Of a DNA stretch of 64,000 nucleotides, positions 1 through 64,000 are shown in pieces. The number at the start of each line of letters is the position of its first letter. The stretch's first letter is position 1. Source of the stretch: Mycobacterium gallinarum (lineage in GTDB: Bacteria > Actinomycetota > Actinomycetes > Mycobacteriales > Mycobacteriaceae). The stretch covers positions 2,604,001-2,668,000 of the forward strand of contig NZ_AP022601.1 in the NCBI RefSeq assembly GCF_010726765.1, given 5' to 3'. The translations under genes were made by a program, and so were the position numbers. The notes beneath the pieces were generated by a model. It had not been told where the DNA came from and did not search any database. It saw only the letters and a program-made list of their open reading frames with translations.

Positions 1-48
1 GGCGGTGTCGGCGGCTGACCCGTTACCCGTGATGGTCGTTTCCTGCAT
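1..48 (-). CDS. start of an unidentified protein running off the left edge
   Basis: Only the first 16 codons are inside the window, an open frame from an ATG whose first base is 48 (MQETTITGNGSAADTA). A second ATG lies just upstream at 51. A strong purine-rich GAGGAGG lies directly upstream on the same strand (bases 52-58), which is the main support for a true start. Product cannot be recognised from so little sequence. It is divergent from the SDR at 297 and would share the 245-base region between them. Confidence 0.45.
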   Translation of the reverse strand, partial: MQETTITGNGSAADTA

Positions 49-240
49 CATCCTCCTCAGCACACAGCCCATGTGATGGAAACTTCATTCTCATCACCGG
101 CGAATCATACATTCGTATCAAGAGAACTCAAGGAAAAGACCGGAACTCTCACTGCCTGCACTTAACGGTGCGACAATCGCCGACGAAACGTCTCACCTGT
201 GCGAATCTGACCTCTACCGTGTCTTGCGGGATTGCTACAC

Positions 241-259
241 CCGAGAGTACGGTTCTCAT
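241..259. promoter_or_regulatory. putative operator, GAGA-N7-TCTC family (weaker copy)
   Basis: Inverted repeat CGAGAGT-ACG-GTTCTCAT within 52-296, the region between the divergent partial gene and the SDR at 297. The core GAGA(G)T-N3-(G)TTCTC has the same geometry as the better copies at 13501, 28151 and 63531. A single matching right half, ATTCTCAT, also occurs at 87-94 with a poor left half. It lies 38 bases before the SDR start. Apart from these half-sites I see no RNA or repeat in 52-296. Binding is inferred from recurrence only. Confidence 0.5.
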
Positions 260-296
260 AATCGGAAGGACGATTCTTAATGCATGACCGGCAGGT

Positions 297-1001
297 GTGG
301 AGTTGAAGAACGCTGTCGTGACCGGAGGTGGCTCCGGCATCGGGCAGGCAGTGGCGCACCGGTTGCGCGCGGACGGCATGAATGTGGCGATTCTGGACCT
401 CAATCCATCGGACGCTGACAACTCGTACGTCGCCGACGTCACCGACCGCGCTCAGGTCGACGCCGCCCTCGATGCCGTGCGCGCTCAGCTCGGTCCGGTG
501 ACGGTTCTGGTGAACGCCGCGGGGCTGGAGAAGTTCAAGCGATTCACCGACATCTCGTTCGAGGAGTGGCAGCGGGTCGTCGACGTGAACCTCAACGGCG
601 TCTTCCACTGCATCCAGGCGGTGTTGCCCGACATGATCGAGGCCGGCTGGGGGCGCATCGTCAACATCTCGTCGTCGAGCACGCATTCCGGCCAGCCGTT
701 CATGTCCCCGTATGTAGCGGCCAAGTCGGCGGTCAACGGACTCACCAAGTCACTGGCCCTGGAGTACGGCCCCAGCGGAATCACCGTGAACGCGGTGCCG
801 CCCGGCTTCATCGACACCCCGATGCTGCGTAAGTCCGAGGAGCGCGGCTACCTCACCGTCCAGCAGAGCATCGACTCGACGCCGGTGCGGCGCATCGGGA
901 AGCCCGAGGACATCGCGGCCGCCTGCGCGTTTTTGGCCTCAGAGGAGGCCGGCTACATCACGGGTCAGATCCTGGGCGTCAACGGCGGCCGGAACACGTA
1001 A
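297..1001 (+). CDS. SDR family NAD(P)-dependent oxidoreductase
   Basis: A 234-residue classical short-chain dehydrogenase/reductase. Seen: the TGGGSGIG nucleotide-binding loop at residues 9-16, an NAAG motif near 73, a serine-rich catalytic strand near 125-129 and the YxxxK pair Y139/K143; the length is normal for the family. The C-terminal ITGQILGVNGG is typical of Rossmann SDRs. Start chosen at GTG 297, the first start in a frame that keeps the beta-alpha-beta loop at the N-terminus. The next SDR follows after 32 bases, so the two are probably co-transcribed, with the ferredoxin and P450 behind. Probable role: oxidation of a hydroxyl made by the downstream P450 (inference). Substrate unknown. 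Confidence 0.9.
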   Translation: MELKNAVVTGGGSGIGQAVAHRLRADGMNVAILDLNPSDADNSYVADVTDRAQVDAALDAVRAQLGPVTVLVNAAGLEKFKRFTDISFEEWQRVVDVNLNGVFHCIQAVLPDMIEAGWGRIVNISSSSTHSGQPFMSPYVAAKSAVNGLTKSLALEYGPSGITVNAVPPGFIDTPMLRKSEERGYLTVQQSIDSTPVRRIGKPEDIAAACAFLASEEAGYITGQILGVNGGRNT

Positions 1002-1033
1002 CCAAACACCAGCCAGATCGAAAGGACATCTCA

Positions 1034-1894
1034 GTGGGACGAGTACAGGGAAAGGTCGCCTTCGTCACGGGCGCGGGTCGCGGACAGGGTCGCAGTCACG
1101 CCATCCGGTTAGCCGAAGAGGGCGCCGACATCATCGCCGTCGACCGATGTGAAGATTTCGCGACAGTTGGCTACCCGATGGCCACACCGGAGGACCTGGA
1201 GGAGACGGCGCAGTTCGTCGAGAAGACGGGACAGCGTGTCGTCACCGCGCAGGTCGATGTGAGTGACGCCGCGCAGCTGAAGCACGCGCTCGAGGCAGGT
1301 GTTTCTGAGCTCGGCGGGCTCGACATCGTCGTCACGTCGGCCGGAATCGCGGGCATGAAGGGCTCGGGTGACATGGCGGCCTGGGTAGACGTCATGAATA
1401 CCAACCTGATTGGCACCATGAACGCCATCCACGTGGCACTCCCACACCTCCGCGAAGGTGCGTCGATCATCGCCACCGGGTCCACCGCGGCCCTGATGGA
1501 CGTCAGTAAGAACGACAACCCGGGCACCGATCCCGGTGGCGCCGCGTATCTCCATTCGAAGCGCCTGTTGTCGCAGTATGTCCACAACCTCGCTGCCGAA
1601 CTCGCGCCACGAGGCATCCGCGCGAACGTGATTCACCCGACGAACTGCAACACTCCGATGTTGCAGAGCGAGCCGATGTACAAGTCGTTCCGTCCCGACC
1701 TGGAGCACCCGACGAAGGCGGACGCCGAACCCGTGTTCTACGTCCAGCAGGCGATGAAGGTGCCTTGGATCGAACCCGAGGACATCAGCAACATGGTGCT
1801 TTTCCTGGCATCGGACGAGGCCCGGTACATCACCGGCACCCAGCAGCGCGTCGATGCCGGCGGATACCTGAAGTGGTACGACTACCACATTTAA
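1034..1894 (+). CDS. mycofactocin-coupled SDR family oxidoreductase
   Basis: 286 residues with the signature that separates mycofactocin-dependent SDRs from ordinary ones: GAGRGQGRSHAIRLAEEGAD at 13-32 followed by an extended segment with CEDFATVGYPMATPEDLEET. Catalytic S150, Y172 and K176 are visible. In this family the nicotinamide cofactor is held by the protein and electrons are passed to the peptide-derived redox cofactor mycofactocin (established for the family). GTG start with GAAAGGA about ten bases upstream. A paralogue lies at 54819. The mycofactocin biosynthesis genes are not in the window. Together with the ferredoxin and P450 just downstream it suggests alcohol oxidation after P450 hydroxylation. 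Confidence 0.92.
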   Translation: MGRVQGKVAFVTGAGRGQGRSHAIRLAEEGADIIAVDRCEDFATVGYPMATPEDLEETAQFVEKTGQRVVTAQVDVSDAAQLKHALEAGVSELGGLDIVVTSAGIAGMKGSGDMAAWVDVMNTNLIGTMNAIHVALPHLREGASIIATGSTAALMDVSKNDNPGTDPGGAAYLHSKRLLSQYVHNLAAELAPRGIRANVIHPTNCNTPMLQSEPMYKSFRPDLEHPTKADAEPVFYVQQAMKVPWIEPEDISNMVLFLASDEARYITGTQQRVDAGGYLKWYDYHI

Positions 1895-1923
1895 GAGCGG
1901 GCACTATCTGAGAAGGGGACACG

Positions 1924-2118
1924 GTGAAGGTTTTCGTCGACTCGGGACGCTGCCAGGGCCACACGCTGTGCTCGATGATCGCGCCAGATTCCTTCGAGCT
2001 CAGCGATATTGACGGCACTGCCTCGCCGGTGCACGAAGTGGTGCCGCCCGACCAGGAGGACGCGGTACGCGAAGCCGTGCAGTCGTGCCCCGAGCAGGCC
2101 ATCTCGATAGAAGAGTGA
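1924..2118 (+). CDS. 3Fe-4S type ferredoxin
   Basis: 64-residue acidic ferredoxin with C10, C16 and C55-P56, and histidine (H13) where a four-iron ferredoxin has its second cysteine. The CxxHxxC...CP pattern is that of mycobacterial 3Fe-4S ferredoxins that donate electrons to cytochromes P450. GTG start. It sits 28 bases before the P450 at 2147 and is its most likely partner. Three other ferredoxins of this class in the window carry F, N or H at the same position. Confidence 0.93.
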   Translation: MKVFVDSGRCQGHTLCSMIAPDSFELSDIDGTASPVHEVVPPDQEDAVREAVQSCPEQAISIEE

Positions 2119-2146
2119 GATCACTTCAACGGCAGGGAGACAAGCC

Positions 2147-3514
2147 TTGACTGTCGACGACATCCGCGCCGCCGACAACGAGCGGAAGAAGAATCGGTAT
2201 CACTTCGACCGGCACACCCCGGAGTATCGGGTGCAGTTCGAGAAGATCACCGAAGAGATGCAGTCCAAATGCCCGATGGCCTGGACTGATGTCTACGACG
2301 GACATTGGGTTGCCGCCGACAGCAAGCACGTGTTCGAGTTGGCTCGCTGTCCGGTGGTGTCCAACGATCACGACATCAACGGAGAGCGAAAGGGCTATCA
2401 GGGAATAACGATCCCAAAGGCGCAACGAGCCACGGTCGTGCGGGGCGGCATCCTGGAGATGGACGAACCCGAGCACAGCATCTACCGCGGCACGTTGAAC
2501 CCCTACCTCTCCCCTGCCGCGGTCCGGCGATGGCAACCGTTCGTCGACGAGATCACCCGGGCGGCCCTCGACGAAAAGATCGAGTCGGGCCGCATCGACT
2601 TCGTCGACGACCTGGCCAACATCGTGCCCGCGGTGCTGACGCTGGCGATGATGGGCATCGAACTGAAGAAGTGGCCGGTCTACAGCGAGCCCGCGCACCT
2701 CTCGGTATCCACCCCGGAGCATTCGCCCGACGCCGCCCGCGTCGCCGAGATGAACCGCCAGATGGGTATCGACATGATCACCACCATGATGGAGGTCCGC
2801 GAGCACCCGCGGCCCGGGTTGATCAACGCACTGCTGCAACTGCGTATCGACGGTGAACCGGCCCCTGACCTGGAGATCCTCGGCAATCTCGGGTTGATCA
2901 TCGGCGGCGGCTTCGACACCACCACCGCGCTCACCGCGCACTCGCTGGAGTGGCTGTCGGAGAACCCGGACCAGCGCGAGCTGCTCAGCCGCGAACGCGA
3001 GACCTTGCTGAACCCGGCCACCGAGGAGTTCCTACGCTTTTACACGCCGGCACCGGGCGACGGACGCACCTTCGCCGACGATGTCGAGGTCGAGGGCACG
3101 AAATTCAAAGAAGGCGAGCGACTGTGGATTTCGTGGGCCATGGCCAACCGCGACCCGTCGGTCTTCGAAAAGCCCAACGAGCTCATCATGGACCGGAAGG
3201 GCAACCGTCACTTCAGCTTCGGGATCGGTGTTCACCGTTGCGTGGGCTCCAACGTCGCCCGCACGGTCTTCAAGTCGATGCTGACCGCGGTGCTGGACCG
3301 CATGCCCGACTACGTCTGTGACCCCGAGGGCACCGAACACTACGAGACCATCGGTGTCATCCAGGGCATGAAGCATCTGCCGGCGACGTTCACGCCGGGC
3401 AAGCCACTGGGTCCGGGACTGGACGAGACGCTGGAGAAACTTCAGCGGATCTGCGATGAACAGCATCCGGCCCGACCCATCACCGAACACAAGGACGCTG
3501 TCGTCATCGACTGA
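2147..3514 (+). CDS. cytochrome P450
   Basis: 455 residues, somewhat long for a bacterial P450. Seen: I-helix GGGFDTTTA near residues 252-260 (acid-threonine pair, here D-T), and the heme loop FGIGVHRCVG with the thiolate ligand C365. TTG start with GGCAGGGAGA just upstream. No signal or membrane segment, so a soluble monooxygenase fed by the adjacent ferredoxin. The run SDR, mycofactocin SDR, ferredoxin, P450 suggests one oxidation module. CYP family number cannot be assigned by eye and the substrate is unknown; it is clearly different from the two 400-residue P450s at 23.7-26.3 kb. Confidence 0.93.
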   Translation: MTVDDIRAADNERKKNRYHFDRHTPEYRVQFEKITEEMQSKCPMAWTDVYDGHWVAADSKHVFELARCPVVSNDHDINGERKGYQGITIPKAQRATVVRGGILEMDEPEHSIYRGTLNPYLSPAAVRRWQPFVDEITRAALDEKIESGRIDFVDDLANIVPAVLTLAMMGIELKKWPVYSEPAHLSVSTPEHSPDAARVAEMNRQMGIDMITTMMEVREHPRPGLINALLQLRIDGEPAPDLEILGNLGLIIGGGFDTTTALTAHSLEWLSENPDQRELLSRERETLLNPATEEFLRFYTPAPGDGRTFADDVEVEGTKFKEGERLWISWAMANRDPSVFEKPNELIMDRKGNRHFSFGIGVHRCVGSNVARTVFKSMLTAVLDRMPDYVCDPEGTEHYETIGVIQGMKHLPATFTPGKPLGPGLDETLEKLQRICDEQHPARPITEHKDAVVID

Positions 3515-3578
3515 TCGGAACCGAGATTTGCTACGAGATGGTTTGATAGGCACCGGCGAACGGAATTGGGAGGACGCG

Positions 3579-4022
3579 ATGAAATCCGTCAAGGTCCTGG
3601 CCGCGGTGGCCGCCGCCGTCCTCATGACGCTGGCAACGGTGGTCGCGCCACCAGCGAACGCCTTCTGGAATTACGGCAACTACGATCTCCAGACCAACAG
3701 GTACGAGCGGGCGTCGTGGTTCTGGTTCGTCGCGCGATGCGGCGCCGGAGAACCGGATTGCAGGTACATCAGCGCGGCGCCCCGGCTGAAGTTCTACAAC
3801 TACTATCAGGGAAACGCCTACCTGGCCAACGGCCAGTGGACGCTCAAGGTCGACGTGTCCGACGGTCTGCAGTGCCTTCCCGGTTACGCCATGCCCACCC
3901 ACGAAACCTATGTGTGGGACGACACCTCGTTGACCGGCACCATCACCTCGAACTACGACGTCGGCTGCTTCAACGGCCCGCCCGGACAGCAGTTCTGGAC
4001 GTTCAGACTCCAACGCCTATAG
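3579..4022 (+). CDS. small secreted protein of unknown function
   Basis: 147 residues starting with a clear signal peptide: charged MKSVK, a hydrophobic alanine/valine/leucine core and a cut site after PPANA near residue 28. The mature part is rich in Trp and Tyr, with four cysteines (in ARCG, PDCR, LQCL, VGCF) that could form two disulfides. Start ATG 3579 is preferred over longer options because TTGGGAGGA lies directly upstream and the signal peptide begins there. It resembles the many small exported proteins of mycobacteria; I do not recognise a functional family. It follows the P450 by 64 bases and ends at a strong hairpin. Confidence 0.8.
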   Translation: MKSVKVLAAVAAAVLMTLATVVAPPANAFWNYGNYDLQTNRYERASWFWFVARCGAGEPDCRYISAAPRLKFYNYYQGNAYLANGQWTLKVDVSDGLQCLPGYAMPTHETYVWDDTSLTGTITSNYDVGCFNGPPGQQFWTFRLQRL

Positions 4023-4024
4023 GC

Positions 4025-4073
4025 GATTTCGGTGCGCGGACGACCGCTCAGCGACCGTATGCGCACCGAAATC
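4025..4073. terminator. bidirectional hairpin terminator between convergent genes
   Basis: A perfect 13-base inverted repeat: GATTTCGGTGCGC at 4025-4037 and its complement at 4061-4073, loop of 23 bases. It lies exactly between the convergent ends of the secreted-protein gene and the nine-gene minus-strand run, overlapping the stop codon of the latter. No U-tract, as is common in mycobacteria. Confidence 0.75.
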
Positions 4074-5280
4074 ACAAGACGTAACGTTGCCGAATTCCGT
4101 TGAACCGCGCCCACATCTGCGCGACGCGCTCCTCGGGAGTGACGGTCACGGTCGCGGGTGGCAGCGCATCGGCGAGCTGCGCGCGCTTGACCACCCGGGT
4201 GTACAACTCGGCCGGCTCACCCTCCAGCATGTGCCGGTAGGTGATGTTGCCCCGCTCGAAGCCCTGCGTGTCGATCCAGTTGTGATAGCCCGGATCATCG
4301 TGCGCCAGCACCAGCCGCACCTTGCCGTCGCTGTCCACCGCGGTGCGGCTCGGCGTGTAGCTCACCGGCCGGTAGAGGTAGTCCATGCTGTTGAAGAAGA
4401 CACCCATATTGGTGAACATCCACAGGCCCTCATGCGCGTCGAACTCGATGATGAGCGCCTCGTCGGCGGCCAGCACCCAATGCATATTGGTCGCGGCGCG
4501 ACCGCGTTTCGCATCGGCGTCGGTCGCGCCGGCGGCCGGAAAACGGTTGGGATTCGCGGCGTCCACCCCGCCGTAGCGGAACGGGAACTCCGGCCAATCG
4601 TCCATCAGGCCGGTGACGAAGTCACCCGCCCAGCCCATCGCGTCGATCATCGACACGGGAGTCGGCGCAGGCTTGGGAGTATCCATGCCGACACGTTCTA
4701 TTTGTAGGCGAGCAGGCCGCTCGTCCCAGGAGTCGAAACCCTGGCGGATGAACAACTTGCGCGACCCCGCCGTGGTGGGTACCCAGTTCGTCCCGCGTTG
4801 CTGGCCGCCGACCCAGACCTCGAAGCTGCCGTCGTCGGCGGACGTGAGCTCGTGGCCGAACAGATTGGCCTCCGGGACGTCGCCGAATGGTTCGTGGAGT
4901 ACGCCAGGACCGTCGGATCGCGGTCCCTGCACGGTGATGTTGAGAAATCGTGCGGTGCCGCGGTTTCCGACGACGCGATACGTCGATTCGCCGTCGATCC
5001 ACGCCTGCTGATAGAGGAAGTCGGCGCAGTCGCCGCCGAGCTTGCGCGTGGGATTGCAGAACGTATGAATCGCCGGATAGCGGGTGTCCCTGGTCTCCAG
5101 CCCCAGATCGAAGGCCTGACCGAGGTTCTGCGTCAAGAACCTGAAGCCGTCGGCCCGCTGCAGACCCGAGGTGGGGTTCAGATCCTTGAAGACCCGTTCG
5201 CCGGCCACCTTGAGACGGTCGCAGAAGTCGATCCACGCGGCGTGCAGCGCAGCGTCATCAGAACCGTCTCCAAGCGCCAC
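4072..5280 (-). CDS. DUF1214 domain-containing protein
   Basis: 402 residues. The C-terminal half has features I associate with DUF1214: WMFTNMGVFFNSMDY, then a region ending DDPGYHNWIDTQGFERG followed by a YRHML segment. The N-terminal part has FCDRLKVAGERV and a Trp/Asp-rich stretch. No signal peptide or obvious membrane helix. GTG start with AGGGGA upstream. It is the last gene of the minus-strand run that begins at 13458, nine bases after the isomerase. Biochemical function of DUF1214 is not settled, so only a catabolic association is inferred. Confidence 0.8.
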   Translation of the reverse strand: MALGDGSDDAALHAAWIDFCDRLKVAGERVFKDLNPTSGLQRADGFRFLTQNLGQAFDLGLETRDTRYPAIHTFCNPTRKLGGDCADFLYQQAWIDGESTYRVVGNRGTARFLNITVQGPRSDGPGVLHEPFGDVPEANLFGHELTSADDGSFEVWVGGQQRGTNWVPTTAGSRKLFIRQGFDSWDERPARLQIERVGMDTPKPAPTPVSMIDAMGWAGDFVTGLMDDWPEFPFRYGGVDAANPNRFPAAGATDADAKRGRAATNMHWVLAADEALIIEFDAHEGLWMFTNMGVFFNSMDYLYRPVSYTPSRTAVDSDGKVRLVLAHDDPGYHNWIDTQGFERGNITYRHMLEGEPAELYTRVVKRAQLADALPPATVTVTPEERVAQMWARFNGIRQRYVL

Positions 5281-5289
5281 AGTTATCCC

Positions 5290-6060
5290 CTACACACCAA
5301 GTCGTTTCAGCATCGTCGATACCATCTCGCAGCCGCGACGCACCGCCTCGAAACGGCCCTCGGCCTCGATACGAGGGCCGATCAACTCCAGATCGAAGCC
5401 ATGGCTGTAGCCGCCGGCGAGTACCTGCCGGAGGAACGGCTCGATCGGGATCGTCCCGTCCCCCGGGACGGCGCGGGCCGGGAGTGCCCGGTCACCGAGG
5501 ACGTAGTCGCTGAGTTGAATTTGCAGCGTCCGCGGCAGCGCGCGTTCGACGAGACCGCCCAGGTCGGCCTCGGCCCAGCAATGAAACAAGTCGATACAGA
5601 CACCGACGCCCGCCATCTCGGCCAGTGTGATCGTGTCGCGCAGGGTGTGCGCGATGTGGATGTCCGCATAGAGAGCGGATGCGTTTTCGATGGCAAGTGC
5701 GACGCCGGCGTGCTCTGCTTCACGTAGGCATGGAGCGACCGCCGCGCAGAAGCGTTCGGCGGCCTGGCCCCAGTCCAATTCACCTCGACCGCCCGTCAGC
5801 ATGTACACCACGCGAGTTCCGAGAGCGGCGGCGTTCTCGATGACGCGGGACAGCCGGTCGCCGGACTCGAACAGGTGGTACACGGTGTCGACCGAGTAGC
5901 CGTGTTGCTCGATGAGCGGCACCAGCCCGGGTTCACCCAGCTGGGAATCGATCAGGCTCAGCCGGGTGAGTCCAAGTGCGGACCACATCGAATGTTGCTC
6001 GGCGAACGGCGTGCCGAGAAACGTCACACTGTGCACCGATAGCCGACTATGCACCCTCAC
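5290..6060 (-). CDS. sugar phosphate isomerase/epimerase-like TIM-barrel protein
   Basis: 256 residues of the xylose-isomerase-like / AP-endonuclease-2 fold. Metal-binding strand ends are recognisable: LAIENASALYADIH (Glu), VGVCIDLFHCW (Asp and His) and RAVPGDGTIP late in the barrel. GTG start at 6060 overlaps the stop of the sulfotransferase by four bases, so translation is probably coupled. In catabolic operons this fold serves as isomerase, epimerase or dehydratase; which one cannot be told here. Confidence 0.82.
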   Translation of the reverse strand: MRVHSRLSVHSVTFLGTPFAEQHSMWSALGLTRLSLIDSQLGEPGLVPLIEQHGYSVDTVYHLFESGDRLSRVIENAAALGTRVVYMLTGGRGELDWGQAAERFCAAVAPCLREAEHAGVALAIENASALYADIHIAHTLRDTITLAEMAGVGVCIDLFHCWAEADLGGLVERALPRTLQIQLSDYVLGDRALPARAVPGDGTIPIEPFLRQVLAGGYSHGFDLELIGPRIEAEGRFEAVRRGCEMVSTMLKRLGV

Positions 6061-7247
6061 CTCCGCTGTTCGATTGCGACACCGAATCGATCACGGAACG
6101 GCTGGAATTCTTCGTGCAACGCCTCGAGATCCTCACCGATGTCGGTGAGGAGTTCGGTCGAATAGCGGAACTTCCCGTGCCGGTCGCCCGGGTTGTTCTC
6201 CAGATAGGCGCGCATGGCCGTTCGGGCATCGGCGCTCAGGGTCCGGCCGCGGAATTCGTAGTAGCGGGCGACGGTGCCGACGGGGTCGGCAAGGAAATCC
6301 GTGTAGCGCACGTGCAGGATCCGGGGATCGTCGGTGAGCGGGTTGGTCATGGTGTTGGCGATGCTTGCCCGCGTCAACTCGAGATGCGTCTTCGCCGCCT
6401 GCTGTAGGTCGATCGGGCCGACGATGCCTTCGAGGATGTCGGCCATCATCATCGTGCGCGACGCGGCGACCTGCACGGGGTCTCGGTGCAGCCACAGCAG
6501 GGTCGCGTCCGGATAGCAGTTGAAGAACTCCCGCAGACGAAAGCCGTGGAATCCCTTCAGAACCCACTGCTTGCGCGGACGTCCGTACTGGAACTGTTGC
6601 AGCATCGCCTTGTGGATGCGGTACTGTGCGGCGTCATCGGTGGGCAGACCCCCGACCACCGTCTGCATCGGAACCCGCCACCACGCGGTCGGTGTCATCA
6701 CGCGGAAGTCGAAGGCCCAGGTGCGTTCGTCCTCCGGCAGCCCCGCGCCGAGCATGTCGTTGTAGGGATGGCTGTGCAGCCATTTCGGCATCTGTGCGTT
6801 GATCTCGCGCCAGTCTGCGTCGGCGCGCTCCCGGCGAGGGTCGTCATCGCCGGCCATTCCGGGTGGCGGGGACGGATACATCACCTCCCAGAACCGGAGC
6901 GCCCGCGCATCGGGATCCACCGACATCAGGGCGTGCATCAGGGTGGTGCCCGAGCGCGGTTCGCCGGTCACGAACATCGGCCGCTCGATCACTTCGTCGG
7001 CGACCGGATACCGGTGTCGGTCCTCGAAGAACTCCAGTCGCGAGGTGAGCAGCCAGTGGCATACGTCCTCAGCCCGCGCCCTACCGTCGGCGTCCAAGCC
7101 GATGCCGTTGAGAAGGTCGACGGCCGTGGCGAATCGCTGCGGCAGCGTGGCGTCGCCGTAGTCCGTCAGACCGGTGCCGGCCTGCGCCCGGTTCAGCATC
7201 TTCTGCGCGTTCAGGGCACCGTTCACCGCGTCGAGCGCGCCACTCAC
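6057..7247 (-). CDS. PAPS-dependent sulfotransferase family protein
   Basis: 396 residues. Seen: the 5'-phosphosulfate-binding loop VTGEPRSGTTLMHAL near residues 93-107 and the later WLHRDPVQVAASR segment that matches the 3'-phosphate site of sulfotransferases. Family reaction: transfer of sulfate from PAPS to a hydroxyl or amine. Start set at GTG 7247, which overlaps the stop of the upstream LLM gene (GTGA); a longer in-frame extension to 7772 is only antisense to that gene. A sulfotransferase inside a beta-oxidation run is unusual: it could tag or detoxify a hydroxylated intermediate, or act on a related lipid. Confidence 0.88.
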   Translation of the reverse strand: MSGALDAVNGALNAQKMLNRAQAGTGLTDYGDATLPQRFATAVDLLNGIGLDADGRARAEDVCHWLLTSRLEFFEDRHRYPVADEVIERPMFVTGEPRSGTTLMHALMSVDPDARALRFWEVMYPSPPPGMAGDDDPRRERADADWREINAQMPKWLHSHPYNDMLGAGLPEDERTWAFDFRVMTPTAWWRVPMQTVVGGLPTDDAAQYRIHKAMLQQFQYGRPRKQWVLKGFHGFRLREFFNCYPDATLLWLHRDPVQVAASRTMMMADILEGIVGPIDLQQAAKTHLELTRASIANTMTNPLTDDPRILHVRYTDFLADPVGTVARYYEFRGRTLSADARTAMRAYLENNPGDRHGKFRYSTELLTDIGEDLEALHEEFQPFRDRFGVAIEQRR

Positions 7248-8371
7248 TGGACGTCTCCGCACAGGCGCATCAGTTCGTCCTCGACGTCGCGCACGTTCTC
7301 CGCGGACGCGGCGGAGTACGAGAGTCCGGCCATACCGCCATAATCCAGGATCTTGGGCACGCGAAGGCCCGCGTCGACATAGTTTTTGATCTCCTGCGCC
7401 ACTTGCTTCGGCGTGCCGTGTGGGACAACGGCGAGAATCGATTCGGGCTCGACCCGGTCGAGAAACTCGACCACGCGCTCGCGGGTCAGTGTCGCCGGGT
7501 CGATGTCCTGGTAGCCACGCCAGTGCTCCCCCATCGGATGTTCGAAGCCGAGGCTGCGCAGGAGTTCGGCGGATACCTGCAGAAGGAACGCCTTGACGAG
7601 CGGCGCGTCGAGAATCTCGGCGAGGGCGGCGGCGTCGCGACCGATCAGGCAGACCTGGATGTAGCACGGCGTGATGGCCATCGGATCGCGGCCGGCCCGC
7701 TCCGCCGAAGCCCTTACGGTGGCGAGCTTTTGGGCGTAGTCGTCGGGATCCCAGGCGCCGGTGGGCCACCACCCGTCGGCGTAGCGGCCGACGATCTCCA
7801 GGGTTCGCGGCCCGCTTGCTCCGATCCAGATCGGCGGGGTGGCACCCTGATACGGCTCGGTGTCGAGCCGGGCATGGCGTAGGTGGTAGAACTGCCCGTC
7901 GAAATCGACCGGGCCGTCGCTGTCCCAGAGCAGCCGAATGACGTGCAGCGCCTCTTCGAATCGGCTGACCGGTTTGGTGAAGTCGAATCCGTAGGGCACG
8001 GTGTTCTCGGTCTCGCCGCTGCCCAGGCCGAGCACGAAACGGCCCTCGGCGAGATGGTCGATGGTGAGCGCGCTCTGTGCGAGCAGCGCCGGATGACGGC
8101 GCACGGTATCGATCACGCTGGTGACCAGCGGTACGTTCTCGGTCAGCACTGCCGCCGCCGCGGCCACCGCCATGGCGTCGAGGTGGCGGTGCGGCGACGG
8201 AGAAACCGTTGCCAGGTCGGTGAATTCAGGAGTCCAGATCGAGTCGGGCCAGAAGCTGACCATGTGATCGGGCAGCCAGATCGAGTGGTAACGGCCGCTG
8301 TCGAGCTGCGTCAGTACCGAGAGGTCCAGCGGAAGTGTGGTCCGCAGGTACGCAGCGGGCTGGACCTTCAC
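7244..8371 (-). CDS. LLM class F420-dependent oxidoreductase
   Basis: 375 residues of the luciferase-like monooxygenase fold. Family marks: WLPDHMVSFWPDS near the N-terminus, then DHLAEGRFVLGLGSGE and FEEALHVIRLLW, and PIWIGASGPRTLEI further on, as in mycobacterial F420-dependent enzymes. Likely a hydride transfer to or from coenzyme F420 rather than a true luciferase. Overlaps its neighbours by four bases on both sides (SDR upstream, sulfotransferase downstream). A second LLM enzyme of different length lies at 44170. Confidence 0.9.
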   Translation of the reverse strand: MKVQPAAYLRTTLPLDLSVLTQLDSGRYHSIWLPDHMVSFWPDSIWTPEFTDLATVSPSPHRHLDAMAVAAAAAVLTENVPLVTSVIDTVRRHPALLAQSALTIDHLAEGRFVLGLGSGETENTVPYGFDFTKPVSRFEEALHVIRLLWDSDGPVDFDGQFYHLRHARLDTEPYQGATPPIWIGASGPRTLEIVGRYADGWWPTGAWDPDDYAQKLATVRASAERAGRDPMAITPCYIQVCLIGRDAAALAEILDAPLVKAFLLQVSAELLRSLGFEHPMGEHWRGYQDIDPATLTRERVVEFLDRVEPESILAVVPHGTPKQVAQEIKNYVDAGLRVPKILDYGGMAGLSYSAASAENVRDVEDELMRLCGDVQ

Positions 8372-9144
8372 AGCCAGCCGACCTCACGCAGGAACGGTTG
8401 CGTGTGAGCGATACGGCCGGTCAGCGTTTTCGGATCGCCCGTGCACAACACGAACGCCGTCTGCGTGATGAGCTCGATGTCTTCGGTGTCGGTCTTGGCG
8501 AGGTCGAGTGCACCCGCACCTTCGGTGGCGACGGGGTTGGACGGTGCTGCGGCGTTCACGGCGATGCCGTCGTCGTACAGCTCGGCCGCAAGGCTTTTCG
8601 TCAACCGGTTGAGCGCGGCCTTCGCTGTGCCGTAGATGCCGAAACCCGCCTCGCGATCGAACGCGGAGAACGGCGGTCCGTCAGGCAGATCGCCGCCGAC
8701 GGAGGTCACGTTCAGGACCCACCCCCGCTTACGCTCGCGCATTGCGGGGATCGCCATTTGGGTGAGGTGCAGCGGGGCCAGCACGTGCATCTCCATCATC
8801 AGACGGACGCGACGGTCGGGGAATTCGTCTAGTGGCCGCAGGAATGTGACGGCCGCGTTGTTGACGAGAATGTCGGGTGCGCCGACCTTCTCCACGACTT
8901 CGCTGAACATCCGTTCGCGGTCTTCGGGTTTGGCGAGGTCGGCGGCGACGGTGATCGCCGATCCGCCCGATTGTTCGATTTCCGCCAGCGTCTGGCTGAG
9001 GGAACCTTGATATTTCGGGTCGGGTTCGGCGGTGCGCGCGGTGAGGGCGACGGTGACCCCCTCTGCCGCCAGACGCTTCGCGATGGCCTTGCCCAACCCG
9101 CGGCTGGTGCCGGTGACCAGGGCCACCTTGCCGTCACACGTCAT
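8368..9144 (-). CDS. SDR family oxidoreductase
   Basis: 258 residues, classical SDR: TGTSRGLGKAIA at the N-terminus, NNAAVTF, a serine in NVTSVGG and the catalytic YGTAK. The stretch QTAFVLCTGDPKTLTGRIAHT is typical of mycobacterial SDRs that lie among beta-oxidation genes. ATG start, nine bases after the acyl-CoA dehydrogenase. Probably a 3-hydroxyacyl-CoA or alcohol dehydrogenase of the same pathway (inference). Confidence 0.9.
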   Translation of the reverse strand: MTCDGKVALVTGTSRGLGKAIAKRLAAEGVTVALTARTAEPDPKYQGSLSQTLAEIEQSGGSAITVAADLAKPEDRERMFSEVVEKVGAPDILVNNAAVTFLRPLDEFPDRRVRLMMEMHVLAPLHLTQMAIPAMRERKRGWVLNVTSVGGDLPDGPPFSAFDREAGFGIYGTAKAALNRLTKSLAAELYDDGIAVNAAAPSNPVATEGAGALDLAKTDTEDIELITQTAFVLCTGDPKTLTGRIAHTQPFLREVGWL

Positions 9145-9153
9145 CGTGCCCTC

Positions 9154-10449
9154 CTAGGTACGCGCAATGCCTGCGAGCTTGTCGGCGAACTTCGCCTCAG
9201 CGGCTTCCCGCAGCCGCAGCAGGTGCTCGGACGGGAATGCGTCCGGTGCAGGCTTGACGTCCTTGAGTAACAGCCGCGCCAGTGTCACCTTGTGCACCTC
9301 GGTCGGCCCGTCGGCCAGCCCGAGCACGAACGATTCCGTCATGTACTGCACGAACGGCATCTCATGCGAGGTGCCCAGCGATCCGTGCAGTTGAAGGGCG
9401 CGCGCCGAGACGTCATGCAGCACCTTCTGCATCATCGCCTTCACCGCCGAGATATCGCCGCGTACCGCCTTGTAGTCGTTGTATTTGTCGATCTTCCAGG
9501 CGGTTTGGAGGGTCAGCAGGCGGTAGGCCTCGATTTCCATCCAGGAGTCGGCGATCATCTCCTGCACCATCTGCTTGTTGGCGAGCAGCTCTCCCTGCGT
9601 GTAACGCGAGACGGCCCGCTCGGTCAGCATGTCGAAGATCCGCCGCACTAGTCCGACTGTGCGCATGGCGTGGTGGATGCGACCGCCGCCCAGCCTGGTC
9701 TGCGCCACCACGAACGCACCACCGCGAGGACCGAGCATGTGGTCGGCGGGTACCCGGACGTTCTCGTACCGCACGTAGCCTTCGCGTCCGCCGCCTGGCG
9801 GCTGGTAGCCGAGGCCGACGTCGCGCAGCACGTTGATGCCCGGCGTGTCTCCGGGCACGACGAACATCGAATAGCGTTGGTAGGGCGGCGCGTCGGGATC
9901 GGTCATCGCCATCACGATGATGAAGGACGCCATCGACGCGAACGAGGAGTACCACTTCTCACCATTGATCACCCAATGATCGCCGTCTTGCACTGCCATG
10001 GTGGTGAATACCTTGGGATCGGCGCCGCCCTGCGGTTCGGTCATCGAGAAGCACGACACGATCCGGTTGTCCAGCAGCGGCTCGAGATACCGTTCCTTGA
10101 GTTCCGGTGTGCCGTAGTGCGCGAGGATCTCACTGTTGCCGGAGTCGGGTGCCTGGGATCCGAACACTATCGGTGCGCATTCCGATCGCCCGAGAATCTC
10201 GTTGAGCAGCGCGAGTTTCACCTGTCCGTAGCCGGGTCCGCCGAGATGCGGGCCGAGGTGGGTGGCCCACAGCCCACGCTCTTTGACGATGTCCTGCAGT
10301 GGCGGGACCAGCGCCTGGCGCACGGGGTCATTGAGGTCGTGCGACTCCTTGACCACGTAGTCGATGGGCTCGCATTCCTCGCGGACGAACTGCTCTACCC
10401 AGGCCAGCTGCTCCGTCCATTCGGGATCGGTGGAGAAGTCCCACGCCAC
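9154..10449 (-). CDS. acyl-CoA dehydrogenase, ACAD10/11-like
   Basis: 431 residues with all three acyl-CoA dehydrogenase regions: N-terminal helical part with GLWATHLGPHLGGPGYG, middle domain CFSMTEPQGGADP and WVINGEKWYSS, and C-terminal helices with ALQLHGSLG and GLADGPTEVHK. The ADGPTEVH element and overall length are of the ACAD10/11 branch rather than the short-chain branch. GTG start. Very similar along its length to the gene at 48061, which unlike this one has a kinase-like neighbour. Role: alpha,beta-dehydrogenation of an acyl-CoA. Confidence 0.93.
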   Translation of the reverse strand: MAWDFSTDPEWTEQLAWVEQFVREECEPIDYVVKESHDLNDPVRQALVPPLQDIVKERGLWATHLGPHLGGPGYGQVKLALLNEILGRSECAPIVFGSQAPDSGNSEILAHYGTPELKERYLEPLLDNRIVSCFSMTEPQGGADPKVFTTMAVQDGDHWVINGEKWYSSFASMASFIIVMAMTDPDAPPYQRYSMFVVPGDTPGINVLRDVGLGYQPPGGGREGYVRYENVRVPADHMLGPRGGAFVVAQTRLGGGRIHHAMRTVGLVRRIFDMLTERAVSRYTQGELLANKQMVQEMIADSWMEIEAYRLLTLQTAWKIDKYNDYKAVRGDISAVKAMMQKVLHDVSARALQLHGSLGTSHEMPFVQYMTESFVLGLADGPTEVHKVTLARLLLKDVKPAPDAFPSEHLLRLREAAEAKFADKLAGIART

Positions 10450-10477
10450 TATCGAGTACCGCCTTTCCGTACCGCGA

Positions 10478-11275
10478 TCACTTCGGTCGCCGCCGCGCCT
10501 CGGCTTCGTCCGTGGCGTGGCTGAGCACCTGGTTGCGATTCTCGAGCTCCAGTGCCGCGCCGAAACACGTCGCGTCGGTGTTCACCTGCAGCGCGCGTTT
10601 CGTCAGCTGCGTGCCGAAGGGCGGGAGTTCCGCAACGGCGCGGGCGATTTCGAGTGCCTGCGGCATCAGTTCGTCCGGCTCGAGCACCTGGCTGACCAGG
10701 CCGCGACGGTCGGCTTCGGCCGCCGTCACCGTGCGGCCGGTCATCATCCAGTCGGCGGCGACGCTGGTGCCGACGATCCGGGGCAGGTGGTAGCTCATGC
10801 CCATTTCGGCACCGGACAACCCGAGCAGGATCGCACCGTTGCCGAACGTCGCGGATGTCGAGCAGATCCGGATGTCAGACGACAGGCACAGCGCGAAGCC
10901 CGCGCCCACGCACGGGCCGTTCACCGCGGCGATGACGGGCTGGGGCAGATTCCGGATCGCCTGTGGCAGAGCGGCCATCGCTTCCTGGAACCGCAACCGT
11001 TCGATCGCGGGATCCGAGGCCTCCAGTGCCTTCGGCGAGAAGTTGCGGACGTCGATCCCCGAACAGAATCCGCGCCCCTGTCCGGTGATCACGACGGCAT
11101 GGACCGATACGTCGGAGCCAATGGTGGCGAGCGTCGCGATCAACTCGTCGCGCATCGCCTCGTTGATCGCGTTGAGCTGTTTGGGCCGATTGAGTTGCAG
11201 CAGAACAACGCCGACGTGGGGCCGGTCGATGAGCAGCGTCGCCGGGTGGGTTCGGGTGGGAGCGGACTCGGTCAC
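10478..11275 (-). CDS. enoyl-CoA hydratase/isomerase family protein
   Basis: 265 residues of the crotonase fold. Seen: VVITGQGRGFCSGIDVR (first oxyanion-hole strand), then VIAAVNGPCVGAGFALCLSSDIRI (second), GLSGAEMGMSYHLPR and a C-terminal ALQVNTDATCFGAALELE. GTG start three bases beyond the stop of the upstream dehydrogenase. Expected to hydrate the enoyl-CoA made by the dehydrogenases beside it. Retro-aldol or isomerase activity is also possible in this superfamily. Confidence 0.92.
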   Translation of the reverse strand: MTESAPTRTHPATLLIDRPHVGVVLLQLNRPKQLNAINEAMRDELIATLATIGSDVSVHAVVITGQGRGFCSGIDVRNFSPKALEASDPAIERLRFQEAMAALPQAIRNLPQPVIAAVNGPCVGAGFALCLSSDIRICSTSATFGNGAILLGLSGAEMGMSYHLPRIVGTSVAADWMMTGRTVTAAEADRRGLVSQVLEPDELMPQALEIARAVAELPPFGTQLTKRALQVNTDATCFGAALELENRNQVLSHATDEAEARRRPK

Positions 11276-11278
11276 TTA

Positions 11279-12466
11279 TCAGCGCCGCGGCAGACCGAGC
11301 ACCTGCTGCGCGATGATGTTGCGCTGGATCTCGGACGTGCCGCCTGCGATGGTGCCGCCGAAGCTGCGCGCGTAGCGCTCGAACCAGCTGACGAAGTAGT
11401 GGTCCAGGTTCATGTGTTCGTAAGGACCCGTGGTCGACGGGTGGGTGAGGCCCTCGGCTCCCGCGGCGGTCAACGCGTTCTCGAACGCCTGACGTTCGGC
11501 TTCAGAACCGAAGAGTTTCAGCACCGACACCGACGCGGTGTCCATCTCGCCGCGCGCGGCGCGGGCCAGCGCCGCCGAACCCATGGCACGCAGCGCTTGA
11601 TAGTCCATGATCGTCGTCGCGTACTGGTCGCGCTCCAGCTCGGTGCGCGGCCGGAAATCGGCGATCATGTTGTCGATCCGGTCTGCGAAGCCGAGCCACA
11701 TCATGGTGCGTTCGTGGCCGAGAGAGCCGTTGGCGACCGACCAGCCGCCGTTCAACGGGCCGACGAGGTTCTCGGCCGGCACCTTAACGTCGGTGAAGAA
11801 CACCTCGTTGAAGTCGAGATTGTCCTCACCGCACATGTCGGCGAAGGGCCGGCACACCACACCGGGAGTGTCGGTCGGGATGATCAGCACGCTGATGCCC
11901 TTGTGTTTGGGGGCATCGGGATCGGTGCGCACGAACGTCAACAGGAAGTCGGCGTCGTGTGCGCCGGACGTCCACACCTTCTGACCGTTGACCACGAAGT
12001 AGGGCTCGTCGGCATCAGAGAAAAACTCAGCTCGGGTGCGCAGCGACGCCAGATCGGACCCCGCGCTCGGCTCGCTCATGCCGAGGGATGCGGTCATCTC
12101 GCCGCGCAACACGGGCACCGCCCAACGGTGCTTCTGCTCGTCGGAACCGAAGGAGATCAACGACGCCGCAACGATGTTCACGCCCTGCGGGTTGAAGCTG
12201 TGGTAAATGCGCCGTCGGCACAGTTCGTCGAGGTGCACGAACTGCTGCAACACCGTTGCATTGCGGCCACCGAACTCTGGTGGCTGGGAGGGCAGCAACC
12301 AGCCGTTGTCGAACAACAGCCGCTGCCAGTCACGCGCCCATTGGGGCATGTGCGACACCGACTTCGGTCGCTCCTGGGTCTCGCTCTCCGAGGGCAGGTG
12401 CTCGTCGAGGAACGCCGCGAACTCGGCGCGGAACTCCTCGACATCGGAATCGAAGGTCAATTGCAT
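11279..12466 (-). CDS. acyl-CoA dehydrogenase, large subunit of a two-gene pair
   Basis: 395 residues. Seen: SLGMSEPSAGSDLASLRTR, VVNGQKVWTSGAHDAD, and a C-terminal GTSEIQRNIIAQQVLGLPRR. Start ATG 12466 shares one base with the stop of the shorter dehydrogenase upstream. A long FadE plus a shorter FadE encoded back to back is the arrangement of the alpha2beta2 dehydrogenases of mycobacterial steroid side-chain degradation (FadE28-FadE29, FadE26-FadE27), so a heterotetramer is likely. A close single paralogue without a partner is at 41258. Confidence 0.92.
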   Translation of the reverse strand: MQLTFDSDVEEFRAEFAAFLDEHLPSESETQERPKSVSHMPQWARDWQRLLFDNGWLLPSQPPEFGGRNATVLQQFVHLDELCRRRIYHSFNPQGVNIVAASLISFGSDEQKHRWAVPVLRGEMTASLGMSEPSAGSDLASLRTRAEFFSDADEPYFVVNGQKVWTSGAHDADFLLTFVRTDPDAPKHKGISVLIIPTDTPGVVCRPFADMCGEDNLDFNEVFFTDVKVPAENLVGPLNGGWSVANGSLGHERTMMWLGFADRIDNMIADFRPRTELERDQYATTIMDYQALRAMGSAALARAARGEMDTASVSVLKLFGSEAERQAFENALTAAGAEGLTHPSTTGPYEHMNLDHYFVSWFERYARSFGGTIAGGTSEIQRNIIAQQVLGLPRR

Positions 12467-13458
12467 TAGGAAATCCTGTATTCCGCGGCGATCACCGCAC
12501 GATGCTCCGCCGCCCCGCCCAGCAGTAGTTCACCGGCCTTGGCTCGCTTCAGCGCGAACTGCAGGTCGTTCTCCCACGTGAATCCCATGGCGCCGAACAG
12601 CTGCAGGCCGTGGCGAAACACCAATGCCTGAGCCTCCCCCGCCGATGCCTTGGCCATCGCCGCCGCAAGCCGGCGTCGAGGGTCGTCGGCTGCGATGGTC
12701 AAGGCGGCGAAGTAGGACAGCGCGCGGGCACGCTCGGTCGCGACGTGCATGTCGACAGCCTTGTGCTGCACGGCCTGAAAGGTTCCGATCGCCACACCGA
12801 ACTGCTGACGCTGCTTCACGTGCTCGAGCACCAGATCGAGGATGCGTTGGCAGGCGCCGACCGTCGTGATGGCCATGCCGGTGAGGGCCACGTGCCGGGC
12901 CTTTTCGGTGTCGACGGGGACGCGGTCGGTGTCGGGCACGTGCGTACCGGCGAAGGTGACCTCCGCTACGTGCAGCACCGGATCGAAGACGTCGCTGCGC
13001 CGGGTGGCGGCCTCGCCGGCGTCGACGACGAAGACCCCGGCCCCGGTGACCACTGCGAGCTTCTCGGCGCGGTCACCGTCGAGTACGTGATGCGCCGTTC
13101 CATTCAGGACCCAGCCCTGGGCGTCGCGATGAGCGGTCACCCCGCTGTACACGGCCGTGCCGGCCAGCTGCGGATCGAACCGGTCACCGGCGAGGGGCGC
13201 GAACTGGGTCAATGTCGCCAGGAACGGGGTCGGATCGGTGGCGCGGCCCAATTCCTCGGCCACGATCGCGAGTTCGACGGCGTTCTCCGGATCGTTGAGC
13301 TCGGTCCAGCCCGCGTCGACGTAGGTCTTCCACAGCGGCATGGGGTCTTCGCCGTTCTCGGCGATTCCGCGAACGAGGGACGCCGGGCAAGCCTTGGTGA
13401 CCGCGTCCCGCACGGTCTCCTGCCACAGCCGCTGATCGGCGTCGAATTCCAGTAACAC
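12466..13458 (-). CDS. acyl-CoA dehydrogenase, short subunit of a two-gene pair
   Basis: 330 residues, clearly shorter than the usual 380-400. The N-terminal helices, a reduced middle domain (AVYSGVTAHRDAQGWVLNG) and the C-terminal bundle (QQFGVAIGTFQAVQHKAVDM, LQLFGAMGFTWENDLQFALK) are all present, while the usual MTEP-type flavin-contact loop is missing. This is the pattern of the degenerate subunit in alpha2beta2 FadE complexes. GTG start with GGGAGG upstream. It is the first gene of the nine-gene minus-strand run, directly behind the palindrome at 13501. Confidence 0.9.
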   Translation of the reverse strand: MLLEFDADQRLWQETVRDAVTKACPASLVRGIAENGEDPMPLWKTYVDAGWTELNDPENAVELAIVAEELGRATDPTPFLATLTQFAPLAGDRFDPQLAGTAVYSGVTAHRDAQGWVLNGTAHHVLDGDRAEKLAVVTGAGVFVVDAGEAATRRSDVFDPVLHVAEVTFAGTHVPDTDRVPVDTEKARHVALTGMAITTVGACQRILDLVLEHVKQRQQFGVAIGTFQAVQHKAVDMHVATERARALSYFAALTIAADDPRRRLAAAMAKASAGEAQALVFRHGLQLFGAMGFTWENDLQFALKRAKAGELLLGGAAEHRAVIAAEYRIS

Positions 13459-13500
13459 GTGTGGCCTCCCGAGGACCTCGTCACTACGTCGTGGGTTGGC

Positions 13501-13519
13501 ACGAGAATAACATTCTCGT
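13501..13519. promoter_or_regulatory. perfect palindromic operator ACGAGAAT-AAC-ATTCTCGT
   Basis: Perfect 8-base inverted repeat with a 3-base spacer in the 286-base region between divergent units: the nine-gene run (start 13458) and the amidohydrolase run (start 13745). It is 43 bases from the first and 226 from the second start, so it most directly fits the minus-strand promoter. Related copies lie at 241, 28151 and 63531. Nothing else is recognisable in 13459-13744. Confidence 0.75.
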
Positions 13520-13744
13520 TAGATGCTGTAACCGTTCTCTGGATTCGACTACCTCGTTTCACGGCCCGGGCGCCAAGCGACTGACCAGCGCACACCCTGA
13601 CCTGCGAAGAAGTAAGCGTTCTGCTGGAGAACAAGATTCTTGCCTTTGAAGAACAAGCCTTTACTATGGCTTTATGTCCGGTGCCGGCGCATGTCACAGC
13701 CCCTCGTGCGCTCCGGCCACCCGGATGGACATCGGAGGCCTTGA

Positions 13745-14839
13745 GTGAACACACTTCCCGAGGAGAGCCAGCTCGGTAAGACACCCGTGATCGATGCCAG
13801 CGTGCACATCTTCAGCAAGTCGAACAAGGACCTGCGCGGCTTCATGCGCGAGCCGTTCAAGAGCCGCGGATTCCCGGACTACGAAATGGACTGGTACGGC
13901 GCCCCCGGCGGCGAGTACGCCCCCGACACCGAAGGTGAACGCCGCTATCCCGGATCGGACCCCGAGTTCGTCGGCCGGCAGCTCTTCGAAGAACGCGGCG
14001 TCGACATCGCGATCCTGCACCCGATGACGCGGGGGATCATGCCCGACCGCCATCTCGGCACCGCGATCGCGGCGGCGCACAACGAGCTCATGGTGTCGCG
14101 CTGGCTCGAGGACAATTCCTACGCCGACCGGTTCCGCGGCACCATCCGGGTCAATCCCGACGACGTCACCGGAGCGCTGCGCGACATCGCGAAATACGCC
14201 GACCACCCACGCGTCGTACAGATCGGCGTCCCGCTGCAGTCGCGAGAGCTCTACGGCAAACCTCAGTACTGGCCGTTGTGGGAAGCGGCCGCGGCGGCGA
14301 ATCTTCCAGTCGCGGTGCACATCGAGGTCGGAGCGGGCGTGCAGTACGCGCCGACACCGAATGGAGTTCCGAGGACCTACGAGCACTACGTCAGCTTCAT
14401 GGCGCTGAACTTTCTGTATCACCTCATGAACCTGATCGTCGAAGGGGTGTTCGAGAAGATGCCCACGCTGAAGTTCGTTTGGGCCGACGGGGCCGGTGAC
14501 CTGCTGACGCCGTTCATGTGGCGGATGGACTGCTTCGGTCGCCCCCACCTCGAGCAGACTCCGTGGGCGCCGAAGATGCCCAGCGATTACCTGCCCGGCC
14601 ACACCTACTTCATCCAGGGCGCGATGGACGGGCCCGGCGACGTCGAATTCGCCGGTGAATGGCTCGACTTCACCGGCAAGGACGACATGGTGATGTACGG
14701 GTCGAGCTACCCGCATTGGCAGCTCAACGAGCTGAGGGTGCCCAGTTCGTACTCGGCGGAACAACGCGACAAGCTCTGCTGGCGAAATGCCGCGGAGCTC
14801 TACGGCATAGACGTCGGGGCCGGCGTCAGCGCACAGTAA
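13745..14839 (+). CDS. amidohydrolase family protein (Amidohydro_2 type)
   Basis: 364 residues of the metal-dependent TIM-barrel hydrolase/decarboxylase group. Landmarks: VIDASVHIFS near the N-terminus, EERGVDIAILHP, VAVHIEVGAG in mid-barrel, and MVMYGSSYPHWQLNE near the C-terminus, where the late acid/His loop sits. The early DxHxH motif reads D-A-S-V-H, so one metal histidine appears replaced. GTG start. It is followed after 27 bases by a second member of the family. Family members decarboxylate or hydrolyse ring-derived acids; substrate unknown here. Confidence 0.88.
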   Translation: MNTLPEESQLGKTPVIDASVHIFSKSNKDLRGFMREPFKSRGFPDYEMDWYGAPGGEYAPDTEGERRYPGSDPEFVGRQLFEERGVDIAILHPMTRGIMPDRHLGTAIAAAHNELMVSRWLEDNSYADRFRGTIRVNPDDVTGALRDIAKYADHPRVVQIGVPLQSRELYGKPQYWPLWEAAAAANLPVAVHIEVGAGVQYAPTPNGVPRTYEHYVSFMALNFLYHLMNLIVEGVFEKMPTLKFVWADGAGDLLTPFMWRMDCFGRPHLEQTPWAPKMPSDYLPGHTYFIQGAMDGPGDVEFAGEWLDFTGKDDMVMYGSSYPHWQLNELRVPSSYSAEQRDKLCWRNAAELYGIDVGAGVSAQ

Positions 14840-14866
14840 GAGAAGACTTCGTTAAGGGAGGCCACT

Positions 14867-16009
14867 ATGACGGTCACAGTGAACGAGCGAAAGCCCGCGG
14901 CCGAGCGCATCGCGGTTCGCTGCGTCGACTCCGACGTGCATCCGACGCCGAGGGCCGGCGAGCTGACGCAGTACATCCCCGAGCCGTGGCGCAGCAAGTA
15001 CTTCCTGACGCGCCGGGTCGGGGACCAGATCTACTACGACGCGCCTGATTACGCACACGCGTATGCGATGCGGGTGGACACGTTTCCGTCGGACGGCAAC
15101 TTCGCGGGCAGCGACCCCGATCTGGCGTTCAAGCAGTTGATCATGGAGGCCGGCGCCGACATCGCCATCCTCGAGCCGGCCGCCTACCCGGCGCGCTTCC
15201 CCGAGGTGAACCACGCGATGAGCTGTGCCCTGAACGACTGGCAGGACAACCACTGGCTGGACAGTCACAACAACTGGCACGAGCGCTGGAGGGGTTCGAT
15301 CTGCGCGGCGATCGAAGCGCCGGAGGACTCCGCTCGCGAGATCGAGCGCTGGGCCGGCCACCCCTACATGGGACAGATCCTGATCAAGGCCGAACCCCGT
15401 CCGGCGTGGGGTGACCCCAAGTACAACCCGATCTGGGAAGCCGCCACCAAACACGACATCACCGTGAGCTGCCACCTGTCGCGCAGCCACCACGAGGAAC
15501 TGCCGATCCCGCCGGTCGGGTTCCCCAGCTACAACCACGATTTCATGGTCACCTACTCGCTGCTGGCCGCGAACCAGGTGATGAGCATGGTCTTCGACGG
15601 CCTCTTCGACCGGTTCCCGACACTGCGAATCGTATTGGTGGAGCACGCATTCACGTGGATCCTGCCGCTGATGTGGCGGATGGACGCGATCTACGAAGCC
15701 CGCAAGTCGTGGCTGGACATCAAGCGCAAGCCGTCGGAGTACGTCAAGGACCACATCAAGTTCACCACCCAGCCGCTGGACTACCCCGAGGACAAGACCG
15801 AGTTGACCCGGGCGTTCGAGTGGATGGAGTGCGAGAAGATCCTGCTGTTCAGCAGCGACTATCCGCACTGGACGTTCGACGACCCCCGCTGGCTGGTCAA
15901 GCACCTGCCCGAGCACGCCCGCGAGGCGGTGATGTTCCGCAACGGCATCGCGACATACCACCTGCCAGAGACGGTTCCGGCCCTCGAGGGCCAGGTGCGG
16001 GTGTTCTGA
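14867..16009 (+). CDS. amidohydrolase family protein (Amidohydro_2 type)
   Basis: 380 residues, paralogous in outline to the gene before it. CVDSDVHPTPRAGEL gives the early metal loop, TVSCHLSRSHHEE the mid-barrel histidines, RIVLVEHAFTWILPLMWRMD a later strand, and LFSSDYPHWTFDDP the C-terminal Asp loop. ATG start with AGGGAGG upstream. The Rieske gene begins one base after its stop, so they are surely co-transcribed. Probably acts on a CoA-derived or ring-cleavage acid in the same pathway (inference). Confidence 0.88.
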   Translation: MTVTVNERKPAAERIAVRCVDSDVHPTPRAGELTQYIPEPWRSKYFLTRRVGDQIYYDAPDYAHAYAMRVDTFPSDGNFAGSDPDLAFKQLIMEAGADIAILEPAAYPARFPEVNHAMSCALNDWQDNHWLDSHNNWHERWRGSICAAIEAPEDSAREIERWAGHPYMGQILIKAEPRPAWGDPKYNPIWEAATKHDITVSCHLSRSHHEELPIPPVGFPSYNHDFMVTYSLLAANQVMSMVFDGLFDRFPTLRIVLVEHAFTWILPLMWRMDAIYEARKSWLDIKRKPSEYVKDHIKFTTQPLDYPEDKTELTRAFEWMECEKILLFSSDYPHWTFDDPRWLVKHLPEHAREAVMFRNGIATYHLPETVPALEGQVRVF

Positions 16010-16010
16010 G

Positions 16011-16400
16011 TTGGACGAGCAGAAGACGCCCCGGCTCGCGCAAGGGCGCGAACACGTCGTCGCCACCGTCGACGAGATCCCGCCGGGCACACACAAACTG
16101 GTGCCCATCGGCCGGCACGGCGTCGGCGTCTACAACGTCAACGGCACGTTCTACGCCATCGCGAACTACTGCCCGCACGAGGGCGGTCCGCTGTGCTCGG
16201 GCCGCCCGCGCGGCCGCACGATCGTCGACGACGACGTTCCTGGCGACGCGGTGATGGTGCGCGACCTCGAATTCATCTACTGCCCGTGGCACCAGTGGGG
16301 TTTTGAACTGGCGACAGGCACGACCGCGGTCAAACCCGAGTGGAGTATCCGGACCTATCCCGTCCGGATCGTCGGCAACGATGTGATGGTGCAGGCATGA
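16011..16400 (+). CDS. Rieske [2Fe-2S] ferredoxin-like protein
   Basis: 129 residues, one Rieske domain: C54-x-H56 in CPHEGG and C91-x2-H94 in CPWHQW. No catalytic oxygenase domain, so it is either an electron carrier or a subunit. Between the two cluster boxes is an Asp-rich loop (RTIVDDDVPGD) longer than in ring-hydroxylating ferredoxins. TTG start one base after the amidohydrolase stop; its own stop overlaps the hydrolase start. An association with amidohydrolases rather than an oxygenase is unexpected. Confidence 0.9.
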   Translation: MDEQKTPRLAQGREHVVATVDEIPPGTHKLVPIGRHGVGVYNVNGTFYAIANYCPHEGGPLCSGRPRGRTIVDDDVPGDAVMVRDLEFIYCPWHQWGFELATGTTAVKPEWSIRTYPVRIVGNDVMVQA

Positions 16401-17305
16401 CAACCACTGAGTCCTCCGGCCTGCGGCTCAAGCCCGGCGAAGAGATCTTCGAATACAAGGGCGGCCGCGTCGTCTACGAAATCCTCGGCGAAGAAGGCGA
16501 ATTCATCGCCCTGACGCCGGGAGGCCGATTCAGCAAGGACATCCCGGGGCTGCGGCCGTTGGCGGAGGCGCTGGCCGAGGGCGGCTACCGGGTCCTGCTG
16601 TGGGACAGGCCGAACTGTGGCAAGTCGGACGTGCAGTTCTACGGCAAGAGCGAATCACACATGCGCGCCGAGACTCTGCACGCGTTGATCACCGGACTCG
16701 ACGTCGGTCCGTGCATCATCGCGGGTGGGTCCGGCGGGGCACGCGACTCCATGCTGACCACGATGCTCTACCCAGAGATCGTGCGAAAACTGGTGGTGTG
16801 GAACATCGTCGGCGGGGTCTACGGCTCGTTCGTGCTCGGCGGACACTATGTCGTGCCCAGCATCCTGGCCGCCAAGGGCATGGGCGTCGAGGGCCTGCTC
16901 CACGTCGCCGAGTGGAAGGAGCGCATCGCCGAGAACCCGGACAACGAGGCGCGGTTCCGGGCACTCGACGTCGACGAGTTCCTCAAGCTGATGCGGCGCT
17001 GGCTCAACGCTTTCGTGCCCAAGCCCGGCCAGACCATCCCCGGCGTCGAGGACGAGATGTTCGACAACATCACCATTCCGACGTTGATCATCCGTGGCGG
17101 CGAGAACGATTGGGACCATCCGAAGCGCACCTCGCTCGAGGTGAGCTGCCTGATCAAGGGTTCCACATTGATCGACCCGCCATGGCCGGAAGACGCTTGG
17201 GAACGTGCCGGTGAGAAGTTCGCCGCCAGCGGCGGGAAGAACTTCTGCCTTTTCGACACCTGGGTGCAGGCCGCGCCCGCAATCCTCCAGTTCCTGGACG
17301 ACTGA
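16397..17305 (+). CDS. alpha/beta hydrolase fold protein
   Basis: 302 residues. Strand-order landmarks: VLLWDRPNCGKSD and the nucleophile elbow GGSGGA with S112, then LIIRGGENDWDHP carrying the likely acid. The usual late catalytic His loop (PGxGH) is not obvious: the region reads STLIDPPWPEDAW. Start ATG 16397 overlaps the Rieske stop by four bases. Could be a C-C bond or ester hydrolase, or a member with altered chemistry. End is five bases from the convergent small gene. Confidence 0.82.
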   Translation: MTTTESSGLRLKPGEEIFEYKGGRVVYEILGEEGEFIALTPGGRFSKDIPGLRPLAEALAEGGYRVLLWDRPNCGKSDVQFYGKSESHMRAETLHALITGLDVGPCIIAGGSGGARDSMLTTMLYPEIVRKLVVWNIVGGVYGSFVLGGHYVVPSILAAKGMGVEGLLHVAEWKERIAENPDNEARFRALDVDEFLKLMRRWLNAFVPKPGQTIPGVEDEMFDNITIPTLIIRGGENDWDHPKRTSLEVSCLIKGSTLIDPPWPEDAWERAGEKFAASGGKNFCLFDTWVQAAPAILQFLDD

Positions 17306-17310
17306 TGGCG

Positions 17311-17784
17311 CTAGACAGTGCGGATGTGCACTTCGCAGTTGAGCGACGCCTCCAGGGCGGTGTGGACGCGACTCTCGGGCACCCGCTCGAGGTCGGACTT
17401 GCGCAGCGTCACATGGATCACGTCCCAGCCGTCGTCACCAGCGACACGTTCGATTTCGCCGCTGAGCCCCAATCCGGCGAGCACGCCGTGCGCGTCGTCG
17501 TCCGTGCCCCTGCTGATGAAAGTCAGCACACCGGGCACCGGTTTCGTGCCGAAAGCCTTGGCGCACAAACTCACCGCGATGCGTTCGAGTTCGGCGGCAT
17601 CGTCGCCAGCGATCAACAGCTCGACCTCACGTCGTTGCGGCGGAAGGCCGGCGAGATTGTTCTCCACCACGTCGACGCCCGCTGCGCCGGCCGATTCGCG
17701 GAGGCGCGCCATGCCATCGCTTAACTCTGCGGGCGCGAGTTCGCCGGCCAGATCCACGCCAACGCGCACCACGGCAGTCCTCAT
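17311..17784 (-). CDS. small protein of unknown function
   Basis: 157 residues, start ATG 17784 chosen because further upstream the frame is antisense to the NuoF-like gene. Composition is ordinary soluble alpha/beta, without signal or membrane segment. Motifs visible: VELLIAGDDAAELERIAV and GDDGWDVIHVTLR. I do not recognise a family. It is divergent from the NuoF-like gene with only 30 bases between them, so both promoters overlap, which hints at shared control. Confidence 0.68.
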   Translation of the reverse strand: MRTAVVRVGVDLAGELAPAELSDGMARLRESAGAAGVDVVENNLAGLPPQRREVELLIAGDDAAELERIAVSLCAKAFGTKPVPGVLTFISRGTDDDAHGVLAGLGLSGEIERVAGDDGWDVIHVTLRKSDLERVPESRVHTALEASLNCEVHIRTV

Positions 17785-17814
17785 GCCCGTCAGCCTATCC
17801 AGAGGTGCGACGCG

Positions 17815-19116
17815 ATGACCTTCACCGCAACCGAACTCACCGTCGCCACGTGGCCAGGGTGTACGCCGCGACTGTTGCGGCCCACCCAGGTGAAAGCCGA
17901 GGAGCTTGCCGAGTATGTGCAGGCCGGCGGCTACCGGCCGCTGACGGACGCGGACGCACTGCTGGAGCAGGTCGACCTGTCCGGTCTGCTCGGTCGCGGC
18001 GGCGCCGCCTTCCCGCTGGGGACCAAGCTGCGTACGGTGCGCGACGCCGGGCGCCGCGGCGTGCAGACGGTCATCGTCGCGAACGGTGAAGAGGGCGAGC
18101 CGGCTTCGGTGAAAGACCGCTGGCTGCTGCGCAACCGGCCGCATCTCGTGCTGGACGGTCTGCGCCTGGCCGCCGTGATGGTCAACGCGAGCCGCGCGTA
18201 TGTGTATGTCTCCGACGAACAGTCGGCCGTCGCGGTGAACAGTGCGCTGTCGGAACTCGATCCCGAGATGTTCGGTGCGACCGACGTCGCGGTGATCAGC
18301 GTAGAACCCGGGTACGTTGCGGGTGAGGAGACCGCCGCGGTACGCCGCATCAACGGCGGGCCCGCAAAGCCGACCGACAAACCACCCCGGCCGTTCGAGG
18401 AGGGCGTGTCAGGTTTGCCGACGACCGTCAGCAATGTCGAGACGCTCGCCAATCTCCCGCACATCCACCAGCACGGCGCACAGAGTTTCCGCGCGGTCGG
18501 CACGCCGATGTCGCCGGGAACGTTCCTGGCGACGATCACGGGCGGCGGCAGGCCCGCAGCGCTGTACGAGATTCCGCATGGCGCCGCGTTTTCCGATCTG
18601 CTGACCTTGCACGGTGTGCCGAAGGACTCGGTGCGCGGAGTGTTGATGGGCGGCTATTTCGCCGGCCTGGTCAACACCGACATCCTCGGCGCGACGCTCG
18701 ACCATGAGACGATTCGCCGCCTCGGCAGCGGCCTTGGCTGCGGTGCGATCTCGATTCTCACCGACGACTGCCCCGTCGCCGTCGCGGCGTCGGTGATGTC
18801 GTACTTCGATCGGGAGAACGCCGGCCAATGCGGGTCGTGCTTCAACGGCACGGCGGCAATGGCGGCCGTCGTTTCGGCACTGCGCGACGGAGCGGCGACC
18901 CAGGAGGACGTCACGCGCCTGGAGCGCTGGTCGGTGGTACTGCGTGGCCGCGGCGCATGCGGCACCCTCGACGGCGCCACGAACGTCGCGGCGAGCCTGC
19001 TGCGCCAGTACCCGCAACTGATCACCAGCCACCTCGCCCGCGAGTGCCCGTCCTGCCGCACCGGCGCTTTCAACGAGATACGGCCGTACGAAGTGGAGGC
19101 GGTGGGACATGAGTGA
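17815..19116 (+). CDS. NuoF-like NADH:flavin oxidoreductase with reduced Fe-S motif
   Basis: 433 residues resembling the FMN/NADH-binding subunit NuoF of complex I. Seen: GLLGRGGAAFPLGTK (residues 58-71), NGEEGEPASVKDRW (nucleotide/FMN loop), VEPGYVAGEETA and the C-terminal cluster region. NuoF normally has CGxCxxC plus one later Cys. Here only C339-G-S-C342-F-N-G and C382 remain, so the third Cys is replaced; an extra CPSC pair sits at 411/414. No other complex I genes are near. The ferredoxin overlaps its 3' end by eight bases, so it probably acts as an NADH:ferredoxin reductase (inference). Confidence 0.88.
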   Translation: MTFTATELTVATWPGCTPRLLRPTQVKAEELAEYVQAGGYRPLTDADALLEQVDLSGLLGRGGAAFPLGTKLRTVRDAGRRGVQTVIVANGEEGEPASVKDRWLLRNRPHLVLDGLRLAAVMVNASRAYVYVSDEQSAVAVNSALSELDPEMFGATDVAVISVEPGYVAGEETAAVRRINGGPAKPTDKPPRPFEEGVSGLPTTVSNVETLANLPHIHQHGAQSFRAVGTPMSPGTFLATITGGGRPAALYEIPHGAAFSDLLTLHGVPKDSVRGVLMGGYFAGLVNTDILGATLDHETIRRLGSGLGCGAISILTDDCPVAVAASVMSYFDRENAGQCGSCFNGTAAMAAVVSALRDGAATQEDVTRLERWSVVLRGRGACGTLDGATNVAASLLRQYPQLITSHLARECPSCRTGAFNEIRPYEVEAVGHE

Positions 19117-19420
19117 CGGCTTGCGAATCCGGCTCGATCGGACTCTCTGCGACGGGTTCGGCATCTGCGCCAAGCACGCGCCAGGGTACTTCTCGCTCGA
19201 CGACTGGGGCTACGCATCGCTGATCGGCGATGGCACTGTGGCCGAGAAGGATCGCGACGCAGTGATGCGCGCGCTGTTCGATTGCCCGGTCCACGCCATC
19301 GTATACATGGGTGAGCACCGGCCTTCAGGCGACGGAGCGGCGCACCCCGATGTGCAGGAGTCACCCGAGCCGGACCCGAAAAACAACGGCAGCGAGGCTA
19401 TTTCGGAGTTCGTCAGGTGA
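19109..19420 (+). CDS. 3Fe-4S type ferredoxin with C-terminal tail
   Basis: 103 residues: a 64-residue ferredoxin core with C14, C20 and C59-P60 and phenylalanine F17 at the variable position (CDGFGIC), then a roughly 35-residue polar, low-complexity tail (HPDVQESPEPDPKN). Overlaps the NuoF-like gene by eight bases and the DUF35-thiolase gene by four. Its likely reductase is the NuoF-like protein. With no P450 in the same overlapping block, its electron acceptor is open; the P450s at 23.7 kb are the nearest. Confidence 0.92.
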   Translation: MSDGLRIRLDRTLCDGFGICAKHAPGYFSLDDWGYASLIGDGTVAEKDRDAVMRALFDCPVHAIVYMGEHRPSGDGAAHPDVQESPEPDPKNNGSEAISEFVR

Positions 19421-21060
19421 CTCGACCCCTGCCCGAACTGAATGCTCAGAACGAGTTCTTCTGGACCGCAGGCGGTGACGGCGTCCTTCGCATCCAGGAA
19501 TGCCAGGACTGCGAGGCATTGATTCATCCACCGCAGCCGGTGTGCCGATACTGTCGCAGCCGCAACATGGGCGTGCGCGATGTCTCCGGACGCGCCACCC
19601 TCTCGGCATTCACGGTCAACCACAGATTCGGCTTCCCCGACCTGCCCCCGCCATATGTGGTGGCTCAGGTTGCCGTCGTCGAGGATCCGCGTGTTCGGTT
19701 GACCACCAACATCGTGGAGTGCGATCCCGACGAACTGACGTTGGGGCAGATGGTCGAGGTCACCTTCGACAAGATCGAAGATGTCTGGCTTCCCCTGTTT
19801 CGCCCCACTGCGGACAAGGAGTTAGGGCCACTGCCCACCGACGAGATCGCGCCAACGGATTTCGCGCGGCACGTGAGTCCGCCGCTGACCGGAGACAAGT
19901 TCGAGGAGAAGTCAGCGATCACCGGCATTGGTGCGTCAAAGCTGGGTAGGCGCCTGATGGTGCCGCCGCTGGCGCTGACCATAGACGCGTGCGAGGCGGC
20001 GGTCGCCGACGCGGGGTTGACGTTCGACGACATCGACGGACTGTCCACGTATCCAGGGCTTGACATGATGGGTATGGGAGAAGGCGGAGTGAGTGCCCTT
20101 GAAGGCGCACTCGGGTTGCGGCCCACTTGGATCAATGGCGGAATGGACACGTTCGGTCCCGGCGGATCGGTCATCGCCGCAATGATGGCCATCGCGACCG
20201 GCATGGCCCGGCACGTCCTGTGCTTCCGCACCTTGTGGGAGGCCACTTTTCAACAGCTGATGAAGGAAGGCAAGACCACACCTCCTACGGGCTTGAGCAC
20301 CTCCAGCTGGCAGACACCATTCGGCGCCATATCCGCGGCGCATGTGCTCGCGCTCAACGCGCAGCGACACTTTCAGCGCTACGGGACGACGCGCGAGACG
20401 CTCGGCTGGATCGCGCTGAACCAGCGCGCCAACGCCGCGTTGAACCCGACGGCGATCTACCGCGATCCGATGACCATGGACGACTACCTGAACGCGCGAC
20501 CGATCACCACCCCGTTCGGGCTCTACGACTGCGACGTCCCGTGCGACGGCGCCGTCGCGGTGATCGTGTCGGCGGTCGACGCCGCCAAGGACATGCCGCG
20601 CAAGCCGGTGCTGTTCGAAGCGGTCGGTACCCAGATCGTCGAACGCACCGACTGGGATCAGACCACGATGACTCACGAACCACAGGTCCTGGGTCAGTCC
20701 GCGCACCTGTGGACGCGAACGTCACTGCGGCCCAAGGACGTCGACGTCGCCGAACTCTACGACGGTTTCTCGTTCAACTGTCTGTCGTGGCTGGAGGCGC
20801 TCGGGTTCTGTGGTATCGGCGAGGCGAAGGATTTCCTCGACGGCGGCAAGGCCATCGCCCGCGACGGTGTGATCCCGCTGAACACCCACGGCGGTCAGCT
20901 CTCCCACGGCCGCACACACGGCATGGGGCTCATTCACGAGGCGGTCACCCAGTTGCGCGGCGACGCCGGCGAACGTCAGGTCAAAGACGCCCGTGTTGCG
21001 GTGGTCAGCAGCGGCGGCCTCACACCCAGCGGCGCGATCCTGATGCGGACCGACGCGTGA
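19417..21060 (+). CDS. fused DUF35/OB-fold - thiolase-like (Ltp2-type) protein
   Basis: 547 residues in two parts. N-terminal DUF35: rubredoxin-like zinc ribbon C29/C32/C42/C45, then an OB-fold with PPYVVAQVAVVEDP. From about residue 165 a thiolase-like domain (SAITGIGASKLGRRL, CDVPCDGAVAVI, VDVAELYDGFSF, NTHGGQLSHGRTHGMG). In steroid side-chain breakdown Ltp2 is a thiolase-like retro-aldolase that needs a DUF35 partner from ChsH2; here both parts are on one chain. Likely reaction: aldol cleavage of a hydroxyacyl-CoA (inference from homology). ATGA/GTGA overlaps on both sides. Confidence 0.9.
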   Translation: MTRPLPELNAQNEFFWTAGGDGVLRIQECQDCEALIHPPQPVCRYCRSRNMGVRDVSGRATLSAFTVNHRFGFPDLPPPYVVAQVAVVEDPRVRLTTNIVECDPDELTLGQMVEVTFDKIEDVWLPLFRPTADKELGPLPTDEIAPTDFARHVSPPLTGDKFEEKSAITGIGASKLGRRLMVPPLALTIDACEAAVADAGLTFDDIDGLSTYPGLDMMGMGEGGVSALEGALGLRPTWINGGMDTFGPGGSVIAAMMAIATGMARHVLCFRTLWEATFQQLMKEGKTTPPTGLSTSSWQTPFGAISAAHVLALNAQRHFQRYGTTRETLGWIALNQRANAALNPTAIYRDPMTMDDYLNARPITTPFGLYDCDVPCDGAVAVIVSAVDAAKDMPRKPVLFEAVGTQIVERTDWDQTTMTHEPQVLGQSAHLWTRTSLRPKDVDVAELYDGFSFNCLSWLEALGFCGIGEAKDFLDGGKAIARDGVIPLNTHGGQLSHGRTHGMGLIHEAVTQLRGDAGERQVKDARVAVVSSGGLTPSGAILMRTDA

Positions 21061-21977
21061 GCGATCCGCAGCCTGATGTCGCCGCCGGGGCGGCTCCGAG
21101 ACCACGCGTCGTCTTCGTCGACGGCGTGCCCATGTCCGGACTGATCGCGGCGGTCGACGAACCCAAGGCTGTCGTGGTCGCGTTCCACGGCGGATCCAGC
21201 ACCGCAGCGTATTTCGATTGCCCGGGGCACCCGTCGCTGTCACTGCTCCGGATGGGAGCCGACCACGGCTTCACCATGGTGGCACTCGACCGGCCCGGGT
21301 ACGGAAGCTCTGCGCCCTACCCTGACGCCATGGAGCGGCCGGAGCAACGTGTTGCGCTCGTTTACGGCGCGATCGACAAGATACTCGGCGCCAACCCGCG
21401 CGGTGCGGGATTGTTTCTCGTCGGCCACTCCGCCGGTTGTGAGCTGGCGGTGCGTCTGGCCGTAGATGATCGGGCTGACCAAGCCGGCGTCATCGGACTC
21501 GAGTTGGCGGGCACGGGTGTGCAATACGACGCGGCGATGGCCGAGATCATGAAGTCGGCGACGGCGACCGGTCGACCGACCGGCCTGCGCGAGGTGCTCT
21601 GGCAGCCCGCCGAGCTGTATCCGCCCGACGTGCTGTCCGGCATGACGAACTCGTCGACCGGCGCGCTCTACGAAGTGGGCATGACGAAGAGCTGGCCGCG
21701 GCAGGACTTTCCCGCGCTGGCGCCGCATGTTCGGGTGCCGGTGCAGTTCAGCGCCGCCGAACACGAGCGCGTGTGGCGATCGGATGCCGAGGCCCTGGGT
21801 CAGATCGCCGCCATGTTCACGTCATCACCGCGATTCGTGACCAACGAGCAACCGAACACCGGACACAATATGTCCCTATCGCACAACGCGGCGGCGTACC
21901 ACAGCGCAGTGCTGTCGTTCGCCGAGGAATGCGTTGTCGCGCAGCAGAGCACATCGGAAGCTATGGAGGCGGGTTGA
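21057..21977 (+). CDS. alpha/beta hydrolase fold protein
   Basis: 306 residues. AFHGGSS gives the oxyanion strand, ALDRPGYGSS the next, and VGHSAGCE the nucleophile elbow with S125; NTGHNMSLSH supplies the late histidine, so the triad is complete. GTG start overlaps the DUF35-thiolase stop. Alternative longer frames upstream are antisense/out-of-frame readings of that gene. Esterase, lipase or thioesterase role in the same operon is possible. Confidence 0.88.
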   Translation: MSDPQPDVAAGAAPRPRVVFVDGVPMSGLIAAVDEPKAVVVAFHGGSSTAAYFDCPGHPSLSLLRMGADHGFTMVALDRPGYGSSAPYPDAMERPEQRVALVYGAIDKILGANPRGAGLFLVGHSAGCELAVRLAVDDRADQAGVIGLELAGTGVQYDAAMAEIMKSATATGRPTGLREVLWQPAELYPPDVLSGMTNSSTGALYEVGMTKSWPRQDFPALAPHVRVPVQFSAAEHERVWRSDAEALGQIAAMFTSSPRFVTNEQPNTGHNMSLSHNAAAYHSAVLSFAEECVVAQQSTSEAMEAG

Positions 21978-22795
21978 TGCGCGTCGGATTCATCGGGTTG
22001 GGCAGTCAGGGCGGTCCCATGGCACGACGGATCGTCGAAGGCGGGTTCGAGACGACGCTGTGGGCGCGTCGGGCGGCCAGCCTCGATCCCTATGCCGACA
22101 CCGGCGCGAAGACCGCGGGTTCACCCGCTGAGTTGGCAGCGGCGAGTGACCTGGTCTGCCTATGTGTGGTCGGCGACGACGACGTACGGGAAGTGCTCTA
22201 TGGCGACAGCGGCGTGCTGGCAGGTCTGGCCTCCGGCGGCGTGGTGGCGATCCACAGCACCGTGCACCCCGACACGTGCCGGGAGATCGCGGAGAAGGCT
22301 GCCGCTCAGGGTGTTTCGGTGATCGACGCACCCGTGAGCGGCGGAGGCCCCGCCGTGGAGGAGGGCAAGCTGCTCGTCATGGTGGGAGGCGAAGAAGAGG
22401 TCGCCGAGCGGTGCCGCCCGGTGTTCGCGACCTACGCCGATCCGATCGTTCATCTCGGTCCGCTCGGCAGCGGACAGGTCACCAAGATCCTCAACAACCT
22501 GCTGTTCACCGCGAACCTGGGCAGCGCGCTGAGCACACTCGACCTGGGCGAGTCCCTCGGCATCCCGCGGGTTCGGCTGGCCGAGGTGCTCAACGGGGGA
22601 TCGGCGACCAGCAAGGCGCTGGGAAGCATCGCGATCTTCGGCGGGACCGTCGAAGGCCTCGCGCCGATCGCGGGCGCGTTGTTGCAGAAGGACGTTCGTC
22701 ACGCAGCCAGCATCGCCGCCGCCGCGTCAGCGCCCGAAGGCTCGGTGTTCACCGCGGCGGACACCGCCCTGGAATCGATGGACCATCCGCGGTGA
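21977..22795 (+). CDS. 3-hydroxyisobutyrate dehydrogenase-like NAD(P)-dependent oxidoreductase
   Basis: 272 residues of the beta-hydroxyacid dehydrogenase family: GFIGLGSQGGPMA (dinucleotide loop), the substrate loop DAPVSGGG at 118-124 and the catalytic lysine K170 in GQVTKILNN. ATG start shares one base with the preceding stop. Followed directly by a related enzyme, so a tandem pair acting on two hydroxyacids or as a heteromer is possible. Confidence 0.92.
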   Translation: MRVGFIGLGSQGGPMARRIVEGGFETTLWARRAASLDPYADTGAKTAGSPAELAAASDLVCLCVVGDDDVREVLYGDSGVLAGLASGGVVAIHSTVHPDTCREIAEKAAAQGVSVIDAPVSGGGPAVEEGKLLVMVGGEEEVAERCRPVFATYADPIVHLGPLGSGQVTKILNNLLFTANLGSALSTLDLGESLGIPRVRLAEVLNGGSATSKALGSIAIFGGTVEGLAPIAGALLQKDVRHAASIAAAASAPEGSVFTAADTALESMDHPR

Positions 22796-23583
22796 CTTGC
22801 GTCGGATTCGTTGGGGCGGGTCGCATGGGCGGCCCGATGGTGTCCCGTCTCGTCGAATCCGGCCATCACGTCCGCGCACTCGGTAGGACGGACGAAAAGC
22901 GCCAGGAGGTCACTGCGCTCGGCGCACAGGCGGTCGCGGGTCTCCACGACATCGCCAGGGACGCAGACGTTCTCATCGTCTGCGTCTTCACCGACGAGCA
23001 GGTTGTGCAGGTGTGCTCGCCCGGCGTGCTCTCGGCGATGTCGCCCGGCTCCGCCCTCGTCGTGCACACGACCGGAAGTCCGCGCACCGTGCAGACGATC
23101 GCGGCACACTCCCCCAGCGTCGACGTGCTGGACGCCCCCGTCAGCGGCGGCCCGCACAACATCGCCGGCGGCGGGCTGACGATTTTCGTCGGTGGTCCCA
23201 CTGATGCGGTCGCGCGCGTCCGGCCGGTACTCGCCGCCTATAGCGACCCGATTCTGCACGTCGGTCCGCTGGGCGCGGGCCAGGCCGTCAAGTTGACCAA
23301 CAACGCGTTGTTCGCCGCCCAGATCGGGTTGTTGCGGGAGGCCGTCGCGCTGGGCGATCGCCTTGGCGTGGACGAGGCACAGCTGCTGGAGGCGATCACG
23401 CACGGCAGCGGGTCGAGCCGGGTCGCGGGTTTTGTCGCGGCGGGCGGATCGGTGGACTCCTTCGTCGAACGGACCCGCGAGTTCATCGGAAAGGACGTCG
23501 AGGTCGTGCGCAAGATCGCTGCCGAGCTCGGTGAGACGATCGGGCTCCTCGACAACGTCATCAACGCCGGAATTCAACCATGA
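22792..23583 (+). CDS. 3-hydroxyisobutyrate dehydrogenase-like oxidoreductase, second copy
   Basis: 263 residues, same family as the preceding gene: VGFVGAGRMGGPMV, DAPVSGGPHNIAGG and K167 in GQAVKLTNN. Sequence identity between the two is moderate, so the duplication is old and functions may differ. GTG start overlaps the preceding stop by four bases. Last gene of the run starting at 17815. Confidence 0.92.
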   Translation: MTCVGFVGAGRMGGPMVSRLVESGHHVRALGRTDEKRQEVTALGAQAVAGLHDIARDADVLIVCVFTDEQVVQVCSPGVLSAMSPGSALVVHTTGSPRTVQTIAAHSPSVDVLDAPVSGGPHNIAGGGLTIFVGGPTDAVARVRPVLAAYSDPILHVGPLGAGQAVKLTNNALFAAQIGLLREAVALGDRLGVDEAQLLEAITHGSGSSRVAGFVAAGGSVDSFVERTREFIGKDVEVVRKIAAELGETIGLLDNVINAGIQP

Positions 23584-23631
23584 AACAGATGCGATTCCGC
23601 TGTCTCAGCAGCCTCTTGTGAGGCATACTAT

Positions 23632-23673
23632 ACGTTACACAAATGCAGCCTTGCGTAACGCACGTAGACGTTA
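23632..23673. promoter_or_regulatory. cluster of CGTTA/TAACG half-sites upstream of the P450 pair
   Basis: In the 112-base gap before the P450 at 23696: ACGTTAC at 23632-23638, GCGTAACG at 23653-23660 and CGTTA at 23669-23673, giving two nested inverted arrangements (CGTTAC-N16-GTAACG, TAACG-N8-CGTTA). An A/T-rich CATACTATACG lies just upstream and could hold a -10 element. Regulator unknown. Confidence 0.4.
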
Positions 23674-23695
23674 GCCACGCGGCGAAAGAGAGACC

Positions 23696-24898
23696 ATGAC
23701 CAAGCCCAAATTGAAATTTAACCCGGTTTCGCAGGACTACTTCGACAACCCGTATGAGATCTACAAGCGCATGCGCGACGAAGCGCCGATCTACTACGAC
23801 GAGGAAGAGGACTTCTACGCGCTGACCCGGCACGAGGACGTCGCCGCGGCTTTGAAGGACACGGACTCGTTCTCCTCGTCTCGTGGCTGCGACCTGTCGA
23901 TGGTGCGGTCCGAGGAGGGGCCGCACAAGTCCATCATCTTCATGGATCCACCCGACCACCGCCACATGCGCAGCCTGCTGAACAAGGCGTTTACGCCCCG
24001 CGCCATTCAGTCGCAGCGTGAAACCGTCATCGAGGTCGTTGAGCACTACCTGTCGAAGTGCGACCCGGACGGTTTCGACGTCGTCCAGGATTTCTCAGGC
24101 CCGTTTCCCGTCGAAGTGATCACCCGGATGGCCGGTGTCCCCGAAGAGTTCCGCCAGCAGGTGCGGCATTGGATCGACACGAGCCTCGAACGTGAGCCTG
24201 GCCAAATCGAGCTGTCCGAGAAGAACATGCAGGCCAATATCGACTCGGGCATCTACTACTACGGCCTGGTGCAGGAACGGCGCCAGAATCCGCAGGACGA
24301 CATGATCAGCCGACTCATCACGGCCGAGATTCCCGGTCCCGACGGCAAGATGCGCAAGCTGGACGACATCGAGATCACCGGCTTCTGTGCACTGCTCGGT
24401 GGCGCCGGCGCCGAGACGGTCACCAAGCTGATCGGCAGCGCCGTCGTCGAGTTCGCCAAGCATCCGGAACAGTGGCAGTTGCTGCTCGACGACCGCAGCA
24501 AGGTTCACGATGCCGTCGAGGAACTGCTGCGCTACGTCGGCCCGGTGCAGTACAACGTGCGCTACACGCTCAAAGAAGCACACGTGCCCAGCGGCACGGT
24601 GCCCGCGCACAAGCCGGTCTTCATCATGAAGGCGGCCGCCAACCGTGACCCTCGGGCCTACGACCGCGCCGAAGAATTCGACATCACCCGCGACCGCACC
24701 CAGTCGCCGCACATGGGCCTGGGCTACGGAATTCACAGTTGCCTGGGGGCGGCACTGGCCCGCCTGGAGAGTGTGATCGCGCTCGAGCACCTGCTGGACT
24801 TCATGCCGCGTTACGAGGTCGACTGGGACGGCTTACATCGGGTGACGATGCAGAACGTCGCGGGTTACCACAACGTTCCAGTGAGGGTGCTGAAGTGA
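23696..24898 (+). CDS. cytochrome P450
   Basis: 400 residues. I-helix LGGAGAETVTK (acid E-T), a K-helix EELLRYVGP and the heme loop LGYGIHSCLG with C349. The residue seven before the cysteine, almost always Phe in P450s, is Leu342 here, while its tandem paralogue at 25092 has Phe. ATG start with GAAAGAGAG upstream. Stop overlaps the ferredoxin start. Soluble monooxygenase, substrate unknown. Confidence 0.94.
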   Translation: MTKPKLKFNPVSQDYFDNPYEIYKRMRDEAPIYYDEEEDFYALTRHEDVAAALKDTDSFSSSRGCDLSMVRSEEGPHKSIIFMDPPDHRHMRSLLNKAFTPRAIQSQRETVIEVVEHYLSKCDPDGFDVVQDFSGPFPVEVITRMAGVPEEFRQQVRHWIDTSLEREPGQIELSEKNMQANIDSGIYYYGLVQERRQNPQDDMISRLITAEIPGPDGKMRKLDDIEITGFCALLGGAGAETVTKLIGSAVVEFAKHPEQWQLLLDDRSKVHDAVEELLRYVGPVQYNVRYTLKEAHVPSGTVPAHKPVFIMKAAANRDPRAYDRAEEFDITRDRTQSPHMGLGYGIHSCLGAALARLESVIALEHLLDFMPRYEVDWDGLHRVTMQNVAGYHNVPVRVLK

Positions 24899-25095
24899 CC
24901 CAGAAAATCGAAGTCGACTTCGGTCTGTGTGAGAGCAACGGGGTGTGCATGGGCATCGACCCCGAGATCTTCGACCTGGATGACCAGGACTATCTGCATG
25001 TCCTCCAGGACGAGGTAACACCTGAAAACGAAGAGCACGTCAAAGAAGCTGTGCGGCAGTGCCCGCGCCAGGCGATCTTCATCAAAGACGAATGA
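24895..25095 (+). CDS. 3Fe-4S type ferredoxin (Asn variant)
   Basis: 66 residues with C12, C18 and C56-P57, and asparagine N15 at the variable ligand position (CESNGVC). GTG start overlapping the P450 before it; stop overlapping the P450 after it. Its position between two P450s makes it the obvious donor for both. Short and acidic as usual for the family. Confidence 0.93.
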   Translation: MTQKIEVDFGLCESNGVCMGIDPEIFDLDDQDYLHVLQDEVTPENEEHVKEAVRQCPRQAIFIKDE

Positions 25096-26294
25096 CCGCA
25101 TCGAAGGTCGTCTTCGACCCGTTCTCCGAGGAGTACTTCAACGGGCCCTGGGACATCTACCGGCGCATGCGCGAGGAAACGCCCGTCTATTACAACGAGG
25201 CGGAGGACTTCTACGCGTTGTCCCGCCACGAGGACGTCGCGGCGGCCTATAAGGATTTTGCGACCTACTCCTCGGCGTACGGCCTCGACCTCGCGATGGT
25301 CCGGTCCGGTGAGCCGCCCCCCATGAAGATGATCATCCTCATGGACCCACCCGAGCACCGCCACATGCGCAGCCTGGTCAACAAGGTGTTCACCCCGCGT
25401 GCGATCGAGGCGATGCGTCCGATGGTGACCGAGACGATCGACCGCTACCTGAACGCGGCCGACCCCGCGAGCTTCGATGTCGTACAGGACTTCTCGGCGT
25501 ACTTCCCAGTCGACATCATCACAACGATGCTCGGTGTCCCCGAGGACAAGCGCCAGCAAGTCCGTGAGTGGGTGGACACTTCGCTCCATCGCGAACCGGG
25601 CCAGATCGACATGTCTGAGGAGGGCATGGCGGCCATCGCGGAAGCCATGGGTCTGTACTTCCAGCTGATCCAGGAACGCCGCAACGAACCGCAAAACGAT
25701 ATGTTCAGCCGGCTGGTCGCTGCCGAGATCCAGCGTGAGGACGGTGGGGTCGAGTCACTCGAAGACTTCGAGATCGCGGGATTCGCCACGCTTCTCGGGG
25801 GTGCCGGCGCCGAAACGGTCACGAAATTGGTCGGCAACGCCGTGGTCGAGTTCGCGCGCCACCCCGAACAGTGGCAGAAGCTGCTCGACGATCGCAGCAA
25901 GATCCCCGCCGCGGTCGAGGAGCTTCTGCGCTACGAACCACCGGTGCATTACAACGTCCGCCGATCGATGCGCGAGGTCAACCTCCACGGTGTCACGATC
26001 CCCGAGGGCAAACCCGTGTTCCTGCTTCAGGCTTCGGCACACCGCGATCCGGACGCGTTCACCGATCCTGACACTTTCGACATCGATCGCGACCGGACCG
26101 AGGCACAGAACCTCGGCTTCGGGTACGGCGTGCACAGCTGCCTCGGCGCTGCGCTCGCCCGGATGGAGACCGCGATCGCAATCGAGCGGCTATTGGACCG
26201 CATGCCGCGGTACGAAGTGCTGTGGGGCCAGTGCGAGCGTGTCGCCATGCAGAACGTCGCCGGCTGGTCACACGTTCCGGTCCGCGTGCTTTAA
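25092..26294 (+). CDS. cytochrome P450, tandem paralogue
   Basis: 400 residues, co-linear with the P450 at 23696 (shared EEYFNGP/QDYFDNP start, HRHMRSL, REPGQI, GGAGAETVTK, MQNVAGW/Y near the end). Heme loop FGYGVHSCLG with C350 is canonical. Start ATG 25092 overlaps the ferredoxin stop; a longer frame is possible but unsupported. Likely produced by tandem duplication with the ferredoxin in between. Could hydroxylate successive positions or related substrates. Confidence 0.94.
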   Translation: MTASKVVFDPFSEEYFNGPWDIYRRMREETPVYYNEAEDFYALSRHEDVAAAYKDFATYSSAYGLDLAMVRSGEPPPMKMIILMDPPEHRHMRSLVNKVFTPRAIEAMRPMVTETIDRYLNAADPASFDVVQDFSAYFPVDIITTMLGVPEDKRQQVREWVDTSLHREPGQIDMSEEGMAAIAEAMGLYFQLIQERRNEPQNDMFSRLVAAEIQREDGGVESLEDFEIAGFATLLGGAGAETVTKLVGNAVVEFARHPEQWQKLLDDRSKIPAAVEELLRYEPPVHYNVRRSMREVNLHGVTIPEGKPVFLLQASAHRDPDAFTDPDTFDIDRDRTEAQNLGFGYGVHSCLGAALARMETAIAIERLLDRMPRYEVLWGQCERVAMQNVAGWSHVPVRVL

Positions 26295-26300
26295 CTCTCA

Positions 26301-26360
26301 GCGAGCGGACGTGAAAACCCCGAATTTCGAATCAAGATGGGGGTTTTCGCGTCTGCTCGC
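26301..26360. terminator. strong hairpin terminator between convergent P450 units
   Basis: 21-base stem: GCGAGCGGACGTGAAAACCCC at 26301-26321 pairs with 26340-26360 with two G-U pairs and a 18-base loop. It lies between the end of the P450 on the plus strand and the DUF1330 gene on the minus strand and can serve both. Confidence 0.8.
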
Positions 26361-26369
26361 GTAAAAAAA

Positions 26370-26654
26370 TCAGAGGCCGTGCAGGATGACGCCGTTGCAG
26401 TCGGCGGCGGCCTGACGCAGCTTGGCCGCCTCCTGGTAGGCATCGGAGTAGTACCACTCCTTGGCTGCCTCTTCGGATTCGAACTCCAGCAGCACGGTCT
26501 GGGTACCGTGCCACTGCCCTTCGATCACCTCGGCCTTCGAGTCGAACGACAACAGCGTGGCACCGGCCATGGCCTGGCTCGCGAGCTTGCCGTATTCCGC
26601 CATCCCGGCCGGATCCTTGACGTCCTCGGTGATGAGGATGTACGCCTTGGGCAT
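26370..26654 (-). CDS. DUF1330 domain-containing protein
   Basis: 94 residues with the DUF1330 pattern: MPKAYILITEDVKDP, then LLSFDSKAEVIEGQW and TVLLEFESEEAAKEWYYSDAYQ. Ferredoxin-like (dimeric alpha/beta barrel) fold. Start ATG 26654 has AAGGAG upstream; a longer frame to 26753 overlaps the ferredoxin and is not supported. Last gene of the P450-ferredoxin unit. Function of the family is poorly known. Confidence 0.88.
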   Translation of the reverse strand: MPKAYILITEDVKDPAGMAEYGKLASQAMAGATLLSFDSKAEVIEGQWHGTQTVLLEFESEEAAKEWYYSDAYQEAAKLRQAAADCNGVILHGL

Positions 26655-26667
26655 TCGATCTCCTTTA

Positions 26668-26862
26668 TTAACCGTCGATTTCAGAGATAGCCTGTTCTGG
26701 ACAGTTCGCGATGGCGTCCTTGGCTGCGCTCTCGAGCTCCGCAGGCACCTCACCCGGCTTCGCGACCGCCCAACCGTCGTCGGTCATCTCGAACACCTCG
26801 GGGCACAGCGTCAGGCACATGCCGTGGCCGGCGCACTTGTCTTCGTCAACGCTGACCTTCAT
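26668..26862 (-). CDS. 3Fe-4S type ferredoxin (His variant)
   Basis: 64 residues, C10-A-G-H13-G-M-C16 and C54-P55, with an additional cysteine C20 (LTLC) that could allow a different cluster ligation. Overlaps the P450 stop by four bases and is its likely electron donor. ATG start. Confidence 0.93.
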   Translation of the reverse strand: MKVSVDEDKCAGHGMCLTLCPEVFEMTDDGWAVAKPGEVPAELESAAKDAIANCPEQAISEIDG

Positions 26863-28133
26863 CGGACGTCGAACTCGATATGCAGCTGGGTGAGCCCGCG
26901 CAGGATGTACGTCGGGATGTACTGATAGTTCCGATTGCTCACCGGGCCGTGGTGTTTCTCGCTGATGCGAATGTCGGTGGTGCGATCGAGCAGACGCTCG
27001 AGCCCGACGCGCGTTTCGGCACGTGCCAGCGGAGCGCCGGGACAGCTGTGGATGCCGCGGCCGAAGGCCAGGTGCTGGCGGGCGTTCTTGCGGTCGGGAT
27101 CGAAGGTGTCCGGATCCTCGAAACGCCGCGGGTCGCGGTTGGCCGCCCCGTTGATCACCATCAGCGTGCAGCCGGCCCCGAGCTCTTGGTCACCGACGGT
27201 CACCGGCACCCGTGACAATCGGAAATCGCCTTTGACCGGGCTCTCTATGCGCAGGCACTCCTCGATGAAATTGCCGAGGAGACTGCGATCTTCGCGCAGC
27301 CGACGCTGAATGTCGGGCTGGTCGCCGATCACCTTGAGCGCCGTGCTGAGCAGCCGCACCGTGGTTTCCTGCCCTGCCGAGAAGACATTGGTGGCCACCC
27401 GCACGACGTCAGCGACCTCGGGCATCGAGCCGTCCGGGAACGACGCGGTGGCCAGTCCCGTCAGCACGTCATCGCGCGGCTCGGCCCGCCGGTCCTCGAT
27501 GTACGTGGCGAAGACCTCATACAGGTATTCCAGCGGAGTCTTGTTCATCGTCTTGTCGGCGTTGCCCACCGAGCTTCCGTGGGTGCCGCGCGCGAGCCGC
27601 TCGAGGAGGTCGTCGCGGTCCTCGTCGGGCACACCCAGCAGATCGGCGATGACGCGCAACGTGAACGGACCGGCGAAGCCCTTGATGAACTCACCCTCGC
27701 CCGGTGCCAGGAAGTCGTCGAGGATGTCGTCGGCGAGCTGCCACATCGCGTCCTCGTTCTCCTTGAGGCGCTTGGGCGTGATCAACCGCATCAACAACGC
27801 GCGGTGATTCGTATGCGTCGGGGGGTCCAGCGTCGGCAGCTGATCGCTGAACGGGATCTCGTCGCGGTGCTTCACGATCAGGTCGGTGACGTCGTCCCCT
27901 TCGAGGGGAACCGGGAACCCGGGAAACGGGCCGGTCACCGACAGGCACGACGAGAACGTCTCCGCGTCGTTGTAGACGTCGACGGCCTCCTGCCAGCCGG
28001 TCACCATCGTCACGCCGTAGTGATCCTCACGGGTGACGGGGCACTTGTTGCGAAGTGCCTCGTAGAACGGAAACGGGTCATCCGTCAGTCGACTGTCCCG
28101 GAAGAAATCGACCGAGGTGAGGTCCTCCGTCAT
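26859..28133 (-). CDS. cytochrome P450
   Basis: 424 residues. I-helix FSAGQETTVRLL, heme loop FGRGIHSCPG with C364, then the C-terminal signature GPVSNRNYQYIPTYILRGL. The closest relative in the window is the P450 at 52615, which shares the SVDYF/SVDFF start, GDDITE/GDDVTD, LTPRRLKENED and the LRGLTxLHIEF end; the 400-residue pair is less similar. ATG start with GAGGAG upstream. The operator at 28151 lies 17 bases before the start codon. Confidence 0.94.
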   Translation of the reverse strand: MTEDLTSVDFFRDSRLTDDPFPFYEALRNKCPVTREDHYGVTMVTGWQEAVDVYNDAETFSSCLSVTGPFPGFPVPLEGDDVTDLIVKHRDEIPFSDQLPTLDPPTHTNHRALLMRLITPKRLKENEDAMWQLADDILDDFLAPGEGEFIKGFAGPFTLRVIADLLGVPDEDRDDLLERLARGTHGSSVGNADKTMNKTPLEYLYEVFATYIEDRRAEPRDDVLTGLATASFPDGSMPEVADVVRVATNVFSAGQETTVRLLSTALKVIGDQPDIQRRLREDRSLLGNFIEECLRIESPVKGDFRLSRVPVTVGDQELGAGCTLMVINGAANRDPRRFEDPDTFDPDRKNARQHLAFGRGIHSCPGAPLARAETRVGLERLLDRTTDIRISEKHHGPVSNRNYQYIPTYILRGLTQLHIEFDVR

Positions 28134-28150
28134 GCGCTACTCCTCTAACT

Positions 28151-28169
28151 ACGAGAATGTGATTCTCAT
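28151..28169. promoter_or_regulatory. putative operator ACGAGAAT-GTG-ATTCTCAT
   Basis: Inverted repeat with one mismatch in 8 + 8 bases and 3-base spacer, identical in design to the perfect copy at 13501. It is 17 bases before the minus-strand P450 start, consistent with a promoter-overlapping operator of the P450-ferredoxin-DUF1330 unit. The rest of 28134-28247 holds nothing else recognisable. Confidence 0.7.
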
Positions 28170-28247
28170 ATGTGGGTATTAGATTTCCACAGTGGGCACG
28201 TCGGCGTCAACGAGGCAGCTGTGCACCCGCACAGCGCGTCCACACCA

Positions 28248-29093
28248 TTATTGGATCGGCTCGTGTCCCAAAACGGTGGTTCGCAGCATTTCCCGAGGTG
28301 AATCGGGGTCATAGGGCGCTGCTCGGTGCAGGACGCCGTTGTTGTCCCAGATGACGGTGTCCCCGACCGACCAGCTGTGGCGATAGACCAGGTCGGGCTG
28401 GGTGGCGCGGTCCAGCAGCTCGGCGAGCAGCGCCCGACCCTCGTCGAGGTCCATTCCGACGACATAGTCCGCCGATGCCCCGAGCACCAGCGACTTGCGG
28501 CCGCTGCGATGTGTCCACACCAGAGGGTGCTCGTGGGTGGGGCGGCTGCGCCAGCGCGCGACCAGCTCGGGCGATGGGTCGGGGTTGACCCGACGTTGCG
28601 AGGCCTCCAGCGAGTGCACCACCCGCAGCGATCCGAACCGCCGCTTTTCCTCGTCGCTGAATGCGTCATAGGCCGCATAGGAGTTGGCGAACTCGGTCTC
28701 GCCGCCGTGCTCGGCCACCTGCTTGGCCGACAGCACGGTGGCCTTCTGCGGGCATTCATCGTGCAGCGGTGTGCACCCGTCGATGTGCCAATCGAAGGTC
28801 GCGCGCAAATAGGCGGCGGAAGCGTTCTTGGACTTGTCGAGCGTGACGGGATAGATGCCTGCGACGGGATGGTGCCCGTCGGAGGAGTGGTCGATGTCGC
28901 CGAGTCGACGGCAGAACGCCACCTGCGCCTCGGGTTGCAGGCCCAACCCCGGAAAGACCAGCACGCCATTGTCTTCCAGTGCTTCGAGCACCGCTTCGGC
29001 CAGCGCATCGTCGGAGGCCAGCCGGTCGGGATCCAGCCCGACGACCTCGGCACCGACCGAGGAGGTGAGTTTGTTGATCGTCAGCAGACTCAT
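28248..29093 (-). CDS. TauD/TfdA family Fe(II)/2-oxoglutarate dioxygenase
   Basis: 281 residues. Iron facial triad H103-x-D105 (FDWHIDG) and H256 (VLHRAAP), with R267 or R271 (PREMLR) for 2-oxoglutarate binding. Start ATG 29093 is preferred because AGGACG precedes it; GTG 29111 (six codons longer) would overlap the upstream stop and lacks a ribosome site. Members hydroxylate taurine, alkyl sulfates, phenoxyacids and others; given a sulfotransferase elsewhere, a sulfate-ester substrate is one idea (speculative). Last gene of the Rieske run. Confidence 0.9.
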   Translation of the reverse strand: MSLLTINKLTSSVGAEVVGLDPDRLASDDALAEAVLEALEDNGVLVFPGLGLQPEAQVAFCRRLGDIDHSSDGHHPVAGIYPVTLDKSKNASAAYLRATFDWHIDGCTPLHDECPQKATVLSAKQVAEHGGETEFANSYAAYDAFSDEEKRRFGSLRVVHSLEASQRRVNPDPSPELVARWRSRPTHEHPLVWTHRSGRKSLVLGASADYVVGMDLDEGRALLAELLDRATQPDLVYRHSWSVGDTVIWDNNGVLHRAAPYDPDSPREMLRTTVLGHEPIQ

Positions 29094-29107
29094 GTTCGTC
29101 CTATCCG

Positions 29108-29437
29108 TCACGGCACTGGCGCACTGACGCGATGCATGACCGCGTCGGCGGAGTCGGCGGGTTTCTGGGTACCGAAGACTTCAACGGCCATCGACACCAT
29201 GATCATCGAGTACACGAGGTGCAACAGGTTGAGCGCATCGTCGGGCACATCGTCGAGCGGAAACTTGTCGCAGTAGTCGATCGCCTCCTCGAAGCGAGGC
29301 GTGAACGCATCGTAGAATTCGCGTATCTCCGACATGGGCGTGCTCAACCGGGTGCTCCACCGCTCCGGTTCAGTTGCCAGACACCACTTTTCGGCGTACT
29401 GCTCGAACTCGGCGAAGGCGCTGGGCAGTCGGGTCAT
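29108..29437 (-). CDS. small conserved partner of Rieske oxygenase (copy 1)
   Basis: 109 residues, no known domain recognised. Shares most of its core with the 121-residue protein at 34335: WC near 18, EIREFYDAFT versus EIQAFYDAIT, then a nearly identical YCDKFxLDDxPxDxLNLxH and YSM. Helical, no membrane segment. ATG start overlaps the Rieske oxygenase stop by four bases. Duplicated association with Rieske oxygenases suggests a subunit, chaperone or electron-transfer adaptor. Confidence 0.85.
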   Translation of the reverse strand: MTRLPSAFAEFEQYAEKWCLATEPERWSTRLSTPMSEIREFYDAFTPRFEEAIDYCDKFPLDDVPDDALNLLHLVYSMIMVSMAVEVFGTQKPADSADAVMHRVSAPVP

Positions 29438-30738
29438 GATCCGACCCCCACCCCGTGGCCCATTCTCGCCTCCGGCTCGGGCATGCGTTCGGCCTGGTAC
29501 TCCTCCACCCAGTCGACGGCCACCTTGTGCAGATGGCGGACGAGGATCTCCTGATCCGACAGCGGGTAGTCGTTGACTATCGGCTCGTCCAGGCCGTATT
29601 CGAGCGCCGCCTGGGTGCCGCCGAGCATGCCCGCATCCTGCAGCGCGAATTCCTTGAGCACCACGGACGCGACCTCGTGCTCGATGCGCTCGCGCACCGT
29701 ACGTGCGGGATGAAATGCGTTGTACGCCTCGAACTTATGGGTGTTGTGCGACGTCGGCCAGTAGCGATACAGCAGGTACCACCCGTGGTAGATCAGGATC
29801 TCGAGGTTCGGGAAGATCTGGAAATTGGTGATGCCCCACGGCTCGATACCGCCCGGATTCAGGCCGGCCGAATGATGCGTCTCAGGGGTACGCCACGGAC
29901 CCACGAGTCCGCTTCGGGTGACCCGCTCGACGGGATACATGAACTCCGGGTCGAGCAGCCACCGGCGAGTACCCGCCGTCGAGACCAGGCGGTGGGGTCC
30001 GTCGATCTGGAAATGTCCGCACTCGAACGTCTGGTTGGGTTGACGAACGGCGCTGGGCACCTGCTGCGAATGCAGCGACGGCACGTGGTAGTACTCCTGG
30101 AACGCGTCGGCGAAGATCTTCCAGTTGCTGTTGTTCCGCGCTTCGAATTCGTAACGCTCCGTCATCATCTCGAATGGATAGTCGTCCAGCGCGGTGATCA
30201 TGGGGCCGAGGAATTCACGCAGCGTCCACCGAGGTTCATGGTCGAAATTGATGAAGATGAAACCATTCCACACGTCGCAGTGCACGGGTTTCAATCCGTA
30301 CTGCGAGGTGTCCAGTCCGAAGAACTCGCCCTCCTGTTGCACGAACGTCAGATCACCCTTGAGGTCGTAACGCCACCCGTGGTACTTACACGTGAACTGG
30401 CGGCAGGTGCCTTTGACCTCCTCGTGGGGATAGTCGTTCCACACCAACTTGTTTCCACGGTGACGGCAGACGTTGTAGAAGGCTCGGATCTGCTGGTCTT
30501 TGCGCCTGACGACGATCACCGACGTCTTGGCGACCTCGATCTCCTTGGTGAGGTAGCTGCCGACCCGCGGCAGTTCCTCGACGCGAGCAACATTGAGCCA
30601 GGCGCGCTTGAAGACCGCTTCGCGCTCGAGTTCGTAGAACTCCGGTGAGATCGAGTCGCGGAACGAGATCGGTCCGGTGCCCAGTTCCGGGTAATGCTCC
30701 GTCCAGCTACCCTCGGCCGGTTTGGGCCACTTAGCCAT
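29434..30738 (-). CDS. Rieske non-heme iron oxygenase, alpha subunit-like
   Basis: 434 residues. Rieske box C91-x-H93 (CRHRGNKL) and C117-x2-H120 (CKYHGW). Catalytic domain with DAFQEYYHVPSLH: iron ligands H218 and H223, E215 where many relatives have the bridging Asp. No separate beta subunit gene; the small gene overlapping its end may fill that place. ATG start with GGGAGG upstream. Probably hydroxylates a ring substrate with electrons from the KshB-like reductase at 31538. Paralogue at 34702. Confidence 0.94.
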   Translation of the reverse strand: MAKWPKPAEGSWTEHYPELGTGPISFRDSISPEFYELEREAVFKRAWLNVARVEELPRVGSYLTKEIEVAKTSVIVVRRKDQQIRAFYNVCRHRGNKLVWNDYPHEEVKGTCRQFTCKYHGWRYDLKGDLTFVQQEGEFFGLDTSQYGLKPVHCDVWNGFIFINFDHEPRWTLREFLGPMITALDDYPFEMMTERYEFEARNNSNWKIFADAFQEYYHVPSLHSQQVPSAVRQPNQTFECGHFQIDGPHRLVSTAGTRRWLLDPEFMYPVERVTRSGLVGPWRTPETHHSAGLNPGGIEPWGITNFQIFPNLEILIYHGWYLLYRYWPTSHNTHKFEAYNAFHPARTVRERIEHEVASVVLKEFALQDAGMLGGTQAALEYGLDEPIVNDYPLSDQEILVRHLHKVAVDWVEEYQAERMPEPEARMGHGVGVGS

Positions 30739-30774
30739 GCGAACCTCCCTGTCGTCTCGGAGAACTCGTGGTCG

Positions 30775-31518
30775 TCACATCACCGACCCGCCGTTGACAC
30801 CCAGCGTCTGGCCGGTGATGAAACCGGCCTCTTCGGAACACAGGAAGCCGACGGCGGCGGCGATGTCGGCACCGGTGCCCAGGTGGCCGAGCGGGACGCT
30901 CGCGGCCATCTGCTCGTTCGAGGGAAGGTGTCCGGCCGCCTGTCCCGCGTGCTGCATCGGCGTCTCGATCGCCGACGGCGGAATGTTGTTGACGGTGATA
31001 CCCGTCGGACCGTATTCCCGCGCAAGCGATCTGGTCAGTGACAACAGCGCGCCTTTCGACGCGGCGTAATGCGCCATCCCCGGCGATCCGCGCTGCGCGC
31101 TGGACGAGGAGATCATGACGATGCGGCCCCAGCCGGCTTCCAGCATGTCCGGCACCGCGATCTGACAGCAGTGGAAGGTGCCCGTGAGATTGACGTCGAT
31201 CAGTCGCTGCCAGGCCTGCACGCTGATGTCGGTGAACGGCGCGAAGTCCACGGCGCCCGCGCTGGTTACCAGGATGTGCACCGGGCCCAGTTCGGTGCGC
31301 ACCTTCGAGAAGGCTTCCTCAACGGCGGTGCGGTCGCTGACATCAGCGGCCACCCCGAATGCCGTGACGCCCTCCGCGCGCAACTCTTCGGCGACCCGTT
31401 GCGCCGCTTCGCCGTTGAGGTCGAGAACAGCCACCTTGTGCCCACGCCTGCCAAGCTCGTGGCACGTCGCTTCGCCCATACCAGAGGCGCCGCCGGTCAC
31501 CACCGCCACCCGCGTCAT
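30775..31518 (-). CDS. SDR family oxidoreductase
   Basis: 247 residues. TGGASGMGEATC loop, SSSS catalytic serine region (137-140) and Y151-x3-K155. Resembles the SDR at 297 (same EAGWGRIVxISSSS, GITVNxxPP and ITGQxLGVNGG elements). ATG start with GGAGGAACG upstream. Between the reductase and the first Rieske oxygenase; likely dehydrogenates the diol or alcohol formed by the oxygenase. Confidence 0.92.
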   Translation of the reverse strand: MTRVAVVTGGASGMGEATCHELGRRGHKVAVLDLNGEAAQRVAEELRAEGVTAFGVAADVSDRTAVEEAFSKVRTELGPVHILVTSAGAVDFAPFTDISVQAWQRLIDVNLTGTFHCCQIAVPDMLEAGWGRIVMISSSSAQRGSPGMAHYAASKGALLSLTRSLAREYGPTGITVNNIPPSAIETPMQHAGQAAGHLPSNEQMAASVPLGHLGTGADIAAAVGFLCSEEAGFITGQTLGVNGGSVM

Positions 31519-31537
31519 CGCACGTTCCTCCGCTCCA

Positions 31538-32563
31538 TCACTCGTAGACCACGTGGACTGTTTGGCTGGTAGGTAGAGACTGACACGTCAGCACCCAGCC
31601 TTCAGCCACTTCGTCGTCATCGAGTGCATCGTTGTTAAGCATCCGGGCACTCCCGGTGACGATGCGTGCCATACACGTTCCGCACGAACCCGTCTCGCAC
31701 GACGACGGCGCCCGCAAACCGGACATGCGCGCTGTCTGCAGCAGCGTGTTGCCGGACCGGTAGTCGGCGGTCGTCTTCTTGCCGTCCAGTTCGATGACGA
31801 CCGTTTCGGTCGTCTCCGTGGAGCTGTTGCCGACGTCGGCAGGCACCGGGTCGACCGTGAAGCGCTCGAGGTGCACACGCTGCGACGGCACACCGGATTC
31901 CCGCACCGCAGCCTCGACGGTGTCCATGAAGGGACGCGGGCCGCAGATGTAGTAGTCGGCCGCACCGGCATCTTCGAGGAAAGTCCGTACCGCTTCGGGA
32001 GTCACCACACCGTTGTCGTCATCGATGTGGTGCGCGACCGCCAGACGGTCGGCGTGCTGCTCGGCAAGTCGAGCGAGCGCCTCGTCGAAAATCACCGAAT
32101 CGCGATTGCGATTGGCGTAGAACAGCCGAATACGACGCGACGATCCGCTCAGGGCCGTCCGCATGAGCGACATGATCGGCGTGATGCCGCTGCCGCCCGC
32201 GAACGCCACGATCTCGTCGCCGTTGTCGCGTAGGCAGAAGCGTCCCTCGGGTGGCGCCGCATGGATCTCGACACCCTCGGTGGCGGCGTCGTTGAGCCAG
32301 TTGGACACCACGCCGCCGGGATCGCGCTTGACGGTGATCCGAAGCTCGTCTTCCACCGGCGCCGACGACATCGAATAACAGCGCCGCAGATCCTGACCGT
32401 CCACATTGACCCGCAGCGTCAGGAACTGGCCTGCCCGATACCGGAACCGTGCCGAGCAGTGGTCGGGCACACCCAGCACCAGGGAAACGGCGTCGCTGGT
32501 CTCGCGCACGACCCGCTTGACGCGTAACGGCGCGAATCCGTCGGCTCCGTTGTTGTCGCCCAT
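31538..32563 (-). CDS. KshB-like flavin/[2Fe-2S] oxygenase reductase
   Basis: 341 residues in the order FAD domain (RCYSMSSAP near 61), NAD domain (FAGGSGITPIMS), C-terminal plant-type ferredoxin C289-x4-C294-x2-C297 and C327. This is the architecture of 3-ketosteroid 9-alpha-hydroxylase reductase KshB and of phenylacetate/hybrid reductases. Start ATG 32563 preferred; TTG 32572 is three codons upstream. Probable electron donor for both Rieske oxygenases. Two CAAGTACT boxes lie immediately upstream. Confidence 0.93.
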   Translation of the reverse strand: MGDNNGADGFAPLRVKRVVRETSDAVSLVLGVPDHCSARFRYRAGQFLTLRVNVDGQDLRRCYSMSSAPVEDELRITVKRDPGGVVSNWLNDAATEGVEIHAAPPEGRFCLRDNGDEIVAFAGGSGITPIMSLMRTALSGSSRRIRLFYANRNRDSVIFDEALARLAEQHADRLAVAHHIDDDNGVVTPEAVRTFLEDAGAADYYICGPRPFMDTVEAAVRESGVPSQRVHLERFTVDPVPADVGNSSTETTETVVIELDGKKTTADYRSGNTLLQTARMSGLRAPSSCETGSCGTCMARIVTGSARMLNNDALDDDEVAEGWVLTCQSLPTSQTVHVVYE

Positions 32564-32575
32564 CCCGCTCAATAT

Positions 32576-32608
32576 ATCAAGTACTTGTCATTAATCTCAA
32601 GTACTGAA
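32576..32608. promoter_or_regulatory. two CAAGTACTTG-type boxes between marR and reductase genes
   Basis: TATCAAGTACTTGTCA (palindromic core CAAGTACTTG at 32578-32587) followed 20 bases on by CTCAAGTACTGAA (core at 32598-32607). The spacing is two DNA turns. Related single boxes occur at 36087 and 42449. MarR proteins commonly bind such short palindromes, and a marR gene is adjacent. The first box also resembles the published KstR2 consensus (CAAGnnCTTG core), so a KstR2-type regulator encoded elsewhere is an alternative. Confidence 0.65.
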
Positions 32609-32615
32609 TACTCCC

Positions 32616-33068
32616 CTACTGTCCGATGTGATCGTCGAACAATTCGTGCCCGGTGCCCTGTTCGACGACGCGCGCCAGCAGGTCGCGCAGCGTCTGCTGC
32701 TCGGACTTGCTCAGTACCCCGAAAACCTTGTCGTGCGCGGCGATTGCGTCGTTGACCACAGCCTCGGCTACATCACGCCCCTGGTCGGTGAGAAATGCCT
32801 GCAGGATGCGGCCGTGTTGCGGATCCTTCTTTCGCACGATCAGGCCACGTCGCTCGAGAGCGGTCAGCGCGAGTTGAACACCCTGGGGACTGATCAGCAT
32901 GCGCCGTGCCAGGTCGGCGCCGGACAGACCCGGCTCGGTCGCCAACTGTCGCAACACACCGATTTGCGCAGTACTCACCCCGTGGTCGCTCACCGCATCG
33001 TTGACCGTCGTCAAGGAGAAGTACCAGGCCTGCTTCAGCAGCCAGAGAATGTTGTCGGTTTGTTCCAC
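32616..33068 (-). CDS. MarR family transcriptional regulator
   Basis: 150 residues, winged-helix: SLTTVNDAVSDHGVS, then ADLARRMLISPQGVQLALTA as recognition helix region, and the wing LIVRKKDPQHGRILQAFLTD. GTG start with AGAGGAG upstream. It lies inside the Rieske run, after the amidohydrolase and before the reductase, with its putative boxes directly downstream and at the start of the whole run. MarR members typically respond to aromatic or phenolic ligands. Confidence 0.92.
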   Translation of the reverse strand: MEQTDNILWLLKQAWYFSLTTVNDAVSDHGVSTAQIGVLRQLATEPGLSGADLARRMLISPQGVQLALTALERRGLIVRKKDPQHGRILQAFLTDQGRDVAEAVVNDAIAAHDKVFGVLSKSEQQTLRDLLARVVEQGTGHELFDDHIGQ

Positions 33069-33090
33069 GCTTGCTCCTCTCAGCGGTGCG

Positions 33091-34338
33091 CTAGCGCTTG
33101 TAGACGACGCCGTTCTTCATGACGAACCCGACATCCAGCGTGACGGCGATGTCGCGTGACGGGTCGTCCGGTACGGCAACGATGTCGGCGAGATAGCCGG
33201 CGGCCAGACGTCCCAGCTCGCCGTCGGCTTCGATGAGTTCGGCGCTGGTGATCGTCGCCGCGCGCAAGGCCTGCATGGGCGTCATCCCGCGGGATACCAG
33301 CGCGCACAGTTCTTTTGCGTTCTGCCCGTGCGGAATCGCCGGCGCATCCGTGCCGCAGGCGATGCGGACACCGGCCGCGATCGCCTTCGGCAACATGGCC
33401 TGGGCCTGCGGGAAGACCACCTCGGCCTTTTTGCGAAGCTCGGGAGCGATTCGATCGACCGCCATGGCCTCGGTCAGGTAGGTGGTCGACACCAGGAACG
33501 TGCCGGTGTCGGCCATCAGCTTGATGGTGTCGTCGGTGGCCAGGAAACCGTGCTCGATGCAGTCGATTCCCGCGCGGATGCAGGCGCGAATAGCGCTGTC
33601 CCCCACGGCATGCGCGGCCACCCGTACCCCGGCGCGATGCGCTTCGTCCGCGATCGCGGCGAATTCGTCGTCCGAGTACTGCTGGGCGCCCGGTGCAGTG
33701 CTGTGTGACATCACGCCCCCCGACGCCGACACCTTGATCAGCTTCGCTCCATGCCTGACCTGGTACCGGACGCACGCACGAACCTCGTCCACACCGTTGG
33801 CGATGCCCTCGGCGACGGACAGCGGCATGATGCCCGGGGCCAGGCGCTGGAACACCGTCGGGTCGAGGTGCCCGCCGTACGGGGTCACCGCATGCCCCGC
33901 GGGGTAGATGCGTGGACCGATGTGCCACCCCTGATCGATCGCACGTTGCAGCGCGACGTCCAGCAGATAGCCGCCCGTTTTCACCATCAACCCCAGGTTG
34001 CGGACCGTGGTGAAACCGGCCTCCAGTGTGGTGCGCGCGTTGACCGCCCCGCGCAACGTCCGGTACGCGGGGTCGTCCTGCACGCCGTGCATGGGGCTCG
34101 GCAGCCCTTCCGGACCGCCCGGACCGCCGATGAGCAGGTTGAGCTCCATGTCCATCAGGCCCGGCAGCAGGGTCACGTCGCCCAGGTCGATGTCCTCGTC
34201 CGGATTCGGCGGCAGGTCAACTGGATTGACGGCAAGGATGCGGTCACCCTCCACGACGATCACGGCAGGCGAGCGGACCTCGCCGGCCTCGACGTCGGCC
34301 CAGCGCGCGCCACGCAGGACGGTGATCCGAGGTGTCAC
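33091..34338 (-). CDS. amidohydrolase superfamily protein lacking the first HxH metal motif
   Basis: 415 residues resembling imidazolonepropionase/prolidase-type amidohydrolases. The strand that should read PGLxDxHxH reads PGLMDMELN, so both metal histidines are replaced (E65, N67). Other active-site residues remain: K202 (KLIKVSASGG), H243 (AAHAVGD), H263 (IEHGF) and D331 (CGTDAP). It may be a mononuclear enzyme or have new chemistry. GTG start overlaps the small gene's stop by four bases. MarR follows after 22 bases. Confidence 0.88.
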   Translation of the reverse strand: MTPRITVLRGARWADVEAGEVRSPAVIVVEGDRILAVNPVDLPPNPDEDIDLGDVTLLPGLMDMELNLLIGGPGGPEGLPSPMHGVQDDPAYRTLRGAVNARTTLEAGFTTVRNLGLMVKTGGYLLDVALQRAIDQGWHIGPRIYPAGHAVTPYGGHLDPTVFQRLAPGIMPLSVAEGIANGVDEVRACVRYQVRHGAKLIKVSASGGVMSHSTAPGAQQYSDDEFAAIADEAHRAGVRVAAHAVGDSAIRACIRAGIDCIEHGFLATDDTIKLMADTGTFLVSTTYLTEAMAVDRIAPELRKKAEVVFPQAQAMLPKAIAAGVRIACGTDAPAIPHGQNAKELCALVSRGMTPMQALRAATITSAELIEADGELGRLAAGYLADIVAVPDDPSRDIAVTLDVGFVMKNGVVYKR

Positions 34339-34700
34339 GGCACCGGTTCCGATACGCAGTCCAATGTCGTCGCACCCGAGTCAGGCACTTTGGGTTGTTT
34401 CCAGCACTCAACGGGGAACGACGCCTGGATCATCGAATACAACAGATGCATCAGGTTGAGCACGTCCTCCGGCATATCGTCCAGCGAGAACTTGTCGCAG
34501 TAGGCGATGGCCTCTTCCGCGCGTGCGGTGATCGCGTCGTAGAACGCTTGGATCTCCTGCATCGAACTGGCCAACCGTTTGGCGTAACGTTCGGCTTCGC
34601 TGCCCAGGCACCAGTCCGAAAACTCTTCGAGGTCGGCGAACTCCGGCGGCAATTTGGACGGGCGGTCGGGAGTCGGCGTCGTCGAAGCTGCGGTCGTCAT
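34335..34700 (-). CDS. small conserved partner of Rieske oxygenase (copy 2)
   Basis: 121 residues, paralogue of the protein at 29108, with a longer Thr/Ser/Pro-rich start. Conserved block: FSDWCLGSEAERYAKRL, MQEIQAFYDAITARAEEAI, YCDKFSLDDMPEDVLNL, HLLYSMIQ. Start ATG is one base from the Rieske oxygenase stop; its own stop overlaps the amidohydrolase. No known domain recognised. The same order (oxygenase then small gene) is kept in both copies. Confidence 0.86.
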   Translation of the reverse strand: MTTAASTTPTPDRPSKLPPEFADLEEFSDWCLGSEAERYAKRLASSMQEIQAFYDAITARAEEAIAYCDKFSLDDMPEDVLNLMHLLYSMIQASFPVECWKQPKVPDSGATTLDCVSEPVP

Positions 34701-34701
34701 G

Positions 34702-35967
34702 TCACACCCCCGCGGTCTTGCGCCGATAGTCCTCGACCCAGGCCGCGGTCTCGGTATGGAGATGGCGGATGAGCACCTCCTGATCGCAGAGGACGAAGTT
34801 GTCGAGCACGCGTGATTCGACCATCGTCTGGGTGGCCTCCAAGGTGTTGGCGTCCTGCAGGCCGTACTCCTTGAAGGACACGGCGGCGAGTTCCTGCGCG
34901 ATCCGCTCGCGGGGCGTCCGCGGTGCCGGGAAGTACACCGTTCCCTCGAAGATGTGCGTGTTGTGCGACGTTGGCCAGTAGTGATACGTCAGGTACCAGC
35001 CCTGGCCCCAGAACAGAATGACGAAGTTGGGGAAGAGCTGGAACGAATCCAGCCCCCACGGATCACATTTCGCGGGATTGAGGCCTCTCGGCATCTCTCC
35101 CAGATCCGGCTTGTCCCACGGCCCGAAAAGCCCACTCTGACAGATGTCTTCGATGGGCTTGCGCATTTCGTCGGCCATCTCCCACGCGCGGATACCCGAC
35201 GTGCTCACCAACCGGTGCGGACCTTCGATGCGGTAATGGGGAGCCTCAAACCCCGCTTCGGCCGCCGCCTTCGAGTAGGCCGTCGGCGATTGGTTCGCGT
35301 GCAGTACGGGTGCGTGATAGAACTCCTGGAACGCGTCCATGTAGAGCTTCCAGTTGGCCTTGACCTCGGAGCGGTAGTAGAAGCGCGACGTCATCTTCTC
35401 GAATGGATAACCCTCGAGATCGGTGATCATCGGCCCGAGGAAGTCGCGCAGGGACTGCTCGGGTGTCTTCGCGAAGTTGACGAAGATGAAGCCCTCCCAC
35501 ACCTCGCAATGCACCGGCACCAGGCCGTATCGGCTCTTATCGAGGTCGAAGAACTCCCCCTCCTGCTGGACGAAGGTGAGGTTGCCGTCGAGGTCGTAGC
35601 GCCATGCGTGGTACTTGCAGGTGAACTGTCGGCACACCCCGCTGGTCTCTTCCAGCGGCATGTCGTTCCAGACCAGCTTGTTGCCGCGGTGGCGACAGAT
35701 GTTGTGATACGCCTTGACTTCTCCGTTCGTCGTGCGCACCACAATGATGGAGGTGTTGACGACCTTTAGTTCCTTGGTGAAGTAGGTGCCCTTGCGCGGA
35801 ATCTGTTCGACACGACCGACGTTCAGCCACGCCCGCCGGAAAACCGCCTTGCGCTCGACTTCGTAGAACTCGGGGTCAACCGAGTCCTCGTAGGACACCG
35901 GACCTGTCCCCAGTTGCGGATAGTGCTCAGTCCAACTGCCTTCGGGTGGTTTAGGGAATCGCGCCAT
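34702..35967 (-). CDS. Rieske non-heme iron oxygenase, alpha subunit-like (second copy)
   Basis: 421 residues, co-linear with the oxygenase at 29434. C91/H93 and C117/H120 form the Rieske site (CKYHAW, with Ala in place of Gly). The iron site is DAFQEFYHAPVLH. Start ATG 35967 opens with MARFPKPPEGSWTEHYPQLG, matching the first copy; an upstream extension to 36174 is unsupported. First gene of the minus-strand run; a CAAGTAGTTGA box lies about 120 bases upstream. Substrate may differ because the C-terminal substrate pocket regions diverge. Confidence 0.93.
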   Translation of the reverse strand: MARFPKPPEGSWTEHYPQLGTGPVSYEDSVDPEFYEVERKAVFRRAWLNVGRVEQIPRKGTYFTKELKVVNTSIIVVRTTNGEVKAYHNICRHRGNKLVWNDMPLEETSGVCRQFTCKYHAWRYDLDGNLTFVQQEGEFFDLDKSRYGLVPVHCEVWEGFIFVNFAKTPEQSLRDFLGPMITDLEGYPFEKMTSRFYYRSEVKANWKLYMDAFQEFYHAPVLHANQSPTAYSKAAAEAGFEAPHYRIEGPHRLVSTSGIRAWEMADEMRKPIEDICQSGLFGPWDKPDLGEMPRGLNPAKCDPWGLDSFQLFPNFVILFWGQGWYLTYHYWPTSHNTHIFEGTVYFPAPRTPRERIAQELAAVSFKEYGLQDANTLEATQTMVESRVLDNFVLCDQEVLIRHLHTETAAWVEDYRRKTAGV

Positions 35968-36086
35968 CGCCTGTTCCTGTCGATATCGCTGTGTGGCGCG
36001 CACGCGAGGCTGAAAGATGTCGTGCACGCGACGAGCAATTCTTATGGGCCCTGTAGCGCTGACCGTATATGCTCGCGAGATCAATC

Positions 36087-36098
36087 GCAAGTAGTTGA
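36087..36098. promoter_or_regulatory. CAAGTACTTG-like box at head of Rieske run
   Basis: GCAAGTAGTTGA, one mismatch from the palindrome at 32578, inside the 152-base region between the divergent Rieske oxygenase (start 35967) and EBP-like gene (start 36120). Position allows control of both. Only one copy is seen here. Confidence 0.45.
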
Positions 36099-36119
36099 TA
36101 CACGAGATGGCAGGCCCCC

Positions 36120-36917
36120 GTGATGATGGCGAGCACCTTTGAACACGAACCGAATTTCGCCCAGCCGTGGGCATCCCATCGAGCGAGGATCTATCTCGCA
36201 GTCGCGATCTTCACCGCCGCGGTCTTCGTATTGATGACCATCGGCGTGACTGTCGGGCTCACCCCCCCCTCCTTCACGGTCGACGTCATCGCGAATCTGC
36301 TGTTCGGAATCCCGGTAATCCTGCTGCCTTTCGTCATCCTCTGGGATGCACCGGGCGAGAATCGAACTCGGCTCGACAAGGCCGCCGAACTCACGCTCTT
36401 CTACCTGCCCTACACGGCCTTCAGCCAGATCGGGTACGAGCTGATGTTCTTAATAGGCCACCCGCTCGGAATGTGGACGCCGACCACCGACCCCGGCTGG
36501 AAGTGGCTGTGGTGGCAATACGGATTGGCCGACACCCGCTACGTCAGCGGCAACCCGTGGATGTTCGCGCTGGAGGTCGTCGGGGTCACCACCGGCATCG
36601 TCGTCATCACGATGTGGACGCGACTCATCCGGCCGACGCTGTCGACCGAGTCACGCATCCGGTGCCTATGGGTGACGTTCGCCGGCATCGCAGTGCTGAT
36701 GAGCAGCACCGCGGTGTACTTCCTCGCCGAGGTGGGCGCCGGATTCAACGACATCGGCCAGGGCGCGTATGGGCTGTGGTTCAAGTTCATCGGTGAGAAC
36801 ATTCCGTTCATCGTCCTGCCGCCGCTGGTGCTGTATTCGATCCACCTTCAGATCGACTACCTGACCAGACGGGCGGGGGCGCTCAGGCCGACCCAACAGC
36901 ACGTCACGGCAACTTGA
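36120..36917 (+). CDS. EBP-like (emopamil-binding/sterol isomerase family) membrane protein
   Basis: 265 residues with about five hydrophobic helices (near 24-46, 58-75, 92-112, 148-168, 184-204, 225-240). The pattern W-x2-YGLADTRY (132-141), LEVVGVTTG with E152, VYFLAE (199-204), then GFND and WFKF (220-223), ENIPFIVLP follows human EBP, the sterol delta8-delta7 isomerase (KGDSRY, MET, LYFLTE, GF, WFYF, N, VLP). The EBP catalytic His (H76) aligns with Q103; E80 and E122 align with E107 and E152. Start could be GTG 36120 or ATG 36123/36126. The 3' end overlaps the convergent TetR gene by 14 bases. Confidence 0.78.
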   Translation: MMMASTFEHEPNFAQPWASHRARIYLAVAIFTAAVFVLMTIGVTVGLTPPSFTVDVIANLLFGIPVILLPFVILWDAPGENRTRLDKAAELTLFYLPYTAFSQIGYELMFLIGHPLGMWTPTTDPGWKWLWWQYGLADTRYVSGNPWMFALEVVGVTTGIVVITMWTRLIRPTLSTESRIRCLWVTFAGIAVLMSSTAVYFLAEVGAGFNDIGQGAYGLWFKFIGENIPFIVLPPLVLYSIHLQIDYLTRRAGALRPTQQHVTAT

Positions 36918-37506
36918 TCGCCGACGTGTACATCTCGATGACCGGCCGGTAGAGGTCGACGCCGTCGAGTTCGCTGCCGAGCACGACTGCATCGCTGGTC
37001 GCGACGAGCACCTGCGCGAACGTCAGCGGCGGAATCAGCAGGGTGCCGCCCAGCCGGTCCATGCCGTCGACGATGAATTTCGCCAGCGCCTCGACGACCT
37101 CCGACCTCTTGGCAGCCACCCGCTCCCGCGCTTCGGGGTTGCGCAGCAGGTACAGCGTGAACTCGTGGCCAAGGGCGGCATGCTCGGCGCCGCGGTCCCG
37201 GCTGAGCTTGCGCCATCGCTTGGCGATTTCGTCGAATTCGCGCGCCCCGACCTGCTTCGCAGAGGCCATCACCTCGGCGAAGTTGTCGAAATATCGGCGC
37301 CAGTAGCGATCGCTGACGGCCAGGAAAAGGTCCTCCTTGGTCGCGAAGTGCTTGTAAATGGCGCCCTTGGTGTAGCCGGCTGCGCGCGCGATGTCATCGA
37401 GACTGGCTGGGGTGAAGCCTTTTTCGGCGAACACCTCCTCGGCGGCATCGAGCAGCAGGGAGCGAGTGTGTTCGACGCGTCGTTCCCGCGTCCAGCGCTC
37501 GACCAT
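36904..37506 (-). CDS. TetR/AcrR family transcriptional regulator
   Basis: 200 residues. N-terminal helix-turn-helix ASLDDIARAAGYTKGAIYKH with FATKEDLFLAV after it; the C-terminal ligand domain is long and helical. ATG start. Divergent from the AveC-like gene at 37606 with two similar palindromes between them, so it probably represses that unit and itself. Ligand unknown. Confidence 0.93.
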   Translation of the reverse strand: MVERWTRERRVEHTRSLLLDAAEEVFAEKGFTPASLDDIARAAGYTKGAIYKHFATKEDLFLAVSDRYWRRYFDNFAEVMASAKQVGAREFDEIAKRWRKLSRDRGAEHAALGHEFTLYLLRNPEARERVAAKRSEVVEALAKFIVDGMDRLGGTLLIPPLTFAQVLVATSDAVVLGSELDGVDLYRPVIEMYTSAIKLP

Positions 37507-37530
37507 GACTGAAGTCTGACACAGAATCTG

Positions 37531-37567
37531 AGAAACCTATTGGATACTCAGATACTCATTGGTATCT
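37531..37567. promoter_or_regulatory. tandem putative TetR operators
   Basis: AGATAC-TCATTG-GTATCT at 37550-37567 is a perfect inverted repeat of six bases with a 6-base spacer. A degenerate copy, AGAAACCTATTGGATACT, lies at 37531-37548, 19 bases before it. They sit between the divergent tetR (start 37506) and the AveC-like gene (start 37606). Confidence 0.6.
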
Positions 37568-37605
37568 TTCCGGAACATGTTCATCATTCCAAGCCAGGAG
37601 TCGTT

Positions 37606-38784
37606 GTGAGCGGACCGTCGAAAAAGCCCACCGTCACCGAGTCGATCAGTCGCACCGCGGTGCTCGGCACGGAGACCCCGCGGCCGTCGAGTTCCATCAA
37701 GATATGGGCGACTGTCGGGGCCGTTTTCCTGGCGCTGACGGTGTATCTCTTCGTCCGGTGGGTCAGCGGGCCCTATTTCGAGCCGGTGGCGAGCGGCCCG
37801 AGCGAACCACCGATGTACATGAAGATTCCGTTGATCGCCAACGCGGTCGTGCTATGGATCGGCCTGCCATTCGCGCTGTGGTTCTTCATCATTCGACCGT
37901 GGTGGCGGGAACGACGCATCACGCTCGACGGCATGCTGCTGGTGTCGATGGCACTGATGATGTTCCAGGACCCGATGCTCAACTACTACAGCACCTGGTG
38001 CACGTACAACGCATGGCTGTTCAATCAGGGTTCCTGGGCACCGTACATTCCCGGCTGGGTGGCACACGAGGAACCGGGACATACGGTGCCCGAGCCGCTG
38101 CTGACCAACATCCCCGGCTACATGTACGGGGTGCTGCTGCTCACCATCGTCGGATGCGCGCTCATGCGCAAGATCAAGAGCCGTTGGCCGGGTATCAGCA
38201 ACCTGCGGCTCGTGTTGGTCACCTACGCGATTGCCATCGTCTTCGACTTCATCATGGAGGGGCTGATCCTCCTGCCGATCGGCTTCTACTCCTACCCGGG
38301 CGCCATCCAGTCACTGTCCCTCAACGCCGGCACCTATTACCAATATCCGATCTACGAAGGCTTTATGTGGGGTGGCGTCCAGGCGGCGCTCTGTTGCCTG
38401 CGCTTCTTCACCGATGACCGCGGCCGCACCGTCGTCGAACGTGGACTCGACCAAATCCGCGGCGGGTTCGTCAAACAGCAGTTCGTTCGCTTCCTGGCGA
38501 TCTTCGGCGGCGTGAGCGCATGCTTCTTCCTCTTCTACAACGTGCCTGCCACCTGGCTTGGCACGCAAGCTGATCCGTGGCCCGAAGACGTGCAGAAGCG
38601 TTCGTATTTCAACCCTGGCATCTGCGGCGATGGAACCGACCGACCGTGTCCGAATCCTGACCTACCACTGACGACCCACCGCTCAGGATTCGTCAACCAC
38701 GACGGCGAACTCGTGTTACCGGAAGGGGTGGAGATCCCGCCTGTCGTGCCGATTCAAGGCGCGAACGGCAATGGCTCTCAGTAA
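37606..38784 (+). CDS. AveC-like (spirocyclase AveC family) membrane protein
   Basis: 392 residues with a polar N-terminal about 35 residues, then hydrophobic helices near 40-60, 80-105, 112-128, 170-190, 205-225 and 305-325 by eye. Motifs: GSWAPYIPGWVAHEEPGH, DFIMEGLILLPIGFYSYPG and YEGFMWGG. Mycobacterial proteins of this type are annotated as AveC family after the avermectin spirocyclase, though their reaction is not known. Start GTG 37606 chosen for AGGAG five bases upstream. Overlaps the MoxR gene by 14 bases. Confidence 0.78.
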   Translation: MSGPSKKPTVTESISRTAVLGTETPRPSSSIKIWATVGAVFLALTVYLFVRWVSGPYFEPVASGPSEPPMYMKIPLIANAVVLWIGLPFALWFFIIRPWWRERRITLDGMLLVSMALMMFQDPMLNYYSTWCTYNAWLFNQGSWAPYIPGWVAHEEPGHTVPEPLLTNIPGYMYGVLLLTIVGCALMRKIKSRWPGISNLRLVLVTYAIAIVFDFIMEGLILLPIGFYSYPGAIQSLSLNAGTYYQYPIYEGFMWGGVQAALCCLRFFTDDRGRTVVERGLDQIRGGFVKQQFVRFLAIFGGVSACFFLFYNVPATWLGTQADPWPEDVQKRSYFNPGICGDGTDRPCPNPDLPLTTHRSGFVNHDGELVLPEGVEIPPVVPIQGANGNGSQ

Positions 38785-39592
38785 TATTCGGCCGATGGCC
38801 GAGACGAGCTCGACTGCGCCGTACTACCGTGCTGTCGGGAACGAGCTCGAGGTGTTTCGGGCGGCAGCCCGCCGCGGTTCGCCGGTTCTGCTGAAGGGGC
38901 CCACCGGTTGCGGGAAGACGCGCTTCATCGAGGCGATGGCTCACGAACTCGGCCGTGAGCTCATCACCGTCGCGGGTCACGAGGACATGACGTCGGCCGA
39001 TCTGATCGGCCGCTTTCTGTTGAAGGGCGGCGAGACGGTCTGGGTGGACGGACCTTTGACCCGCGCGGTGCGAGCCGGTGCCATCTTCTATCTCGACGAG
39101 GTGGTCGAGGCGCGCCAGGACACCACTGTCGTGATCCACCCGCTCACCGATCACCGTCGTGTGTTGTCGATCGACCGGCTCGGCACGACGCTGAAGGCGG
39201 CGCCCGGATTTCAGCTGGTGGTCTCCTACAACCCCGGGTACCAGAGCGTGCTGAAGAACCTCAAGGAATCCACCCGTCAGCGCTTTGTCGCCATCGAGCT
39301 CGGCTACCCGTCCCCTGAGATCGAAACCGAGGTGGTCGCCCACGAAGCTGGGATCGACACCGAAACCGCCCGGGCGCTGGTCGAACTCGCTTATGCCATT
39401 AGAAATCTGGACGGCTCACCGCTGCGCGAGGTGTCTTCCACACGCATGTTGATTCTCGCCGGAGGCCTGGCGGCCGAGGGACTGGAATTGCGCAGCGCTG
39501 TCCACGCGGCCGTCGTCCAGGTGCTCTCCGACGACGACGACGTCATCCGCGCCCTCGATGAACTCGTTGACGCCGTTCTGCCTAGACAGTGA
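38771..39592 (+). CDS. MoxR-type AAA+ ATPase (CbbQ/NorQ-like)
   Basis: 273 residues. Walker A GPTGCGKT (43-50), Walker B AIFYLDEV (104-111), YNPGYQSVLKNLKESTRQRF as sensor/pore region, and a helical lid. Length and motifs match CbbQ/NorQ/GvpN MoxR proteins, which work with a VWA partner to remodel or load metal into an enzyme. The VWA gene follows with a four-base overlap. Its client could be an oxygenase or other metalloenzyme of this island (inference). Confidence 0.92.
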   Translation: MALSNIRPMAETSSTAPYYRAVGNELEVFRAAARRGSPVLLKGPTGCGKTRFIEAMAHELGRELITVAGHEDMTSADLIGRFLLKGGETVWVDGPLTRAVRAGAIFYLDEVVEARQDTTVVIHPLTDHRRVLSIDRLGTTLKAAPGFQLVVSYNPGYQSVLKNLKESTRQRFVAIELGYPSPEIETEVVAHEAGIDTETARALVELAYAIRNLDGSPLREVSSTRMLILAGGLAAEGLELRSAVHAAVVQVLSDDDDVIRALDELVDAVLPRQ

Positions 39593-41295
39593 GCCCCTCC
39601 CACCCGGAACGGTTCCGGCTTCTGGCCTCCTTCATCGCGGGCCGGGCGCTCGACATCGCAGAGGCACCCGCCGGCCAGAGCGCCCACACCAACGGCCAGG
39701 TCGTGTCGGTGTCTGCGGGCGTATCCGTCGAGCGGCAGCGCCGCGAGGTGCTGGTCCAGAGCGCGTTGCTCGGCGCTGGCAGTCTGGATGCGCGCTTGCT
39801 CAAAGGGTTACGGGGCCGACCGTCGGTAGCTCGTCGGTACTTGGCCTTGGAGGGACGTCGGGTACTGCGCGATCTCGCCGACCGGTTGCCCGCCATCGAC
39901 GTGAGTCCCGACGAGGAGCCGACGACCGCGACGGCCGACGAGTCGCTGAACATGGCGCGGACCCGCAAGAGCGTCTCCGGTGCACCGCCATGGTTCGGCA
40001 CGCTCAAGCCGTCCCTGCTGTTGGCGTCTGCCGACGAGACCGGTTCGGCCGCAACCGATAAAGACCTGCGGCTGGAACTCACACTCGGTGATCCGGCTGA
40101 GGGTGACGACGAAGACGACGACCCCGCGCAGAGAAGCAAGATTCTGAAGATGTTCGAGACACCGGTCACCACGACGGATGCGGTTGCGAACTTCCTGCGC
40201 AAGATCCTCGGTGGCTCGCGATCGGAGGCCAGCGACACCGCAGGCGGCGGCATGCAAATCCGCTCAACCCGCCGGGCACGGTCGGCCGGTCTGAACGCGC
40301 GACCGCTTCCCACCCCGATCCGCTTCACCGACGACGGCAGGCCTGGCGCGTCGCTGGGCATCGGTGGAGCGCTATATCCGGAGTGGGACGTCTTCGACGG
40401 CCGGTACCGGCCCGAGTGGTGCCGTGTGATCGAGTTTCCCCTGACATCCGCGGCAGATGTGAGCGCAGCCGGCGTGACGCACGACGACGTGCTCCGGCGG
40501 CGGTTGTCGCGCATCGGTCTCGCCCCGAAGATATTGCGCGCCAGGCCTGATGGCGAAGAGCTGGACATCGAGGCGCTCATGGACCTGTTCGTCGATCTGC
40601 GCTCAGGATTCTCACCGCCTGAAAACGTATACGTGGAGCGCCGCAGGCTGACTCGCGATCTGGGCGTCCTCATTCTGCTCGACGCGTCAGGATCGGCCAC
40701 CGATACCGATGCCGAGGGCCTCGCGGTGCACGACCATCAACGGCGAGCGGCGGCGACGCTGGCCCTGACGCTCGATGAGCTCGGCGATCGCGTCGCCGTC
40801 TATGCGTTCCGCTCACACGGCAGGCGTGCGGTCCACCTGCCCGCCATCAAGAGCTTCGACCAGCGGTTCGGCGCGGCTGGCCGGGCGCGGCTCAACCAAC
40901 TTCAACCGTCTGGCTACACGCGTCTCGGCGCAGGCATCCGCGGTGCGGGCGAGGTACTCAAGAGCCGTTCCGGCACACCGAATCAACTGCTGCTCGTCCT
41001 GTCCGACGGCTTCCCCTACGACGAGGGCTACGAAGGTCGTTACGCGGAGGCTGACGCCAGCAAAGCCCTGGAAGAACTACGCGCCGACGGCGTTGCCTGC
41101 CTGTGCCTTTCGATCGGTGCGTCCACGGACACCGGCGTGCTGGAACGCGTGTTCGGCTCCACCAGCTTCGCCAGCGCCCCGGCCCTTGCCGATTTGAGCC
41201 CGCGAATGGACGAGTTGTTCCTCGGTGCGCTTCGAGCCCTGGCCACCCCCAGTTCGCTCACCGGGCGGGCAGCCCCAGCACGCGCTGCGCGATGA
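39589..41295 (+). CDS. VWA domain protein (CbbO/NorD-like)
   Basis: 568 residues. An N-terminal helical part, an acidic linker (DDEDDDPAQ), and a C-terminal von Willebrand A domain with MIDAS DASGS at 365-369 (LLDASGSATDTD), SGYTRLG supplying the Thr and VLSDGFPYDE the Asp. This is the layout of CbbO and NorD, partners of CbbQ/NorQ. GTG start overlaps the ATPase stop. The last 38 bases overlap the convergent acyl-CoA dehydrogenase, giving a C-terminal Ala/Arg-rich tail. Confidence 0.9.
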   Translation: MSPSHPERFRLLASFIAGRALDIAEAPAGQSAHTNGQVVSVSAGVSVERQRREVLVQSALLGAGSLDARLLKGLRGRPSVARRYLALEGRRVLRDLADRLPAIDVSPDEEPTTATADESLNMARTRKSVSGAPPWFGTLKPSLLLASADETGSAATDKDLRLELTLGDPAEGDDEDDDPAQRSKILKMFETPVTTTDAVANFLRKILGGSRSEASDTAGGGMQIRSTRRARSAGLNARPLPTPIRFTDDGRPGASLGIGGALYPEWDVFDGRYRPEWCRVIEFPLTSAADVSAAGVTHDDVLRRRLSRIGLAPKILRARPDGEELDIEALMDLFVDLRSGFSPPENVYVERRRLTRDLGVLILLDASGSATDTDAEGLAVHDHQRRAAATLALTLDELGDRVAVYAFRSHGRRAVHLPAIKSFDQRFGAAGRARLNQLQPSGYTRLGAGIRGAGEVLKSRSGTPNQLLLVLSDGFPYDEGYEGRYAEADASKALEELRADGVACLCLSIGASTDTGVLERVFGSTSFASAPALADLSPRMDELFLGALRALATPSSLTGRAAPARAAR

Positions 41296-42436
41296 TGTTG
41301 CGCTGAATCTCTGACGTGCCACCGGAGATGGTGCCGGCATAGCTACTGATGTACCGGGTGAACCAGCTGGCGGTGAAAAGATCTGGGCTGTAGGGGTTGT
41401 GGCGCCCGGTCAACGACGGGCTGAGCAAACCGGCGACACCCGCGCCGTCCAGCGCGTGCCGCAGCGCGCTCTGCTCGGCCTCGGATCCGAGCAGTTTGAG
41501 CACCGAGACACCGGGGATGTCACGCTCACCGCGCGCAGCCTGTCCGAGCGCCGCCGAACCCAACAGACGCAGCGCTTGATAGTCCATTGCGATCGTCGCG
41601 TACCGGTCCCGATTCACCTCACCGACGGGACGATAGTCCTCCAGCAGTTGTTCGAGGCGATTGGCGAACGCCATCCACATCATCGTCCGCTCATGGCCGA
41701 GCGATCCGTTGGCGACCTTCCATCCGCCGCCGAGTGGCCCGACGAGGTTCTCCGCCGGTACCAGCACATCCGAGAAGAACACCTCGTTGAAGTCGACCTC
41801 GTCGCGGCCGTACACCGACGCGAACGGCCGGCGCTCCACCCCCGGCAGATCGGTCGGGATGATCAGCGCGCTGATCCCTTTGTGTTTCGGCGCTTCCTGA
41901 TCGGTGCGCACAAAGGTCAGGATGACGTCGGCGTCGTGGGCGCCGCTGGTCCACACCTTCTGCCCGTTCACCACGAAGTGCTCGTCCACCATATCGGCAC
42001 GGGTACGCAAACCCGCCAGATCCGAGCCCGCACCCGGTTCGCTCATGCCCAGCGACGCCGTCATCTCGGCACGCAGGATGGGCACCGCCCACTTCCGCTT
42101 TTGCTCCTCGGTGCCGAACGACAGCAGCGAGGCGGCGATGATGCCGACGCCCTGCGGGTTGAACGCGTGATAGATGCGGCGTCGCGCGAGTTCCTCGCGG
42201 TGAACGAACTGTTCAAGGATGCCCGCATTGCGGCCGCCGAACTCGGGCGAATTGCCCGGAAGGAGCCAGCCGTGGTCGAACTGGAGGCGCTGCCACCGGC
42301 GCGACCACTCCGGTACATGCGACGTCGATCGGGACCGCTCGGTCTCCGCCTCGGCCTCCGGAGGCAGGTGTGCGTCGAGAAAGTCGATGAACTCCGCGCG
42401 AAACGCCTCGACGTCGGCATCGAAGGTGAGCTGCAC
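41258..42436 (-). CDS. acyl-CoA dehydrogenase (stand-alone paralogue of the pair at 11279)
   Basis: 392 residues. Very close along the whole length to the large dehydrogenase at 11279: MQLTFD start, HVPEWSRRWQRL versus HMPQWARDWQRL, SLGMSEPGAGSDLAGLRTR, GTSEIQRNIIAQRVLGLPAR. Yet no short-subunit gene is next to it, so it may be a homomer or share the short subunit at 12466. GTG start. An AAGTACTT box is 15 bases upstream. Confidence 0.93.
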   Translation of the reverse strand: MQLTFDADVEAFRAEFIDFLDAHLPPEAEAETERSRSTSHVPEWSRRWQRLQFDHGWLLPGNSPEFGGRNAGILEQFVHREELARRRIYHAFNPQGVGIIAASLLSFGTEEQKRKWAVPILRAEMTASLGMSEPGAGSDLAGLRTRADMVDEHFVVNGQKVWTSGAHDADVILTFVRTDQEAPKHKGISALIIPTDLPGVERRPFASVYGRDEVDFNEVFFSDVLVPAENLVGPLGGGWKVANGSLGHERTMMWMAFANRLEQLLEDYRPVGEVNRDRYATIAMDYQALRLLGSAALGQAARGERDIPGVSVLKLLGSEAEQSALRHALDGAGVAGLLSPSLTGRHNPYSPDLFTASWFTRYISSYAGTISGGTSEIQRNIIAQRVLGLPAR

Positions 42437-42448
42437 GGATCAACAGTA

Positions 42449-42460
42449 TCAAGTACTTAA
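42449..42460. promoter_or_regulatory. CAAGTACTT box between divergent dehydrogenase and epimerase genes
   Basis: TCAAGTACTTAA at 42449-42460 in a 44-base gap, one position off the palindrome at 32578, in the flank. So short a divergent gap with a centred palindrome suggests one regulator for both genes. Same box as in the MarR region. Confidence 0.6.
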
Positions 42461-42480
42461 CATTTGGGTCGCCGTGCGCT

Positions 42481-43407
42481 ATGACTGAAGGGATGCTCGA
42501 TGCGGAGAAGATCTTGATCACCGGCGCCACGGGAAAAATCGCGTTCCCGATCGCGCGGGCGTTGGCACAGCGCAACGAGGTCTGGGGTGCCGCACGGCTG
42601 AGGGACCCCGCGGATCGCGACAAGCTCACGGCCGCCGGCATCACGCCGGTGACATTCGACATGAGCGTCGGCGACTTCTCCGCGCTCCCCACCGATTTCA
42701 CCTACGTGTTCCACGCGGCCGTCGACGCCGGCTCCGGTGATTGGGAACAATGTGTCGACACGACCGCGCAGAAATCCGGCGATCTGCTGTACCACTGCCG
42801 CACCGCAAAGGGTTTCGTGTTCTGCTCGACCGGATCGGTGTACGGGTACCAGGGACAGCGGCCGCTGCGGGAATCGGATCCGCCGGGCGTTCCGCTGCGT
42901 CCGAACTACAGCTTCTCCAAGATCGCCGCCGAGGCCGTGTGCACCTGGATCGCGAAGCAGTTCGACATACCGCTCACGATCATCCGCATCTGCTCGACCT
43001 ACGGCCCGGAAGGCGGAGCCCCCGCTGACCGGCTCGACATGATGTTGGCGGGCACGCCGATTCGGCTGCATCCCGACAAACCCAACAACTACAACCCGCT
43101 CTACGAGGACGACTACGTCGAACTCGGCATCCGGGCGATGGAGGTCGCGGCGACGCCGCCCATCGTGGTGAACTGGGCCGGCAGCGAGACGGTCAGCGCC
43201 GAAGACTACTGCGCCTACCTCGGTGAGCTCGTCGGCGTCGAACCGGTCTTCACCTACACCGCGGACGCACACACACCGTTATGGCCCGACGTCACCTACA
43301 TGCACGAAATACTCGGTGCGACCAAAGTGCACTGGCGTGACGGGTTCCGGCGCATGGTCGCGGCCCGTCATCCTGAAATCGCTTTGTTCGAACCACTGAC
43401 GCCCTAA
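42481..43407 (+). CDS. NAD-dependent epimerase/dehydratase family protein
   Basis: 308 residues of the extended SDR type. GATGKIAFPIA at 15-25 for NAD, FCSTGSVYGY with the catalytic Ser/Thr, Y143-x3-K147 (NYSFSKIAAEA), and the TYGPEGGAP loop. ATG start. Sugar-nucleotide epimerase or 3-beta-hydroxysteroid-dehydrogenase-like activity cannot be told apart by sequence alone. First of three plus-strand genes. Confidence 0.9.
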   Translation: MTEGMLDAEKILITGATGKIAFPIARALAQRNEVWGAARLRDPADRDKLTAAGITPVTFDMSVGDFSALPTDFTYVFHAAVDAGSGDWEQCVDTTAQKSGDLLYHCRTAKGFVFCSTGSVYGYQGQRPLRESDPPGVPLRPNYSFSKIAAEAVCTWIAKQFDIPLTIIRICSTYGPEGGAPADRLDMMLAGTPIRLHPDKPNNYNPLYEDDYVELGIRAMEVAATPPIVVNWAGSETVSAEDYCAYLGELVGVEPVFTYTADAHTPLWPDVTYMHEILGATKVHWRDGFRRMVAARHPEIALFEPLTP

Positions 43408-43416
43408 GGACATTTG

Positions 43417-44160
43417 ATGCAGCTGCCCGGAACGCCGTCCGACGAAATCGATGACGTCCTTGCCACCGGCCGTGGCGACATCACCACGTTGTTCGTCTCG
43501 ATGGCCACGCGGCACCCCGACGGTACCGATGCCGAATACCTGCGCTGGCACACACTCGATCACCGTCCCGAACAACACCGACTGTCGGCCGTGCGCGCGT
43601 CCCTGCGGTTGGTGTCGACGCCCGCATGCCGCGCCGCCCGCGCTACGGAGACCGAACCCTACGACACCATCGACCATGTCATGACGTACTTCTTCACAGA
43701 CCCCGGCGGCATGGAAGGCTTTCTCGCACTGGCGAAGGCGCTGATCGGCGGCAAGCGCAAACTGCCGCTGCTGCCACCCGTCGAGCGCGGTGTCTACGAC
43801 GTGCGGAGCAAGTCTGCCGCACCGCGGGTCAAGGTGGGCGCCGACGTGCTGCCGTGGTGGCCGGTGAAGGGTGTGTACCTGCTGCTCGAACGTGGCGACG
43901 CGCCGGCAGATCCGTTGCTCGCGGTCGACGGGGTGGCCGGCATCTGGTCGGCGGCGACGCTGGACGTCGATGCGAGACTGGCGAGTGCACCAGTGGGTCA
44001 AACCGTCACCTACTGCTTTCTCGACGACGATCCTCTTGCCACCGCGGAACGCCTTGAGCCGGTGTTGACTTCGCGATGGGACCAGGGCGAAGTCGAACCG
44101 CTGCTGGCCGCACCGTTCTACCCCGTCGTACCGCACGAATGGGATCGCTATGTGCCGTAG
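43417..44160 (+). CDS. protein of unknown function, possible dimeric alpha/beta barrel
   Basis: 247 residues. TTLFVSMATRHPDGTDAEYL followed by RWHTLDHRPEQHR looks like an EthD-type dimeric alpha/beta barrel entry, and a second similar half may start near VKGVYLLLERG. ATG 43417 chosen for AAGGA six bases upstream; TTG 43414 is next to it. Nine bases separate it from the LLM gene. Not recognised beyond this. Confidence 0.78.
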   Translation: MQLPGTPSDEIDDVLATGRGDITTLFVSMATRHPDGTDAEYLRWHTLDHRPEQHRLSAVRASLRLVSTPACRAARATETEPYDTIDHVMTYFFTDPGGMEGFLALAKALIGGKRKLPLLPPVERGVYDVRSKSAAPRVKVGADVLPWWPVKGVYLLLERGDAPADPLLAVDGVAGIWSAATLDVDARLASAPVGQTVTYCFLDDDPLATAERLEPVLTSRWDQGEVEPLLAAPFYPVVPHEWDRYVP

Positions 44161-44169
44161 GAGGCTTTG

Positions 44170-45138
44170 ATGCGGATCGGCCTGATGATCGGCTCGGACA
44201 AGGAGCGTTCACGCGCCGACCGGCTGACCGGGCTTCTCGACGACGGCAAGGCCGCCGAGCGTGACGGTTTCGCGTCGTTCTGGATTCCCCAGGTTCCCGG
44301 CTACCTCGACGCGATGACAGCGGTCGCGCTGCTTGGTCAGGTGACCGAGCGCATCGAGATCGGGACAGCAGTGGTGCCGATCCAGACGCGCCATCCGCTC
44401 ATCATGGCGCAGCAGGCCCTGACCACCCAGGTGGCCTGCTCGGGCCGCTTCTCGCTGGGCCTCGGCCCGTCTCACCACTGGATCATCACCGACCAACTCG
44501 GACTTCCCTACGACAAGCCGGCCCTGCTGGTGCGCGACTACCTCGATGTGCTGGACGCGGCGTTCGCCGGTCCTGGCCCGATCGCAGTGGACAACAACAG
44601 CTTCCGCGTGCATAGCCCGGTGGATGTCACCGAGGACTTCGAGATGCGGGTACTCGTGGCCGCACTCGGACCCGCAATGCTGCGCATCGCAGGCGAACGC
44701 ACCGGCGGAACCATCCTGTGGATGGCCGACGAGCGGGCCATCGGCGACTACGTGGTGCCGCGCATCACGGAGGCCGCGCAGGCCGCCGGACGGTCCGGAA
44801 CTCGTGTCGTGGCGGGGGTGCCCGTCGCGCTCTGCTCGAACAATGAAACCGACGGCGCTCGCGAGTACGCGAGTGAGGTGCTGGGCCACGCCGACTTCTC
44901 CCCCAACTACGTCCGGCTGCTCGAACACGGTGACGCCGAGGACGTCGGGGACACCATGGCCGCGGGCGACGAAGCAACAGTGCTGGCCCGGCTGAAGAGT
45001 TACCGTGACGCCGGCGTCACCGATCTTGCCGTCCGGGTGGTCCCTCTTGGCGACGACGCGAAGGCTCGCAGCGAATCACGCCGCCGCACTGAGGAGTTCG
45101 TGGCCTCGCTTGTGTCGGAATTCGATTCTGGCGCATAG
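44170..45138 (+). CDS. LLM class F420-dependent oxidoreductase
   Basis: 322 residues. MRIGLMIGSD at the start, FASFWIPQVPGYLD, IEIGTAVVPIQTRHPLIMAQQ and FSLGLGPSHHW are typical of the F420-dependent luciferase-like fold. ATG 44170 with AGGAGG five bases upstream, one of the best ribosome sites in the window. The last 139 bases are overlapped on the other strand by the end of the VOC gene. Confidence 0.92.
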   Translation: MRIGLMIGSDKERSRADRLTGLLDDGKAAERDGFASFWIPQVPGYLDAMTAVALLGQVTERIEIGTAVVPIQTRHPLIMAQQALTTQVACSGRFSLGLGPSHHWIITDQLGLPYDKPALLVRDYLDVLDAAFAGPGPIAVDNNSFRVHSPVDVTEDFEMRVLVAALGPAMLRIAGERTGGTILWMADERAIGDYVVPRITEAAQAAGRSGTRVVAGVPVALCSNNETDGAREYASEVLGHADFSPNYVRLLEHGDAEDVGDTMAAGDEATVLARLKSYRDAGVTDLAVRVVPLGDDAKARSESRRRTEEFVASLVSEFDSGA

Positions 45139-45539
45139 GCACCCATGAATTCGATGGGGACCCCACCCATCGTGCAGAAGAACAGGTCAACGCCCGAAAT
45201 CCCGGTGTCGAATACCGTGACGTCGTCCGTGAACGTGCTCGCCTTGTCCTTGGTACCGGAGAAGTCGTCGGTCAGAAACGACAGAGCGGCCAGGCCCTCC
45301 GGAGCGAAATCACGCAAGTGTTCGGGCACGTCGAGCACCTCGATCAAGCCACCTTCGCCGCCACCTAAGATCGTCACGTCGGCTCCGTCGGACGGTGGCC
45401 ATCCCAACGTAGCTTCAAATACTTCTCCGGGAATGTGCATTTCGGCTGTCACCGTCATCCCCACCACGTCAGTCAGGAACGCGGTGAAGGTCGCAGCCGA
45501 ATGGCTGCGCATGACGACGTGGTGCAGTTGGTTGGGCAT
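45000..45539 (-). CDS. VOC (glyoxalase-like) family protein with antisense-encoded tail
   Basis: 179 residues. LHHVVMRSHSAATFTAFLTDVVGM is the first beta-alpha unit of a vicinal-oxygen-chelate domain, and the domain seems finished at VPIEFMGAY near residue 133. The remaining 45 residues (Ser/Arg/Thr-rich) are read wholly antisense to the LLM gene, so the natural stop may have been lost. ATG start. 20 bases upstream of it ends the SDR gene. Metal ligand positions cannot be set by eye. Confidence 0.8.
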   Translation of the reverse strand: MPNQLHHVVMRSHSAATFTAFLTDVVGMTVTAEMHIPGEVFEATLGWPPSDGADVTILGGGEGGLIEVLDVPEHLRDFAPEGLAALSFLTDDFSGTKDKASTFTDDVTVFDTGISGVDLFFCTMGGVPIEFMGAYAPESNSDTSEATNSSVRRRDSLRAFASSPRGTTRTARSVTPASR

Positions 45540-45559
45540 CGTTGCTCCTTGTCCTTGAC

Positions 45560-46333
45560 TCAGGCGCCCAGCATGACGAGGCCGCCGTCAATCGCCACGA
45601 GTTGTCCGGTCATGAAATGTGAATCTGCACTGCAGAAGAACACCAACGCCGGACCGAGATCCTCGACCGGATCGCCGAGCGCGCCGCCGAGCGGAATCGT
45701 CTTCTTGATCTCCTCATCGATGAACTTCGCGGCCGCAGGTCCCAGGAATTCGCGCAGCCGGTCGGCTCCGGGTGTCTGCACGGCGGGGGCCAGTGCGATC
45801 GCCGAGATCTTCTCGGACGCCCACGCCTTGGCGATCGAGCGGGTCCAGGCCGACACCGCGCCCTTGGTCGCGGCGTAGACCGCCGAGATCGGACTGCCCA
45901 TCACGGCCTCCCCCGACCCGAAGTTGATGATGCGGCCGCCGCCGCTGCGGCGCATCACCGCGTAGGCGGCCTGGTTGGTGAAGATGGTCGCCTTGATGTT
46001 GGTGTCCATCAGGAAGTCGATGTCGTCGCCGGTGATCTGGCCGGGGATGCCCGCCTGCCACATGCCGGCCGCGTGCAACAGCACATCGAGGCCACCCATC
46101 TGCTGGGCGGCGGTGGCCACCATGTCGTCGACGGCAGCAGCGTCGCGCACGTCGCACTGCAGCCATGAAACGCCATCGACGTCGGGCGGGGGTGTCGAGT
46201 GATACGTCGCCACGACCTGCGCGCCCGCCCCGCTGAGCACCTCGACCGCCGCCGCACCGATACCCGTTGCACCGCCGGTCACCAATATTCGTCTGCCATC
46301 GAGGGAACCTGCCACCCCTAGATAGTTAGACAA
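45560..46333 (-). CDS. SDR family oxidoreductase
   Basis: 257 residues. VTGGATGIGAAAVEVL, HAAGMW, then INFGSGEAVMG with the Ser, and YAATKGAVSAW as YxxxK. TTG 46333 is the longest start; GTG 46315, six codons in, is an alternative, and neither has a clear ribosome site. The possible operator at 46322 overlaps the first codons. Divergent from tetR at 46379. Confidence 0.88.
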   Translation of the reverse strand: MSNYLGVAGSLDGRRILVTGGATGIGAAAVEVLSGAGAQVVATYHSTPPPDVDGVSWLQCDVRDAAAVDDMVATAAQQMGGLDVLLHAAGMWQAGIPGQITGDDIDFLMDTNIKATIFTNQAAYAVMRRSGGGRIINFGSGEAVMGSPISAVYAATKGAVSAWTRSIAKAWASEKISAIALAPAVQTPGADRLREFLGPAAAKFIDEEIKKTIPLGGALGDPVEDLGPALVFFCSADSHFMTGQLVAIDGGLVMLGA

Positions 46334-46344
46334 ACGTCAACTAT
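46322..46344. promoter_or_regulatory. imperfect inverted repeat between SDR and tetR
   Basis: ATAGTTAGAC-AAAC-GTCAACTAT: both halves read ATAGTT(A)GAC, the left with one extra A. It overlaps the longest SDR start and lies 35 bases before the tetR start. Fits an autoregulated divergent TetR switch. Confidence 0.5.
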
Positions 46345-46378
46345 ATGCAAGCCCCAATTTAGCTGTTACAGTGCGGCT

Positions 46379-47035
46379 GTGCCCAAATCTGTCGTGGCCA
46401 ACGGTGCTGACAGTGGTCAGCGGCGAGCGTCTTTCCAGCGTGCGCGGTCGCACGAAACGAAGCGCAGCCTGGTGCAGGCGGCCATGGCACTGTGGCGCAC
46501 CAACGGATACGCCCAGACCACTGTCGCCGACATCTGCCGGGCCGCCGGCGTCTCCCGCGCCCTGTTCTACTTCTATTTCCCCGCCAAAGAGGATGTGTTG
46601 TTCGAAGTCGGCCTCTTGTCGACGCGGGCGGCACAGAAGAAGGTGCACGCGATGCTCGACACCGACTATGAGATCGAGCACGTGATCGCCGAGGCGTTGC
46701 GCAGCCTCGAACGGTCGATGGCCCGCAACCCGCGCGACCTGATCGTCGAGACCATTCTCGAGGGGTACCGCCACGAGCACCGGATACTGTCCGGCGACGA
46801 GCGCAGCGACACCGATGCCGACATGTTCGGCGAACTGTTCGTCAAGGCTCAAACCGATGGCAAGCTTGCGGCCCATGTCGACGTGAAGCACCTGTCGCAC
46901 CTCGCCGGGATGCACGTCAGCGAGGGCGTGCGCCATTGGGCGTCGGGAGGTTTCGGCGACAAGTCCTTCTCCGAGGTGGTCACCACCGATATCGCCGCAC
47001 TGGTCGCCGGGTTCAACCTCAAGGCGCGACGATGA
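46379..47035 (+). CDS. TetR/AcrR family transcriptional regulator
   Basis: 218 residues. A basic N-terminal extension, then helix-turn-helix QTTVADICRAAGVSRALFYF and YFPAKEDVLFEVG. GTG start. Stop overlaps the alcohol dehydrogenase start by four bases, so it leads its own catabolic run (dehydrogenase, acyl-CoA dehydrogenase, kinase, quinone oxidoreductase) and probably controls it together with the divergent SDR. Confidence 0.92.
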   Translation: MPKSVVANGADSGQRRASFQRARSHETKRSLVQAAMALWRTNGYAQTTVADICRAAGVSRALFYFYFPAKEDVLFEVGLLSTRAAQKKVHAMLDTDYEIEHVIAEALRSLERSMARNPRDLIVETILEGYRHEHRILSGDERSDTDADMFGELFVKAQTDGKLAAHVDVKHLSHLAGMHVSEGVRHWASGGFGDKSFSEVVTTDIAALVAGFNLKARR

Positions 47036-48036
47036 AGGCGACGGTGATCACCGGGCCGAACGAAACCCAGGTGATCGACGTGCCGAAGCCGACGGTCGGA
47101 CCAAACGACGTCCTGATCAAGATGCGGGCCTGCGGAATCTGCGGATCCGACAGCCTGTACATCTCGATGGGAGGCTTCGGCAAGGGACACATGCCACTGG
47201 GCCACGAACCAGCCGGCGAGGTCGTCGAGATCGGAAGTGCGGTCACCGGTTTCACAATCGGCGACCACGTGGTCGTCAACCCGATGATCGCGCCGAGTGG
47301 AATCATCGGCAACGGTGGCAAATTCGGTGCGCTCGCCGAGCACCTGCTCATCGAGGACGCCGTCCGCGGCACGAGCGTCGAGGTCGTTCCCGATCACATT
47401 CCCTTCGAGGTGGCCGCACTCAACGAACCAATGGCGGTGGCCCGCCACGGCGTCAACCGGTGCCAACCGAAACCGTCCGACAAGGTCGTGATCTTTGGTG
47501 CGGGACCGATCGGATTGGGCGCCACCATCGGCTTCAAATCCATCGGCGTCGGCCACGTCGTGGTTGCCGACCTGATTCCCGCACGACTGGAGAAGGCCCT
47601 CGCCGTCGGCGCCGACGCCGTGATCAACTCCGCCGAGGAGGACGTCGCGAAACGGCTCATCGAACTGCACGGTGCCGGCGAGTCGATGTTTCCCGGCAAG
47701 GCGGGTACGGACATCTACTACGACGCCGCGGGTGCGCCGCGGGTGATCAGCGCGGCGTTGGGCGCCGCCAAGACGGGCGCGCGGCTGTGCGTCGTCGCGG
47801 TGCACAAGGAGCCCGTGGCCGTCGACTTCCTCAACGTCATGAGCAACGAGATCACCATCGTCGGGTCGATCGGCTACCCGGACGAGATCTTCGAAGTCAC
47901 CTCCGACATCGTCGCGAACTGGGAGAAGTACGCGGTGATCGTCAGCCACACAATCCCGTTCGCGGATGTCGACGAGGCGCTGCGAATCGCGTCCACCCCC
48001 GGCGCGGCCGACAAGGTCGTCGTCGTTTTCCAGTGA
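47032..48036 (+). CDS. zinc-type medium-chain alcohol dehydrogenase (structural zinc site absent)
   Basis: 334 residues. Catalytic zinc region ACGICGSD with C37, GHEPAGE with H58/E59, and GAGPIGLGA for NAD(P). The four-cysteine structural zinc lobe of classical enzymes is missing (NPMIAPSGIIGNGGKF at that place). ATG start overlaps tetR. Oxidises an alcohol or sugar-like hydroxyl; substrate unknown. Confidence 0.9.
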   Translation: MKATVITGPNETQVIDVPKPTVGPNDVLIKMRACGICGSDSLYISMGGFGKGHMPLGHEPAGEVVEIGSAVTGFTIGDHVVVNPMIAPSGIIGNGGKFGALAEHLLIEDAVRGTSVEVVPDHIPFEVAALNEPMAVARHGVNRCQPKPSDKVVIFGAGPIGLGATIGFKSIGVGHVVVADLIPARLEKALAVGADAVINSAEEDVAKRLIELHGAGESMFPGKAGTDIYYDAAGAPRVISAALGAAKTGARLCVVAVHKEPVAVDFLNVMSNEITIVGSIGYPDEIFEVTSDIVANWEKYAVIVSHTIPFADVDEALRIASTPGAADKVVVVFQ

Positions 48037-48060
48037 CTTACAACTGAGAGGAGTACGCAC

Positions 48061-49362
48061 ATGGCGTGGGATTTCGAGACCGACCCCGAGTACCAGAAGG
48101 TGCTGGATTGGGCCGACGAGTTCGTCCGCGAGGAGATCGAACCGCTGGACCTCGCGTTTCCGCACCTGCAGTTCACACCGCTGGAAGGCAAGCGGCGAGA
48201 TGCGATCGACCCCCTGAAGGAAGAGGTGCGCCGACGCGGGCTGTGGGCCACTCACCTCGGACCCGAACTCGGCGGACAAGGTTACGGGCAGCTGAAGCTG
48301 GCACTGCTCAACGAGATCCTCGGCCGCTCGCAATGGGCGCCGATCGTGTTCGGCTGCCAGGCGCCCGACACCGGCAACGCCGAGATCATCGCGCACTACG
48401 GCACCGACGAGCAGAAGCAGCGGTACCTGATGCCGCTACTGGGCGGCGAATTGTTCTCCTGCTACTCGATGACCGAACCGCACGCCGGCGCCGATCCCAC
48501 CCTGTTCACGACGTCCGCGGTACGCGACGGTGACGACTGGGTGATCAACGGCCACAAGTTCTTCTCCTCCAACGCCAGCACGGCCTCGTTTCTCATCGTC
48601 ATGGTCGTGACGAATCCCGACGTCAGTGCGCACCAAGGGATGTCGATGTTCCTGGTGCCTACCGACACCCCGGGGGTGAACATCATCCGCAACATCGGGT
48701 TGTACGGCGAACCCGAAGGCCAAGGATCACACGCATTGATCCACTACGACAACGTCCGGGTGCCCGCCGAGGCCCTGCTGGGTGGTGAGGGCCAGGCGTT
48801 CGTCATCGCACAGACGCGGCTCGGTGGCGGGCGCATCCACCACGCGATGCGGACCATCGGCATGTCACAGAGGGCGTTGGACATGATGTGCGAACGCGCG
48901 CTCAGTCGCGAGACGCAGGGTAGCCGACTGTCGGACAAGCAGTTCGTGCAGGGCTACATCGCCGACTCGTATGCCCAGCTACTGCAGTTCCGGCTGATGG
49001 TGCTCTACACCGCATGGGAGATCGACAAATACAACGACTACAAGAAGGTGCGCAAAGACATCGCCGCGGTCAAGGTCGCGATGCCCACGGTGCTGCACGA
49101 CATCGCTTGGCGGGCAATGCAAGTGCACGGCGCCCTTGGCGTCACCAACGAGATGCCGTTCCTCGGGATGGTCACCGGTGCCGCGGTGATGGGGCTGGCC
49201 GACGGACCCACCGAGGTGCACAAGACGACGGTGGCCAAGCAGGTGCTGCGCGACTACCGGCCCACCGAGGACACCTGGCCCACCGAATGGGAGCCGCGCA
49301 AACGCGAGGCGGCTCGGGCGAAGTACGCCGACTATCTCGAAAACGAGGTCGGGAATCTGTGA
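48061..49362 (+). CDS. acyl-CoA dehydrogenase, ACAD10/11-like
   Basis: 433 residues, paralogue of the gene at 9154 (MAWDFETDPEYQ versus MAWDFSTDPEWT, GLWATHLGPELGGQGYG, CYSMTEPHAGADP, AMQVHGALG, GLADGPTEVHK). ATG start with GAGAGGAG upstream. The stop overlaps the start of an aminoglycoside-phosphotransferase-like kinase gene by four bases. In animals, ACAD10 and ACAD11 carry these two domains on one chain. Confidence 0.94.
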   Translation: MAWDFETDPEYQKVLDWADEFVREEIEPLDLAFPHLQFTPLEGKRRDAIDPLKEEVRRRGLWATHLGPELGGQGYGQLKLALLNEILGRSQWAPIVFGCQAPDTGNAEIIAHYGTDEQKQRYLMPLLGGELFSCYSMTEPHAGADPTLFTTSAVRDGDDWVINGHKFFSSNASTASFLIVMVVTNPDVSAHQGMSMFLVPTDTPGVNIIRNIGLYGEPEGQGSHALIHYDNVRVPAEALLGGEGQAFVIAQTRLGGGRIHHAMRTIGMSQRALDMMCERALSRETQGSRLSDKQFVQGYIADSYAQLLQFRLMVLYTAWEIDKYNDYKKVRKDIAAVKVAMPTVLHDIAWRAMQVHGALGVTNEMPFLGMVTGAAVMGLADGPTEVHKTTVAKQVLRDYRPTEDTWPTEWEPRKREAARAKYADYLENEVGNL

Positions 49363-50384
49363 CCGAGGAGAAGATCGACACCGCGCGGCTCGCCGACTGG
49401 ATGGACGGGGCGCAGCTCCCCGGTAAGGGCGAACCCCTGCAGGCCGACTTCCTTTCCGGGGGTACGCAGAACGTCATCTACAAGGTCAGCCGAGGCGAGA
49501 ACGTGTGCGTCCTTCGCATGCCTCCAACGGGCGCCCCGCCGGACCGGGACAAAGGCATCCTGCGCGAATGGCGGATCATCGAGGCGCTCGACGGCACCGA
49601 CGTACCGCATACCGCGGCCGTAGGCGTCTGCGCAGACGCGTCGATTCTCGGCCGACCCTTCTATCTGATGGGATACGTCGACGGCTGGTCGCCGATGGAC
49701 CAGCACGGTAAGTGGCCCGAGCCGTTCGACAGCGATATGGCAGCGCGTCCCGGGCTGTCGTATCAGCTGGCCGAGGGAATCGCGCTGTTGTCGAAGGTCG
49801 ACTGGAAAGCCAAGGGACTGCAGGATCTTGGCCGCCCGGACGGTTTTCACGAACGCCAGGTCGACCGGTGGACCGCGTTCTTCGAACGGATCAAGGGCCG
49901 CGAGATCGACGGTCTCGACGCCGCGACGCGGTGGCTGCGCAACCACCGCCCGCTGGACTTCATCCCCGGCCTCATGCACGGCGACTATCAGTTCGCCAAC
50001 GTGATGTACCGGCACGGCGCGCCGGCGCAAATGGCCGCAATCGTCGACTGGGAGATGGGTACGGTCGGAGATCCGAAGCTCGACCTGGGATGGATGGTGC
50101 AGAGCTGGCCCGAGGACACCGATGAACCGTCGGCCATGAGCTACGTCGACATGCGCGGCATGCCGTCGCGTACCGCCGTGATCGATCACTACGCGAAGGT
50201 GTCCGGGCGTCAGGTCGACGATCTCGACTACTACCTGGTGCTGGCCAAGTGGAAGCTCGCGATCGTCCTGGAACAGGGTTTCCAGCGCGCGGGCGACAAC
50301 GAGAAACTGCTCGCGTATGGACCGGTCATCACGTCGTTGATGCGTTCAGCGGCCGACCTCGCGGAATCCAGCGACTACCGGTGA
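49359..50384 (+). CDS. phosphotransferase (APH/choline kinase-like), ACAD10/11 kinase-domain homologue
   Basis: 341 residues. FLSGGTQNVIYKV as nucleotide loop, VCVLRMP for the lysine-equivalent strand (here Arg), catalytic H207-G-D209 to N214 (HGDYQFANVM) and D230-x-E232 (IVDWEMGTVGDP). GTG start in the dehydrogenase stop. The pair is the split version of the ACAD10/11 fusion, in which the kinase domain phosphorylates 4-hydroxyacyl-CoA. A role in hydroxyacyl-CoA removal is thus likely. Confidence 0.92.
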   Translation: MTEEKIDTARLADWMDGAQLPGKGEPLQADFLSGGTQNVIYKVSRGENVCVLRMPPTGAPPDRDKGILREWRIIEALDGTDVPHTAAVGVCADASILGRPFYLMGYVDGWSPMDQHGKWPEPFDSDMAARPGLSYQLAEGIALLSKVDWKAKGLQDLGRPDGFHERQVDRWTAFFERIKGREIDGLDAATRWLRNHRPLDFIPGLMHGDYQFANVMYRHGAPAQMAAIVDWEMGTVGDPKLDLGWMVQSWPEDTDEPSAMSYVDMRGMPSRTAVIDHYAKVSGRQVDDLDYYLVLAKWKLAIVLEQGFQRAGDNEKLLAYGPVITSLMRSAADLAESSDYR

Positions 50385-51346
50385 GGGCCGCGGTCTGCCC
50401 GCAGTACGGACCGCCGGGCGTGGTCCGCATCGGCGACCAACCGTCTCCGGCCGTCGCGGCGGGACAGGTCCGCGTCCGTGTTGCGGCCGCCGCGGTCAAC
50501 TTCCCCGACGTGCTGTTGATCGCTGGCCAGTATCAGGTCACCGTGCCCGTCCCGTTCGTCCCCGGCAGTGAGTTCTCCGGCATGATCGTCGAAACCGGTT
50601 CTGAAACAACCGATTTTGCGATCGGCGACCGAGTCACCGGCACCGGGATGTTCGGTGCGTTCGCCGAGGAGGTCACCGTCGATCCGGCCGGGCTGGCCCG
50701 GATCCCCGACGGTGTCGACGACCGCACCGCTGCGGCGTTCGGCGTCGCATACCGCACGGCTTATCACACGCTGCGATCGGTGGCGCGGGTGCAATCCGGC
50801 GACCAGGTTGTCGTGCTCGGCGCGGGCGGCGGCGTCGGACTTGCGGCGGTTCAACTCGCGACGCAACTCGGCGCGTCAGTAGCCGCCGTGGCGTCGTCGG
50901 ACGAGAAGCTCGATGCCGCAGCTTCTTACGGAGCGCGACATCTGATCAACCATCGTTCAGGCGCGTTGCGGGACTTGCTGCGTAAAGCCCTGCCCGGTGG
51001 AGCCGACGCGGTCGTCGATCCGGTGGGCGGCGACCTGTCCGAGCCGGCTCTGCGCTCGCTGCGGCGAGGCGGACGGTTCGTGACCGTGGGCTTCGCCTCC
51101 GGTGACATCCCCCGCATCCCGCTGAATCTTGTTCTGGTGAAGGGGGTTCACGTCCTGGGCTTCCAGTTCCAGGATGTTCCCGCCGACGAATTCGCCCGTA
51201 ACGAGGACGAGCTGCGTGCACTTCTGGTGAGCGGCGCGGTGCGCCCGCACATCGGGGCGGTCTATCCGCTCGCCGAGACGGTCCGGGCGCTCGAGCACGT
51301 CGCCGAGGGCCGCGCGATCGGCAAGATCCTGATCGACCTCACCTGA
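50381..51346 (+). CDS. quinone oxidoreductase-like medium-chain dehydrogenase
   Basis: 321 residues of the zeta-crystallin type: no zinc ligands, AAAVNFPDVLLIAGQYQ, VPFVPGSEFSG, and NADPH loop LGAGGGVGLAA (147-156). GTG start overlaps the kinase stop. Usually reduces enones, enoyl-CoA or quinones. Ends at a strong hairpin. Confidence 0.92.
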   Translation: MRAAVCPQYGPPGVVRIGDQPSPAVAAGQVRVRVAAAAVNFPDVLLIAGQYQVTVPVPFVPGSEFSGMIVETGSETTDFAIGDRVTGTGMFGAFAEEVTVDPAGLARIPDGVDDRTAAAFGVAYRTAYHTLRSVARVQSGDQVVVLGAGGGVGLAAVQLATQLGASVAAVASSDEKLDAAASYGARHLINHRSGALRDLLRKALPGGADAVVDPVGGDLSEPALRSLRRGGRFVTVGFASGDIPRIPLNLVLVKGVHVLGFQFQDVPADEFARNEDELRALLVSGAVRPHIGAVYPLAETVRALEHVAEGRAIGKILIDLT

Positions 51347-51348
51347 CC

Positions 51349-51401
51349 GCGATTTGTGTGCATTTTGGAGCGGTGAGCGCACCAAAACGTGCACAAATCG
51401 C
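51349..51401. terminator. hairpin terminator between convergent genes
   Basis: 20-base stem GCGATTTGTGTGCATTTTGG (51349-51368) with 51382-51401, two G-U pairs and one mismatch, 13-base loop. It occupies the whole 54-base gap between the quinone oxidoreductase and the convergent small gene, overlapping the latter's stop. Confidence 0.75.
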
Positions 51402-51904
51402 TAGCTGGCAGGGACCAGGTCCGCGGCGACGGAGGCCATCATTCCGCATCGAAACGTCTCACTCGACGCGACACTGTCCGCCCCGGGATCGTTGGCGGCG
51501 GCGAGCGCACGGGATTTGAAAGCCCTTGCGGCAGCACTCAAGTGATGCTGGGCGGAATCGACGCTGCCGTCCAACTCGGCGGGCAGGCTCTCGCCCCACA
51601 ACGTCACCTCGGTGGCACCCTGCTCGAGCGCATTGCGCACATGCTGGAGCACCCGCGGATCGCGGTCGAAGAGATCGGCGGCGACGGCGACGGTCTGCGG
51701 ATGGGGCCGGTCCTCCCACTGGTCGAGCACTGCCTGCAGATCGAGCGTCTGGGCGCCGAGGATGTGCAGCGGCCGCAGATCGTCCGCGCTCCCGATGAGC
51801 ACAGTGACGTCCCACCCGGCCATCACGCGGTCGTAGATCCAGCCGCCGGCGCAGCGCACCGCATCGAGCGCGGTCGGGGCGACGACGTCGAGTCGGTACC
51901 TCAC
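51401..51904 (-). CDS. protein of unknown function downstream of tetR
   Basis: 167 residues. GTG 51904 chosen since it overlaps the tetR stop by four bases; a longer frame to 51994 is antisense-free but lies inside tetR. YRLDVVAPTALDAVRCAGGWIYDRV, then VTVLIG and RPLHILGAQ suggest a Rossmann-like or response-type alpha/beta fold. No family recognised. Translational coupling to tetR suggests a linked role. Confidence 0.72.
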   Translation of the reverse strand: MRYRLDVVAPTALDAVRCAGGWIYDRVMAGWDVTVLIGSADDLRPLHILGAQTLDLQAVLDQWEDRPHPQTVAVAADLFDRDPRVLQHVRNALEQGATEVTLWGESLPAELDGSVDSAQHHLSAAARAFKSRALAAANDPGADSVASSETFRCGMMASVAADLVPAS

Positions 51905-52509
51905 ATCGAGCTCCTCGGAGAGAAGTCGCGACCCAGTGATTCCGCGTACCCCTTGAACACCTCGGCCAGCGGGATTGAGGGATCGAGTAGCCATAGGGTC
52001 TCCATTCCGTTGATAAATGCGAGAATCTCGACGGCCTTTCCGGCCGCGTCGAAATCTGGGCGATACCGGCCGTCGCTTTGGCCTTGTTTGATGAGATCGA
52101 CGATGATGCTCACCGCTTCGCGGTACCTGTGGTGCAGCCGGTCGTGCAGCGGCGCATCCGGTGCGATGTTCTCGACGAGCAGCACCGTGAACGTCCCGAC
52201 CAACTCGGGGGCACGGTCGAATCGCTCGGGCACGCGGCTGAGTTCGGTGATCAGATCGCCGGAGCGGTAGTCGGCATGGATCTCGTCGTCGGCGTCACGG
52301 GCATCGAGAACCGCGTTGAGCAGCTGTTCCTTGGACTCGAAGTGGTGCAGCAGACCCGCCGGGCTCACCCCGGCCTCCTTCGCGATCTGCGCCAACGAGG
52401 TGTTCCGCCAGCCGTTGCGCGCCAGCAACCGCTCAGCGACGGCGAGTATCCGCTGCCTGCGATCCTCACCTTTGGCGAGGAGGCTCGCATAGGGCCGTGG
52501 GGCTGTCAC
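51901..52509 (-). CDS. TetR/AcrR family transcriptional regulator
   Basis: 202 residues. Helix-turn-helix NTSLAQIAKEAGVSPAGLLH with HFESKEQLLNAVL. Start GTG 52509 chosen for AAGGAG a few bases upstream; an upstream ATG at 52542 adds 11 arginine-rich residues and would run over the operator-like repeat. Located downstream of, and in the same direction as, the P450 at 52615 with 105 bases between. Confidence 0.9.
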   Translation of the reverse strand: MTAPRPYASLLAKGEDRRQRILAVAERLLARNGWRNTSLAQIAKEAGVSPAGLLHHFESKEQLLNAVLDARDADDEIHADYRSGDLITELSRVPERFDRAPELVGTFTVLLVENIAPDAPLHDRLHHRYREAVSIIVDLIKQGQSDGRYRPDFDAAGKAVEILAFINGMETLWLLDPSIPLAEVFKGYAESLGRDFSPRSSM

Positions 52510-52530
52510 GGGGCTCCTTCGTCGAACCAA

Positions 52531-52550
52531 CCTAGTGAACACACAGTAGG
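52531..52550. promoter_or_regulatory. putative TetR operator CCTAGTG-N6-CAGTAGG
   Basis: Inverted repeat of seven bases with one mismatch and a 6-base spacer, 22 bases before the tetR start at 52509. No second copy noticed in the window, so it is likely an autoregulatory site. Confidence 0.5.
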
Positions 52551-52614
52551 TAGGTTTCTCCGCTGCGACAAGGGTCTCAACGAAATTTGATCCGATCGCC
52601 GGTCATATCGCAGG

Positions 52615-53910
52615 TCAGGGGGTGCGCGGCGTGAATTCGATGTGCAGCTCGGTCAGGCCGCGCAGCAGGAACGTCGGGTCGTAGGCATAGTGGCGACCCC
52701 CGGCGGGCCCGTGAGCGGCCTCGCTGATCCGGATCTCGCTCATCCGGTCTACCAGACGATGAACGGTGATTTTTCCTTCGACGCGAGCGAGCGGAGCGCC
52801 TGCGCAGGTGTGAATTCCGCGGCCGAATGCGATGTGCTCCCGCACATTCTTGCGGTCCGGGCGGAAGGAGTGCGGGTCCTCGAACTTGTTCGGGTCCCGG
52901 TTGGCGGCGCCGAGGCAAAGCATCACGATCGTTCCCGCCGCCAAGTGCACACCGCCGAGCGTGGTGGTCCTGCGGACGAGCCGGAAATCCACCTTGGTCG
53001 GCGAATGCATCCGCAGTGCCTCCTCGATGAACGCCGGGATGCGCTCCGGGTTCTCCCGCAGTATCTGTTGGTACTCCGGGTGGTCTCCGAGCGTCTGCAC
53101 CGCGGTGCTGAGCAGCTTGGTAACGGTCTCCTGGCCTGCGGCGAACAGGAAGGTCGCCGGTTTGACGACCTCGATCAGGTCCGGAACGGAGCCGTCGGGA
53201 TAGCGGGCCGTCGCCATGCCGGACAACACGTCATCGCGAGGTTCGCGGCGGCGATCGGCGAGGTAACCGGCGAATTTTTCATCGAGATACTGCAGCGGGT
53301 CGAGCCCCACCGGCCGACCATCGAGAGCCCCGACCCGACTACCCCCGGGTTGCTCGGCGCCCAGCGCCGCGAGAAATTCCGGCCGGTCCTGCTCCGGTAC
53401 GCCTAGAAGATCGATGATCGCCGACGTGGCAAAGGGTTTCGCATACTCCGACAGGAATTCGCAGCTGCCCGCCGAAGACGCGGGGTCCACGAACTGATCG
53501 AGTTGGCTATCGACCAGCCGCCACATGAAGTCTTCGTTCTCCTTGAGGCGCCGCGGCGTCAGCAGCTTGGTCAGCAGTGACCGCGCTCGCTCATGTGCTG
53601 GTGGATCCATCACCACCATGTGCTCGTGAATCGGAAAGAGGTGGCGGTGCGCCTCTATCTGTTCGGTGATGTCGTCACCCTTGGGCGCGAACGGCAGTGG
53701 TGGAAACGGCCCACCGATCGCGTTCACCGCCGAAAACGACTCGTGATCCCTGAATGCCGCCAGCACTTCCTGATACCCGGTGACGGCTACGACGCCGTGG
53801 TGAGGTTCACGAAACACCGGCCCCTCTGCGCGTAGGGCGTCCCAGTAGTCGTACGGATCCTGGCTGATCGCCGGGTCGGAAAAGTAGTCCACTGATGCGA
53901 GGTCGGTCAT
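52615..53910 (-). CDS. cytochrome P450
   Basis: 431 residues. I-helix FAAGQETVTKLL, heme loop FGRGIHTCAG with C369, C-terminal LRGLTELHIEF. Close relative of the P450 at 26859. Start ATG 53910 matches that relative's start; a 13-residue extension is unlikely. No ferredoxin gene next to it, so it must use a carrier encoded elsewhere. Divergent from tetR at 53983 with a perfect 18-base palindrome between. Confidence 0.93.
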   Translation of the reverse strand: MTDLASVDYFSDPAISQDPYDYWDALRAEGPVFREPHHGVVAVTGYQEVLAAFRDHESFSAVNAIGGPFPPLPFAPKGDDITEQIEAHRHLFPIHEHMVVMDPPAHERARSLLTKLLTPRRLKENEDFMWRLVDSQLDQFVDPASSAGSCEFLSEYAKPFATSAIIDLLGVPEQDRPEFLAALGAEQPGGSRVGALDGRPVGLDPLQYLDEKFAGYLADRRREPRDDVLSGMATARYPDGSVPDLIEVVKPATFLFAAGQETVTKLLSTAVQTLGDHPEYQQILRENPERIPAFIEEALRMHSPTKVDFRLVRRTTTLGGVHLAAGTIVMLCLGAANRDPNKFEDPHSFRPDRKNVREHIAFGRGIHTCAGAPLARVEGKITVHRLVDRMSEIRISEAAHGPAGGRHYAYDPTFLLRGLTELHIEFTPRTP

Positions 53911-53949
53911 CGATGCCGTTCTTTCGTCATGGATCGTCTCCGCGTCCAA

Positions 53950-53967
53950 TTTGGTCGATCGACCAAA
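53950..53967. promoter_or_regulatory. perfect 18-base palindrome TTTGGTCGATCGACCAAA
   Basis: Two 9-base halves without spacer in the 72-base gap between the divergent P450 and tetR. Two degenerate copies lie in front of the mycofactocin SDR at 54819. Its symmetry and place make it the operator of the adjacent TetR (inference). Confidence 0.8.
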
Positions 53968-53982
53968 CTGTTAGGATGCGCC

Positions 53983-54648
53983 ATGCCTACCACGCGGGCC
54001 GCTGGGCGGTCAAGCAATCGAGCGGTCACCAGCGCCACGCGTTCGACTCGGAATGCGTCCGCCGAGACAGGAGCGCGCGAGCGTCTGATCGAGGCGACCG
54101 CCAAGATCATGCATGACGAAGGTTATGCCGCCGCCACCTCGCGGCGGGTGGCGGCGGAGGCCGGCGTCAAGCAGGCGTTGGTCTATTACTACTTCCCGAC
54201 AATGGACGATCTGTTCGTCGAAGTCCTGCGCGCAGGCGCCGAGACTTCGCTGCAGAGCATGCGCGCCTCGCTCACCGACGATGACCCGTTGCGCACGCTG
54301 TGGCTGATCAACGGGGATACCAGAAGGACCGGGCTGAACACGGAATTCATGGCGCTTGCCAACCATCGCAAGATGATTCGCACAGAATTGAAGGCTTACG
54401 CGGAGCGGGTGCGCGACATCGAAACCGCCGCGGTAACCGTTGCCCTACGCGCTCGGGGGGTCGACCTCGATGAGTATCCGCCGGTCGTGATCTCGATGCT
54501 CATCGCGCAGATCGCCCGCAGTCTGTGCAACGAAAGCGCGGTCGACGTCACCCTCGGGCACGACGCGATGCGGGCGTTCATGGAACGCCAACTGGATCTG
54601 CTGACCGATTCACCAACGGCGACCGAGTCGACTCCTGCCGGTCCCTAG
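53983..54648 (+). CDS. TetR/AcrR family transcriptional regulator
   Basis: 221 residues: a Ser/Arg/Thr-rich N-terminal arm of about 25 residues, then helix-turn-helix ATSRRVAAEAGVKQALVYYY with FPTMDDLFVEVL. ATG 53983 with AGGA seven bases upstream; a longer frame from 53929 would run across the palindrome. Probably represses the divergent P450, itself and the SDR gene downstream. Confidence 0.92.
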   Translation: MPTTRAAGRSSNRAVTSATRSTRNASAETGARERLIEATAKIMHDEGYAAATSRRVAAEAGVKQALVYYYFPTMDDLFVEVLRAGAETSLQSMRASLTDDDPLRTLWLINGDTRRTGLNTEFMALANHRKMIRTELKAYAERVRDIETAAVTVALRARGVDLDEYPPVVISMLIAQIARSLCNESAVDVTLGHDAMRAFMERQLDLLTDSPTATESTPAGP

Positions 54649-54731
54649 GCGCCACTCGAAGCGCCGTAGCGCCTTCGCCGCGCCGCCTTTGGCCGCACTG
54701 GTTGACAGGGCGCGCGGATCGATGTCACGAT

Positions 54732-54767
54732 CCTGATCGATCGACCAATTCTGATCGATCGATCAAC
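54732..54767. promoter_or_regulatory. two degenerate TTTGGTCGATCGACCAAA-like sites
   Basis: CCTGATCGATCGACCAAT at 54732-54749 (14 of 18 matching) and TCTGATCGATCGATCAAC at 54750-54767 (14 of 18), directly adjacent, 52 bases before the mycofactocin SDR start. They link the SDR to the TetR at 53983. Confidence 0.65.
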
Positions 54768-54818
54768 ACGCGGTTGAGCCTTTGCGTTCGGCGGCGTCCG
54801 GCGAACCGAGGTGACGAC

Positions 54819-55658
54819 ATGGGCGGGCGAGTCGAGGGCAAGGTGGCATTCGTGAGCGGCGCGGCACGTGGCCAGGGCCGCAGCCACGCCGTGCGCCTCG
54901 CAGAGGAAGGCGCCGACATCATCGCCGTCGACGTCTGCAAGCGGATCAGCAGCCAAACCGACATCCCGGCGGCGACTCCCGATGATCTGGCCGAGACCGC
55001 CGATCTGGTCAAGAACCTGAATCGCCGCATCATCACCGCTGAGGTGGACGTACGTGACTACGACGCCCTGAAGGCCGCCGTGGACAGCGGAGTCGAACAG
55101 CTCGGGCGACTTGACGTCGTCGTCGCCAACGCCGGCATCGGCAACGGTGGCGCCACGCTCGACAAGACCAGCGAGGACGATTGGCGCGACATGATCGATG
55201 TCAACCTGTCGGGCGTCTGGAAGACCGTCAAAGCCGCTGTGCCGCATCTGCTGTCAGGTAACCGCGGCGGGTCGATCATCCTCACCAGTTCAGTGGGCGG
55301 CCTGAAGCCGTATGCGCACACCGGCCACTACATCGCCGCGAAGCACGGTGTCATCGGGCTGATGCGGACCTTCGCCGTCGAGCTGGGACAGCACTCGATC
55401 CGGGTCAACGCCGTGTGCCCCACCAACGTGAACACGCCGCTCTTCATGAACGAGGGCACGATGAGGCTGTTCCGCCCTGACCTCGAGAACCCGGGGCCCG
55501 ACGACCTCGCCGTCGCCGCGCAGTTCATGCACGTACTGCCTGTCGGCTGGGTGGAGTCCATCGATGTCAGCAATGCCGTGCTCTTCCTTGCGTCCGACGA
55601 ATCGCGCTACATCACGGGTCTTCCAGTCACGGTCGATGCCGGCAGCATGCTGAAATAA
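54819..55658 (+). CDS. mycofactocin-coupled SDR family oxidoreductase
   Basis: 279 residues, paralogue of the gene at 1034: SGAARGQGRSHAVRLAEEGA with a CKRISSQTDIPAATPDDLAET insertion, NAGIGNGG, S157/S158 and Y171-x3-K175 (HYIAAKHG). These marks are of the mycofactocin-dependent class. ATG start with GAGGTGA upstream; the extended frame upstream is noncoding with the operator sites. With the nearby P450 and TetR it forms a second hydroxylation-then-oxidation module. Ends six bases from the convergent dehydrogenase. Confidence 0.92.
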   Translation: MGGRVEGKVAFVSGAARGQGRSHAVRLAEEGADIIAVDVCKRISSQTDIPAATPDDLAETADLVKNLNRRIITAEVDVRDYDALKAAVDSGVEQLGRLDVVVANAGIGNGGATLDKTSEDDWRDMIDVNLSGVWKTVKAAVPHLLSGNRGGSIILTSSVGGLKPYAHTGHYIAAKHGVIGLMRTFAVELGQHSIRVNAVCPTNVNTPLFMNEGTMRLFRPDLENPGPDDLAVAAQFMHVLPVGWVESIDVSNAVLFLASDESRYITGLPVTVDAGSMLK

Positions 55659-55664
55659 GCGATT

Positions 55665-56813
55665 TCACAGACCCAGCGACTTGGCGATCATCACCTTCAT
55701 GACCTCGCTGGTGCCTGCGTAGATCCGGGCCACGCGCGCATCGGTGTACAGCCGGGCGATCGGATACTCCATCATGTAGCCGTATCCGCCGAACAGCTGC
55801 AGGCACCTGTCGATGACCCGCTGCTGCATCTCGGTGCAGAACAGCTTCACCCGCGCCGCGTCGGCGGGCGCCAGCTCCCCTTCGACGTGCAGCGTGATCG
55901 CCCGGTCGAGCATGGCCTGCGCGGCCTCGACCTCGGTCGAGCAGGCGGCCAACTCGAACTTTGTGTTCTGAAACGACGCGACCGGCGTACCGAACGCCTT
56001 GCGGCTCTTGGTGTAGTCGATCGCCGCGGCAATGGCCGACCGCGCCTGCGACACCGATCCCACCGCGACGGTGAGCCGCTCCTGCGGCAGGTTGTGGCCG
56101 AGATAGCCGAAGGCCTCGCCCTCCTCGCCCAGCATGTTGGCGGCGGGTACGCGTACGTCGACGAAGGACAACTCGGCGGTGTCCTGCACTTTGCAGCCCA
56201 TCTTCTCCAGCTCGCGGCCGCGGGTGAAGCCGGGCATGCCGTCCTCGACGACGAACAGCGTCAGCCCCTTCCGACGGTTGTCCGGATCCGTCGCGGTGCG
56301 GGCGACCACGATCACCAGGTCGGCCTGCATACCTCCGGTGATGAATGTCTTGGCGCCGTTGATGATCCAGTCGTCACCATCGCGTGCCGCGGTGGTTCGC
56401 ATACCCGCCAGATCGGATCCGGTGCCCGGCTCGGTCATCGCGACGGCGGTCAGCAGTTCGCCTGCGGCCAGCCCGGGGAACCAGCGCTTGCGCTGCTCCT
56501 CGTTCGCGTAGTGCAGGAAGTACGGCAGGATCACCTCGAGTTGGGTGCGTACCGTCGACAGGGTCACCAGCGCCCGGGCCGCCTCCTCCTGCATCACGAC
56601 GAAGTAGCGATAATCGGGTTGACCGCCGCCGCCGTACTCCTCGGGAATGGCTGTACCCAGCAGACCCAGCGACCCCATCTGCTTGAACACCTCGCGCGGC
56701 ATGCGTCCGCCCTTCTCCCACTCGGGATAGTGCGGAACCACCTCCTTCTCGACGAAGTCGCGCGCGAGCTCGCGGAAAGCCTCGTGGTCTTCGGTGAAAA
56801 GATCTCTACGCAC
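55665..56813 (-). CDS. acyl-CoA dehydrogenase (isovaleryl/long-chain-like catalytic Glu)
   Basis: 382 residues. AMTEPGTGSDLAGMRTT, WIINGAKTFITGG, SFQNTKFELAACSTE, LQLFGGYGYMMEYPIARLYTD and RIYAGTSEVMK. The C-terminal site reads YAGT, not YEGT, so the base should be E245 in LPQERL, as in isovaleryl- and long-chain dehydrogenases. GTG start with GGGAGG upstream. Last gene of the minus-strand run from 61929. Confidence 0.94.
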   Translation of the reverse strand: MRRDLFTEDHEAFRELARDFVEKEVVPHYPEWEKGGRMPREVFKQMGSLGLLGTAIPEEYGGGGQPDYRYFVVMQEEAARALVTLSTVRTQLEVILPYFLHYANEEQRKRWFPGLAAGELLTAVAMTEPGTGSDLAGMRTTAARDGDDWIINGAKTFITGGMQADLVIVVARTATDPDNRRKGLTLFVVEDGMPGFTRGRELEKMGCKVQDTAELSFVDVRVPAANMLGEEGEAFGYLGHNLPQERLTVAVGSVSQARSAIAAAIDYTKSRKAFGTPVASFQNTKFELAACSTEVEAAQAMLDRAITLHVEGELAPADAARVKLFCTEMQQRVIDRCLQLFGGYGYMMEYPIARLYTDARVARIYAGTSEVMKVMIAKSLGL

Positions 56814-56825
56814 GCAGCGTCCTCC

Positions 56826-57971
56826 CTAGGCGATGAGTTCTACAAGGGTGGCGTTGGCTGTGCCGCCGCCCTCGCACATGGTCTGCAGACCGAAGCGAAT
56901 ACCGTTGTCCCGCATGTGATTGAGCATGCGGGTCATCAACACCGCGCCCGACGCGCCCAGTGGGTGGCCGAGTGCGATGGCGCCGCCGAGCGGGTTGAGC
57001 TTCGCCTCGTCGGCACCGGTCTCGGCCAGCCAGGCCAGGGGCACCGGCGCGAAGGCCTCGTTCACCTCGAACACGCCGACCTCGTCGATGCCGATACCCG
57101 CCTTGTGCAGAACCTTCTCGGTCGCGGGGATCGGACCGGTCAGCATCAGCACGGGATCCGCCCCGGTGACCGCGCCGGCGCGGTACCGCGCGATCGGTCG
57201 CAGCCCCATCGTGACGGCGTTCTCCGCGGTCATGATCAGCAGCGCGGCGGCCCCGTCGGAGATCTGCGACGAGTTACCCGCGTGGATGACGCCGTCCTCC
57301 TTGAAGGCGGGCTTGAGCCCGGCGAGCTTCTCGACGGTGCTCCCCCGCCGCACACCCTCGTCTGCCACGACGGGCTCGCCGTCGGTGAACACCGGCATGA
57401 TCTGCGTTTCGAACGCCCCGTTGTCCTGGGCGGCTGCGGCCAGCTCGTGTGAGCGCACCGAGTACTCGTCGAGCCGGGTTCGCGAGAAGCCCCACTTCTG
57501 CGAGATCAACTCCGCCGAGATGCCCTGGTTGAACGAGAAGTCGCCATAGCGCTCAAGCACTTTCGGGCCATACGGCATGCCGCTCGCCCGTGCCGACCCC
57601 AGCGGGACCCGGCTCATCACCTCGACACCACCTGCCACGACGACGTCCTGCTGGCCGGACATGACGGCCTGCACGGCGAAGTCGAGCGCCTGCTGGCTCG
57701 ACCCGCAGGCACGGTTGACGGTCGTGCCCGGAATGTGCACCGGCCAGCCCGCCGCCAGCACCGAGTAGCGCCCGATGTTGCTCGACTGGTCACCGACCTG
57801 CGATACGCAACCCCACACCACGTCGTCGACGATGTCGGGATCGATGCCCGCCCGCTCCACGAGCGCGTTCAGCACGATGGCGGACAGGTCCGCCGCATGC
57901 ATATCCGACAGTCCCCCGTTGCGCTTGCCGACGGGGGTACGCACCGCCTCGACGATCACGGTTTCACGCAT
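56826..57971 (-). CDS. acetyl-CoA acyltransferase (thiolase)
   Basis: 381 residues with complete thiolase active site: C89 (NRACGSSQ), N304 (VNEAFAP), H336 (GHPLGASGA) and C366 (CEGGG). MRETVIVEAVRTPVGK is the usual start. ATG 57971 with GGAG upstream; the longer frame to 58115 overlaps the hydratase and is rejected. Performs the thiolytic step of beta-oxidation in this run. Confidence 0.95.
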   Translation of the reverse strand: MRETVIVEAVRTPVGKRNGGLSDMHAADLSAIVLNALVERAGIDPDIVDDVVWGCVSQVGDQSSNIGRYSVLAAGWPVHIPGTTVNRACGSSQQALDFAVQAVMSGQQDVVVAGGVEVMSRVPLGSARASGMPYGPKVLERYGDFSFNQGISAELISQKWGFSRTRLDEYSVRSHELAAAAQDNGAFETQIMPVFTDGEPVVADEGVRRGSTVEKLAGLKPAFKEDGVIHAGNSSQISDGAAALLIMTAENAVTMGLRPIARYRAGAVTGADPVLMLTGPIPATEKVLHKAGIGIDEVGVFEVNEAFAPVPLAWLAETGADEAKLNPLGGAIALGHPLGASGAVLMTRMLNHMRDNGIRFGLQTMCEGGGTANATLVELIA

Positions 57972-57975
57972 CTTG

Positions 57976-58773
57976 TTACTCCGATCTGGGCGGCACGGCC
58001 CATCGACCAGTGAACGCCGCCTCACGCTTCTGCGCGAATGCCGCGTACGCCTCCGTTGAGTCTGCTGTGGCGAAGTTGCCCTGTTGCGCGCGGGCCTCAT
58101 TTGCCAGCGCCTCACGCAACGTCACCGCGGCTCCGTCATTGAGCAGGGCCTTGCTCTGCGCCAGTGCGACGGGCGGGCCCGCGGCGAGGCGAGCCGCCAG
58201 GTCGTCGACGAAGGCGTCGATCTCGTCGGCCGCCTTGATCCAGGTGACCAATCCGAGGGATCGCGCCTCTTCGGCGTCGATCATGTCGGCCAGTAGCACC
58301 AGCCGCTTGGCCTGTTGCAGCCCCACCAGCTTGGGCAACAGCCATGACCCGCCTAGGTCGACCGACAGGCCACGCTTGGAGAAGATCTGGCAGAAGCGCG
58401 ACTCGGGCGTCGCCACCACGAAGTCACATCCGAGGGCGAGATTCCAGCCCGCGCCAACGGCCACGCCGTTCACCTTCGCGACGGTGGGGACGGTCAGTTC
58501 GTGCAGCGCCAGCGCAACCTCGCTGAGCCTGCGCAGTTTGTGCCGGGGATGAATGTCCTCCGCGGTGCCGATGTCCGCACCTGAGCAGAACGCCCTGGCC
58601 GCCCCGGTGATCACCAGTGTCCGCAACTCGGTGTCCCGTGCGGCGGCGCGCAGCGCGTCGGCCAACTCCTCCCACAGCTGGGGATTGATGGCGTTCTTCC
58701 GGTCTGGCCGGTTCAGCGTGAGCGTCCGCACGCCGTCGCGGTCTTCGGTGAGCAGAACCTGTTCTGGGGTCAT
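57976..58773 (-). CDS. enoyl-CoA hydratase/isomerase family protein
   Basis: 265 residues, crotonase fold. LVITGAARAFCSGADIG and VAKVNGVAVGAGWNLALGCDFV form the oxyanion hole; GLSVDLGGSWLLPKLVG has Asp rather than Glu at the usual Glu region. ATG start overlaps the CoA-transferase stop by four bases. Confidence 0.93.
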   Translation of the reverse strand: MTPEQVLLTEDRDGVRTLTLNRPDRKNAINPQLWEELADALRAAARDTELRTLVITGAARAFCSGADIGTAEDIHPRHKLRRLSEVALALHELTVPTVAKVNGVAVGAGWNLALGCDFVVATPESRFCQIFSKRGLSVDLGGSWLLPKLVGLQQAKRLVLLADMIDAEEARSLGLVTWIKAADEIDAFVDDLAARLAAGPPVALAQSKALLNDGAAVTLREALANEARAQQGNFATADSTEAYAAFAQKREAAFTGRWAVPPRSE

Positions 58774-59984
58774 GAGTACGCGGGCCCGATCACGCCTTCG
58801 GCGCGAAGCCGGCTGAGATCGTCTGCGGTCAAACCCATCTCACTCAGGACGCTGTCCGTGTGCTCACCCAGCCCCGGCACCGCACCCATCGACTGTTCGA
58901 ATCCACTGATCACCGGCGGCGGCCGCAGCGCCTGGATATCGCCCGCCGAGGTACCCACGTTGCGCCAGCGGTCCCGGGCGGCCAATTGGGGATGCACGAC
59001 GACTTCGCTCGGCAGGTTGTAGCGCGAGTTGCCGATACCCGCGGTGTCGGCCGTCTTCTGAATATCGGCGAGATCATGCTGGGCACACCATGATCCGATG
59101 GCCTCGTCGAGGATGGCCCGGTGCTCGCAGCGCCCCGGATTGGTCGCGAAGCGCGGATCGTCGGCGAGATCGGGCCGGTCGATGATCTCGCGTGCAACGC
59201 GTTGCCACTCGCGGTCGTTGGTCGTGCCGAGCACGACGGTCTGGCCGTCGCGGGTCGGAAACGCGCCATACGGCGCGACCGCGGGAGATCCGACGCCGAG
59301 TGGCTCCTGGTCAATGCCTGAATGCTGCGTGTAGGTCAGCGCGTAGCCCATGACATCGGTCATGACGTCGAACAGGCTGAGTTCGACCGACGGGGCGGTG
59401 GCGCCATCGGGTCGCTTTCCGCGCGCGAACAACAGCGCCAGAATCGAGATCGCGGCATAGAGGCCAGTCGTGAAGTCAGCGATTGCGGGCCCGGGCTTGG
59501 CGGGCATCCCGGGATAGCCCGTGATGGCACACGACCCGGATTCAGCTTGCACCAGAAGGTCGTACGCGCGCTTGTGCGAGATGGGACCACCCGGTCCGTA
59601 GCCGTCGATTTCGACAGGGATGACGTTGGGGTGGCGCTGCGCCAGGTCGGCGGCCGAGATGCCCATCCGTGCGGTGGATCCCGGCGCAAGGTTGGAGACG
59701 AACGCGTCGGCGCCGTCAAGAAGTCGGTGCAGGAGGTCCAAACCCTGCGGCGATTTCGTGTTCAGGGTGACGGATTCCTTGCCCCGGTTGCACCACACGA
59801 AGTGCGCGGCAAGACCTCCCGGCCCGTTGACGACATCGTCGTAAGCGCGGGCGAAGTCACCCCCGTTGGGGTTCTCCACCTTGATCACGCGTGCACCGAA
59901 GTCGGCGAGCACACGAGTACACATCGGGGCGGCGACCGCCTGCTCCATCGCAACGACGGTCACGCCCGCCAGCGGTGCATTCAT
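58770..59984 (-). CDS. CaiB/BaiF family (class III) CoA-transferase
   Basis: 404 residues. VVAMEQAVAAPMCTRVLADFGARVIKVENP at the start, NRGKESVTLNTKS, and the catalytic Asp D142 in AYDLLVQAESG, as in formyl-CoA transferase and relatives. Likely activates or passes CoA between pathway acids, without ATP. ATG start five bases past the SDR stop. Alternative: alpha-methylacyl-CoA racemase branch, which shares the fold; the sequence fits transferase better. Confidence 0.9.
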   Translation of the reverse strand: MNAPLAGVTVVAMEQAVAAPMCTRVLADFGARVIKVENPNGGDFARAYDDVVNGPGGLAAHFVWCNRGKESVTLNTKSPQGLDLLHRLLDGADAFVSNLAPGSTARMGISAADLAQRHPNVIPVEIDGYGPGGPISHKRAYDLLVQAESGSCAITGYPGMPAKPGPAIADFTTGLYAAISILALLFARGKRPDGATAPSVELSLFDVMTDVMGYALTYTQHSGIDQEPLGVGSPAVAPYGAFPTRDGQTVVLGTTNDREWQRVAREIIDRPDLADDPRFATNPGRCEHRAILDEAIGSWCAQHDLADIQKTADTAGIGNSRYNLPSEVVVHPQLAARDRWRNVGTSAGDIQALRPPPVISGFEQSMGAVPGLGEHTDSVLSEMGLTADDLSRLRAEGVIGPAYS

Positions 59985-59988
59985 GTAC

Positions 59989-60750
59989 CTACATCACCAT
60001 GCCGCCGTCGACCGGCAACACCTGACCCGTGATGTAGGACGCGGCGTCGGACGCCATGAACACGAAGGCGCCCGCGATCTCAGACGGTTCGGCCCAGCGC
60101 TTGAGCGGAATGCGGTTCATCATGTTGGCCGCGAACTTCTCGTTGGTCCGGATGGTCTCCGTCATCGGTGTCGCGGCGAGCGGTGCAAGGGCGTTCACCA
60201 TGATGTTCTTCGGGGCCAGCTCGCGGGCAAGTGATTTCGTGAAACCGATGAGGCCGGCCTTCGCCGCCGAATAGTTGACCTGGCCGAGCGTTCCGGTCAG
60301 CCCCGCCGCCGACGTCACATTGATGACGCGGCCGGTGCCGTCGGTCGGGATGTGCGGCAGTGCGGCCTGGGTGCAGTGGAATGTGCCCATGACGTGAATG
60401 TCGAACGTCAATCGGAACGTCTCGTCCGTCAGCTTGGGAAACATCGCGGGCGACGTGACACCGGCGTTGTTGACCAGGATGTGCAGCGCCCCCCCGCCGA
60501 GCCCGGCGGCCTGCGCGGCGGCCGCATCGGCCGCCTCGCGGTCACTCACGTCCAGCGCGCACGAGTCAGCCTTACCGCCGTTGGCGCGGATTCTTTCGGC
60601 CACAGCCGATGCCGCGTCCGCATCGAGATCGGTCACCAGGACGGCCGCGCCCGCATCGGCGAGCGCCGCGGCAACCGCCGCTCCGATGCCGCCGCCTGCG
60701 CCGGCACCGGTGACCAGTGCGGCACGGCCGGTCAGGTCGAAGTAACCCAT
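59989..60750 (-). CDS. SDR family oxidoreductase
   Basis: 253 residues. VTGAGAGGGIGAAVAAALAD (a glycine-rich variant loop), NNAGV, NVTSAAG and YSAAKAGLIGF as YxxxK. ITGQVLPVDGG end. ATG start exactly adjoining the dehydrogenase stop. May be a 3-hydroxyacyl-CoA dehydrogenase or steroid-type alcohol dehydrogenase of the run. Confidence 0.93.
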   Translation of the reverse strand: MGYFDLTGRAALVTGAGAGGGIGAAVAAALADAGAAVLVTDLDADAASAVAERIRANGGKADSCALDVSDREAADAAAAQAAGLGGGALHILVNNAGVTSPAMFPKLTDETFRLTFDIHVMGTFHCTQAALPHIPTDGTGRVINVTSAAGLTGTLGQVNYSAAKAGLIGFTKSLARELAPKNIMVNALAPLAATPMTETIRTNEKFAANMMNRIPLKRWAEPSEIAGAFVFMASDAASYITGQVLPVDGGMVM

Positions 60751-61929
60751 TCAGTAGCTCCTTGGCATGCCGAGTACGTGTTCGCCGAGGAAGTTCAGGA
60801 TCATCTCCTGGCTGACCGGCGCGATCTTCATCAGCCGCGACTCACGGAAGTACCGCGATACGTGGTACTCCTCGGAGTACCCCATGCCGCCATGCAATTG
60901 CAGAGCCCGGTCGGCGGCACCGAATCCGGCGTCGGCACAGAGGTATTTGGCGGTGTTCGCCTCACGCCCGCACGGCTTGCCGTTGTCGTACAACCACGCC
61001 GCCTTGCGCAGCACCAACTCGGCGGCGTCCAGGCGTGCCAACGAGTCGGCGAGCGGGAACTGCAGGCCCTGGTTCATGCCGATCGGGCGCTCGAAGACGA
61101 CGCGCTCGTTGCCGTACTTCACGGCCTTCTCCAGCGCGACGCGGCCGATGCCCAAGGCCTCGGCGGCGATCAGCATTCGTTCAGGGTTGAGCCCGTCGAG
61201 GATGTACTTGAACCCCTTGCCTTCCTCACCGACACGGTCCTCGACACCGACGACGAGGTCGTCGATGAATACCTCATTGGAGCTGACCGCATTTCGGCCC
61301 ATCTTCTTGATCGGGCGGATGTCGACGTGGTCGGGATCCAGATTGGTCAGGAACAAGGTCATACCGTCGGTCTTCTTGGTGACCTCGTCGAAGGGCGTGG
61401 TGCGGGTGAGCAGCAGGATCTTCTCCGATTCCTGCGCCTTCGAGATCCACACCTTGCGCCCATTGATGCGGTACTTGTCGCCCTCGCGTTTGGCGAACGT
61501 GGTGATGCGCGACGTGTCCAGTCCCGCACCGGGTTCGGTGACACCGAAGCACACGTGCAGATCGCCGTTGACGATGCGGGGCAGGGTGGCGGCCTTGAGT
61601 TCGTCGGAGCCGTGCTTGACGACAGGCTGCATCCCGAAAATCGTGAGGTGGATGGCGCTGGCACCGTTCATCGCCGCGCCGGACCGTGCCACCTCCTCCA
61701 GCAGCAGGGTCGCCTCGGTGATGCCCAGCCCATGGCCGCCGTACTCCTCGGGGATGGTCATGCCCAACCAGCCGCCGGAGGCGATCGCGTCGTAGAACTC
61801 CTGCGGAAATTCGTGCGCCAGGTCCTTTTTCATCCAGTATTCGTCGTCGAACCTGCTGCACAGCTCCGCGACGGACTTGCGGATGATCTGCTGATCTTCG
61901 GTCAGCTCGAAACTCATGCCCCCAGACAC
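60751..61929 (-). CDS. acyl-CoA dehydrogenase
   Basis: 392 residues. MTIPEEYGGHGLGITEATLL, FGVTEPGAGLDTSRITT, RINGRKVWISKAQES, and catalytic E250 in LNPERMLIAAEALG. GTG start at 61929 has GAGGAG upstream; the extension to 61992 would run through the hairpin and is unlikely. First gene of the run that continues with SDR, CoA-transferase, hydratase, thiolase and a second dehydrogenase. Confidence 0.93.
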   Translation of the reverse strand: MSGGMSFELTEDQQIIRKSVAELCSRFDDEYWMKKDLAHEFPQEFYDAIASGGWLGMTIPEEYGGHGLGITEATLLLEEVARSGAAMNGASAIHLTIFGMQPVVKHGSDELKAATLPRIVNGDLHVCFGVTEPGAGLDTSRITTFAKREGDKYRINGRKVWISKAQESEKILLLTRTTPFDEVTKKTDGMTLFLTNLDPDHVDIRPIKKMGRNAVSSNEVFIDDLVVGVEDRVGEEGKGFKYILDGLNPERMLIAAEALGIGRVALEKAVKYGNERVVFERPIGMNQGLQFPLADSLARLDAAELVLRKAAWLYDNGKPCGREANTAKYLCADAGFGAADRALQLHGGMGYSEEYHVSRYFRESRLMKIAPVSQEMILNFLGEHVLGMPRSY

Positions 61930-61950
61930 GTGTTCTCCTCTTCGTGCATA

Positions 61951-62003
61951 GCGATTTCGGCGCGCTCGGTCCCGCTGAGCGTTTCCAGGCACGCCGAAAT
62001 CGC
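61951..62003. terminator. hairpin terminator after amidohydrolase gene
   Basis: Perfect 12-base inverted repeat GCGATTTCGGCG (61951-61962) with 61992-62003 and a 29-base loop, between the amidohydrolase stop (62012) and the next minus-strand start (61929). Its arm is almost identical to that of the hairpin at 4025. Confidence 0.65.
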
Positions 62004-62011
62004 AGTGGGAC

Positions 62012-63307
62012 TCAGTCCTTGTTGCCGGTCAATTCCTTGGCGTTGGCGGCGAAGTCGGCGAAGTTCGCGCCCGTCTTCTCCTTCTTTGACAGCGCTTGGA
62101 TGGTGACGTCGTGGCCTTCGGCGGCTTTGCGCAGCGCACCCACGGTGGCCTGTTCCTTGGTGATGTGGGTGAAGGGATCCCAGTGATACCAGCGCATGGC
62201 GTTCTCGTAGGTCATCTTGTTGATCTCGACATCGGGGACGTGGTGCTCTTTGAGAACCTCGTCGAGTTGCTCAGGGGCCCCGGGCCACATCGAATCGCTG
62301 TGTGGGTAGTCGGCTTCCCAGCAGATGTTGTCGATGCCGACGTCGTTGCGCAGCTGCACCCCGACGTGATCGGAGATGAAACAGGTCAGGAAGTGATCGC
62401 GGAACACCTCCGAAGGCTTCTGGGTGCCGAAGTCCTGACCCGTCCACGTCGAATGCATCTCATAGGTGCGATCAGCACGCTCCAGGAAATACGGAATCCA
62501 GCCGGTGCCGCCCTCACTCAAGGCGATCTTCAAATCGGGGTATTCCTTGATCGGCCGGCTCCACAACAGATCCGCGGCGGCCTGCACGATGTTCATCGGC
62601 TGCAGGGTGATCATCACATCCATCGGGGCGTCGGGGGCGGTGATGGCCAACCGCCCCGAGGACCCGATGTGCACGTTGAGCACGGTGTCGGTGTCGACGA
62701 GTGCATCCCACATCGGCTTCCAGTAATCGAAATCATGAAAGCTGGGGTATCCCATGGCCGAGGGGTTCTCGGTGAACGTCAACGAGTGCACCCCACGCTT
62801 GGCGTTGCGCCGAATCTCCTTGGCGCACGCTTCGGCGTCCCAGATCACCGGCAGCGTCATCGGGATGAACCGGGCCGGATAGGCCCCGCACCACTCCTCG
62901 ACATGCCAGTCGTTGTAGGCCTGCACCAGCGCCAGGGAGAACTCGTGATCCTCGGTGGCGAACAACCGGCCCGCGAACCCGGGAAACGACGGGAAACACA
63001 TCGAGCCCAAGATGCCCCCGGCGTTCATGTCCTTGACCCGCTCGTCGACCTGGTAACAGCCCGGCCGGATCTCATCCAGTCCTTGGGGCTCCAGGCCGTA
63101 CTCCTCCTTCGGGCGGCCCGCGACCGCGTTGAGCGCCACGTTGGGGATCACGATGTCGCGGAACTGCCAGGTATCAGAACCATCGGGGTTATGCACCAAC
63201 CGCGGCGCCTCATCCAGATACTTCTTCTGCAGATGATTCCTGAACATATCCGGCGGCTCGACGATGTGATCATCAACGCTGATCAGAATCATGTCTTCTT
63301 TGTTCAC
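62012..63307 (-). CDS. amidohydrolase family protein (Amidohydro_2 type)
   Basis: 431 residues. ISVDDHIVEPPDMF is the first metal loop, TVLNVHIGSSGR the mid-barrel His, FISDHVGVQLR and EADYPHSDSMWPG the late Asp/His loop. GTG 63307 has GGAGG eight bases upstream; a longer start at 63346 is unsupported. Longer than the two members at 13.7-16 kb and of a separate subfamily common in mycobacterial steroid and aromatic islands. Followed by a hairpin. Confidence 0.92.
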   Translation of the reverse strand: MNKEDMILISVDDHIVEPPDMFRNHLQKKYLDEAPRLVHNPDGSDTWQFRDIVIPNVALNAVAGRPKEEYGLEPQGLDEIRPGCYQVDERVKDMNAGGILGSMCFPSFPGFAGRLFATEDHEFSLALVQAYNDWHVEEWCGAYPARFIPMTLPVIWDAEACAKEIRRNAKRGVHSLTFTENPSAMGYPSFHDFDYWKPMWDALVDTDTVLNVHIGSSGRLAITAPDAPMDVMITLQPMNIVQAAADLLWSRPIKEYPDLKIALSEGGTGWIPYFLERADRTYEMHSTWTGQDFGTQKPSEVFRDHFLTCFISDHVGVQLRNDVGIDNICWEADYPHSDSMWPGAPEQLDEVLKEHHVPDVEINKMTYENAMRWYHWDPFTHITKEQATVGALRKAAEGHDVTIQALSKKEKTGANFADFAANAKELTGNKD

Positions 63308-63530
63308 GCCTGTTCCCTCCGTCGAAATCTGTGATAGCACCCACACTAGTTACCCAGTCAGGTTCTCTATCTGAGGAAACTAGCTTCTCTTGCGACGAGA
63401 ATCAATGTCCGAAACGACCCGCATAGCCTTCCAGCAGCACCGTTGGACTGTAAGTGGCAGGCCACCGACCCGCACATCCAGGCGACGGCATTGACCATCG
63501 GCCGGAAAGGTGGAAATCTATTGGCGAAAT

Positions 63531-63549
63531 ATGAGAACCTGATTCTCGT
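63531..63549. promoter_or_regulatory. putative operator ATGAGAAC-CTG-ATTCTCGT
   Basis: Inverted repeat of the same 8-3-8 design as that at 13501, two mismatches between halves. It touches the start codon of the CMD-family gene and is 224 bases from the divergent amidohydrolase start. A half-site ACGAGAAT also lies at 63395-63402. No other feature seen in 63308-63530. Confidence 0.65.
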
Positions 63550-64000
63550 GAACGAGAGGAAGCGCCCGGTGCGTGTGCCCCCGCTCCCCGCGGACCAGTG
63601 GGATGACGCCGTCGACCACGCCTTGTCCGGCATGCTGCCTCCTGAGCGCCGCAATCCGGAGGCGGCGGGCAATCTGCTCGCAACGCTCGTCCGCCACCCC
63701 AAGCTGACCAGGTCCTTCCTTCGCTTCAACAACCACTTGATGTTCAGCTCGCCACTGCCCGACCGGCTGCGCGAGCTCGCGGTGTTGCGCGTCGCGCATC
63801 GCCGCGCTTGCGAGTACGAGTGGCGCCACCACGTTCGCATGGGCGGTGAGGCCGGCCTGTCCGATGACGTCATCGAAGGCATCCAGCGCGGCGAGGCCGT
63901 CGACGAACTCGACCGGGCGGTCCTTGCGGCAGTCGACGAACTCGAGGACAAGTCGGAGATCGCCGATGCCACATGGGCGACGCTCTCGGAACACCTCGAC
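63548..64000 (+). CDS. carboxymuconolactone decarboxylase (CMD/AhpD-like) family protein, partial
   Basis: 151 codons to the right edge, no stop. Translation begins MNERKRPVRVPPLPADQWDD, then NNHLMFSSPLPDRLRELAVL and VAHRRACEYEWRHHV, the CMD signature with one cysteine and the EYEW-x2-H motif. GTG 63548 chosen because residues from there fit the family; TTG 63521 (with AAGGTGG upstream) is nine codons longer. Probably a gamma-carboxymuconolactone decarboxylase-like or peroxidase-like helper of ring catabolism. Confidence 0.85.
   Translation, partial: MNERKRPVRVPPLPADQWDDAVDHALSGMLPPERRNPEAAGNLLATLVRHPKLTRSFLRFNNHLMFSSPLPDRLRELAVLRVAHRRACEYEWRHHVRMGGEAGLSDDVIEGIQRGEAVDELDRAVLAAVDELEDKSEIADATWATLSEHLD

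Follow-up and report, generated by a model that had tools for sequence, protein, structure and literature searches.

Among the TetR-family systems described in mycobacteria, KstR, KstR2 and the regulator of motif X offer the closest comparison for the locus analyzed here. KstR is an autoregulated TetR repressor lying between divergent genes, with 83 genes predicted in M. smegmatis and a box given in print as TAGAAC(N2)GTTCTA (PMC1995591); KstR2, which controls cholesterol catabolism, has the operator AnCAAGnnCTTGnT, three sites and 15 genes, most of its boxes being located 22-82 bases before starts (PMC3068626). Motif X is an autoregulatory palindrome found before 14 operons with P450s, short-chain dehydrogenases (SDRs) and dehydrogenases, and is attributed to the predicted TetR G155_05115, the Rv0767c orthologue of Mycobacterium sp. 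VKM Ac-1817D (PMC6593523). Moreover, Balhana et al. 2015 (PMC4482099) provide 30 mycobacterial TetR motifs as logos. The last two sources display their motifs as images, so a logo of the motif reported below may already be among them. In the open-access literature, among the matches listed, we found no description of this motif or of its regulator, the motif-X paper being a possible relative.

We analyzed a stretch of 64,000 nucleotides of Mycobacterium gallinarum, a soil-type mycobacterium (contig NZ_AP022601.1, positions 2,604,001-2,668,000), referred to as the window; its features are collected in Table 1. The pattern GAGARYNNNRTTCTC has four operator places (7 strand matches) in the window, compared with a mean of 0.09 and a largest value of 2 in 100 shuffles. 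A preliminary description of this DNA had proposed a palindrome shared by four sites, and all of them are present; three fit the strict form GAGAAYNNNRTTCTC (GAGAAY-N3-RTTCTC), whereas the copy at 243 carries one mismatch, a deviation which is itself conserved (see below). The same description placed the sites near gene starts, as the distances in Table 1 bear out, and named the adjoining genes correctly, including two ferredoxins that we found as open reading frames. The copy at 13627, a fifth and weaker one, was absent from it. Each of the two ferredoxin-like ORFs adjoins a P450 gene.

Table 1. Operators and adjoining genes. Positions are those of the window unless marked as chromosomal (chr) or given within another locus; ACAD, acyl-CoA dehydrogenase.
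Feature	Position	Strand	Remarks
Divergent gene left of the 243 site	mostly outside window		aldehyde-dehydrogenase-like, by eye
Operator GAGAGTACGGTTCTC	243..257		weak class, one mismatch; 39 bases before SDR start, 195 before divergent gene
SDR	297..1001	+	Pfam adh_short_C2
Mycofactocin-coupled SDR	1034..1894	+	NCBIfam TIGR03971, 339.1 bits (cut-off 300)
Ferredoxin-like ORF, 64 aa	1924..2118	+	cysteine pattern, by eye
Cytochrome P450	2147..3514	+	nearest solved relative P450cin, 3.8e-43
Nine-gene run	4072..13458	-	three ACAD-type genes (one C-terminal domain only), enoyl-CoA hydratase, SDR, luciferase-like monooxygenase, sulfotransferase-like, TIM-barrel, DUF1214-like
Operator GAGAATAACATTCTC	13503..13517		exact; perfect 8-3-8 with flanks; 45 bases before ACAD run, 227 before amidohydrolase
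Operator GAGAACAAGATTCTT	13627..13641		second, weaker copy; 103 bases before divergent amidohydrolase
Four genes	13745..17305	+	two Amidohydro_2, Rieske-domain protein, 302-aa protein without Pfam match
DUF1330 protein	26370..26654	-	domain scan
Ferredoxin-like ORF, 64 aa	26668..26862	-	by eye
Cytochrome P450 close to CYP150A6	26859..28133	-	2.4e-153
Operator GAGAATGTGATTCTC	28153..28167		exact; 20 bases before P450 start
Amidohydro_2 protein, related to DitZ of Rhodococcus rhodochrous	62012..63307	-	E 6.6e-108
Operator GAGAACCTGATTCTC	63533..63547		exact; 21 bases before CMD gene, 226 before amidohydrolase
CMD-family protein, 175 aa	63569..64000	+	extends 96 bases beyond window
Run headed by CMD gene	from 63569		Rieske oxygenase alpha subunit, 109-aa protein, Amidohydro_1, SnoaL-like, two ACAD-type genes
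One-mismatch places of the island or its edge	chr 2,579,430; 2,590,820; 2,604,243; 2,617,627		the last two are window 243 and 13627
GAGAAG-N3-CTTCTC beside TetR paralogues	locus L154, 2935-2949; locus L156, 3603-3617		

When the genome (6,301,681 bases in two contigs) was scanned, the strict form returned nine exact places, all inside 2,582,225-2,725,402, a span around the window of 143 kb or 2.3% of the 6.3-Mb genome. The rough chance of nine random points sharing a span this short is 6e-13, and the reversed pattern has no exact place genome-wide. The preliminary description had held that an equal frequency of the motif throughout the genome would speak against a single regulon; this was not seen, and since the exact motif is found in one island only, the one-regulon claim survives. 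About 91% of the 224-kb region around the sites is called coding, yet all nine exact sites are intergenic, that at 2,720,352 after correction, by reading, of the start of one mis-called MeaB-like gene. Allowing one mismatch added 39 places, four within the island or at its border (Table 1) and 35 scattered, compared with 3 for the reversed pattern; the latter is thus a weak control which underestimates the background, so that a lone one-mismatch match means little and conservation alone gives it weight. The place at 2,590,820-2,590,834 lies between small genes that look by eye like those of secreted proteins. A looser form, GAGARYNNNRYTCTC, has 13 places in the genome, 10 of them in the island and three distant (1,576,044; 1,745,376; 3,681,877), which we take as noise. 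Altogether, operator copies occupy about eleven gaps (promoter regions) between degradation genes. A chance origin of the motif set is ruled out by the shuffles, the clustering in the island and the conservation described below.

As for the regulator, it had been expected to be encoded outside the window, and a TetR-family gene carrying the motif in its own promoter is found 11 kb to the right (chromosome 2,678,878-2,679,597; 240 aa from 2,678,878, the start used by most homologues). This gene is located between two exact copies, at 2,678,807 and 2,679,615, and is divergent from an ACAD/enoyl-CoA hydratase pair; genes for an acyl-CoA thioesterase, for a P450 and for an SDR come after it. Its TetR_N domain (PF00440, at 2,679,043-2,679,180) scores 31.1 bits against a cut-off of 24, in a genome with at least 150 TetR_N matches in the profile scan. 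The predicted structure is an all-helical TetR fold of nine helices (mean pLDDT 76.6, pTM 0.66); its 50 listed fold neighbours are mostly TetR-family or TetR-type regulators (E 1e-6 to 6e-5) and include, at modest similarity, FadR solved with acyl-CoA and AibR with isovaleryl-CoA. No plasmid match to the regulator was obtained at 1e-20. We also compared the best 80 of 399 regulator loci from named genomes (Mycobacterium, Mycolicibacterium or Mycobacteriaceae), and in 80 of 80 an exact copy stands 70-71 bases before the regulator gene, with an additional copy just downstream of the gene in 54; over the 1.57 Mb of these loci there are 218 exact motif matches and 0 of the reversed pattern, in a sample which kept only regulators of at least 83% identity and thus says little about distant relatives. 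The nearest of these 80 loci is that of Mycolicibacterium tusciae, whose regulator is 100% identical.

The comparison with the known systems shows a similar architecture and another operator. Like KstR, the system would combine a TetR repressor, autoregulation and one palindrome set before many lipid-degradation operons, and the printed KstR box has a similar AGAAC half-site (PMC1995591); however, the KstR operator TnnAACnnGTTnnA has a 2-base centre, compared with 3 bases here, and the KstR box TNNAACNNGTTNNA is found in 0 of 13 sites, with one such box in 224 kb. KstR2 likewise is a TetR with a palindromic operator near starts, mostly at a spacing also seen here, with clustered targets and divergent operons (PMC3068626), but its operator differs in letters, as compared by reading alone. 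The motif-X regulator is again a predicted TetR with its own palindrome before P450, SDR and dehydrogenase operons; the text of that report names a steroid isomerase and P450s whose tags are close to that of the regulator, whereas the neighbours here are ACAD and thioesterase genes (PMC6593523). In M. gallinarum CYP51 is found at 3.77 Mb, 1.1 Mb from the island regulator, and the motif, with up to two mismatches allowed, is absent from the 3.5 kb retrieved there. CYP51 is the gene that adjoins Rv0767c. It is most improbable that the sites are boxes of KstR, KstR2 or an Rv0767c-type regulator. Instead, the motif very probably serves a single TetR-family repressor as its operator, the regulon comprising about 50 genes; by analogy, this system would work like KstR and KstR2 with another operator.

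The number of sites follows the regulator gene across genomes. In 50 of 60 genomes of the same genus the regulator was found (E <= 1e-60), and these have 1-12 sites each (median 9), compared with 0, 0, 0, 0, 0, 0, 1, 1, 1 and 2 sites in the ten without it (Mann-Whitney p 3e-7, ignoring kinship). Exceptions are genomes G026 and G056, having one and two sites despite the regulator, and the four regulator-less genomes with one or two; in G026 and G056 the regulon was possibly lost or its specificity changed. G056 keeps an exact copy before the regulator, and the only place near the regulator of G026 has two mismatches. Beyond the genus, the 14 genomes of the family in which the regulator was found (68-77% identity) have 6, 13, 9, 7, 6, 6, 6, 1, 3, 8, 2, 8, 10 and 2 sites, three of them thus merely 1-2; 0-2 sites were counted without the regulator in 19 genomes scanned of 81 (one incomplete genome excluded). 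At the fetched regulator loci of other genera an exact copy is beside the gene in 7/7, on the upstream side in 6/7. The regulator match of G140 and G109 (8 and 6 sites, respectively), also from other genera, contains one internal TGA.

A narrower role of this TetR, limited to its own promoter and its neighbours, with the other copies occupied by some other factor or a paralogue of equal specificity, has to be weighed at this point, given that the island holds at least seven other TetR genes and that some relatives (G016, G022, G081, G151) possess two close TetR paralogues. The site count, though, still tracks the regulator gene where a genome has just one close copy, and in G016 and G022 the second paralogue is preceded by another palindrome, GAGAAGNNNCTTCTC; we consider this narrower role very unlikely, and favour a single regulator that would act on all copies. 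The other TetR genes, and one IclR gene also inside the island, may share control of it. In G016 and G022 the second regulator copies (78% identical) have GAGAAG-N3-CTTCTC 74-75 bases before the start, as aligned, roughly at the place taken by GAGAAT-N3-ATTCTC in the main copies; this is its sole place in each of the two genomes, and the genome of the window has one, distant, at 4,630,912. It is possibly a natural change of operator specificity, and the comparison of this palindrome with GAGAAT-N3-ATTCTC hints that base 6 sets the specificity.

To evaluate the targets, orthologues were compared in six relatives (58 sites) out of eight with site coordinates, one of the six being represented by 8 of its 10. 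A site is located before the orthologues in 6/6 for the regulator, for the amidohydrolase/CMD unit (window 63533) or its next gene, for the amidohydrolase and CoA ligase unit (2,582,225, at 22-23 bases) and for the CoA ligase/ferredoxin unit (2,725,388). The ACAD run (window 13503) has its site 30-35 bases before the orthologue in five of the six, the CYP150A-like P450 (window 28153) in three and the MhpA-type unit (2,711,228) in two, while the MeaB/SDR site (2,720,352) has no counterpart among them (0/6); several sites of these relatives have no adjoining island orthologue.

The weaker copies display their own conservation. The one-mismatch copy at 243 recurs, altered at the identical base, in all 20 relatives fetched, 14 of which have the identical 15-mer; these relatives were drawn from the 46 of 60 genus genomes with a match to the P450 at 2147..3514 at E <= 1e-150. 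In five of the 20 the first SDR is unrecognised, so that the site stands there in front of the mycofactocin-SDR/P450 part. For the copy at 13627, a counterpart 123-124 bases away from the main site is present in 4/5 relatives examined, and a one-mismatch copy behind a CoA-ligase gene, comparable to that at 2,579,430, occurs in 4/6, the gene after it being unrecognised there. The weak sites at 243 and 13627 look real, and their conserved deviation suggests a tuned affinity.

Eleven of the 12 sites have the nearest start 20-52 bases away, the remaining one 103 bases away. A -10-like hexamer, TANNNT, lies inside the operator in gene orientation in 34 of 64 site-gene pairs within 150 bases, a count which includes orthologous, hence dependent, sites and has no control figure; with about half of the pairs involved, the regulator may cover the -10 element in some of the units. 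This geometry is that of repression, and KstR, likewise between divergent genes, is a repressor (PMC1995591); although in some cases one of the two divergent genes starts 100-230 bases downstream of the site, as might suit an activator or a dual regulator, we regard such a role as unlikely. For a repressor, we infer from the sites, their clustering, their pairing with the regulator and their conservation that a TetR-family dimer would bind the GAGAAT-N3-ATTCTC palindromes in about eleven promoter regions, among them its own, and would block RNA polymerase, resulting in repression and autoregulation. An intermediate of the pathway, which may be a CoA thioester (a guess), would release it, and the island of about 50 genes would then be induced together.

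By a rule that follows same-strand runs from the sites with gaps under 120 bases, 52 genes would be controlled, a count that omits the two small ferredoxins and one gene behind each of them, a P450 and the DUF1330 gene, respectively. Domain scans of part of the island's genes revealed P450s with ferredoxins, a mycofactocin-type SDR, a Rieske oxygenase, an MhpA-type hydroxylase, CoA ligases, ACADs, enoyl-CoA hydratases and several amidohydrolases. The MhpA-type protein scores 1098 bits against a curated cut-off of 853, and the FAD protein opposite its unit across the operator is steroid delta-1-dehydrogenase-like, below cut-offs. There, at 2,708,608-2,713,690, the MhpA-type hydroxylase and an alpha/beta hydrolase are divergent from an IclR regulator and the delta-1-dehydrogenase-like protein, with an exact operator between, an arrangement for which two-layer control is possible. 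To judge from its genes, the island suggests an oxidative catabolic programme that depends on CoA and acts on a ring-containing, CoA-activated substrate; a terpenoid-like ring compound would be our guess. That the regulon defines the members of one pathway, as proposed in the preliminary description, is plausible and goes no further, since shared control alone is no proof of it.

The amidohydrolase at 62012-63307 aligns over nearly its full length with DitZ of Rhodococcus rhodochrous (PDB 8uyr); its own model is weak (mean pLDDT 59.1) and served solely to obtain the title of the sequence match. The name suggests, and does not establish, a Dit-type diterpenoid pathway, and among the matches listed in the open-access literature we found no account of the reaction of DitZ. 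In the abietane diterpenoid dit clusters a ditA-type ring-hydroxylating dioxygenase and the ditQ P450 occur together; at the level of gene class, a Rieske alpha subunit and P450s are present here. Relatives of this amidohydrolase are present in 83 plasmid records, and the two inspected (47.8 and 48.6% identical) are both inside other CoA-type catabolic clusters. A bolder combination remains speculative and, taken as a whole, rather doubtful: that the exact and the reproducibly degraded operators (GAGAGTACGGTTCTC at 243 and the one-sided copy at 13627) are two conserved classes, by which one repressor would set the order of induction, and that the island would degrade a polycyclic terpenoid-like compound by a route undescribed in mycobacteria, with several amidohydrolases, one of them DitZ-like, which may themselves be metal-dependent oxygenases or hydrolases.

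More than 100 kb of genes whose annotation is vague, and some parts of which are found across the genus, can now be considered as one candidate co-regulated set with a regulator and a 15-base operator. In the case of KstR and KstR2 the operator led to the pathway, and the same could follow here for the substrate of the regulon.
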